A stretch of 35,802 nucleotides of DNA from an uncultured Lachnospiraceae bacterium (GTDB lineage Bacteria; Bacillota; Clostridia; Lachnospirales; Lachnospiraceae). Where the stretch lies: NCBI GenBank assembly GCA_902783775.1, contig CACZSI010000070.1, positions 1 to 35,802 on the forward strand, in the 5' to 3' direction. Positions 1 to 35,802 of the stretch are shown here, one piece after another. The position numbers and the translations under genes are program-made. The notes below the pieces were generated by a model, which was given only the letters and a program-made list of their open reading frames with translations, was not told the DNA's origin and searched no databases. Within the stretch, counting starts at the first letter, position 1. Each line of letters begins with the position of its first letter.

Positions 1-52
1 GCACAAAAAAAGTACCACCCCAGACAATTTAATGCCCAAAATAGTACCCGCG

Positions 53-125
53 TGCGCCTCCAGGGGCTCGAACCCTGCACACCCTGATTAAGAGTCAGGT
101 GCTCTACCAAATGAGCTAGAGGCGC
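53..125 (-). tRNA. tRNA-Lys (anticodon CTT)
   Basis: The reverse strand folds into a full cloverleaf of 73 nt. The 7-bp acceptor stem is GCGCCTC/GAGGCGC with discriminator A, the D arm is GCTC/GAGC, and the anticodon stem CCTGA/TCAGG holds the loop CTCTTAA, which gives anticodon CTT (reads AAG). The T arm contains TTCGAGC. The 3' CCA is not encoded, so it must be added after transcription. A strong promoter lies just upstream (162-190). No terminator is visible in the 52 bases left downstream. Confidence 0.95.
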
Positions 126-161
126 AAATATTTGTGTTCCTTTATCAGCGGAACGAATGTT

Positions 162-190
162 ATTATATAATAGATTTAAACGTTTTTCAA
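162..190 (-). promoter_or_regulatory. Sigma-A type promoter for tRNA-Lys
   Basis: Read on the minus strand: TTGAAA (190-185), a 17-base spacer, then a perfect TATAAT (167-162). Transcription should start near 155. The leader before the tRNA contains a small hairpin with arms GTTCC and GGAAC (153-135), which may serve in 5' processing. Confidence 0.8.
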
Positions 191-281
191 GCCTTTTTTT
201 CATTTTTTTTTAATTTTTATTAACTTTTTTTATTATTGCACTTTTTTCCCTATTTTATAGGCTTTCTAAATTACTTCCTCC

Positions 282-310
282 TTGCTACATCCCTTTTTTA
301 TTGGTATATT
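282..310 (+). promoter_or_regulatory. Probable promoter of the AI-2E family permease gene
   Basis: TTGCTA (282-287), a 17-base spacer and TATATT (305-310), with an extended -10 TG-G just before it (302-304). It leaves a 5' untranslated leader of roughly 90 bases before the ATG at 406. This is motif matching only. Confidence 0.45.
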
Positions 311-405
311 TATATTACAAGTGTGCTTTATTTATTTAAGGTATGGCATTGGACGGCTTTTTTTATTTTAACTTTTTAGTTGTATTTTATGAGGTGAATG
401 ACTAT

Positions 406-1713
406 ATGAGAGAGAAAAAACATTTTATTCCAAATAGTACTTATTATACTATTTCAGTATATGTTATTATTACATGCATTATTGTTGCTTGTTTTATTAA
501 GGCACTTTTTTATTGGGGATCCGTATCCTCATTCATTCATGAAACAATGAGTGTATTAAAGCCTTTCTTCTACGGCATTTTAATTGCATTTCTAATTAAT
601 CCGTTAATTAGCTGGCTGCATAATAATTTTTTTACTAACGTTATTAAACTTAAAAATTATAGTCTTAAAAAATTCTTTTCTATTTTTACAGGTTATATTT
701 TAGTTCTTTCTGCTTTGATATTAGGAATTATCTATATCATTCCTGAAATAACTACTTCATTGCAGAGTCTGGTTAGTAAAATTCCTACTTGGGCCACTGA
801 TTTACAATCATATTTTAGAATGCTTTCTAATAAATATCCTAATTTTGATTTTGCCATTTTAGAAACGGCTATACATAACTTAGAAAAAACTTTAAACAGT
901 TCTATTAACGGAATTGTTAAAAATCTTACTACAGCCATTGTATCTACCGGTATCGGCGTAGTTAAATTCGTTTATAACTTTATCGTATCAATTGTAGTTT
1001 CCTGTTATATCATTATTGATAAGAAAAGACAATTGCGTTCAATGAAAAGATTTCTATTTGCTTTCTTCAGAGAGGACTGGGCTAAAAAAATCTCTCGTAC
1101 ATCACTTACAGCAATTAGAGTTTTCGGAGACTTTTTTGACGGTAAAATGATTGATTCTCTTATTATTGGAATTCTTTGTTTTGTGGGAATGATTATCCTA
1201 AGCTTTTTCAATATGCCGGAATTTAGATCTATGGCATTACTTATAAGTGTGGTAGTTGGTGTCACTAATATGATTCCTTACTTCGGTCCTTTTATCGGTG
1301 CCATTCCTAGTATTTTATTAATGAGTTTCTACTCTCCTAAATACGGATTTATAATGATGGTTTGGATTCTTATATTACAGCAGCTAGACGGAAATATTAT
1401 TGGACCTAAGATTTTAGGAGACTCCACTGGTATTCGTCCGTTCTGGATTATTTTCGCCATTACAATTGGTGGTTGGAGTGCTGGAATTATCGGTATGCTT
1501 TTAGGCGTTCCTTTTGTAGCAGTTTGTTCTAAACTATTAGATGATTCAATTAATTCTAGACTATATATTAAAGGAATAGATATGCCAGCCTACAGTGAAG
1601 AATCTAAATTTAAGATTCCTAGAATCATAAAAAGTTCCACCATCTACTCTTTTAATGCTAAAGCTAATAAAACTGAAAAAGATAAAAATGAGGATTTAGA
1701 AAATAAAAAATAA
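406..1713 (+). CDS. AI-2E family (DUF20/PerM) transporter-like permease
   Basis: This integral membrane protein of 435 aa belongs to the AI-2E/PerM family, whose members have been linked to autoinducer-2 export, Na+/H+ exchange or osmotic tolerance; the substrate here is unknown. About eight membrane segments are visible: two near the N terminus, a long loop of roughly 90 residues with alternating charge, then a C-terminal bundle. The family hallmark P-Y-F-G-P-F-I-G-A-I-P lies near residue 290, followed by the LQQLDGNIIGPKILG segment. The reading frame is open from 343, but the ATG at 406 has a GAGGTG ribosome site (391-396) at good spacing, and the 21 extra residues do not look like family sequence. 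The last 40 residues are polar and Lys-rich. The gene stands alone between its own promoter and a shared terminator. Confidence 0.87.
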   Translation: MREKKHFIPNSTYYTISVYVIITCIIVACFIKALFYWGSVSSFIHETMSVLKPFFYGILIAFLINPLISWLHNNFFTNVIKLKNYSLKKFFSIFTGYILVLSALILGIIYIIPEITTSLQSLVSKIPTWATDLQSYFRMLSNKYPNFDFAILETAIHNLEKTLNSSINGIVKNLTTAIVSTGIGVVKFVYNFIVSIVVSCYIIIDKKRQLRSMKRFLFAFFREDWAKKISRTSLTAIRVFGDFFDGKMIDSLIIGILCFVGMIILSFFNMPEFRSMALLISVVVGVTNMIPYFGPFIGAIPSILLMSFYSPKYGFIMMVWILILQQLDGNIIGPKILGDSTGIRPFWIIFAITIGGWSAGIIGMLLGVPFVAVCSKLLDDSINSRLYIKGIDMPAYSEESKFKIPRIIKSSTIYSFNAKANKTEKDKNEDLENKK

Positions 1714-1729
1714 TCCCATCTAATTAATA

Positions 1730-1771
1730 AAAGGGAATGCTTTACAAGTTTACTTGCACGGCATTCCCTTT
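1730..1771. terminator. Bidirectional terminator between permease and trmB
   Basis: A perfect 11-bp stem (AAAGGGAATGC at 1730-1740 with its complement at 1761-1771) has a 20-base loop. It lies between the convergent ends of the permease gene and trmB, with A-rich and T-rich flanks, so it can serve both genes. Confidence 0.75.
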
Positions 1772-1790
1772 ATATTTCTCTAATATATTA

Positions 1791-2435
1791 TTATCTTCTT
1801 GCTATTAATTTATGAATAGGATTTCCCTGACTGGAAAATTTTTCTTCATATTCTGTCATTACATTTCCCTGACACATTTCTTCATTATTATGTAAGTCAA
1901 AGGTATGATTTACTATTTCCCAATTAGCTTTTGGAATTTCCTCTAGAGAGAACTCAAATAATAAATCATTATCTGTTTTAAATTCCACTACGCCATCGCT
2001 TTTTAAAATATTATTATAGCGATTCATAAACTGAACTGATGTTAATCTTCTTTTAGCATGTCTGTCCTTAGGCCAAGGATCAGAGAAATTCAAATAAATT
2101 CTATCAACCTCGCACGTATCAAAAACACTTTCTATATTCTCTGCATCCATTCTGATAAATCTAAGATTTTTAACCTCTTCTTCCTCATTTTCTAGTCTCT
2201 GAAGAGCTCTGATTAACACGCTAGAAAACTTTTCTATTCCTACATAATTAATATCAGGATTCTGCTTAGCTAGTGCAGTTATAAACTGGCCTTTTCCCAT
2301 TCCTATCTCCACTCTGATAGGATTATCATTTCCAAATACTTCACTCCATTTTCCTTTATATTCCTGTGGTTCATTAATTGCCATATCATGCTCTGCTATA
2401 GCTTCTCTAGAACCAGGTACATTTCTTAATCTCAT
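1791..2435 (-). CDS. trmB: tRNA (guanine-N7)-methyltransferase TrmB
   Basis: TrmB makes m7G at position 46 of tRNA variable loops using S-adenosylmethionine. The 214-aa length is normal for the Firmicutes enzyme. The SAM-binding motif V-E-I-G-M-G-K-G is at residues 42-49, and the family signature D-P-W-P-K-x-R-H-x-K-R-R is at 119-130, including the catalytic Asp. The C-terminal block T-E-Y-E-x-K-F is also present near residue 196. The start ATG is near the start of family homology. A promoter-like sequence sits about 40 bases upstream, and a shared terminator follows. Nothing looks unusual. Confidence 0.95.
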   Translation of the reverse strand: MRLRNVPGSREAIAEHDMAINEPQEYKGKWSEVFGNDNPIRVEIGMGKGQFITALAKQNPDINYVGIEKFSSVLIRALQRLENEEEEVKNLRFIRMDAENIESVFDTCEVDRIYLNFSDPWPKDRHAKRRLTSVQFMNRYNNILKSDGVVEFKTDNDLLFEFSLEEIPKANWEIVNHTFDLHNNEEMCQGNVMTEYEEKFSSQGNPIHKLIARR

Positions 2436-2471
2436 TTAACTTACCTTCCATCTTAACTTTTTTCGACTTAT

Positions 2472-2501
2472 ATATTAACCATAAATTACATATATAGTCA
2501 A
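2472..2501 (-). promoter_or_regulatory. Possible trmB promoter
   Basis: On the minus strand TTGACT (2501-2496), an 18-base spacer and TAATAT (2477-2472) precede trmB by 36 bases. The -35 element touches the end of the upstream membrane-protein gene, and no terminator separates the two genes, so read-through is also possible. Confidence 0.45.
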
Positions 2502-2503
2502 CA

Positions 2504-3943
2504 TTAATTTTCATACATAGTCCAGAAACCTAAGTTTTCTTTCTTCTTAAAGTTATTTTCCACATACTTATTTATATTCTCATCCCATTGATTTGTCTCT
2601 TTATACTCGCTTCTAATAAGAATATATACATCTTTATTTTTAAGTTCTTTTACATATTCTATAGGTGGCTTTGCTCCTGTGTTACCCTCCCATAAGTAAT
2701 CATAATATCCTGTGTAGTTATTAGAAGGAACGTTAAATAGCACTGCACACTTATCTAATATATAAACTTTCTTATCGGACTTTTCTATAATCTTCTTAGT
2801 TTCTAATATTAAATCCTCCTGCTCTTTTTCAATAGGAAGATACTTATATTTTTCTATCTTTGATGCTACTATATTATCATTCCATAAAGCATAGATTGTA
2901 CTAACTGAATAAACTGTTAACAATACTACTAAAACTATATTAAATATTCCTAATAAAATATTGTCCTTTAAGTTTATTGCCACAAAAATTAATAACATTA
3001 TTATTGTCATTATAAAATGTTCTCCATCCACTCTGGGAATAAAGAATGCAAAAGTGCTAAAAGTAAACAATATAATAATAATAATATCTTTATTAGCTAA
3101 TATCGCTTTTTTAATATCATTTTCCTTCCGATATTCTAAATATACCTTATATAATATATTAACTATTATCAGTATAAATAATAAAAATGCCAGAGTTATA
3201 CTTCCTATAAATAAATCCTTTGCCTCCCCCACAAAACTGCCAATGCCGTTAAAACACAAATCTCTAAATTCATTCCATACTCCCTGATATAAAATATATC
3301 CAATAAATGCTAACGATGTCACTACCATTGCCACGGCTATAGTTAATAGCTTCTTAATTAACTTTTTATCATCATTAAAATAGAAAATAACCCCTACCAC
3401 TGCTGTAATTATAAACACTGCCATAATATGTTTTGACCATATTATTAACCCTAAAATTATACCTATTTTTACAGCATTTAAATATGTAAATGGCTTGTTA
3501 ACAATAATATGAAGAATTGCTAAAAGCATCATAAATATAACTATATTGTAATTATAATATAGCGAATTAAGGCTATAAGAAACAATAATGCTTATTATGT
3601 TAATAGAGACAATAACATATTTTTTTACTTCATACTTACCTAAAATTTTATGAACTAAATAAAATATTATTAGCCATATAATCCCTGTTAATATCCTTAT
3701 TACCACTAAGCTGTTATATATTTTAGCAGCCATCATTCCTATTATATATGTAAAAGGCGTGGAAAGTATATTTATGTCTTTATAAATCTTAAGGCCTCTA
3801 GCCATTCCTCCGCAACTCCATATTTTATTAACATCATCTAGATTTCTTACCACAACAAAATAATTAAATCCCATACATACTATCAAATAAAATAATGCCA
3901 ATAAAATATCTTTTATATTTATCTTTTCTTTTATGTTCAACAT
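2504..3943 (-). CDS. Polytopic membrane protein, possible GT-C fold glycosyltransferase
   Basis: I do not recognise a specific family. The 479-aa protein has about ten hydrophobic segments between residues 12 and 360, then a soluble C-terminal region of about 120 residues that should lie outside the membrane. After the first membrane helix comes an acidic pair (N-L-D-D, residues 34-37), followed by G-x-x-I-Y-K-D-I and a proline-bearing segment (S-T-P-F). That arrangement resembles GT-C/GT39 enzymes that transfer sugars from polyprenyl-phosphate carriers, where the first loop carries the catalytic Asp. This is inference from layout. The start has an AAGGAGG ribosome site and a TTGATA/TATACT promoter. 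No glycan-related genes are adjacent, so the acceptor cannot be guessed. Confidence 0.6.
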   Translation of the reverse strand: MLNIKEKINIKDILLALFYLIVCMGFNYFVVVRNLDDVNKIWSCGGMARGLKIYKDINILSTPFTYIIGMMAAKIYNSLVVIRILTGIIWLIIFYLVHKILGKYEVKKYVIVSINIISIIVSYSLNSLYYNYNIVIFMMLLAILHIIVNKPFTYLNAVKIGIILGLIIWSKHIMAVFIITAVVGVIFYFNDDKKLIKKLLTIAVAMVVTSLAFIGYILYQGVWNEFRDLCFNGIGSFVGEAKDLFIGSITLAFLLFILIIVNILYKVYLEYRKENDIKKAILANKDIIIIILFTFSTFAFFIPRVDGEHFIMTIIMLLIFVAINLKDNILLGIFNIVLVVLLTVYSVSTIYALWNDNIVASKIEKYKYLPIEKEQEDLILETKKIIEKSDKKVYILDKCAVLFNVPSNNYTGYYDYLWEGNTGAKPPIEYVKELKNKDVYILIRSEYKETNQWDENINKYVENNFKKKENLGFWTMYEN

Positions 3944-3965
3944 CTACGCCTCCTTATTCTGCTTA

Positions 3966-3995
3966 AGTATACCATAATTCTTTTAAACTTATCAA
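3966..3995 (-). promoter_or_regulatory. Promoter of the GT-C-like membrane protein gene
   Basis: Minus strand TTGATA (3995-3990), 18-base spacer, then TGG-TATACT with an extended -10 (TATACT at 3971-3966). It is divergent from the V-ATPase promoter; the two -10 elements lie about 55 bases apart, so one regulator could affect both. Confidence 0.6.
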
Positions 3996-4021
3996 AACAA
4001 TGTGTGAATTAATTCAGAAAG

Positions 4022-4030
4022 TGATATAAT
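4022..4030 (+). promoter_or_regulatory. Extended -10 promoter of the V-ATPase operon
   Basis: TGA-TATAAT is a perfect extended -10 (TATAAT at 4025-4030). No good -35 is seen 16-18 bases upstream (the best is TGTGAA at 4003-4008). The start would be near 4037, giving a short leader with the AGGAGG ribosome site of the first gene. Confidence 0.6.
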
Positions 4031-4058
4031 ATAGTAATTAAGTGTTAGGAGGTATTCT

Positions 4059-4385
4059 ATGGGCTTAAGTATTAATAATATATTAGATGAATTATCAGAA
4101 ATTGATGCTGTTTCCGCTAAGATATTGCAGGACAGTCACGACGAAAAAAATAAGTATGCTGAATATATTGCTCATGAGAAAACTGAGTTCGATGCATCTT
4201 TAAATGATGAAATCGAAAAGGAGCTAGCTGATTACAGAGCTAAATTAGATACTGAAAATGTTAAACAGCTAGAGGACCTAAAAAAGAAATATGATTTAGA
4301 GATTGAAAAATTATCTAATAAATATAATAAGGAAAAAACTGATGCTATTGCCTCAGAAATATTTGACCAAATTATAAAGGAGTAG
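4059..4385 (+). CDS. V-type ATPase peripheral stalk subunit (G/H-like)
   Basis: This small 108-aa, charged, almost wholly helical protein has no membrane segment. Its Lys/Glu-rich heptad pattern from about residue 25 to 100 suits a long coiled coil. First place in a V-type ATPase operon and this composition match the G/H-type peripheral stalk subunit (NtpF in Enterococcus, AhaH in archaea), which pairs with subunit E to hold the A3B3 head still against the membrane motor. Sequence in this family is poorly conserved, so the call rests on position and coiled-coil character. The start is fixed by an AGGAGG site; the next gene begins 3 bases after the stop. Confidence 0.82.
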   Translation: MGLSINNILDELSEIDAVSAKILQDSHDEKNKYAEYIAHEKTEFDASLNDEIEKELADYRAKLDTENVKQLEDLKKKYDLEIEKLSNKYNKEKTDAIASEIFDQIIKE

Positions 4386-4388
4386 TTC

Positions 4389-5444
4389 ATGGCTGATAGA
4401 TTAACTAAGTACAGCGGACTAACTACTAAAGTTCGTGCTATGAAAAATAAGCTTCTGACAGAGGATCAATATTTAGAAATGTCTAGACTTAACACTGTTG
4501 CGGATTTTGTTTCTTATTTACAGAATATTCCCGCTTACAGTGAGGTTCTAAAAGATGTCAATCCACATATTGCACATCGTGGTGAGATTGAAAGTCGAAT
4601 GAGATTTTCCGCCTATGAAGATTTTTCTAAGTTATATCATTTTACCGGTATTTCTGAGAAAAAGGCTTTGTTGGTTTACTTTATGAAATATGAAGTTCAT
4701 ATTTTAAAAATTATTATAAGAGAAATTATGGACAGTCGTTCCATTGACATTAAAGATAATACTGCCAATAAACATTTTAGACGTTATTCTAATTGTGATA
4801 TTGCTAAACTTTTAACATCTAATAATATGGAAGAGTTTGTTGAAAATCTAGCCGGCAGTATTTACTATAAGCCAATGAAAGTTATTCTTTCAATGGAAAA
4901 TCCTAGCCTCTTTGATTACGAGATGAATTTGGATTTATTCTATTTTAGATATCTGTGGAAGCATAAGGAGGAATTTATTCCTAAGGGTGAATTGCCACTG
5001 TTTGAGAAACTATTTGCCTCCCGTATAGATTTATTAAATCTTCTATGGATTTATAGAAGCAAAAAATATTTTGTGGTGCCTAATTCAGAAATTTATTCAT
5101 TTTTGATTCCGGTATACTATAAAATTTCTCAAAATGAAATTAAACAAATGGTGGAGTCAGATTCTGATGAGGAAATCCTAGATTTAATTAAGAATACACA
5201 CTATGGAAGTTTTTACGATATTGATGTAACAGAAAATTTAGGATCTCAGTTTGAGGAGATTCTAACAGGAATTTATTTAGATATATTTAAGTCTAATCCA
5301 TATTCCGTAACATGTATTTCTGCATATTTTATGTTAAAAAATACAGAAGTTTCTAAGATTGTTATGGAGATGGAATGTATACGATATGGTTATCCATCCA
5401 CTAAAACTATGGAAATAATTAATAGAAAGAGAGGTGTTTTATAA
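4389..5444 (+). CDS. ntpC: V-type ATPase subunit C (d-type, AC39 family)
   Basis: This 351-aa subunit is the funnel-shaped socket linking the central shaft (D/F) to the rotor ring of K subunits. The N terminus T-K-Y-S-G-L-T-T-K-V-R-A-M is the typical opening of the AC39/V0D family, and the three-repeat helical layout with few charged clusters fits. The C-terminal stretch M-E-x-I-R-Y-G-Y-P (near residue 330) is also family-like. The stop codon shares one base with the start of the next gene (TAATG), which suggests translational coupling. Confidence 0.92.
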   Translation: MADRLTKYSGLTTKVRAMKNKLLTEDQYLEMSRLNTVADFVSYLQNIPAYSEVLKDVNPHIAHRGEIESRMRFSAYEDFSKLYHFTGISEKKALLVYFMKYEVHILKIIIREIMDSRSIDIKDNTANKHFRRYSNCDIAKLLTSNNMEEFVENLAGSIYYKPMKVILSMENPSLFDYEMNLDLFYFRYLWKHKEEFIPKGELPLFEKLFASRIDLLNLLWIYRSKKYFVVPNSEIYSFLIPVYYKISQNEIKQMVESDSDEEILDLIKNTHYGSFYDIDVTENLGSQFEEILTGIYLDIFKSNPYSVTCISAYFMLKNTEVSKIVMEMECIRYGYPSTKTMEIINRKRGVL

Positions 5445-7372
5445 TGATAGAAAAAATGAATTTCGTTACTTTGGCCGGACCGAGAAATCAGATTGACTAT
5501 CTTGTTGATAACTATCTCTCAAAGCATGATATACATTTAGAAAATGCTTTAAGTGAATTATCTGCTAACGATAACTTCACTACTTATACGGATGAAAATC
5601 CTTTTAGAAGTAAGTTAAATGAAAGTCATGAATTATGTCAGCTCTTAGATGACACGAACAATGTACCTACTTATGATATAGATATTTTAAGTGCTGAAAA
5701 AATCATTGACGATATTGATTCCACATTAAATGAAATCCGCTCTAAAATTAATGAATTAGAAAAAGAGCGACTTTTAATTGATGAGGATTATGAGAAATTA
5801 TCTTACTTTAAAAATCTTAATTATACATTGAGAAAAATTAGGAATATGAAATTTTTCAAGTACAGATTCGGAAAACTTCCTAAGGCTGATTACGAAAAAT
5901 TTATTTCCTATTTAGATTCTGAAATAAACGAAGTTTTTATTTCAACATACGAAACTAATGACACAGTTTACGGAGTGTTTTTTGCACCTGATGAATATTT
6001 CGATGAAATATCCAATGACTTTAGAAATATTCATTTCGATGAAATAGCGATTTCAACTAAATATCAGGATACTCCGGAAATCGAATGTTCTAAATTAGCT
6101 AAGCAGCAGTTAGAACTTACACAGCGAATTGATGAACTTCAGGAATCTATTCACACTATAGTAGAAGATCATAAAAAAGATTTAGTATCCGCTGCTAGAA
6201 AAATTGAATCGGCTTACAGTAATTTTAATGTAAGAAAATATTCGGCGGTTACTAGACAATCAGGATTATCATTTCAGGTACTGTGCGGTTGGATGACCGT
6301 AAAGGATTCCTTAAAACTTCAAAAAGAAACGGATGATGATCCTAATGTAATGTGTATTATAGGAGACGAGGATGAGGAACACAAAACTACGCCTCCTACT
6401 AAACTTAGAAACTTACGATTATTTAAGCCTTTCGAGCTGTTCGTGAAAATGTACGGTGTTCCGGGCTATGATGAGTTTGATCCAACCTGGTTTTTAACCA
6501 TCACCTACTCTATTATCTTTGGTATGATGTTCGGTGATTTAGGCCAGGGACTAGTTCTTTTTATTGGCGGTTTAATACTTTATAAATTAAAAGGACTAAA
6601 TCTAGCAGGCATTGCTTCTTTCGCAGGATTTTTCTCCTGTATATTCGGAGCATTATTTGGAAGCTTCTTTGGTTTTGAGTTTGAGTCGGTTTTAAATCCA
6701 CTGCACTCCACCATTAAGCTACCGTTTTTAGGTACTATAAGTACTGTATTAGTAGCAGCATTCTTGTTTGGAAGCTTTATGATATTGACCACAATGATTC
6801 TCAATATCATGGTAGCCTTTAAACAAAGAAATATAGGAAAGATGTTATTTGGTCCTAATGCAATCAGCGGATTCATATTCTATGGCTCCATTATTTTAAT
6901 GATTGTACTTTATATGACTAAGCATCCACTTCCTGGAACTGCTGTTTTATTGATAATGTTTATTATTCCACTGCTTCTCATTTTCTTAGAGACACCTCTT
7001 AGAAATTTGATTAACAGACATTCGCCTGTTATAGACGAGTCACCTGGGATGTTTGCTGCAACAGCATTTTTCGAGGTATTTGATTACTTAATCACATATC
7101 TTTCTAATGCATTATCATTTTTAAGAATTGGCGTTTTTGCTATCAGCCACGCCGCTATGATGCAGGTAACAATGACCTTAGCAGGAGCTGAAAATGGCGG
7201 AACACCTAATATTGCAGTAGTTATTATTGGAAATATCATTGTTATGGCAATGGAAGGATTAGTAGTTGGTATTCAGGTTCTTCGACTAGAGTATTACGAA
7301 CTATTTGGTCGTTTTTACGAGGGAAAAGGTCGAGAATTTGTTCCATATAGAAAAAAAGAACATAACAAATAG
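5444..7372 (+). CDS. ntpI: V-type ATPase subunit I (a-type stator)
   Basis: Subunit I carries the ion half-channels of the membrane motor and anchors the peripheral stalks. The 642-aa protein has a soluble N-terminal half (about residues 1-350, with coiled-coil segments near 80-110 and 215-255) and a membrane half with about seven or eight helices. The block F-G-M-M-F-G-D-L-G-Q-G (near residue 360) is a family hallmark. The helix A-L-S-F-L-R-I-G-V-F-A carries R561, the arginine expected to face the rotor carboxylate, and the later E-G-L-V-V-G-I-Q-x-L-R-L-E-Y-Y-E block is present. Length is normal. The ATG overlaps the previous stop by one base. Confidence 0.95.
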   Translation: MIEKMNFVTLAGPRNQIDYLVDNYLSKHDIHLENALSELSANDNFTTYTDENPFRSKLNESHELCQLLDDTNNVPTYDIDILSAEKIIDDIDSTLNEIRSKINELEKERLLIDEDYEKLSYFKNLNYTLRKIRNMKFFKYRFGKLPKADYEKFISYLDSEINEVFISTYETNDTVYGVFFAPDEYFDEISNDFRNIHFDEIAISTKYQDTPEIECSKLAKQQLELTQRIDELQESIHTIVEDHKKDLVSAARKIESAYSNFNVRKYSAVTRQSGLSFQVLCGWMTVKDSLKLQKETDDDPNVMCIIGDEDEEHKTTPPTKLRNLRLFKPFELFVKMYGVPGYDEFDPTWFLTITYSIIFGMMFGDLGQGLVLFIGGLILYKLKGLNLAGIASFAGFFSCIFGALFGSFFGFEFESVLNPLHSTIKLPFLGTISTVLVAAFLFGSFMILTTMILNIMVAFKQRNIGKMLFGPNAISGFIFYGSIILMIVLYMTKHPLPGTAVLLIMFIIPLLLIFLETPLRNLINRHSPVIDESPGMFAATAFFEVFDYLITYLSNALSFLRIGVFAISHAAMMQVTMTLAGAENGGTPNIAVVIIGNIIVMAMEGLVVGIQVLRLEYYELFGRFYEGKGREFVPYRKKEHNK

Positions 7373-7381
7373 GAGGTTTAT

Positions 7382-7804
7382 ATGTTATTCAAATTTTTAT
7401 TTTTAATTGCACTAGTAGGAACTATTATTTTACCTATCGTTTATTATATGGCAGGTACACACAATAAAAGACGTTTTAAGAATACAGTTATCTCAAATGC
7501 CTTAGGATTTTTCTCAGTATTTATGTTTGGTACTGTATTCCTATTTTCCACTACAGCACAGGCTGCTGTAGCTGACAATGCCAGCCTTTCTAGTGGTTTA
7601 GGTTTAATTGCTGCCGGATTAGCTATCGGACTTTCATGTCTAGGAAGTGGTTACGCCGTTGCATCTTCTGCTTCTGCTGCCCTTGGCGCATTAAGCGAAG
7701 ATTCATCTGTTTTCGGTAAAGCCTTAATCTTCGTAGCTATGGCTGAAGGTATTGCTCTTTGGGGATTTATCGTAGCATACCTTATCCTAAGTCATGTTGC
7801 TTAA
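7382..7804 (+). CDS. ntpK: V-type ATPase subunit K (rotor ring c-type) with an N-terminal extension
   Basis: K subunits form the rotor ring that moves H+ or Na+. The C-terminal hairpin (about residues 72-98 and 113-136) is a standard single c-unit with one ion-binding carboxylate, E122, in A-M-A-E-G-I-A-L-W-G. In front of it lie two more hydrophobic stretches (about 2-24 and 37-59) separated by a basic loop (H-N-K-R-R-F-K). The second ends in T-T-A-Q-A-A-V-A, which looks like a signal-peptidase site. The protein therefore has four helices but only one carboxylate, or loses the first two by cleavage. An ATG with AGGAGG supports this start. Similar long K subunits are, to my recollection, found in other Clostridia. 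Confidence 0.9.
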   Translation: MLFKFLFLIALVGTIILPIVYYMAGTHNKRRFKNTVISNALGFFSVFMFGTVFLFSTTAQAAVADNASLSSGLGLIAAGLAIGLSCLGSGYAVASSASAALGALSEDSSVFGKALIFVAMAEGIALWGFIVAYLILSHVA

Positions 7805-7843
7805 TTTAAATTAATTAAACACCGGCTATTTAGGAGGTGGCTT

Positions 7844-8152
7844 ATGAAAATGTATCTTATAAGCGACAACATCGATACTTATACCGGCATGAGATTAGCC
7901 GGCATTGAGGGTGTTGTAGTGCACGGCCGCGCCGAGACAAAGGAAGCTGTGGAAAATGTTATTAAAGATCCTCACTTAGGAATCATGCTTATCACTGAAA
8001 AATTAAGCAGCGAAATTCCTGAGATAATTGATGATTTAAAACTTAACCGCAGAAAGCCGTTGGTGGTAGAAATTCCCGACAGGCACGGTACCGGAAGAAG
8101 TAAGAATTTTATAACCAATTATATTAATGAAGCTATAGGCGTCAAAATATAG
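7844..8152 (+). CDS. ntpG: V-type ATPase subunit F (central shaft)
   Basis: This 102-aa protein with a Rossmann-like fold sits with subunit D in the central rotor axle. The opening M-Y-L-I-S-D-N-x-D-T-Y-T-G-M-R-L-A-G matches the family start (a D-x-D-T loop followed by G-x-R-L-A-G), and I-M-L-I-T-E near residue 45 and the P-L-V-V-E-I-P-D block near 72 are typical. It is called F in archaeal and V-type naming and NtpG in Enterococcus. AGGAGGTGG precedes the start. It lies 39 bases after the K gene and 13 before the E gene. Confidence 0.92.
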   Translation: MKMYLISDNIDTYTGMRLAGIEGVVVHGRAETKEAVENVIKDPHLGIMLITEKLSSEIPEIIDDLKLNRRKPLVVEIPDRHGTGRSKNFITNYINEAIGVKI

Positions 8153-8165
8153 AAAGGACTCTATT

Positions 8166-8738
8166 ATGACAATTGAAGAAAAAATGGAACATTTTAGAGC
8201 CATATCTTTAGAGAGTGCGACTACTCAAAGTGAAAAATCTCTCGAGAATTATAAACAATCTCTCGATGCAGATTTAGAAACTTATAAAGAATCAGCTCTT
8301 ATTCTAGCTAAAGAGTCTAAAAGTTCAAAGTTAAATCAAATAAAAAATGAATATCAGAAAAAATTAGCAGCTAGCCAAATATCTCTTAAAAAAGATTTAA
8401 CCAGCACTCAATCATCTATTAAATCAGATATTTTTGAGAAGGTTAGATCTATGATTATGGCTTATCGAAAAACTAATGATTATTACGATTTGATTATGAG
8501 CCAAATTAAAAATATTGAAGATAACTATTCTGAGTTTGATCCTGTAATCTATTTAGATCAGGATGATAAAGACTTGTATGAAAAGGTTAAATCTAATACT
8601 TCCCTTTCTGTGGAATTATCAGATAAATCTTTCCTAGGGGGCACCCAGACTATTGTTCATAAAAAGAATATCTTAATCGATCATTCTTTCAGAACTAAGT
8701 TAGCTGAATGTCAGAATAGTTTTACAGTTTCAATGTAG
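8166..8738 (+). CDS. ntpE: V-type ATPase subunit E (peripheral stalk)
   Basis: This 190-aa protein has a long charged helix in its first 110 residues, including a Ser/Lys/Glu-rich stretch, and a compact C-terminal domain with F-L-G-G-T-Q near residue 156 and I-D-H-S-F-R-T-K-L (about 171-179); both C-terminal blocks are typical of subunit E. It pairs with the G/H-like coiled coil to form the peripheral stalk that binds the top of a B subunit. N-terminal identity in this family is low, so the operon position strengthens the call. Confidence 0.88.
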   Translation: MTIEEKMEHFRAISLESATTQSEKSLENYKQSLDADLETYKESALILAKESKSSKLNQIKNEYQKKLAASQISLKKDLTSTQSSIKSDIFEKVRSMIMAYRKTNDYYDLIMSQIKNIEDNYSEFDPVIYLDQDDKDLYEKVKSNTSLSVELSDKSFLGGTQTIVHKKNILIDHSFRTKLAECQNSFTVSM

Positions 8739-8748
8739 GAGGCAAACA

Positions 8749-10515
8749 ATGGAAACTACTGCAAAAATTTACGGAATTAACGGTCCCGTAATTTATATAA
8801 AGGGTAAAACTGAATTTCAAATGGGCGAGATGGTTTATGTTAGTTCTAAGCGTCTAGTAGGCGAGGTTATTGCGCTAACTTCTGAGGAAACAACCATTCA
8901 GGTTTACGAGGAAACTAGCGGACTTAAGCCTGGCGAATTAGTTTATGGCACTGGCCAGCCTATCTTTGTCACATTGGCTCCTGGAATTCTCAATAATATT
9001 TTTGATGGAATCGAGCGTCCACTTAAAAGTATTGAGAAAACTTCAGGTTCTTTCATTGAAAGAGGTGTAAACGTTAATTCCTTAGATATTGAAAAGAAAT
9101 GGGATGTCACCATTGAAGTTAAACCTGGTGATTATGTTATGGGTGGTACTATTATTGCGACCACTGTGGAAACTAAAGCCATTGTACATAAATCAATGGT
9201 TCCACCTAATGTTTCAGGTACAGTTATCGAGGTGGTTCCAAATGGTGAATATACTATCGAAGATACTCTTGTCACTATTAAAACTGACAATGGAAATATT
9301 CAGGAATTATCATTGGCACAAAAGTGGCCAATCAGAAATCCCAGACCAGTGGACAATCGCTACAGTATTTCTAAACCTTTAGTTACAGGTCAGCGTGTTA
9401 TGGACACACTTTTCCCACTAGCTAAAGGCGGAACTGCTGCTATTCCAGGTGGATTCGGTACTGGAAAAACTATGAACCAGCACCAGATAGCTAAATGGTC
9501 TGATGCAGATATTATTGTATATATCGGTTGTGGTGAGCGTGGAAATGAAATGACTCAGGTTTTAGAGGAATTCTCAGAATTAGTAGATCCTAAAAGTGGA
9601 AATCCACTTATGGATAGAACTACTCTTATCGCCAATACATCTAATATGCCGGTGGCTGCCAGAGAGGCCAGCATCTATACCGGTATAACATTGGCAGAAT
9701 ATTACAGAGATATGGGTTATCATGTAGCTATTATGGCTGATTCCACTTCCCGATGGGCGGAAGCTCTTCGAGAATTATCCGGAAGATTAGAGGAAATGCC
9801 TGCAGAAGAAGGATTCCCAGCATACTTAGCTTCCAGATTGGCAGGATTTTATGAGCGCGCAGGTTATATGAGAAACTTAAATGGCACAGAGGGATCTGTC
9901 ACAATTATCGGTGCGGTTTCACCTCAGGGTGGAGATTTCTCCGAGCCTGTAACACAGAACACTAAGAGATTCGTAAGATGTTTCTGGGGACTCGATAAAT
10001 CCTTATCTTATGCTAGACACTTCCCTGCAATAAACTGGAACACCAGCTACAGCGAGTACTATGATGAATTAAAGGATTGGTACAATACCAATGTCGGACC
10101 TGATTTTATGGATTGCAGAAGTCAGATTCTTACAATCTTAAGTCAGGAAAACTCTTTAAATGAAATCGTAAAATTAATTGGTTCAGACGTATTGCCGGAT
10201 GATCAGAAATTGACATTGGAAATCGCTAGAATTATAAGATTGGGATTTTTACAGCAGAATGCATTTCATGCTGATGACACTTGCGTTCCACTTAAGAAGC
10301 AGTTAAAGATGATGAAAACCATTCTCTATCTCAATGATAAATGTGTCTCTCTAATTGAGAAGGGACTTCCGGTTTCAATATTAAAAGAGAAAAATATTTT
10401 TGAAAAAATAATATCTATTAAATATGATATTCCAAATGATAGATTAGATATGTTTGATGACTATAAGGTAGCTATCGACGATTTCTATGCTCAGATAGTA
10501 GATGAACACGTTTAA
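8749..10515 (+). CDS. ntpA: V-type ATPase catalytic subunit A
   Basis: This is the ATP-hydrolysing (or synthesising) subunit of the A3B3 head. At 588 aa it has the normal length. The N-terminal beta barrel is followed by the V-type-specific bulge domain (about residues 115-185). Walker A is G-G-F-G-T-G-K-T (234-241), the catalytic Glu lies in G-C-G-E-R-G-N-E (E263), and [13 protein letters not shown] near residue 330 is the conserved segment after Walker B. The residue before the Walker Gly-Lys is Thr, where many family members have Ala, Ser or Cys; this should be tolerated. AGGAGG precedes the ATG. Confidence 0.97.
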
Positions 10516-10544
10516 AATAGCACTTTAGTCACAAGGAGGAAACT

Positions 10545-11927
10545 ATGGCAATAGAATATTTAGGACTTAGCAGTATAAATGGTCCGCTAGTTATTCTCGA
10601 GGGAGTGGAAGATGCAGCCTACGATGAAATCGTAGAATTTTCCATGAACGACGGATTAGAAAAGCGTTACGGTAGAATCATTGAAATATATGAGGACAAG
10701 GCCATTATTCAGTCTTTCGAGGGAACCGAGAGAATGTCCTTAACTAATACTCACACTAAATTATCTGGTCACTCGATGGAAATTTCCCTATCCGATGAAA
10801 TTCTCGGCAGAAAATTCAACGGACTCGGACATCCAATCGACGGCCTAGATCCTATTGTAGGTGAAAAAATGGATGTAAACGGAAAGCCTATGAATCCGGT
10901 TAGCCGCGAGTATCCTAGAAACTATATTAGAACCGGAATTTCTGCTATTGACGGATTGACTACATTGATTCGCGGACAGAAATTACCTATCTTTTCCGGT
11001 GACGGTTTGCCACATAATCAGTTGGCAGCCCAAATCGTAAATCAGTCATCCCTAGGCGGCGATGCCGACGAAGATTTCTGTATTGTCTTCGCTGCAATGG
11101 GAATTAAAAACGACGTGGCTGATTTCTTCAATAAATCTTTTGAGGAATCAGGTGCTCTAGAGCATACAGTTATGTTTCTTAACATGGCCAATGACCCGGT
11201 GGCAGAGCGATTAATCACTCCGAAAGTGGCATTAACCGTGGCAGAGTACTTAGCCTTTAAGAAAAATATGCATGTACTAGTAATAATGACTGATATGACT
11301 AGTTATGCAGAGGCAATGAGAGAGGTTTCTTCTTCTAAGGGTGAAATCCCATCTCGTAAAGGTTATCCTGGATATCTATACAGTGATTTAGCTTCATTAT
11401 ATGAACGCGCTGGAATTATTAAGGAAGCTAAAGGTTCTGTAACACAGATTCCTATATTGACCATGCCTAATGATGACATCACACATCCTATTCCGGATTT
11501 AACAGGATATATAACAGAAGGTCAGATTACACTCGACAGGACATTGCACAGCCAGGGCATCTACCCTCCTATCAGTGTTCTTCCTTCACTTTCACGATTA
11601 ATGAAGGACGGCATTGGCGAAGGTTACACTAGAGATGATCATCAAGATATCGCCAACCAGCTTTTTGCTGCCTACTCTAAGGTAGGTGACTCTAGAGCTC
11701 TAGCTTCAGTAATCGGTGAGGATGATTTATCTCCTACTGATAAGAAATATTTAGAGTTCGGCCGAGAGTTTGAAAAGCAGTTTGTGGGACAGGGACTTTT
11801 CGTAAATAGAAATATTGTGGAAACTCTAAACCTAGGCTGGAAGTTATTGCATATCCTTCCTAAGGAAGAATTAGACAGAATTGATACAAAGATTTTAGAT
11901 AAATATTATGACCAATCTTTTAATTAA
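10545..11927 (+). CDS. ntpB: V-type ATPase regulatory subunit B
   Basis: This is the non-catalytic nucleotide-binding subunit that alternates with A in the head. The 460-aa length is normal. In place of a Walker A loop it has the B-type sequence [12 protein letters not shown] (150-161), which separates B from [15 protein letters not shown] and the P-S-L-S-R-L-M-K-D segment (with the arginine that reaches into the A site) are intact. It starts 29 bases after the A gene behind AAGGAGG, the spacing typical of a co-transcribed gene. Confidence 0.97.
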
Positions 11928-11947
11928 ACAGTGTAAAGGAGATTAAT

Positions 11948-12562
11948 ATGTCACTTAACACAGTTGCTACAAAGGGTAATCTTATTTCAGCTAAGAATTC
12001 ACTCAACTTAGCGAAAATGGGTTACGACCTTATGGATAAAAAAAGAAATATTCTCATCAGAGAAATTATGACTCTTATTGATAAAGCTAAAGAAATTCAG
12101 GATGAAATCGATGAGACTTTTAAAGAAGCATATCATACATTGGAATTAGCTAACATCGAATTGGGTATTAAAAATGTGGAGACTTTCGCCTTCAATGTAA
12201 TTCCGGAAGACTCCATCAGAATTAAGACCCGAAGCGTAATGGGAACGGAAATCCCACTAGTTAATCACAATGAAGATGTGCGAAATCCTGTGTACTCATT
12301 TTATGGAACCACAGAATCTCTCGATAAAGCCAAGGCATCTTTTGAAAAAGTAAAAGATCTTACTATCCGCCTTTCCATTATCGAAAATTCTGCATATAGA
12401 TTAGCTTACAATATTAAAAAGACCCAGAAAAGGGCCAATGCTCTTAAGAATATAACTATCCCTAGTTATACTAATCTTATTAAGCATATATCCGATGAAT
12501 TAGAAGAAAAAGAAAGGGATGAATTTACAAGACTCAAAGTTATCAAAAATAGAATAAATTAA
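11948..12562 (+). CDS. ntpD: V-type ATPase subunit D (central rotor shaft)
   Basis: Subunit D is the long antiparallel coiled coil at the core of the central stalk, turning inside A3B3. The 204-aa protein has two long helices at its ends (about residues 15-75 and 125-195) around a middle hairpin region. The C-terminal block R-R/K-x-N-A-L-K-N-I-x-I-P (here R-A-N-A-L-K-N-I-T-I-P near residues 162-172) is the family signature. The opening differs slightly from the usual P-T-R/K-x-x-L. It is the last gene of the operon, with a terminator 40 bases downstream. Confidence 0.93.
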   Translation: MSLNTVATKGNLISAKNSLNLAKMGYDLMDKKRNILIREIMTLIDKAKEIQDEIDETFKEAYHTLELANIELGIKNVETFAFNVIPEDSIRIKTRSVMGTEIPLVNHNEDVRNPVYSFYGTTESLDKAKASFEKVKDLTIRLSIIENSAYRLAYNIKKTQKRANALKNITIPSYTNLIKHISDELEEKERDEFTRLKVIKNRIN

Positions 12563-12601
12563 TCATCCATATTTGATATTTTGTTCGGTATTTAATATGT
12601 G

Positions 12602-12636
12602 ATACAACTTTTTATTAAGTTGTATATTGATTTTTT
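12602..12636 (+). terminator. Terminator of the V-ATPase operon
   Basis: A perfect 9-bp stem ATACAACTT (12602-12610) / AAGTTGTAT (12617-12625) with a 6-base loop is followed by a T-run at 12631-12636. It lies between the V-ATPase operon and the carboxypeptidase gene. Confidence 0.7.
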
Positions 12637-12696
12637 CCATTTTATATTTTAAAATAAGTTTAGTATATTATTTTGAGTTTTAGAAATTAGAGGACT

Positions 12697-14088
12697 ATGA
12701 GAAAATTATTATTTTTATTATCATTTATTTTAATGTTTAATTTAACATTATTCGTTAATGTATCTGCTGCTGAAAGTAAGTGGCCTAGCGGACCGGATAT
12801 TTACGCTAAATCAGGAATAGTAATTGATGCTGATTCCGGCACAGTTCTATACGATAAGAAATCTGATACTAAAAGATATCCAGCCAGCATTACTAAAATA
12901 ATCACAGCTCTTCTTACTATTGAAAACTGTAAGATGAATGACACTGTTACATTTTCTAAAAATGCTATTACCAGTCTTCAGTATGGCGATGCTAACTTTG
13001 GTTGTCAGATTGGTGAGAAAATGACAGTTAAAGAATGCTTATATGCTTTAATGTTATCATCAGCTAATGAAGTTGCCACTGCATTAGGAGAACATGTTGG
13101 TGGAACTGAAGAAAACTTCGCTAAAATGATGACTGAAAGAGCTAAAAAAGCCGGTGCTAAAAACACTAATTTTGTTAACTGTAATGGACTTCATAATAAG
13201 GAACATTACGTGACTGCTTATGACATGGCTATGATTATGAAGGATGCCTTAAAATATGATTCCTTTAAGAAAATTATTAATTCTACTACTTACACAGTAA
13301 AGAAGAATAATAAAAGAAAAACTAATGATCAGACACTTCAGCGTCATAAGATGGTTTGGTTAACTAGTGGTTATTACTATGATGGAATCATTGGTGGTAA
13401 AACAGGTTACACTGATGAAGCCGGAAATACTTTGGTAACAGCAGCTAAGCGAAACGGGACTACACTTATCAGTGTTGTTCTTAAATCTAATACTTTTAAT
13501 GTTTATGAGGACACTAAAAAATTATTAGATTTTGGTTTCGATAACTTTGAAAATAAAAATGTATCTGAAAACGACACTAGATTCGTGCAGAATACTAATA
13601 GTTCTAATTTAAAATCACCATTTACTGATTATGAGGATAATATTTATATTGATCCTAATTCTTCAGTAGTATTACCTAAGAATTTTAAGTTTAAGGACTT
13701 AAAATCACAGGTTGTTTTCGAGAAAGAGAAAAACTCTTTTGCTAAGGTTGTTTATAAATATGGTGATAAAGAAGTAGGTACAGCCAGACTTATCTATGAA
13801 AAAAATGGAAAAGTTCAGACTAATAAAGTTTCTAAAAAGACTAACGAAACACCTACATTAATTGCACCTACTGCTGTTAATAAAGCTAATAAGAAACAAG
13901 CTAATAAGGAAACTAAGGTTACTACATCTAAAACTAAAAATTCTAATACATCAGCTATTATTAAAATCATTGTTATGATTATTATTGTTATCTTAGCAGT
14001 TGTAGTATGTTCTATATTAGTTAGAAATAAGAGAAAAAAACTTAAACATATTAGAAAGTCTAAAAGACAGCGTTACTATAGAGATTAG
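12697..14088 (+). CDS. dacA: D-alanyl-D-alanine carboxypeptidase (PBP5-like, peptidase S11)
   Basis: It trims the terminal D-Ala from peptidoglycan stem peptides outside the cell. The 463-aa precursor has a signal peptide (residues 1 to about 24, ending V-S-A-A). The three penicillin-binding motifs are intact: S-I-T-K (nucleophile S64, K67), S-A-N (S122-N124) and K-T-G (235-237). A PBP5-type C-terminal domain follows. After it comes a Lys/Asn/Thr-rich linker (about 375-420), one membrane helix (about 424-444) and a very basic tail, so the protein is held by a bitopic anchor rather than the amphipathic helix of Escherichia PBP5. The AGAGG site lies unusually close to the ATG. The next gene starts 26 bases after the stop and is probably co-transcribed. 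The symbol is by family; the exact paralogue is uncertain. Confidence 0.92.
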   Translation: MRKLLFLLSFILMFNLTLFVNVSAAESKWPSGPDIYAKSGIVIDADSGTVLYDKKSDTKRYPASITKIITALLTIENCKMNDTVTFSKNAITSLQYGDANFGCQIGEKMTVKECLYALMLSSANEVATALGEHVGGTEENFAKMMTERAKKAGAKNTNFVNCNGLHNKEHYVTAYDMAMIMKDALKYDSFKKIINSTTYTVKKNNKRKTNDQTLQRHKMVWLTSGYYYDGIIGGKTGYTDEAGNTLVTAAKRNGTTLISVVLKSNTFNVYEDTKKLLDFGFDNFENKNVSENDTRFVQNTNSSNLKSPFTDYEDNIYIDPNSSVVLPKNFKFKDLKSQVVFEKEKNSFAKVVYKYGDKEVGTARLIYEKNGKVQTNKVSKKTNETPTLIAPTAVNKANKKQANKETKVTTSKTKNSNTSAIIKIIVMIIIVILAVVVCSILVRNKRKKLKHIRKSKRQRYYRD

Positions 14089-14114
14089 TTATTAAAAATA
14101 GAAAGGGAACACAT

Positions 14115-14843
14115 ATGAATTGGGTAGCTCCTATTAAGGATGAAGAAACATTAAATGCATTTAAAAATGAATTAAAAAAGACCGATATGAAATATTATAT
14201 TATGTTTGAAATCGGTGTTAACACTGGAATGCAGTTACAGGATATCTTAAAGCTTACTATAAAGGATATTAAAAATAAAAATCAGCTTACAGCAGAAATC
14301 GGAACTAAAAAAGTTAAGAGTACTTTCGTATTTGATGATGAATTTAAGAAAGTATTAAAAGACTTCTGTAGTCATAAACCTGATGATGCTCCTATAGTAG
14401 CTGGTCAGAAAAATAAACCTTTAGCTAGAGAACAGGCATACAGAGTATTCCGTTCAGTAGGAAAGAAAGTCGGATTAGCATCAATTGGTGCCCAGACTAT
14501 GAGAAAAACTTTTGCTAGAAATTACTATAAGGAAACTGGAGATATTTATTATTTACAGAATATGTTTAATCATGCTTCTCCATCTATCACATATAGATTT
14601 ATCGGTGAAAAACCTAATATTGAAATCGTATTAGATAAGATGACTCCACAGGAAAATGAGAGAAGTAGATATCTTCTATATTTAAATGATAATGGTAAGA
14701 AACGTCTTAATAAAATTATTGATTCTTTAAATGATATTAAAAAGAACTTTGATAATCCTACTAATAACGATGCTTATTACGGAAGAGTTGATTGTCTTCT
14801 TAATGAGTTAGATAACTTAATGGATAACTTTGAAAATAAATAA
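14115..14843 (+). CDS. Tyrosine-recombinase-fold protein with substituted active site
   Basis: The 242-aa protein matches the catalytic domain of small lambda-integrase-type recombinases that lack an N-terminal arm domain: W-V-A-P-I-K-D opening, N-T-G-M-Q-L-Q-D-I-L-K-L (36-47), T-M-R-K-T-F-A (128-134) and F-N-H-A-S-P-S-I-T-Y-R-F (151-162). Against the family pattern, Arg-I is Gln (Q40), the His of H-x-x-R is Gln (Q127) and the Tyr nucleophile is Phe (F162). Only the box-II Arg (R130), H153 and a cluster of possible beta-hairpin lysines (K65/K66/K68) remain. The frame is intact, with no stop or shift, and a 65-residue charged, helical C-terminal extension follows. It is therefore likely a DNA-binding or regulatory protein without strand cleavage; that is inference. 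It follows the carboxypeptidase gene in one transcript and ends at a terminator. Codon use matches the neighbours, so recent transfer is not indicated. Confidence 0.85.
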   Translation: MNWVAPIKDEETLNAFKNELKKTDMKYYIMFEIGVNTGMQLQDILKLTIKDIKNKNQLTAEIGTKKVKSTFVFDDEFKKVLKDFCSHKPDDAPIVAGQKNKPLAREQAYRVFRSVGKKVGLASIGAQTMRKTFARNYYKETGDIYYLQNMFNHASPSITYRFIGEKPNIEIVLDKMTPQENERSRYLLYLNDNGKKRLNKIIDSLNDIKKNFDNPTNNDAYYGRVDCLLNELDNLMDNFENK

Positions 14844-14854
14844 TTTAAGCAAAT

Positions 14855-14888
14855 AAAAAAGATATGTAATTTGTTACATATCTTTTTT
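14855..14888. terminator. Strong bidirectional terminator
   Basis: A perfect 15-bp stem (AAAAAAGATATGTAA at 14855-14869, complement at 14874-14888) has a 4-base loop, with A-run and T-run at the two ends. It separates the convergent recombinase-like gene and the exonuclease gene. Confidence 0.85.
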
Positions 14889-14901
14889 ATTATAATGATA
14901 T

Positions 14902-15882
14902 TTATAATTCCTCTATCACTATTTCCCTATCTAATATTCTCTGTCGTTTCTCTCTTCTCTTCTCTCTAATGCTATTTTGTTTTTCAACTATTTTTCTAGC
15001 CCCATCTTTATCTGTATTCTTTAAGATTTTAATAACGAAGAAGGATAATCTATCTATTTTCTTTACCCTAATTCTTCCCTTAACATATCCATGTTTTCTG
15101 CATTTTCCTAAAGAATAATATGTTTTTCCGCTATCCGAAAACCAATCAATTAATACCTTAACTTTTTTATTGCACTTACTGCAACAGATATTATTAAAAT
15201 CATCGTCCTCGAACAATTCCGTCTTGCTCCACATTTCTCGAGATATTCTCTTGTTATAATCACCAAAACTTACGAAAATTTCCTCTTCCTTGATTCGCGG
15301 ATAATAATATGTATCAATAGATACTCGCTTTTTAAATTTCTCAAAATCCATCTTCTGCATTACTTTCGCCGTATAATAGGCATCACTTAATGCACGATGA
15401 AATTCCTTATTACCATTAATATTTAAAAATTCTACTGCGCTGGTAAGATTTCTCTTATTCTTACCATCTTCATAGCATAAACTAAATATCTTCTGCAAAT
15501 CATAATAAAAAAGTGGAAAGTCCAGAATTCTCTCATAACCGAAAAATTTCATATTGGCCTGCAATTCATGTAAATCCATTGCACCCCAGGTACAGAATAT
15601 GTAATCATCTCCGCACCACTCTAAAAACTGCCTCATAACTTTAGGAAAACTTTTTCCCTTCTTTAATTCATCATTTGTAAAATGAGTTATCTCTGCAGTT
15701 TTATAATGCAATTTCTTGAAAACCTTAGGTTTAATAACCTGGCTAAATTTATCCACATAATTTAGATTATCATCTAACTTTACCGCGCCAATTTCGATTA
15801 TCTCAAAATTTAAATCAACTCTGCGTTTACTATTTCCGTAAGGATTTTGGTTCCACTCTAAGTCCATTACAATGTAATCCAT
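14902..15882 (-). CDS. DEDDh-type 3'-5' exonuclease (DnaQ/KapD-like) with C-terminal zinc-binding motif
   Basis: The first 180 residues form an RNase T/DnaQ-type exonuclease. ExoI is M-D-L-E-W (D7, E9), ExoII is W-G-A-M-D-L (D103), and ExoIII is H-R-A-L-S-D-A (H162, D167), so all four metal ligands and the general-base His are present. Unlike a polymerase proofreading subunit, this is a stand-alone KapD/ERI-1-like protein of 326 aa. The C-terminal part has C-S-K-C (234-237) and C-R-K-H (261-264), a likely zinc ribbon, then a highly basic helix (about 305-320). Such a tail suits nucleic-acid binding. The substrate, RNA or DNA, cannot be told. It lies 29 bases downstream of tRNA-Arg, probably in a transcript with serS. 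Confidence 0.85.
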   Translation of the reverse strand: MDYIVMDLEWNQNPYGNSKRRVDLNFEIIEIGAVKLDDNLNYVDKFSQVIKPKVFKKLHYKTAEITHFTNDELKKGKSFPKVMRQFLEWCGDDYIFCTWGAMDLHELQANMKFFGYERILDFPLFYYDLQKIFSLCYEDGKNKRNLTSAVEFLNINGNKEFHRALSDAYYTAKVMQKMDFEKFKKRVSIDTYYYPRIKEEEIFVSFGDYNKRISREMWSKTELFEDDDFNNICCSKCNKKVKVLIDWFSDSGKTYYSLGKCRKHGYVKGRIRVKKIDRLSFFVIKILKNTDKDGARKIVEKQNSIREKRREKRQRILDREIVIEEL

Positions 15883-15911
15883 AATCCTTGTCTTCCTTAT
15901 TTATTTTTAAA

Positions 15912-15985
15912 CGTCCCGTAGAGGATTTGAACCTCCGACCCCTCGCTTAGGAGGCGAGTGCTCTATCCAGCTGAGCTAACGAGAC
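15912..15985 (-). tRNA. tRNA-Arg (anticodon CCT)
   Basis: The minus strand folds as a 74-nt cloverleaf. The acceptor is GTCTCGT/ACGGGAC (one G-T type pair) with discriminator G, the D arm is GCTC/GAGC, the anticodon stem CTCGC/GCGAG with loop CTCCTAA gives anticodon CCT (reads AGG), and the T loop is TTCAAAT. CCA is not encoded. Only 26 bases separate it from serS, with no promoter motif, so it is probably cut from a serS transcript. Confidence 0.95.
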
Positions 15986-15986
15986 A

Positions 15987-16007
15987 AAGCAAAGGAACCC
16001 TTTGCTT
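15987..16007 (-). other. Hairpin between serS and tRNA-Arg
   Basis: A perfect 9-bp stem AAGCAAAGG/CCTTTGCTT has a 3-base loop and ends two bases before the tRNA 5' end. It has no U-run after it, so it is more likely a processing or stability element than a terminator. Confidence 0.6.
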
Positions 16008-16011
16008 ATAT

Positions 16012-17292
16012 TTATTTTGTAATTTTTTCCATTCCACCCATATATGGTCTTAATGCCTCAGGAATATTGATACTTCCATCTGCATTTAAGTTATTCTCTA
16101 AGAATGCAATTAACATACGAGGTGGTGCCACAACTGTATTGTTCAATGTATGTGCATGATAATTTCCATTTTCACCCTTAATCTTAATTGACAATCTTCT
16201 AGCCTGAGCATCACCTAAGTTAGAACAGCTTCCAACCTCGAAATACTTCTGCTGTCTAGGAGACCAAGCCTCCACATCCACTGACTTAACCTTAAGATCA
16301 GCTAAATCACCTGAACAACACTCAAGTGTACGAACTGGAATATCTAAACTTCTGAATAAATCAACAGTATTCTTCCAAAGCTTCTCATACCAATCCATGC
16401 TCTCTTCAGGCTTACAGATAACAATCATTTCCTGCTTTTCAAACTGGTGAATTCTGTAAACACCTCTCTCTTCAATACCGTGCGCACCTTTTTCTTTTCT
16501 GAAACATGGTGAATAACTAGTTAAAGTATATGGTAATTCACTTTCCTTAATATGAGTGTCAATAAATTTTCCAATCATTGAATGCTCACTTGTTCCAATA
16601 AGATATAAGTCCTCACCCTCAATCTTATACATCATTGCATCCATCTCATCGAAACTCATAACACCAGTAACCACATTACTTCTAATCATGAAAGGTGGTA
16701 CACAATATGTGAATCCTCTATTAATCATAAAATCTCTGGCATATGAAATAACTGCAGAATGTAATCTGGCAATGTCACCCATTAAATAGTAGAAACCATT
16801 TCCGGCAACTTTTCTGGCAGCCTCTAAATCAATTCCGTTAAAAGCTTCCATAATTTCTGTATGATAAGGAACCTCAAAATCAGGAACAACCGGCTCACCG
16901 AATTTCTCTAATTCCACATTCTTACTATCATCTTCACCAATTGGCACTGATGGATCAATAATATTAGGAATAACCATCATTCTCTTTTTAATTTCTTCTT
17001 CCAGATTCTTTTCCTTAGCAGTAAGTTCATCGATTCTAGCATTACCGGCAGCAACCTGAGCCTTAACTTCCTCAGCTTCCTCCTTCTTACCATCCTTCAT
17101 TAAACCACCAATCTGTTTTGATAATTTATTTTTGTTAGCACGTAATGCCTCAACCTCTTTTTTATTATCTCTATTTTCCTGATCTAACTTAATAACCTCA
17201 TCTACTAAAGGTAATTTATGATCCTGGAACTTATTTTTAATATTCTGCTTAACCACATCTGGATTATCTCTCAAAAATTTAATATCTAACAT
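16012..17292 (-). CDS. serS: Seryl-tRNA synthetase
   Basis: SerRS charges tRNA-Ser (and tRNA-Sec where present) with serine. The 426-aa class II synthetase has the N-terminal tRNA-binding coiled coil (about residues 28-105, rich in Lys/Glu/Ala) and the catalytic core. Motif 2 reads C-F-R-K-E-K-G-A-H-G-I-E-E-R-G, and motif 3 is in the H-T-L-N-N-T-V-V-A-P-P-R-M-L segment near residues 385-398, where many SerRS have a G-S-G/T-A-V-G-R form. I recall this form as usual in Clostridia. The GGAGG-type site (CCTCC on the plus strand) supports the ATG. I looked for a T-box leader upstream and saw none. The gene is followed by tRNA-Arg. Confidence 0.96.
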   Translation of the reverse strand: MLDIKFLRDNPDVVKQNIKNKFQDHKLPLVDEVIKLDQENRDNKKEVEALRANKNKLSKQIGGLMKDGKKEEAEEVKAQVAAGNARIDELTAKEKNLEEEIKKRMMVIPNIIDPSVPIGEDDSKNVELEKFGEPVVPDFEVPYHTEIMEAFNGIDLEAARKVAGNGFYYLMGDIARLHSAVISYARDFMINRGFTYCVPPFMIRSNVVTGVMSFDEMDAMMYKIEGEDLYLIGTSEHSMIGKFIDTHIKESELPYTLTSYSPCFRKEKGAHGIEERGVYRIHQFEKQEMIVICKPEESMDWYEKLWKNTVDLFRSLDIPVRTLECCSGDLADLKVKSVDVEAWSPRQQKYFEVGSCSNLGDAQARRLSIKIKGENGNYHAHTLNNTVVAPPRMLIAFLENNLNADGSINIPEALRPYMGGMEKITK

Positions 17293-17594
17293 GTTTTCCT
17301 CCTAATATCATAATATAGTCCACACTTATTATATATCAATCAATAAAATCTCCTATTTATTGACAAAAGTATACAGAACGCGACATTACAATTATAACCC
17401 TAACACCCCTATTTATCAAGTTTTCTAATACTATTTGACCTCTATTTTTCTGATAGTAAAAGTTATTTTGTATTTTTGTACAAAAAAAATATCCCACATC
17501 CATCTATAAGCCACAATAATTATGTAAAAGTTACAATATTTTTATTTTGGTAGTAGATTTCTAGCAAACACTACTATATTGTGTTATACTTATT
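17293..17594. other. AT-rich intergenic region between serS and the kinase-like gene
   Basis: This gap between divergent genes holds a minus-strand TATAAT (17333-17328) suitable for serS but with no good -35, and a small inverted repeat TCAATAAA/TTTATTGA (17340-17347, 17356-17363) over the expected -35. A 14-bp palindrome TTTTTGTACAAAAA is at 17473-17486, a 13-mer ATAATTATGTAAA at 17516-17528 recurs elsewhere (see findings), and a possible plus-strand TATACT lies at 17585-17590. There is no convincing ORF or T-box. Confidence 0.5.
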
Positions 17595-17643
17595 TTGGCT
17601 GTAATTATATGCAATGTATAATAATTTTCATTGCATATAATTA
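17595..17643 (+). promoter_or_regulatory. Promoter overlapped by a 15-bp inverted repeat
   Basis: TTGGCT (17595-17600), a 16-base spacer and a perfect TATAAT (17617-17622) lie ahead of the kinase-like gene. The arms TAATTATATGCAATG (17602-17616) and its exact complement (17629-17643) flank the -10, one arm filling the spacer and the other covering the expected start site. This is a good shape for a repressor operator. If transcription starts at the upstream TATACT (17585-17590) instead, the repeat would form an RNA hairpin in the leader. Confidence 0.6.
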
Positions 17644-17675
17644 ATTTTAAAAATAAAAAAAATGGAGTGATAAGT

Positions 17676-18416
17676 ATGGATTTGACATTGATTAATGAAA
17701 GAAGAAATAATTCAATTTTTACAGACGGTAAAAAGACATTTAAAATTTTTAATAAAGGCTATAAAAAAACTGACGTATTTTTAGAAAGTTATATTACTTC
17801 TATTATGGAAGAAGATAAAATAAATGTTCCTAAAATAAAGGAAGTTTATAAAAAAGATAATCAGTGGACTTTCGAGTTCCAGAAAATTGAGGGTGAATCA
17901 CTTTACACTAAAATCCAGAATGATCCGGATAATATCGATGAATATCTAGATTTATTTGTTAAAATTCAGACTGACATTCATAAACATAAAGCCCCTCAGT
18001 TACCTATCCAGAAGGAAAAATTAACTAACTATATTAAGCTATCTAACCTAGATAAGACTTTAAAAGATGATATTTTAGATATGCTAAATGCATCTCCTAA
18101 ACATAAAAAAGTTTGTCATGGTAACTTAACACCTCACAATGTTTACATTAACGATGAGGGAGAACCATTTATCCTAGATTGGAACCATGCTTCACAGGGA
18201 AATGCCAGTGCCGATGTAGCTAGAACATTTTTATGGATTCAGATAAACATGCCACAGTATGCTGATTCATATCTTCAGAAATTCTGTGATGCTACAAACA
18301 CAACTTCTAGATATGTAAAAAACTGGATTCCAATTGTAGCTGCAGCTAGATTATCAAAGAACATTCCAGAAGAAATGAGATTTTTAACAAGTCTAATTTC
18401 TGTAATTGAATATTAA
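17676..18416 (+). CDS. APH/choline-kinase-fold protein with altered catalytic loop
   Basis: The 246-aa protein has the layout of the aminoglycoside-phosphotransferase/choline-kinase family. It has an N-lobe with a likely ATP-anchoring Lys (K23 in F-K-I-F) and a Glu (E38), a hinge near Q69-E72, and a C-lobe catalytic loop C-H-G-N-L-T-P-H-N (147-155) followed by F-I-L-D-W-N-H-A-S-Q-G-N-A-S-A-D (165-180). The usual loop is H-G-D-x5-N; here the catalytic Asp is Asn (N150), while N155 and the metal-binding D168 remain. It may be a weak kinase or a pseudokinase. The frame is open from 17631, but the ATG at 17676 has a GGAGTGA site, and the earlier codon falls in the inverted repeat. It stands alone with its own promoter and terminator. 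Substrate unknown. Confidence 0.8.
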   Translation: MDLTLINERRNNSIFTDGKKTFKIFNKGYKKTDVFLESYITSIMEEDKINVPKIKEVYKKDNQWTFEFQKIEGESLYTKIQNDPDNIDEYLDLFVKIQTDIHKHKAPQLPIQKEKLTNYIKLSNLDKTLKDDILDMLNASPKHKKVCHGNLTPHNVYINDEGEPFILDWNHASQGNASADVARTFLWIQINMPQYADSYLQKFCDATNTTSRYVKNWIPIVAAARLSKNIPEEMRFLTSLISVIEY

Positions 18417-18420
18417 AATA

Positions 18421-18470
18421 AAAAAATCTAATTGAACTCTTCATATTGAAGTAATTCAATTAGATTTTTT
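18421..18470. terminator. Bidirectional terminator after the kinase-like gene
   Basis: A perfect 16-bp stem (AAAAAATCTAATTGAA at 18421-18436, complement at 18455-18470) has an 18-base loop that itself can pair (CTTCA/TGAAG). It lies between convergent genes. Confidence 0.85.
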
Positions 18471-18471
18471 A

Positions 18472-18927
18472 TTACATATTTTTAGCCTTACTTAGAGCTT
18501 CCTTTTCTTCCTCACCTAAAGTTGAGTAAGCTTCACCCTTAATAATCTCTTTAATATAAGTATAACTACTATTTCTACCATGCATTGTGTTTAATATAAA
18601 TCCAGTATCATTGTCATCTAATAAACAAACTACAAAACTTAAATTTCCACCCATTTCCTTAAAAGCATCATACTTAACAATACCTAACTTATGGAAAGTA
18701 GAAGTTAAATTTCCCAATGCCTGGTTGATTCTATTTTCCGTCTCTTCAGTACTCTTCTTTAATTCTTCCATCTGATCAAAGCTTTCCTGAATAGCATCAT
18801 GAAGATTTTCAGCATTCTTCCCCTTCATAAAATTCTCATATTTTTTATTTAATTTACTATAATTAATTCTAACATCAATATATAGAAAAACTAAAATAAA
18901 TAACAGAGCGCAAACTACATATATCAT
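18472..18927 (-). CDS. DUF4446 family protein
   Basis: Function unknown. The 151-aa protein has one N-terminal membrane helix (residues 1-18), a coiled-coil-like charged region (about 20-75), and the conserved DUF4446 core: F-H-K-L-G-I-V-K-Y-D-A-F-K-E-M-G-G-N-L-S-F-V, the following C-L-L-D-D-N-D-T-G-F-I-L-N, and S-S-Y-T-Y-I-K-E-I. The family is commonly found just after parB in Firmicutes, as here (32-base gap). That suggests a role connected with the chromosome-partition operon or simply co-expression; no reaction can be assigned. It is the last gene before a terminator. Confidence 0.88.
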   Translation of the reverse strand: MIYVVCALLFILVFLYIDVRINYSKLNKKYENFMKGKNAENLHDAIQESFDQMEELKKSTEETENRINQALGNLTSTFHKLGIVKYDAFKEMGGNLSFVVCLLDDNDTGFILNTMHGRNSSYTYIKEIIKGEAYSTLGEEEKEALSKAKNM

Positions 18928-18959
18928 ATCTCAATTGGCTAAAAGCCACTCCTCTCTAC

Positions 18960-19883
18960 TTATTTTATACTATTTATTAAACCTATTAATCTATCAAGTT
19001 CATCCGGTGAGTAATATTCAATTTCAATCTTACCCTTGCCACCCTTCTTATGATTAATAGTAACCTTAGTTCCTAAAACACTCTTAAGATTTTCATTAAT
19101 CTTATCATAAATAATATCCTCGCTAGTAGGAACATCAATCTTAGCTTGCTTAGGATTCAATATTGCCTTAACTAATTTCTCAGTTTCTCTAACACTAAGA
19201 TTTTTCTCAACTACCTCTCTGGCAGTTTTAATCTGCAATTCCTCTAACTCTAAAGCTAGTAAAGCTCTGGCATGACCCATTGAAATTTCTTCATTAATAA
19301 TCATCTCCTGAACTTCATCTGCTAATTTTAATAATCTCATAGAGTTAGTAATAGCTGTTCTAGACTTAGATAGTCTCTTAGCTAACTCATCCTGCTTAAG
19401 ACTAAACTCATCAATTAATTTTTTATAAGCTTTAGCTTCTTCAATAGCATTTAAGTCTTTTCTCTGAATATTTTCTATTAAGGCAATTTCCATAACCTCT
19501 CTATTAGAATATTCTTTAATAATAACCGGCACTTCTTTAATCTTAGCTAACTTAGCTGCACGCCATCTTCTCTCACCTGCTACGATTTCATAATAATCAT
19601 CTTTTTTCTGAACAACAATAGGCTGAATCAAACCATACTGTTTAATAGAATTAGATAATTCCTCTAGTGCTTCTTTATCAAACTTTTTACGAGGCTGATC
19701 TCTGTTAGGTTCAATATCAGAAATTTTTAAAATAGTTTCCGTGGGAACCTTAACCTCCTTAATAACTTCTTTAACTTCTACCTTTTTAGATGACTTTTTA
19801 GTTTTAGAACTAGTTTCTTCCTTATCCTCTGCCGGTGGAATTAAAGAATCAATTCCTCTTCCTAATCCTTTTCTCTTTGCCAT
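18960..19883 (-). CDS. parB: Chromosome partitioning protein ParB (Spo0J)
   Basis: ParB is a CTP-dependent DNA clamp that loads at parS and spreads along the origin region, recruiting SMC and stimulating ParA. The 307-aa protein has the N-terminal ParA-activating peptide R-K-G-L-G-R-G-I-D (4-12), an acidic/Lys-rich linker, the CTP-binding blocks G-E-R-R-W-R-A (103-109) and E-N-I-Q-R (137-141), and a helix-turn-helix region (S-K-S-R-T-A-I-T-N-S-M-R-L and M-G-H-A-R-A-L-L-A-L). A dimerising C-terminal domain ends the protein. All key residues are in place. Two perfect parS sites lie 1.1-1.3 kb upstream. Confidence 0.96.
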   Translation of the reverse strand: MAKRKGLGRGIDSLIPPAEDKEETSSKTKKSSKKVEVKEVIKEVKVPTETILKISDIEPNRDQPRKKFDKEALEELSNSIKQYGLIQPIVVQKKDDYYEIVAGERRWRAAKLAKIKEVPVIIKEYSNREVMEIALIENIQRKDLNAIEEAKAYKKLIDEFSLKQDELAKRLSKSRTAITNSMRLLKLADEVQEMIINEEISMGHARALLALELEELQIKTAREVVEKNLSVRETEKLVKAILNPKQAKIDVPTSEDIIYDKINENLKSVLGTKVTINHKKGGKGKIEIEYYSPDELDRLIGLINSIK

Positions 19884-19905
19884 TATACTTACCTTTCTAA
19901 ATTAG

Positions 19906-19939
19906 ATATAATTATGTTAACCAGTTTACATAATTATAT
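19906..19939. repeat. 12-bp inverted repeat between parA and parB
   Basis: The arms ATATAATTATGT (19906-19917) and ACATAATTATAT (19928-19939) are perfect complements around a 10-base loop that can pair further (TAA/TTT around CCAG with one mismatch). The right arm touches the parA stop codon. There is no U-run on the minus strand, so it is not a normal terminator. It may be an operator, a processing site or a stability hairpin. Confidence 0.6.
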
Positions 19940-20700
19940 TATTTTTTCTTAATAACTTCCTTAGCTAATTTGTCATATGCCACTGCTCCAGCTGATTTAG
20001 CATCATACATATTAATAGGATATCCGTAACTAGGGGCTTCAGCTAACCTAACATTTCTAGGAATAACTGTGTCATAAATATTTAAATGAATATTAGACTT
20101 AACATTATCCACTACTTCATTTGATAAATTAGTTCTAGAATCATACATAGTAAATACAATTCCATCTATTTCTAAATTAGAATTAATTCTATCTTTAATT
20201 AAATTAATAGTATGAACTAACTGTGATAATCCTTCTAGAGCATAGTACTCACACTGTATAGGTACAATTACTGAATCTGCAGCCACCATGGCATTAACAG
20301 TAAGAATATTAAGAGATGGAGGACAATCGATAATTATAAAGTCATATTCATCCTTAACTTCGTTTAAACTGTCTTTTAAAATATATTCCCTCTTATCTAC
20401 TCCAATTAAGTCAATCTCTGCACCTGATAAATTCACATTAGAAGGAACAATATTTAGATTATCTACTATACTATTTGTAATACATTCTTTTAATTCTTTC
20501 TCTCCTAAAAACATCTCATATACAGTGTTTTCAAGATTCTGTTTTATAATTCCCACTCCGCTAGTAGCGTTACCCTGTGGATCAATGTCTACCAAAAGAA
20601 CTTTCTTTCCACTCATAGCAATACTAGAAGATAGATTAATAGAAGTAGTTGTTTTACCAACTCCACCTTTCTGATTCGCGATAGCTATTATTTTTCCCAT
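19939..20700 (-). CDS. parA: Chromosome partitioning ATPase ParA (Soj)
   Basis: ParA is a dimerising, DNA-binding ATPase that works with ParB in origin segregation and, in Bacillus, also regulates DnaA. The 253-aa length is normal for chromosomal Soj. The deviant Walker A K-G-G-V-G-K-T-T (11-18) has the signature Lys K11, Walker A' is D-x-D-P-Q-G-N-A-T, and Walker B is I-I-I-D-C-P-P-S near residue 124. The C-terminal segment I-P-R-N-V-R-L-A-E-A-P-S-Y-G is typical. A promoter and an upstream terminator suggest that parA-parB-DUF4446 is its own transcription unit. Confidence 0.96.
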   Translation of the reverse strand: MGKIIAIANQKGGVGKTTTSINLSSSIAMSGKKVLLVDIDPQGNATSGVGIIKQNLENTVYEMFLGEKELKECITNSIVDNLNIVPSNVNLSGAEIDLIGVDKREYILKDSLNEVKDEYDFIIIDCPPSLNILTVNAMVAADSVIVPIQCEYYALEGLSQLVHTINLIKDRINSNLEIDGIVFTMYDSRTNLSNEVVDNVKSNIHLNIYDTVIPRNVRLAEAPSYGYPINMYDAKSAGAVAYDKLAKEVIKKK

Positions 20701-20748
20701 TTTAATTTCCTTTCTAAATGATTTCCCTGCTTAATTCTATCATATATA

Positions 20749-20778
20749 AATATATATTTCTATACATTCTAAAGTCAA
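20749..20778 (-). promoter_or_regulatory. Probable parA promoter
   Basis: Minus strand TTGACT (20778-20773), 18-base spacer, TATATT (20754-20749). It sits just after the terminator at 20783-20815, which fits a fresh start for the parA operon. Confidence 0.5.
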
Positions 20779-20782
20779 AATT

Positions 20783-20815
20783 AAAAAAGATGGATAATTT
20801 ATATCCATCTTTTTT
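20783..20815 (-). terminator. Terminator of the rsmG transcript
   Basis: A perfect 14-bp stem (AAAAAAGATGGATA at 20783-20796, complement at 20802-20815) has a 5-base loop and a U-run on the minus strand. It lies 5 bases after the stop codon of the parS-bearing gene. Confidence 0.85.
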
Positions 20816-20820
20816 AATAA

Positions 20821-21507
20821 TTATATTTCTTCATTTAATTCATCATATTCTGAATCATACTCTGAATCATATTCTGTTTCATATTCTTCTGCTATTTCTT
20901 CTGTATTCTCAGAAGCTAACTTAGATAATCTATTAATATCATTGATAATATTAATTAATTCTAACTTAGTTCTGTATCCATCAGTCTCTGCTATTCTGGC
21001 ACAGAATTTTAATCTCTCAAAGAATGTTTCACGTGAAACATCTATATAATTATTCTTTATTTCTGTGAATTCATCGCTAATCCTGCTATTATCGAGATAA
21101 TCACTCACCTTAATGTCTAAAAAACCGTTAGAATCCTTATAATTACTGTTAATACTCGTGGAACCATTAAATGTTTCACGTGAAACATCATTATTATATT
21201 CATCTAAACATTCTTTAATAATATTAAATTCTTTAGTAGTAATAGAAATAACTTTTTCACATTCTTTATTATCTAAAACCACAGCAGCGATTTGTTTGTT
21301 AATTCTTTCTATTTCTTTATTGTTATAAGTTCTAGTATTCTTATTAACAGAAAATAATTCTGTAGCTTCATCTTTCTTTTCAGATAATTCTTTTATTTCA
21401 TTATTCAACTCAATTATTTTAAGCTGATTTATTTCAATCTGTTTTTCATTACTATCAATTATATTTTTTAATATATTAGATCTACTTAATAAATATTTTT
21501 TAATCAT
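20821..21507 (-). CDS. Unknown coiled-coil protein whose gene carries two parS sites
   Basis: I do not recognise this 228-aa protein. It begins with a coiled-coil helix rich in Lys/Glu/Asn (about residues 10-50 and 65-105), then a middle part with two copies of the peptide D-V-S-R-E-T-F (about 107-113 and 156-162), a short helical domain (about 164-200), and a strongly acidic tail made of Y-D-S-E repeats. The two D-V-S-R-E-T-F peptides are simply what a 16-bp parS site encodes in this frame. It has no membrane helix and no helix-turn-helix that I can see. The gene sits between rsmG and parA, where Bacillus subtilis has noc, and follows rsmG by 12 bases with an AGAGG site. It could be a ParB-associated factor, or mainly a vehicle for parS. 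Confidence 0.75.
   Translation of the reverse strand: MIKKYLLSRSNILKNIIDSNEKQIEINQLKIIELNNEIKELSEKKDEATELFSVNKNTRTYNNKEIERINKQIAAVVLDNKECEKVISITTKEFNIIKECLDEYNNDVSRETFNGSTSINSNYKDSNGFLDIKVSDYLDNSRISDEFTEIKNNYIDVSRETFFERLKFCARIAETDGYRTKLELINIINDINRLSKLASENTEEIAEEYETEYDSEYDSEYDELNEEI
20843..20890. repeat. Four 12-bp tandem repeats in the acidic tail
   Basis: The units TCATATTCTGAA, TCATACTCTGAA, TCATATTCTGTT and TCATATTCTTCT (plus strand) run without gaps. On the minus strand they encode the Y-D-S-E and E-T-E-Y series at the C terminus of the parS-bearing gene. Unit number could vary between strains. Confidence 0.8.
21025..21040. promoter_or_regulatory. parS site 1 (ParB binding)
   Basis: TGTTTCACGTGAAACA is a perfect 16-bp palindrome and an exact match to the Bacillus-type parS consensus. 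It lies inside the coiled-coil gene, 1.1 kb from parB and about 8 kb from the dnaA region. Confidence 0.95.
21172..21187. promoter_or_regulatory. parS site 2 (ParB binding)
   Basis: This is a second exact copy of TGTTTCACGTGAAACA, 147 bp (49 codons) from site 1 and in the same reading frame, so both encode V-S-R-E-T. A close pair should favour ParB loading and spreading. Confidence 0.95.
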
Positions 21508-21519
21508 ATTATCCTCTCA

Positions 21520-22245
21520 CTATTTTTTTAAAGGTTTTCTATTTGGAGTTCCAGCTTTTCTAGGATAAGCTTTAGGTGTATTATTTATTTTCTTAATATT
21601 AATAAATATTCTATCAATATCAGATTCTGGAAGATGTTCCTCTTCTTTTGAAATAATTTCTCCACCTAATACTTTAATAGCATACTTAGCACTTTCGATT
21701 TCTTCATCGCTAAATGATGACTTATAGCTAATAAACTTTCCATCTACTTTTACAAAAGGAATACAATACTCTGATAAAGTACATAGATTAGCTACAGCTC
21801 TAGAAACACATACATCATATTTTTCTCTATGATTCTTATCTCTAGCTACATCTTCAGCTCTTCCATGAACTAATGTAATCTTTTCTAATTTTAATTCATC
21901 TATTACTTCTTTAATAAAATTTAATCTTTTATTTAATGAATCAACTAAAGTTATATTTAATTCTGGAAAAATAATCTTTAATGGAATACCTGGAAAACCT
22001 GCTCCAGTACCTACATCTATTAAACTATCTATCTTGTTAAAATCAAAAACTTTAACTGAAAGTATACTATCAATAAAATGTTTGATTATAACTTCGTCTT
22101 CATCTACTATCGCTGTGAGATTCATCACTTTATTTTTTTCAACTAACATTTCATAATATTTATAAAACTGATCAATTTGTAAATCAGTTAATTCTATATT
22201 AATTTCATTAGCTGCCTTCTTTAATAACTCTTTTCCATGACGCAT
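21520..22245 (-). CDS. rsmG: 16S rRNA (guanine-527-N7)-methyltransferase RsmG (GidB)
   Basis: RsmG makes m7G527 in 16S rRNA near the streptomycin site. The 241-aa length is normal. The SAM-binding motif D-V-G-T-G-A-G-F-P-G-I-P-L-K is at about residues 77-90, and C-V-S-R-A-V-A near 139 holds the conserved Arg-Ala segment. The C-terminal tail is very basic (R-K-A-G-T-P-N-R-K-P-L-K-K), typical of Firmicutes copies. An AGAGG site precedes the ATG. A terminator between mnmG and rsmG suggests a separate transcript or attenuated read-through. Confidence 0.95.
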   Translation of the reverse strand: MRHGKELLKKAANEINIELTDLQIDQFYKYYEMLVEKNKVMNLTAIVDEDEVIIKHFIDSILSVKVFDFNKIDSLIDVGTGAGFPGIPLKIIFPELNITLVDSLNKRLNFIKEVIDELKLEKITLVHGRAEDVARDKNHREKYDVCVSRAVANLCTLSEYCIPFVKVDGKFISYKSSFSDEEIESAKYAIKVLGGEIISKEEEHLPESDIDRIFINIKKINNTPKAYPRKAGTPNRKPLKK

Positions 22246-22314
22246 AATATTACCTCTATTTAGTTTATATAATATTTGTTTACATAATTATTTATATTAA
22301 ATTCCATATAAAAT

Positions 22315-22351
22315 AAAAAATAAAATTAACCTAACATTAATTTTATTTTTT
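22315..22351 (-). terminator. Possible terminator between mnmG and rsmG
   Basis: A perfect but A/T-only 15-bp stem (AAAAAATAAAATTAA at 22315-22329, complement at 22337-22351) has a 7-base loop and a U-rich side on the minus strand, 16 bases after mnmG. The lack of G-C pairs makes it less certain. Confidence 0.6.
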
Positions 22352-22366
22352 ATCTTAATCTATAAT

Positions 22367-24247
22367 CTAGTTAGAACCTTTCTGTTTCATATAAATTAAT
22401 AAAACAGAAATATCCGCAGGAGATACACCTGATATTCTAGATGCCTGTCCTATATTAATTGGTCTATATAATTCTAATTTCTGTCTGGCTTCATTTCTCA
22501 AACTAGAAACTAATGAATAATCAAAATCACTAGGAATCTTTTTACTTTCTAGCTTTTTAAAATTTTCCACCTGTTTTTTCTGTCTTTCAATATAACCCTT
22601 ATATTTAATTTCAATACTAATCTGCTCACAGATATCATCATTGAATTTTTCTCTATCAGGATCTAACTCTTTTATTTTCTCATAATCTAATTCCGGTCTT
22701 CTAATTAACTCGTCTAAACTAACAGCTGTCTTTAAAGAAGTACTTCCTAACTTTTCTAAAATTTCCTGAACCTTCTTATTAGCTCCAACCTTAATCTTAG
22801 ATAATCTCTCGATTTCATTGTCAATGATAATTCTCTTATTGACCACATAATCATATCTTTCCTTTGGAACTAAACCTATTTCATATCCCAATGGAGTCAA
22901 TCTTAAATCAGCATTATCCTGTCTTAACAACAAACGATATTCTGATCTAGAAGTCATCATTCTATATGGTTCATGACTTTCTTTTGTAACTAAGTCATCA
23001 ATTAAAACTCCGATATATCCAGTAGCTCTGTCAATTACAATAGGATCTTCATTTTTAACAAATCTAGCTGCATTTATTCCAGCCATTAATCCCTGAGCTG
23101 CAGCCTCCTCATAACCTGAACTTCCATTAAACTGACCGGCAGAAAATAGGCCTTCAATATTTTTTATCTGAAGACTTGGTAATAACTGACCATACTCAAT
23201 ACAGTCATATTCAATAGCATAGGCATTTCTTACTATCTTAACATTTTCTAACCCTGGAACAGTTTTATACATTTCATATTGCACATCCTCAGGAAGTGAA
23301 GATGACATTCCACCTAAATACATTTCATTAGTATAAAGTCCCTCAGGTTCAATAAATACCTGATGTCTATTTTTATCTGCAAACTTCATTACTTTATCTT
23401 CTATAGAAGGACAATATCTAGGACCGGTACCCTCTATCATTCCTGAAAATAGTGGTGAGCGATCTATATTATCCCTAATTATCTCATGAGTTTTTTCTGT
23501 AGTATAAGTTAGCCAACATGAAATCTGTTCCTTTTGAATTTCATCCGGATTAGTACTAAATGAAAATGGAACTATTCTCTCGTCACCAAACTGCTCTTCC
23601 ATCTTTGAAAAATCAATACTTCTTTTATCTACTCTAGCAGGTGTACCTGTTTTAAATCTTCTAATCTTAATACCTAAATCAAGTAAAGACTTAGTCAATT
23701 CATTGGCAGCCATAAGTCCATTAGGACCTGTGTGCTGACAAACATCACCATAAATACACTTACCATTTAGGTAAACACCGGTAGCTAACACAACTGCATT
23801 GGCATAGTATGTTGCACCAGAAGAAGTTTTAACTCCAATAACTTTATTATCCTCAGTTAAAATTTCAGAAACTTCACCCTGTCTTATTGTTAAATTATCA
23901 GTATTTTCCAATGTAAATCTCATCTGTCTGGTATAATCCTGCTTATCCGCCTGAGCTCTCAAGCTGTGGACTGCAGGTCCCTTAGATTTATTTAACATCT
24001 TAGACTGAATAAAAGTCTTATCTATATTTTTTCCCATTTCACCGCCGAGAGCATCTATTTCTCTAACTAAATGTCCCTTTGATGTTCCTCCAATATTAGG
24101 ATTACATGGCATCATAGCAATACTATCAACGCTAACAGTAAAAACAATTGTATTTAAACCTAGTCTGGCACTGGCTAAAGCTGCTTCACATCCGGCATGT
24201 CCTGCACCAACTATTACAACATCATAAGTTTCCTCTAATAATTTCAA
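22367..24247 (-). CDS. mnmG: tRNA uridine-5-carboxymethylaminomethyl modification enzyme MnmG (GidA)
   Basis: MnmG works with MnmE to add the cmnm5 (or nm5) group to U34 of tRNAs that read A/G-ending codons, using FAD and NADH. The 626-aa protein has the FAD motif [10 protein letters not shown] (14-23), the long insert [11 protein letters not shown] near 280, the block [17 protein letters not shown] near 305, and the conserved [10 protein letters not shown] segment near 375. The C-terminal helical domain that docks MnmE ends in G-x-S-P-A-D-I-S-V-L. It follows mnmE by 17 bases, the usual arrangement. Confidence 0.97.
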
Positions 24248-24264
24248 AACTTCCTCCTAAAAAA

Positions 24265-25641
24265 TTACTTACCCATACAGAATTTCGAAAAAATTTCATT
24301 TACTAAATCATCTTCCACACTCTCGCCGGTAATTCTACCCAATGCTGCATAAGCATCCATAAGGTCAATTGCATAAAAATCCTCCGGCATCATGTTATCT
24401 ACAGATTCTTTAACTTTATATAAACTATTTAAACTCTCATCTAAACATTCTTTTTGTCTTATGTTCGTAATATAAATCTGATCATTATAAGATATCTCCT
24501 CATTATAAAACATATCTTTAATAATCTCGCCTAATTCATCAACACCCTTTTTCTCTTTGGCAGAGAAAATAATTATTTTATCAGTTAAATCTTTAATTTC
24601 ATCGATGTTAACTACTGTGTCCATATCAGATTTATTAATGATAACAACAAACTCTCTATCTTTAATTATGTTAATAATTTCATAATCATTGTCATCTAAA
24701 TGCTTAGAACCATCTACCACATATATAATTAAATCAGCATCATTTGCTAACTGCTTAGATTTTTCCACACCAATTTTTTCAACCACATCCTTAGTTTCTC
24801 TAATTCCTGCAGTGTCAATAACATTAAGATTTAATCCATTAAAACTAATATTTTCCTCTAAAGCATCTCTAGTTGTACCCTCAATATCAGTTACAATAGC
24901 TTTATCTTCTCCAATTAATAAATTAAGCAAAGAAGATTTACCGGCATTAGGCTTTCCTAATATAACAGTTTTAATACCTTCTTTTATGATTCGTCCATTG
25001 TCAAAAGATTTTATTAACTTATCTATTTTTTCAATGTTAGTTGTTAACATTTTATTTATTTCTTCATCATATCCATCTAAACTTATATGCTCCGGATCAT
25101 CTAGTGCCGATTCAATATAAGCTAAATGATATAAAATATCTTCTCTAATTTCCTTTATTTTCTCAGAAACTCCACCTTTTAACTGATTAATAGAAGTAGA
25201 CAATGCCCTATCATTTCCAGCATTTATAATATCCATAATAGATTCAGCTTGTGATAAATCCATTTTTCCATTTAAAAATGCACGCTTAGAAAATTCACCT
25301 GGCATCGCAGTTTTAGCACCATTTTTAATACATAGTTCCAAAACTTTTTTCATCACTAACATACCGCCATGGCAATCAATTTCCACTACATCTTCTCCGG
25401 TATATGAATTAGGTCCCTTCATAACAATTACTAAAACCTGATCTATTACAGTATCACCATCCATAATATATCCTAAATTAGCGCTGTGCGATTTAACATC
25501 TATTAACTTTTTATTGTCAATATGAGATTTAAAAATCTTATCAACAATATTAATAGACTCACTTCCACTAACTCTTATTATTCCTATACCTGAATTTCCG
25601 CTGGCTGTTGAAATAGCAGCTACTGTATCAGTATTTTTCAT
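24265..25641 (-). CDS. mnmE: tRNA modification GTPase MnmE (TrmE)
   Basis: MnmE is the GTPase partner of MnmG in tRNA wobble-uridine modification. The 458-aa protein has the folate-binding N-terminal domain (I-A-A/T-x-x-G-x-G-I-G-I-I-R-x-S-G pattern at 9-26, here with S-G-N-S-G), the helical domain interrupted by the G domain, G1 G-K-P-N-A-G-K-S-S (near 229-237), G3 D-T-A-G, G4 N-K-S-D, and the C-terminal C-M-G-K with the conserved Cys. All elements are intact. A possible extended -10 lies upstream, and the jag terminator separates it from the rpmH group. Confidence 0.97.
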   Translation of the reverse strand: MKNTDTVAAISTASGNSGIGIIRVSGSESINIVDKIFKSHIDNKKLIDVKSHSANLGYIMDGDTVIDQVLVIVMKGPNSYTGEDVVEIDCHGGMLVMKKVLELCIKNGAKTAMPGEFSKRAFLNGKMDLSQAESIMDIINAGNDRALSTSINQLKGGVSEKIKEIREDILYHLAYIESALDDPEHISLDGYDEEINKMLTTNIEKIDKLIKSFDNGRIIKEGIKTVILGKPNAGKSSLLNLLIGEDKAIVTDIEGTTRDALEENISFNGLNLNVIDTAGIRETKDVVEKIGVEKSKQLANDADLIIYVVDGSKHLDDNDYEIINIIKDREFVVIINKSDMDTVVNIDEIKDLTDKIIIFSAKEKKGVDELGEIIKDMFYNEEISYNDQIYITNIRQKECLDESLNSLYKVKESVDNMMPEDFYAIDLMDAYAALGRITGESVEDDLVNEIFSKFCMGK

Positions 25642-25679
25642 AACTAATTCCTTTCGAAAATATAAATTACAACTAATTT

Positions 25680-25688
25680 AGTATAGCA
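25680..25688 (-). promoter_or_regulatory. Possible mnmE promoter (extended -10)
   Basis: Minus strand TGC-TATACT (TATACT at 25685-25680) lies 39 bases before the mnmE start. The -35 region is weak. Its place just after the jag terminator supports a new transcript here. Confidence 0.45.
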
Positions 25689-25741
25689 TAGACCTAAAGA
25701 AAAGACCATTATATTGTTAAAATCCCTACTTTTTTACACTA

Positions 25742-25784
25742 AAAAAAGATTAAACCTTGCATAAAACAAAATTTAATCTTTTTT
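25742..25784 (-). terminator. Terminator of the rpmH-rnpA-yidD-yidC-jag group
   Basis: A perfect 13-bp stem (AAAAAAGATTAAA at 25742-25754, complement at 25772-25784) has a 17-base loop and a U-run on the minus strand, 15 bases after the jag stop. Confidence 0.75.
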
Positions 25785-25799
25785 ATTTTAAATAATTTC

Positions 25800-26432
25800 T
25801 TATTTATCTTTCTTTAATACTACTACAACATGTCTAAATGGCTCTTCACCTTCACTCTTTGTAGTACAGAATTTATCATTCTGAAGAGCTGAATGAATAA
25901 TTCTTCTCTCATATGGATTCATTGGCTCTAAAGAAACAGGTCTCTTAGTTCTCTTAACCTTCATTGCAATATTTTTAGCTAAGTTCTCTAATGTAGCCTT
26001 TCTTCTCTCACGATAATTCTCAGTATCTAATTTTACTCTGTAGAAATTATCTGAATCCTTGTTAACAACTAAGCTAACAAGATACTGTAATGAATCAAGA
26101 GTCTGTCCTCTTTTACCAATTAACACACCCATGTCATCACCTAAGATGTTAATGTTAATTTCTTTTTCTTTATCATCAGTAACCTGAATATCAAGCTTAT
26201 TAGCAATATCCATTGCACCTAAAACATCACTTAAGAATGTTCTAGCAATCTCTTCTACTGAAGCACTCTTTCTAGCTTTGATAATAGCTGGCTTACTTCC
26301 GATTCCTAAAAATCCGTTTCCGCCTTTGTCAATTACTTCATACTCTAGTTTATCACTTGTGATTCCAAGGCTCTCACATGCTAAAGTAATAGCCTCATCA
26401 ACATTCTTTGCACTAAATTCTTTAAAATCCAT
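25800..26432 (-). CDS. khpB: RNA-binding protein Jag (KhpB)
   Basis: Jag/KhpB is an RNA-binding protein linked to cell elongation and division, often acting with KhpA. The 210-aa protein has all three domains: the Jag-N domain (1-50, with G-N-G-F-L-G-I-G), a KH domain with the G-x-x-G loop I-G-K-R-G-Q-T-L near residue 110, and an R3H domain with E-R-R-I-I-H-S-A-L near 174. The linker between Jag-N and KH is short (about 20 residues), where some species have long linkers. It follows yidC by 11 bases, the usual order. Confidence 0.95.
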   Translation of the reverse strand: MDFKEFSAKNVDEAITLACESLGITSDKLEYEVIDKGGNGFLGIGSKPAIIKARKSASVEEIARTFLSDVLGAMDIANKLDIQVTDDKEKEININILGDDMGVLIGKRGQTLDSLQYLVSLVVNKDSDNFYRVKLDTENYRERRKATLENLAKNIAMKVKRTKRPVSLEPMNPYERRIIHSALQNDKFCTTKSEGEEPFRHVVVVLKKDK

Positions 26433-26443
26433 TTTCTAAACCT

Positions 26444-27670
26444 CTATTTATTATTTTTCTCATTATATTTCTGAACTAAATTAGCCTTAGAAGCGATAGA
26501 ATTAGAAGACTTAGCTGCCTTTTCCTTAGCAATTCTAATTTTCTCTTCTTTTTCTTTATCAGTTGAAGAATTTACATTCTTAGCATTAACCTTAGAAGCC
26601 TCTAAAATCTTTTCTCTGTAAATTCCCTGTCTCTCTTTTCTCTTAGCCGCTTTAACTGCAGCTTTTTCCTTATTCTTTTCAACTAATTCATCAAGATCTT
26701 CATTCTTTAATATTATGTTAATAAATATCTGTTGTATCAACATAATAAGTGAACCTGCACACCAATATATACCGATACCAATCTGAAGAATATAACACAT
26801 GTAAACTGAGAATAATGGCATTACATAGTTCATAATCTTCATTGAACTAGCCATTGTATCATTACTCTGTGCTGATTCATTTAGCTTACTAGTAACCTGA
26901 ACACTTATAAACTGGAAAATACCAGCTAAAATAGGAATAATTAACACTATAAACAAAGCTGTTCCGGCTGCATATAAAGCACTAGGTGACTGGCTGATAT
27001 CTAATCCAAAAAAGTTGTTAAGTCTTTTAATCTTATTAACATCGCTAGGATTAGCTACCTTAAAGATTTCATTAACCATATCAGCAGTTAATTCTTTCTT
27101 TCCATTCTTTCTAGTATATAAAATGTCAATACACTTGTTTAAGTCAGTTGTTGATAACTTAGCACCGATTTTGCCTTTAATTCCAAAATACTTCTCAATC
27201 ATTGAAGCATCTAATTTTGTAATTACATTAATATAAAGATTTTTAACAGAACCTACATATGCAGGAATGTTATAAATAACTCTGTACAATGCAAAAAGAA
27301 TAGGCATCTGAATAATCAACTGAAGACAGCTTCCAGTAGGTGAAACTCCATACTTATCATAAACAGATGTGATTTCTTCCTGCATCTCCATCTGTGACTG
27401 CTGGTCTTTTCTATCCTTATACTTATTCTGAATCTTCTTGATTTCCGGAGCCATTACACTATTAAGTCTGGTAAACTTCTGCTGCTTAATTGTCATTGGC
27501 AACATAAGCATTCTTACTACAATAGTGAATACAATAATGAACAAACCAATATTATAAATGTCAAAATGAGCGAATATTCTGTAAATAAAATCAAGAATAT
27601 AACCCATTACAATCGCTAATTGCTTTAATATAGGCGTATTAGTTTGTGTTGCAATTATTAAACTATTCAA
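26444..27670 (-). CDS. yidC: Membrane protein insertase YidC (SpoIIIJ/OxaA)
   Basis: YidC inserts membrane proteins alone or with SecYEG. The 408-aa protein has five membrane helices in the conserved 60-kDa inner-membrane-protein fold. The first transmembrane block is followed by the groove arginine (R58 in V-V-R-M-L-M-L-P-M) and the cytosolic hairpin of K-I-Q-N-K-Y-K-D-R. Later helices include Q-M-P-I-L-F-A-L-Y. An insert of about 80 residues between the second and third helices (about 145-225) is longer than in Bacillus. The C-terminal tail (about 325-408) is very Lys-rich and suits ribosome contact. There is no lipoprotein signal, unlike Bacillus SpoIIIJ. Co-transcribed with yidD and jag. 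Confidence 0.95.
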   Translation of the reverse strand: MNSLIIATQTNTPILKQLAIVMGYILDFIYRIFAHFDIYNIGLFIIVFTIVVRMLMLPMTIKQQKFTRLNSVMAPEIKKIQNKYKDRKDQQSQMEMQEEITSVYDKYGVSPTGSCLQLIIQMPILFALYRVIYNIPAYVGSVKNLYINVITKLDASMIEKYFGIKGKIGAKLSTTDLNKCIDILYTRKNGKKELTADMVNEIFKVANPSDVNKIKRLNNFFGLDISQSPSALYAAGTALFIVLIIPILAGIFQFISVQVTSKLNESAQSNDTMASSMKIMNYVMPLFSVYMCYILQIGIGIYWCAGSLIMLIQQIFINIILKNEDLDELVEKNKEKAAVKAAKRKERQGIYREKILEASKVNAKNVNSSTDKEKEEKIRIAKEKAAKSSNSIASKANLVQKYNEKNNK

Positions 27671-27681
27671 TTTTTTTCTCC

Positions 27682-27945
27682 TTATGGGACCGGATCATAT
27701 CCTCCCTTGCTAAAATGATTACATCTAAGAATCCTTTTAACAGCAAGATATGAACCCTTAAAAGGTCCATATTTCTCTAAAGCTTCCACTGCATACTGAG
27801 AACATGTAGGAATAAATCTACATGAACTATTTCTCTTTAAAGGAGATAAGAATATTTGATAAAACTTAATCCCACCAATAAGAAAATATAATAAACCTTT
27901 TCTCACCGATAATAGAATCTTCTTTAATATATTTAAAATTTTCAT
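27682..27945 (-). CDS. yidD: Membrane protein insertion efficiency factor YidD
   Basis: YidD is a small membrane-associated protein that helps YidC-dependent insertion. Its core [17 protein letters not shown] and the later [18 protein letters not shown] are exact family signatures, with three conserved cysteines. A GTG six codons earlier (27963) is in frame, but its own codons overlap the GGAAGG ribosome site; the ATG at 27945 lies 10 bases after that site and gives 87 aa, normal for the family. Confidence 0.93.
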
Positions 27946-28054
27946 ATATCTTATACCTTCCACAAAGAAAGCTTACTATTCAAACTAGTTACATGCAATT
28001 ACTGATTATCAACATATAAAACTACTATTTATACTTCACCATCAATAATCCTAA

Positions 28055-28387
28055 TTACTTCTTATTCAAAATTTTGTGAATTTTACCAAGATGCAATAAT
28101 GCACTCTCGATTTCTTTAAAAGTTCTGCCTTTAGCATTTTCACGTGCTATAACGACAATGTCCAAACCACTATTGAACATATCACTATTAAGTCTATAAC
28201 TCTCTCTTATTAACCTGGTAAGACGATGTCTAACTACGCTATTTCCTACTTTTTTACTTACTGAAATACCTACCCTATTATAAGATAAATTATTTTCCAA
28301 ATAGTATAAAACTAAATACTTATTAGCTTTCGATTTACCTTTTCTGTAAACCTTTGTAAAATCCTTATTCTTTTTTAATGATTCCAT
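28055..28387 (-). CDS. rnpA: Ribonuclease P protein component
   Basis: RnpA is the protein cofactor of the RNase P ribozyme that matures tRNA 5' ends. The 110-aa protein has the opening L-K-K-N-K-D-F-T-K-V-Y-R-K-G and the RNA-binding block R-V-G-I-S-V-S-K-K-V-G-N-S-V-V-R-H-R-L-T-R-L-I-R-E (about 38-62), the family hallmark (usual form G-N-A-V-x-R-N-R; here G-N-S-V-V-R-H-R). It lies after rpmH, with a terminator hairpin in between that should lower rnpA output relative to L34. Confidence 0.95.
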   Translation of the reverse strand: MESLKKNKDFTKVYRKGKSKANKYLVLYYLENNLSYNRVGISVSKKVGNSVVRHRLTRLIRESYRLNSDMFNSGLDIVVIARENAKGRTFKEIESALLHLGKIHKILNKK

Positions 28388-28415
28388 CCTTATCCATTAC
28401 CTAAATTATCAATAG

Positions 28416-28447
28416 ATAAAAAAAAGGTCACATTAAAATGCGACCTT
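28416..28447 (-). terminator. Terminator/attenuator between rpmH and rnpA
   Basis: On the minus strand the stem AAGGTCGCATT/AATGTGACCTT (28447-28437 and 28434-28424, one G-T pair) has a run of eight T after it. It overlaps the rpmH stop codon by two bases. It may let only part of the transcription pass into rnpA-yidD-yidC-jag. Confidence 0.75.
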
Positions 28448-28580
28448 AAGCTGATAATTTCTTTCTTCCTTTTGCTCTTCTTGCAGCAAGTACTTTTCTA
28501 CCGCTAGAAGTTTTCATTCTCTTTCTGAAACCATGAACTTTAGATCTCTGTCTCTTCTTTGGCTGAAATGTCATCTTCAT
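28446..28580 (-). CDS. rpmH: 50S ribosomal protein L34
   Basis: L34 is the small basic protein near the peptide exit side of the large subunit. The 44-aa protein [14 protein letters not shown]... ends in [11 protein letters not shown] and matches L34 end to end. The frame is open further upstream to 28643, but AAAGGAGGTG lies 9-10 bases before the ATG at 28580, and the longer N terminus is hydrophobic and foreign to the family. A second ATG two codons later is possible. A weak TATACT (28638-28633) may be its -10. Confidence 0.96.
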
Positions 28581-28648
28581 GTCAAATGCACCTCCTTTAT
28601 CGTAGTGTAAGACATCTATAATCATAAAAATAAGTATAATCATAGTCG

Positions 28649-29064
28649 TTTAACTATTAAACCATATTTTCAAGTATTTTTCAAGATATTTTTAATAATT
28701 TTTTTTAATAAATATAATACAAGGTTACTTAATTTTTGTTGAATAAAAAAAGTTTTAAACATGATGTTAATAAAATGTTTATAACTTTTATTGATAAAAT
28801 TATTTTTAATCCCTAATATAGGGGTTTATTGACACTTATTAACATTATTATGACGATAAGTGTTAATAATATCAATAACTTTAATAACAATTATTTCAAT
28901 TAATTTTTATTATTATGTTAACCAACTATCTTTTTTCCATTGATTTTTTATTTATTTTTTTATTTTTTACCTCTTATTTTTTTCTTTTTTTAAGGGTTTT
29001 TGATGATAAATATCACTAAAATGATAATGAGTTTCTTCTTATTATAATATATTAGTTTATTTTG
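28649..29064. other. Probable oriC part 1 (rpmH-dnaA gap)
   Basis: This is an extremely AT-rich region between divergent rpmH and dnaA, the standard Firmicutes origin position. DnaA-box-like TTAT-WW-ACA 9-mers occur as TTATTAACA on the minus strand at 28765-28773, TTATAAACA on the minus strand at 28776-28784 (11 bp apart, one helix turn), TTATTAACA on the plus strand at 28836-28844, and on the minus strand again at 28861-28869, the last two forming an inverted pair. No perfect TTATCCACA box is present. Long T-runs fill 28930-29000. Box matches in such AT-rich DNA can arise by chance, so the call leans on gene context. Confidence 0.65.
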
Positions 29065-29093
29065 TTGAAAATATATGCCATTTGAATTATAAT
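29065..29093 (+). promoter_or_regulatory. dnaA promoter
   Basis: TTGAAA (29065-29070), a 17-base spacer and a perfect TATAAT (29088-29093). Transcription should start near 29100, giving a leader of about 40 bases. Confidence 0.8.
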
Positions 29094-29141
29094 ATTATAG
29101 TGTGCCTAAATAGGTATTTTACGCTTTTTTTGGAGGTTATA

Positions 29142-30539
29142 ATGTACGACAAATTAGTAGAAAACTGGGATAAAATATTAGAAGATTTAAAATACGAATA
29201 CGATTTTAGTAACGTTTCATTTAATACTTGGATTAAACCTCTAACTGTATTATCTGTGGACGATGAGGCTATTACACTAATTATTGGTGATGGCTTAGGG
29301 GATATGGCCCTAGATTATATAAATAAAAAATATTATACATTCATTAAGACTTATCTTAATGAATATTTAGGAACAGAACTAGAATTAAGGATAGTATCTA
29401 GAAAAGCTGATGACCAGGGCGAATATACTGAAACTAGTAGTTTTACAGAAACTACTCAGGAAGAAAATGAATTTAAGCAAAGATCTGAATCAGCTAACCT
29501 TAATGATAAATATACTTTTGATACTTTTGTAGTAGGATCTAATAACAATATAGCTCACTCAGCTTCATTAGCTGTAGCAGAGTCACTTGGTTCTTATAAT
29601 CCACTATTTATTTATGGAGGAGTAGGACTTGGAAAAACTCATCTTATTCACTCTATTGGAAACTTTGTATTAAAAGAAAATCCTGACGCTAAAGTATTAT
29701 ATACCAGCAGCGAACCATTCACTAACGAAGTTATTGATATTATTCGTGGAAATAATACACAGGAAAAATTTATTAATTTTAGAAAAAAATATAGAACTGT
29801 AGATTTATTATTAATTGATGATATTCAGTTTTTAGCCGGTAAAGAAAGAACTCAGGAAGAAATCTTTAATATCATTAATGAATTATACATGAATCAGAAG
29901 CAGATTGTTATTACTTCTGATAAAAAACCTAAGGATATCGAAGGAATTATGCAGAGACTTATCAATAGATTTGAGCAGGGTCTTACAGTTGATATCCAGA
30001 ATCCTGATTATGAAACTAGAATGGCTATCCTTAAAGAAAAGGTTAGAAACGAACAGGCTAAGAACCCTAATCTAAAGATAGATGAAGAAGTATTACAATA
30101 TATCGCAAATAATTTTACTTCTAATATTAGAGAACTAGAGGGTTCATTCTTAAGAGTAATTGCTTTCGCTAAAATGGAGAGAAAGCCTATAACATTGGAT
30201 TTTGCTAAAAATACATTGATTGATTTAGTATCTCCTGGCAATTATAAAAAGATTACCTGTGAAGATATTATTCAGATAGTAGCTGATCATTACCAGATTA
30301 ATGTATCTGATATCTGCTCTAGTAGAAGAAGTAAGGATATTTCCATTCCTAGACAGGTTTGTATGTATCTATGTAGAAAATATACTGATGAAAAGCTACA
30401 GACTATTGCTAAATCCCTAAAGAAGGGAACACACGCTACAGTTTCTCACGGAATTGATAAAATCAAGGAAGATATGGAGAGCGATGCTGAACTTAAGGGC
30501 AATATTGAAATTTTAGAAAAGAAGATTGATCCTAACTAA
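29142..30539 (+). CDS. dnaA: Chromosomal replication initiator DnaA
   Basis: DnaA binds origin boxes, forms a helix on ATP and melts the duplex. The 465-aa protein has the N-terminal DnaB/SirA-type domain I, a short Glu/Ser/Thr-rich linker (about 85-115), the AAA+ domain with Walker A G-G-V-G-L-G-K-T and Walker B L-L-I-D-D-I-Q-F-L-A-G, and domain IV with S-R-R-S-K-D-I-S-I-P-R-Q. The recognition-helix signature, usually G-R-D-H-T/S-T-V, is K-G-T-H-A-T-V (T430, A432), so two residues that contact bases in Escherichia DnaA (D433, T435) are replaced. The frame opens at 29082, but GGAGG just before the ATG at 29142 and domain I homology set the start. Confidence 0.97.
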   Translation: MYDKLVENWDKILEDLKYEYDFSNVSFNTWIKPLTVLSVDDEAITLIIGDGLGDMALDYINKKYYTFIKTYLNEYLGTELELRIVSRKADDQGEYTETSSFTETTQEENEFKQRSESANLNDKYTFDTFVVGSNNNIAHSASLAVAESLGSYNPLFIYGGVGLGKTHLIHSIGNFVLKENPDAKVLYTSSEPFTNEVIDIIRGNNTQEKFINFRKKYRTVDLLLIDDIQFLAGKERTQEEIFNIINELYMNQKQIVITSDKKPKDIEGIMQRLINRFEQGLTVDIQNPDYETRMAILKEKVRNEQAKNPNLKIDEEVLQYIANNFTSNIRELEGSFLRVIAFAKMERKPITLDFAKNTLIDLVSPGNYKKITCEDIIQIVADHYQINVSDICSSRRSKDISIPRQVCMYLCRKYTDEKLQTIAKSLKKGTHATVSHGIDKIKEDMESDAELKGNIEILEKKIDPN

Positions 30540-30877
30540 AAGTTATTATACTTATTAACGTTAATAACATGTTAATAGTGTGTTGATTATAATTATTTTA
30601 GAATTTATAAATTTTTATAATCATCTTATTATCACTCTATTAATCCATTACTAACACGTTATCAATAAATTTTAACTATCTGTTTTATCAGTAATTATGG
30701 GTATTATATTGGGTTATCTACATATCAACAGCCCTTATTAATATTATGATTAAATTATTATATATTATTTATATATTTATAATTTTATAAACATTATTCG
30801 ATTCTAATTTTATCGAGGCTTTTTTTACTAAAAGCAAAACTTTTTAACTACGATTTTTATATAAGGAGAAAAAAATA
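30540..30877. other. Probable oriC part 2 with unwinding element (dnaA-dnaN gap)
   Basis: This gap starts with a 16-bp perfect palindrome TTATTAACGTTAATAA (30552-30567), then CTATTAACA on the minus strand (30578-30570). TTATCTACA (30714-30722), the closest match to the consensus box, is followed by about 60 almost pure A/T bases (30734-30793) that end with TTATAAACA (30785-30793). Box, then AT-only stretch, is the order of the Bacillus incC/DUE between dnaA and dnaN, so melting probably happens here. A weak hairpin TCGAT/ATCGA (30798-30816) with a T-run may end dnaA transcription. AAGGAG for dnaN is near 30864. Confidence 0.65.
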
Positions 30878-31975
30878 ATGAAACTTGTTTGTCAAAAGAA
30901 AGATTTAATTGAAGGTATTAATATTGCAATGAAAGCTGTTTCTGCTAAAACTACAATGTCTATATTAGAATGTATTCTAATTGATGCCAATGAAGGTGTT
31001 ATTAAATTTACATCTAATAATATGGAATTAGGAATTGAGACTATTGTAGATGGAGAAATTATTGAAAGCGGAAGTATTGCAATTGATGCTAAGCTATTTT
31101 CAGAGATTATTAGAAAGCTTCCGGATAATGAAGTTAAGATTAATGCTACTGATGAAAATAAAGCTTTAATTGAATGCGAAAATGCTAAGTTTAATATTTT
31201 AACTAAATCAGTAGAAGACTTCACATATATGCCTGAAATTGAAAAGAATAATAAAATCACTATTTCAGAGTATTCTTTAAAAGAAGTAATAAGACAGACT
31301 ATTTTCGCAGTTAATGAAGCTGAGAAAAATAAGATTTTAACAGGTGAATTATTTGAGGTTAATGGAAACCAGTTAAAGGTTGTAGCATTAGATAAATTTA
31401 GAATAGCTATTAGAAATATTGAATTAAAAGAAGAATATGGAAACTTTAAAGTTTTAATTCCTGGAAAATCATTAAATGAAATAAGTAAAATCTTAGCTGG
31501 TGGAATGGAAGATGATGTTAATATCTATTTCACAGATAATCATGTTTTATTTGAGTTTGGAGTTACAAAGGTTGTATCTAGATTAATTGAAGCTACTAAC
31601 TACTTTGATTCAGATAAGATGATTAGCAATGACTACAGCACTAAGATTAGCATTAATAAAAATGAGTTAGCTAACTGTATCGACAGAGCTACACTTCTTA
31701 TTAAAGAGGGAGATAAGAAACCAGTATTCTTTACTATCAAGGATACAGAAATGGATCTTTCAATTAACACATTTATCGGATCAATGGATGAGAGTATTCC
31801 AATCTCAAAAGAAGGATCTGATATGATGATTAGTTTTAATCCTAAATTTATTATTGATATTATGAGAGTTTTAGATAATGAAACAGTTGATATCTATTTC
31901 ACAAACCCTAAGGCTCCATGTTACATAAAAGATGAAAATAGTTATATCTACATTGTTTTACCTGTTGTTCAGTAA
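30878..31975 (+). CDS. dnaN: DNA polymerase III beta subunit (sliding clamp)
   Basis: DnaN is the ring-shaped processivity clamp for replication and repair polymerases. The 365-aa length is normal for Firmicutes. Three clamp repeats are present: the opening M-K-L-V-C-Q-K-K-D-L-I-E-G-I-N-I-A-M-K-A-V, the F-x-V-N/D-G-x-x-L-K-V-V-A-L-D-K-F-R-I-A block near 165, and a C terminus ending in Y-I-Y-I-V-L-P-V-V-Q, close to the usual M-P-M/V-R/Q end that lines the partner-binding pocket. AAGGAGA precedes the ATG. It probably shares a transcript with yaaA and recF. Confidence 0.97.
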   Translation: MKLVCQKKDLIEGINIAMKAVSAKTTMSILECILIDANEGVIKFTSNNMELGIETIVDGEIIESGSIAIDAKLFSEIIRKLPDNEVKINATDENKALIECENAKFNILTKSVEDFTYMPEIEKNNKITISEYSLKEVIRQTIFAVNEAEKNKILTGELFEVNGNQLKVVALDKFRIAIRNIELKEEYGNFKVLIPGKSLNEISKILAGGMEDDVNIYFTDNHVLFEFGVTKVVSRLIEATNYFDSDKMISNDYSTKISINKNELANCIDRATLLIKEGDKKPVFFTIKDTEMDLSINTFIGSMDESIPISKEGSDMMISFNPKFIIDIMRVLDNETVDIYFTNPKAPCYIKDENSYIYIVLPVVQ

Positions 31976-32027
31976 ATAATAATAATTGTTAATAACTATA
32001 AGATTTAAAGAAGAAAAGGTGAATAAA

Positions 32028-32231
32028 ATGGAAATAACTATAAAAGATGAATATATTAAGTTAGGTCAGGCTTTAAAATTAGCAGGATTAGTTGGATCTG
32101 GAGTTGACGCTAAGATGGTAATTGCAGATGGATTAGTTACTGTCAATGGAGAGGTTGAAACAAGAAGAGGAAAGAAACTATATCCTGGCGATAATTTTGA
32201 ATTTGAAGGCGAAGAAGTAACAGTTAAATAA
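32028..32231 (+). CDS. yaaA: S4-domain RNA-binding protein YaaA (RlbA)
   Basis: This 67-aa protein is nearly all S4 RNA-binding domain (I-K-L-G-Q-A-L-K-L-A-G-L-V-G-S-G and V-N-G-E-V-E-T-R-R-G-K-K-L-Y-P-G-D). It is found between dnaN and recF in most Firmicutes and has been linked to ribosome assembly. The frame is open from 31986, but an AAAAGGTG site sits just before the ATG at 32028, and the extra residues are not family-like. A TTATTAACA 9-mer (minus strand, 31995-31987) lies in the leader. recF starts 2 bases after the stop. Confidence 0.92.
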   Translation: MEITIKDEYIKLGQALKLAGLVGSGVDAKMVIADGLVTVNGEVETRRGKKLYPGDNFEFEGEEVTVK

Positions 32232-32233
32232 AT

Positions 32234-33322
32234 ATGAGAGTTAATAAGTTAGAATTAGTTAATTTTAGAAATTATAATTCTCTAGAAATTGATTTTGATT
32301 CCAATATTAATATTCTCTACGGCATGAATGCCCAGGGAAAAACAAATATTTTAGAGTCAATTTATATGTGCAGCACCACTAAATCTCATAGAACTAATAA
32401 AGATATTGAAATGATTAATTTCAATGAGGATGAGGCACATATTAAATTAAATATAACAAAGGCCGATAAAGAATTTAGAATAGATATTCATCTTAAAAAG
32501 AATAAGAAAAAAGGAATAGCTATCAATAGAATTCCTATAAAGAGAGCTGATGAATTATTTGGCATTTTTAATGTTATTTTCTTTTCACCTGAGGATTTAA
32601 ATATTATAAAAAATGGTCCTAAGGAGAGAAGAAAATTTATCGACATTGAACTTTGTCAATTAGATAAAATATATGTTTACAATTTAGTTAATTACAATAA
32701 AGTCCTAAATCAGCGTAACCAGGTATTAAAAGATGTATTTTTTGAACCATCCCTGAAGGAAACGCTTGATATATGGGATATGCAATTAGCTAAGTACGGA
32801 AAAGAAATCATTAGGAGAAGGGAAGAATTTATTGAAAAAATAAATGAAATTATTCTTCCTATTCACAGTGATATAACCGATAATTTAGAAACAATAAAAA
32901 TTGAATATGATAAAAATGTCGACGAGGATGATTTCTATGAGATGTTAGTTAGAAAAAGAAATGATGATATTTCTAGAAAAACTACCACTATAGGGCCACA
33001 CCGCGACGATATTATAATCTACAGCAATGATATTAACGTTCGAACCTACGGAAGTCAGGGGCAGAAAAGAACTGCAGCTCTCTCTTTAAAGTTAGCGGAA
33101 ATTGAATTGGTAAAAAAGCAGATTGGAGAAAATCCAATATTGTTATTAGATGATGTTTTATCAGAATTAGATTCATCTAGACAAAATCATTTATTAAAAA
33201 CTATAAAGGATATCCAAACTATTATTACATGCACCGGATTAGATGACTTTATAGAAAATAGATTTAAGATAGATAAAGTTTTTGAAGTAGACAATGGAAA
33301 AGTAGAAGTAAAAACAGTTTAA
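32234..33322 (+). CDS. recF: DNA replication and repair protein RecF
   Basis: RecF is an SMC-like ATPase that helps RecO/RecR load RecA at gaps. The 362-aa protein has Walker A G-M-N-A-Q-G-K-T-N (30-38), the ABC signature Y-G-S-Q-G-Q-K-R-T (near 275), and Walker B I-L-L-L-D-D-V-L-S-E-L-D (near 300). No ribosome site is visible before the ATG, which lies 2 bases after the yaaA stop, so translation is likely coupled. Length and domains are normal. Confidence 0.96.
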   Translation: MRVNKLELVNFRNYNSLEIDFDSNINILYGMNAQGKTNILESIYMCSTTKSHRTNKDIEMINFNEDEAHIKLNITKADKEFRIDIHLKKNKKKGIAINRIPIKRADELFGIFNVIFFSPEDLNIIKNGPKERRKFIDIELCQLDKIYVYNLVNYNKVLNQRNQVLKDVFFEPSLKETLDIWDMQLAKYGKEIIRRREEFIEKINEIILPIHSDITDNLETIKIEYDKNVDEDDFYEMLVRKRNDDISRKTTTIGPHRDDIIIYSNDINVRTYGSQGQKRTAALSLKLAEIELVKKQIGENPILLLDDVLSELDSSRQNHLLKTIKDIQTIITCTGLDDFIENRFKIDKVFEVDNGKVEVKTV

Positions 33323-33338
33323 GTGAAAGGAGTTACTG

Positions 33339-35270
33339 ATGAGTAACAACACTAATGTAGAAAATGAATATGGAGCAGATCAAATCCAGGTTTTAGAAGG
33401 ATTAGAGGCTGTAAGAAAGAGACCTGGTATGTACATTGGTACAACATCTTCTAGAGGTTTGCACCATCTTGTTTATGAGATTGTGGACAATGCAGTAGAC
33501 GAGGCATTGGCAGGTCATTGTGATTCAATTGATGTTCAGATTAATAAGGATAATTCAATAACTGTAAAGGATGACGGTCGTGGAATTCCTACTGAAATCA
33601 ATAAGAAAACAGGAAAGCCGGCAGTGGAAGTAGTATTTACTGTATTGCACGCAGGAGGAAAATTCGGAGGCGGAGGATACAAGGTATCCGGTGGTCTTCA
33701 CGGTGTAGGCGCATCAGTAGTAAATGCCCTTTCTAAAAAACTTGAAGTTAAAGTTTGCAGAGATGGAAAGATTTTCCAGCAGAAATATGAGAGAGGCAAT
33801 GTTGTTTCACCATTGCAGCAGATTGGAACCTGTGACATTGAAAATACAGGAACAGAGGTAACATTCTTACCGGATGAAGAGATTTTCGAGGATACAGTTT
33901 ACGACTATTCAGTTTTAGAGAAAAGATTAAGAGAGACAGCCTTCTTAACCAAAGATTTAAAAATTATTTTAAGAGATGTTAGAGGCAGTGAAACTATCGA
34001 AAATAAATTCCATTATGAAGGTGGAATTAAAGAATTCGTAGAATTTAAGAATAAAGGTAAAGAAGCACTTTATGATGATGTTATTTATTGTGAGGGAGAA
34101 GCTAATAATGTTTATGTAGAAGTAGCTTTCCAGCATAATAAAGGATACAATGAGGAAGTTTTAAGCTTTGTTAACAATATCAACACACCTGAGGGTGGTA
34201 TGCAGGTTGAAGGATTTAAGAAAGCTTTAACTAAGACATTAAATAACTATGCTAGAAATATTAAATTCCTAAAGGAAAAAGAAAATAATCTTTCCGGTGA
34301 GGACTTTAGAGAAGGTATTACAGCTATTATCAGTGTTAAAATTGAGGATCCTCAGTTCGAGGGACAGACTAAGCAGAAATTAGGTAATAGTGAGGCTAGA
34401 GGTGCTGTTGATAGCATAATGAGCGAACAGTTAAAGTACTTCCTAGAGCAGAATCCTAATATAGGAAAGGCTATTTGCGAGAAGGCCAGAACAGCTTTTA
34501 TTGCCAGAGAAAAAGCCCGTCAGGCTAAGGAAACAGCCAGAAAAGGAGCTATTTCATCTTTCTCACTTCCAGGAAAATTAGCAGATTGTTCTGATAAGGA
34601 CCCAAGCAAGTGTGAAATTTTCATCGTGGAGGGAGATTCTGCGGGAGGTTCAGCTAAGAAAGCTAGAACACGTGCTACTCAGGCTATATTGCCTCTAAGA
34701 GGAAAAATATTAAATGTTCAGAAGGCTACTGATGATAAGATTTTAGCGAACGCTGAGATTAGAACAATGATAACAGCTTTTGGAACAGGTATTGACAAAG
34801 AATTTGATATTGAAAAATTAAGATACGATAAGATTATTATTATGACTGATGCCGACGTAGACGGCTCACATATTGACACTTTGATGTTAACATTTTTCTA
34901 TAATTTTATGCCGGATTTAATAAGACAGGGACATGTTTATTTAGCAATGCCACCTCTATATCAGGTAACTAGAAATAAGAAAAATTATTATGCATATAAT
35001 GACAATGAATTAGATCAGATTTTAACAGAAATCGGAAGAGATTCCGGCAATAGAATTCAGCGTTACAAAGGATTAGGAGAGATGGACGCTAAGCAGCTTT
35101 GGGAGACAACAATGGATCCTGATACTAGAATTCTTAAAAAAGTTACTATTAACGATGATGAATTAGAGATTGTAGATCAGACTTTCGAGACACTTATGGG
35201 CGATGAAGTTGAGCCTAGAAGAAAGTTTATCGAGGAAAATGCTAAGTTTGTTCAGAATCTGGATATTTAA
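33339..35270 (+). CDS. gyrB: DNA gyrase subunit B
   Basis: GyrB holds the ATPase and part of the cleavage site of gyrase, which adds negative supercoils. The 643-aa length is that of the short Gram-positive form, without the Escherichia insert. The GHKL ATPase shows [10 protein letters not shown] (E48, N51), D-D-G-R-G-I-P and [12 protein letters not shown]. The TOPRIM part shows E-G-D-S-A-G-G-S-A and D-A-D-V-D-G-S-H. The C-terminal tail has the Q-R-Y-K-G-L-G-E-M block. An AAAGGAG site precedes the ATG. Confidence 0.97.
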
Positions 35271-35313
35271 TTGATGAAGGAAAAATTAGATTTCATTAAA
35301 GTAGGAGAGTAGA

Positions 35314-35802
35314 ATGGAAGATAATATATTTGACAAGATAAGAGATGTCGATATTAGGGAGACAATGGAAAACTCTTATATCGACTATGCCATGAGTGTA
35401 ATTGCATCTAGAGCATTACCAGATGTAAGAGACGGATTAAAACCGGTTCAGCGTAGAGTATTATATTCAATGGTTGAACTGAATAATGGACCGGATAAAC
35501 CACATAGAAAATGTGCCCGTATCGTCGGTGATACAATGGGTAAATATCATCCACATGGTGATAGTTCTATTTATGGTGCCTTAGTTAATATGGCTCAGGA
35601 GTGGAATACTAGATATCCACTAGTTGACGGTCATGGAAACTTTGGATCTGAGGACGGTGATGGCGCCGCTGCTATGCGTTACACTGAGGCTAGATTAAGT
35701 AAGATTTCAATGAAAATGGTATCAGATATTAACAAAGACACTGTTAATTTTGTACCTAACTTTGACGAGGAAGAAAAGGAGCCGGAGGTATTACCAGCTA
35801 GA
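35314..35802 (+). CDS. gyrA: DNA gyrase subunit A (5' part, runs off the window)
   Basis: The first 163 codons are visible; the gene continues beyond 35802. GyrA cuts and rejoins DNA through its active tyrosine, here Y123 in A-A-M-R-Y-T-E-A-R. The opening has [27 protein letters not shown], the standard winged-helix start. The quinolone region reads [11 protein letters not shown] (80-90): serine is kept at the position of Escherichia S83, but Gly (G88) stands where D87 is usual. A GGAG site lies just upstream, and the gene is 43 bases after gyrB. Confidence 0.97.

What the first reader, a model, noticed from the sequence alone, without database searches (positions are those of the whole stretch)
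14115..14843. Intact tyrosine-recombinase-fold protein with three catalytic positions replaced
Aligning the visible motifs to small integrases, Arg-I is Gln (Q40 in T-G-M-Q), the box-II His is Gln (Q127 in Q-T-M-R) and the Tyr nucleophile is Phe (F162 in Y-R-F-I-G). The codons are clean (CAG, CAG, TTT) and the frame is full length with an added charged C-terminal part. A decayed gene would normally show stops or shifts. Loss of exactly the chemistry residues, with the fold motifs kept, suggests selection for DNA binding without cleavage. It is co-directional with a cell-wall carboxypeptidase, 26 bases away, and far from any mobile element. It might be a transcription factor or architectural protein derived from an integrase.
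Basis: partly seen in the sequence, partly recalled or inferred. Interest (0 to 1): 0.75.

Follow-up and report, generated by a model that had tools for sequence, protein, structure and literature searches.

The report
Conserved dead recombinase beside dacA
A gene next to a cell-wall enzyme gene in a group of mostly gut bacteria encodes a DNA-recombinase-like protein that has lost its cutting chemistry but is kept by strong selection, so it has probably been turned into a DNA-binding or scaffolding protein for ordinary cell life.

Summary
ORF 14115-14843 (242 aa) is a tyrosine-recombinase (YR) catalytic domain with Q40, Q127 and F162 where active relatives have Arg-I, box-II His and Tyr, plus a 75-aa helical C-terminal extension. 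It is not a decayed copy. It belongs to a Lachnospiraceae protein family: among 97 distinct members read, Arg-I is Q/L/S (never R) and box-II His is Q/A (never H), while Arg-II and the second His are kept in 97 of 97. Tyr to Phe is not family-wide (Y 67, F 30). Median dN/dS is 0.03. dacA lies directly upstream in 73 of 80 named loci; in at least 9 of 29 sampled dacA loci without the gene, dacA abuts the same convergent exonuclease gene. The nearest active relatives are ~180-200-aa catalytic-domain-only recombinases of chromosomes, phages and plasmids. Best reading: such a recombinase, probably of mobile origin, was fixed in the dacA operon as a non-cutting, probably DNA-binding protein (precedents: MrpR of SPbeta, TnsF of Tn7-like elements). 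DNA binding and any target are inferred; no shared operator was found upstream of dacA. New variant of a known kind.

The parts
14115..14843 (+). CDS of the pseudo-tyrosine-recombinase, 242 aa
14115..14615 (+). residues 1-167: YR catalytic-domain fold (no N-terminal core-binding domain)
   Evidence: Pfam PF00589 match 10-162; AlphaFold model mean pLDDT 91.7, best PDB matches XerA, XerH, lambda Int
14616..14840 (+). residues 168-242: helical extension (helices 178-211 and 219-241), not aligned in 15 of 16 active relatives; no Pfam match for the window's copy at E<=0.1 (one weak match below cut-off, E=0.027, for the copy in L103)
14232..14234 (+). Q40, position of catalytic Arg-I
   Evidence: Q 93, L 3, S 1 of 97 family; R 16 of 16 active
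14304..14306 (+). T64, position of the catalytic Lys in the alignment (register uncertain by 1-2)
   Evidence: T 85, K 9, V 2, S 1 of 97; K 16 of 16 active
14493..14495 (+). Q127, position of box-II His
   Evidence: Q 96, A 1 of 97; H 16 of 16 active
14502..14504 (+). R130, Arg-II, retained
   Evidence: R 97 of 97 and 16 of 16
14571..14573 (+). H153, second His, retained
   Evidence: H 97 of 97 and 16 of 16
14598..14600 (+). F162, position of the Tyr nucleophile
   Evidence: Y 67, F 30 of 97; Y 16 of 16 active
12697..14088 (+). dacA: D-Ala-D-Ala carboxypeptidase (Peptidase_S11), upstream operon-like partner
   Evidence: PF00768 E=3.9e-56; co-directional neighbour in 73 of 80 named loci
14856..14889 (+). 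hairpin plus T-run, terminator-like end of the dacA unit (read by eye, no scan run)
   Evidence: sequence
14902..15882 (-). convergent RNase_T-type exonuclease gene; marks the junction where the gene is present or absent
   Evidence: PF00929 E=2.9e-18; convergent within 600 nt in 57 of 80 named loci

Best explanation
A catalytic-domain-only tyrosine recombinase of the kind carried by phages and plasmids was captured between dacA and a convergent exonuclease gene in Lachnospiraceae, lost Arg-I and box-II His (probably also Lys), gained a helical C-terminal extension, and has since been inherited, mostly with dacA, under strong purifying selection as a protein that should not be able to cut DNA (shown: sequence loss, predicted fold, selection, synteny; inferred: mobile origin, single capture, inability to cut). 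Most likely it still grips DNA with the retained surface (Arg-II, second His, the invariant R105-E-Q-A/V-Y-R110 stretch) and acts as a non-cleaving DNA-binding regulator or architectural protein, oligomerising or docking partners through the C-terminal hairpin, possibly controlling dacA and itself (all of this sentence is inference).
For: Residue table, 97 distinct family members against 16 active relatives. Family separate from active relatives with SH-aLRT 100 on a quick tree of 43 representatives plus 16 relatives, and again with seven catalytic-region columns left out and with ten long rows also left out. Y/F needs at least 5 or 6 changes inside the family. dN/dS median 0.031 over 111 pairs with dS 0.1-1.2 (domain 0.024, extension 0.048). 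Apart from the N-terminal nine residues (0.97), the former active-site segments 123-141 and 142-167 are the most conserved (mean top-residue frequency 0.92 and 0.91 in 43 representatives). R105, E106, Q107, Y109, R110 are invariant in 97 of 97. Domain net charge about +6.5 on average, +10 in the window. dacA upstream in 73 of 80 named loci. In at least 9 of 29 dacA loci without the gene, dacA faces the exonuclease gene directly. Precedents: MrpR, a YR-fold repressor that lost Arg-I and box-II His (Arg-II doubtful) and kept Glu, Lys and Tyr (passages of PMC10516654); TnsF (passages of PMC10293859).
Against: No shared operator upstream of dacA: enriched 8-mers there look like promoter -35/-10 words, and the slight excess of inverted repeats may be terminators. 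The extension is acidic (mean -2.1) and the domain's mean charge is lower than in active relatives (+6.5 against +11.3). For the window itself the nearest sequence has dN 0.265 and dS 1.21, so selection on this copy alone is less tightly measured, and this copy has private changes at conserved sites. In five named loci (L051, L053, L054, L055, L095) dacA is not next to the gene. The family was found in only 31 (full-length) of 397 sampled genomes of its taxonomic family, so it is not generally needed. No structure with DNA, no binding or expression data.
Confidence: 0.55

Rival explanations
1. A pseudoenzyme scaffold or partner protein that no longer binds DNA specifically; the conserved former active-site pocket and the helical hairpin bind another protein or a small molecule, for instance linking DacA or cell-wall state to something cytosolic.
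For: Active-site region remodelled yet nearly invariant (Q40, Q127, A134, Y160, E165); acidic extension; no operator found; dacA co-inheritance.
Against: The stretch R105-R110 and Arg-II are invariant in 97 of 97 apart from A/V at 108; that they face DNA is recalled from YR structures, not modelled here. DacA's cytosolic tail is very variable among loci with the gene, and a membrane segment plus basic tail also occurs in dacA loci without it, so no DacA-tail partnership is evident.
Confidence: 0.27
2. A still active recombinase with a rearranged active site (Y160 or Y162 as nucleophile, R130/K131/H153 as helpers).
For: At least one Tyr is present at 160 or 162 in all 97 members (YY 66, YF 30, FY 1); R130, K131 and H153 are invariant.
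Against: Arg-I and box-II His absent in 97 of 97; neither tyrosine is invariant. That Arg-I is needed for cleavage is recalled knowledge; the MrpR paper argues in the same way (passages).
Confidence: 0.04
3. Decaying recombinase on its way out.
For: The window's copy is more divergent than those of its genus mates (divergence ratio 1.79) and has private changes at conserved sites, e.g. R135 where W is found in 89 of 97; dacA next door has a ratio of only 1.06.
Against: dN/dS median 0.03 for the family. 31 full-length matches in 397 genomes, one of them (G151) with an in-frame TAA that the fetched frame shows to be a slightly early end, not a break. Two other neighbours share the window's excess divergence (w11 1.82, w14 1.61).
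Confidence: 0.02

Closest known systems
MrpR (YopR), master repressor of B. subtilis prophage SPbeta (PMC10516654, passages seen)
   Same: YR fold; Arg-I and box-II His lost; Tyr kept (as in 67 of 97 members here); its authors conclude that recombinase function is lost and show DNA binding and repression
   Different: MrpR is prophage-encoded, has core-binding plus catalytic domains (residues to 320), keeps Lys, has V at the H/W position and V257/R258 at Arg-II; ours is chromosomal, catalytic-domain-only with a C-terminal extension, keeps Arg-II and the second His, sits with dacA and is not shown to bind DNA. MrpR (8A0A) is not among the 50 PDB matches printed of 182
TnsF of Tn6022-like transposons (PMC10293859, passages seen)
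   Same: inactivated YR domain, apparently evolved from an active relative, kept for target selection
   Different: zinc-finger N-terminus, transposon-encoded target selector
phrog_216-type small catalytic-domain-only recombinases of Firmicutes phages, plasmids and chromosomes
   Same: closest sequence relatives outside the family; 35.7-40.1% identity in the 30 listed phage and plasmid records; similar N-terminus (VxPI(R/K))
   Different: mostly about 180-200 aa, no extension; R, K, H, R, H, Y present in the 16, the 5 and the 8
XerA, XerH, lambda Int (solved structures)
   Same: catalytic-domain fold
   Different: active enzymes with a core-binding domain (recalled); 17-22% identity in the rows printed under these names
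ALOG domains of plant regulators (PMC3537659, search listing only)
   Same: part of a YR recruited for regulation

Membership tests
Tyrosine recombinase fold (Pfam PF00589) | profile match and catalytic-domain fold | tested here: met
   73.8 bits against gathering 27.1; Foldseek to XerA E=1.6e-7, TM 0.52 by query length
Active tyrosine recombinase | R-K-H-R-H/W pentad and Tyr nucleophile | tested here: not met
   Arg-I and box-II His absent in 97 of 97, Tyr absent in 30 of 97 including the window
Xer dif recombinases (XerC/D/A equivalogs) | score above NCBIfam equivalog cut-offs | tested here: not met
   best 61.1 bits against cut-off 220
MrpR-type regulator | YR fold with loss of Arg-I and box-II His | tested here: met
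   MrpR's own residues from passages
MrpR-type regulator | specific DNA binding and repression | not testable with these tools
   indirect only: no shared motif upstream of dacA
MrpR-type regulator | core-binding plus catalytic domain architecture | tested here: not met
   only the catalytic domain plus a C-terminal extension
Mobile-element integrase | mobile-element context | tested here: not met
   dacA next door in 73 of 80 named loci; no relative confirmed in IMG/VR by a scan with two of the family's own peptides

The most novel reading that the evidence does not exclude
A chromosomally fixed, host-domesticated pseudo-tyrosine-recombinase family whose remodelled active-site pocket and new helical hairpin serve as a switchable, non-cutting DNA-binding regulator that ties cell-wall trimming (DacA) to gene expression or chromosome organisation.
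Probability: 0.3. Interest if true: 0.8.

Novelty: new variant of a known kind. Interest (0 to 1): 0.62.

Why it matters
The two bacterial examples of tyrosine recombinases turned into non-cutting DNA-binding proteins that I found in the papers seen are encoded by mobile elements (MrpR in a prophage, TnsF in transposons). Here the protein is inherited with a cell-wall gene in several Lachnospiraceae genera, as one copy in each genome with a full-length match, under strong selection, which points to a host function. All members read lack Arg-I and box-II His while the Tyr still changes between Y and F, which gives a natural record of how a recombinase becomes a pseudoenzyme. It also warns that an annotation as 'integrase' (as Pfam and PHROGs suggest) would mislead for this family.

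Tried and rejected
Decay of the family: rejected. Family-wide Tyr loss: rejected. Operator search upstream of dacA, 73 non-redundant 200-nt regions out of 89 long enough (92 collected from 101 loci): only promoter-like words; best 10-nt inverted repeat mean 8.25 against 7.74 in first-order simulated sequence, which may be terminators (by eye). DacA cytosolic tail as partner: tail is variable and not specific to loci with the gene. Pfam family for the extension: none at E<=0.1 for the window's copy. Absence in two same-genus genomes: G010 has only two more distant dacA-like genes (E 6e-48 and 8e-35), G018 has none at E<=1e-30, and neither has the exonuclease, so either a regional loss or an assembly gap. 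The scan used the peptides MNWVAPIK and SIGAQTMR; the second contains Q127, so that set is biased, and only the best 80 of 125 loci were kept; the profile and protein searches do not have that bias. The 122 sequences are 101 chosen by a profile score over 250 bits plus 21 orthologs, so they are full-length by choice; many are the same species seen through two collections, hence the count of 97 distinct. The first tree kept the catalytic columns and the program warned of long branches that meet (L133 with the active relatives among them); one search repeats it without those columns and without ten long rows, with the same split. In one search I translated 19 loci on the wrong strand; one search replaced it. 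Papers: (listings); passages only of PMC10293859, PMC10516654, PMC8987985, PMC8138268; nothing on this family was seen in these, and (tyrosine recombinase + Lachnospiraceae + catalytic residues) held no paper.

Full report
WHAT IS THERE. The frame at 14115-14843 is intact. Its first 167 residues are a tyrosine-recombinase catalytic domain; residues 168-242 form a helical extension in a confident model (mean pLDDT 91.7, pTM 0.72). There is no N-terminal core-binding domain. The gene follows dacA by 26 nt and ends in a terminator-like hairpin (by eye), so dacA and this gene look like one transcription unit.

HOMOLOGUES. In the relatives search, 54 of 60 genomes gave some match at E<=0.001; long orthologs (62-68% identity over about 240 residues) were found in 20 of the 22 same-genus genomes besides the window's own, and in one genome of another genus, G034 (63%); the remaining matches are weaker (E 6e-20 and above) and are other recombinases where I read them. 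The two same-genus genomes without it, G010 and G018 (76% complete), also lack a close dacA and the exonuclease gene. In 397 genomes of the family, 39 match at E<=1e-30: 31 full-length, 1 cut by a contig end, and 7 genomes with short relatives. I read the copies of 21 of those 31 genomes. In 391 genomes of the class, 18 match: the 2 full-length ones (the window's genome and G073) are both of the same family; 16 are short. Of those 16, I read 8 and a ninth, G051 = L026; all nine carry R, K, H, R, H and Y. A scan of named genomes gave 125 loci, of which the best 80 were kept; titles that name a genus or candidate genus include Robinsoniella, Murimonas, Hominisplanchenecus, Parablautia and Candidatus Merdiplasma.

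CATALYTIC POSITIONS. From 122 sequences, 97 distinct, and 16 short relatives: Arg-I is Q 93, L 3, S 1 against R 16 of 16; box-II His is Q 96, A 1 against H 16 of 16; the Lys column is T 85, K 9, V 2, S 1 against K 16 of 16, with uncertain register; Arg-II is R in all 97; the second His is H in all 97; Tyr is Y 67, F 30 against Y 16 of 16. So Arg-I and His are missing family-wide, while the Tyr is Y or F and nothing else in these 97. On a quick tree of 43 representatives and 16 short relatives the family is one side of a branch with SH-aLRT 100. That tree held the catalytic columns and several long branches, which the program flags as unsure. With seven catalytic-region columns left out, and again with ten long rows also left out, the split keeps SH-aLRT 100, and Y/F needs at least 5 or 6 changes inside the family; the direction of those changes is not resolved.

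SELECTION. Over 111 pairs with dS between 0.1 and 1.2, dN/dS has a median of 0.031 (range 0.005-0.49); domain 0.024, extension 0.048. For the window itself the nearest sequence already has dS 1.21 and dN 0.265. Its longer branch is shared by some neighbouring genes but not all: the divergence ratio (window against genus mates over mates among themselves) is 1.79 for this gene, 1.82 for the gene at 11948-12562 and 1.61 for the exonuclease gene, but 1.06 for dacA and 0.74-1.27 for w9, w10, w15, w18 and w19, some of which are blurred by paralogs in my judgement. Apart from the first nine residues, the most conserved segments are those around the former active site.

PLACE. dacA is directly upstream and co-directional in 73 of 80 named loci; two of the other seven have short flanks (69 and 785 nt), five truly differ (L051, L053, L054, L055, L095), and the three of these five on the tree (L051, L055, L095) form one starred clade. 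The exonuclease gene is convergent within 600 nt in 57 of 80. In 29 sampled dacA loci from genomes of the family, none holds the family's gene within the fetched flank, and at least 9 have dacA facing the exonuclease gene directly (the print was limited to four neighbours, some flanks are short, and some of the 29 may be dacA paralogs). This marks the junction as the point of gain or loss; which of the two happened where is not resolved.

ORIGIN. 151 of 50,697 phage records and 1109 of 72,556 plasmid records hold a relative at E<=0.001. No phage match covers 80% of the query; the one plasmid match that does (H16) is to a gene that itself ends at 181 aa. The five examples I read keep all catalytic residues. 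In two of these five (L223, L227) the gene lies within about 1.5 kb upstream of terminase genes. A scan of IMG/VR with two of the family's own peptides confirmed no relative. That the chromosomal family came from such an element is an inference from these relatives.

HOW IT MAY WORK. Shown: predicted fold, loss of chemistry residues, selection, synteny. Inferred: that the kept Arg-II, second His and the invariant R-E-Q-A/V-Y-R stretch hold DNA; that the hairpin extension oligomerises or docks a partner; that dacA is among the targets. The MrpR repressor is the closest precedent for the mechanism: only three of seven catalytic residues remain there, a 15-bp motif was found for its binding, and its authors suspect that such recruitment is more widespread (passages). 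A scan of dacA upstream regions gave no common operator, only promoter-like words such as TTGATTTT and TATACTAA, so autoregulation is a guess.

KNOWN OR NEW. No NCBIfam model reaches its cut-off; Pfam and PHROGs call it an integrase. I saw no paper on this family in the searches listed under Tried and rejected. It is a new, host-fixed variant of a known kind: the tyrosine recombinase turned non-cutting protein.

SECOND CASE IN THE SAME GENOME. The XerD-like gene beside a Nudix-like gene (read by eye; G000:C97:63041-63895) is intact in frame but has K, N, F, F at Arg-I, box-II His, second His and Tyr, whereas the orthologs in the 21 of 22 same-genus genomes that gave one keep R, H, H, Y. This is a loss seen only in the window's species so far, unlike the family-wide loss beside dacA.

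Noticed in passing
L003/L190 (own genome G000:C97:63041-63895, minus strand): A XerD-like protein (285 aa, beside a Nudix-like gene) is open in frame but has lost Arg-I (K), box-II His (N), second His (F) and Tyr (F) in the window's species; the orthologs in 21 of 22 same-genus genomes (one gave no match) keep them. A 367-aa recombinase in the same genome (L002) looks active by eye.
   Followed up: partly
L223 (3001-3546) and L227 (3001-3543): The small active-type recombinases in these records sit shortly upstream of terminase genes, a place often held by late regulators (recalled); they may be regulators as well as recombinases.
   Followed up: no
window 18960-35802: The window's right part seems to hold parB, parA, rnpA-, dnaN-, recF-, gyrB- and gyrA-like genes (read by eye from the ORF list, not annotated by search), so the gene lies near a probable replication origin; in some relatives it also lies near matches to the gyrB/gyrA-like ORFs.
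   Followed up: no
window 12697-14088 and relatives: DacA of many Lachnospiraceae carries a membrane helix and a very variable, often long and charged cytosolic tail, also in loci without this gene.
   Followed up: partly
G010, G018 (same genus): A close dacA, this gene and the exonuclease gene are all missing together; regional loss or assembly gap.
   Followed up: partly
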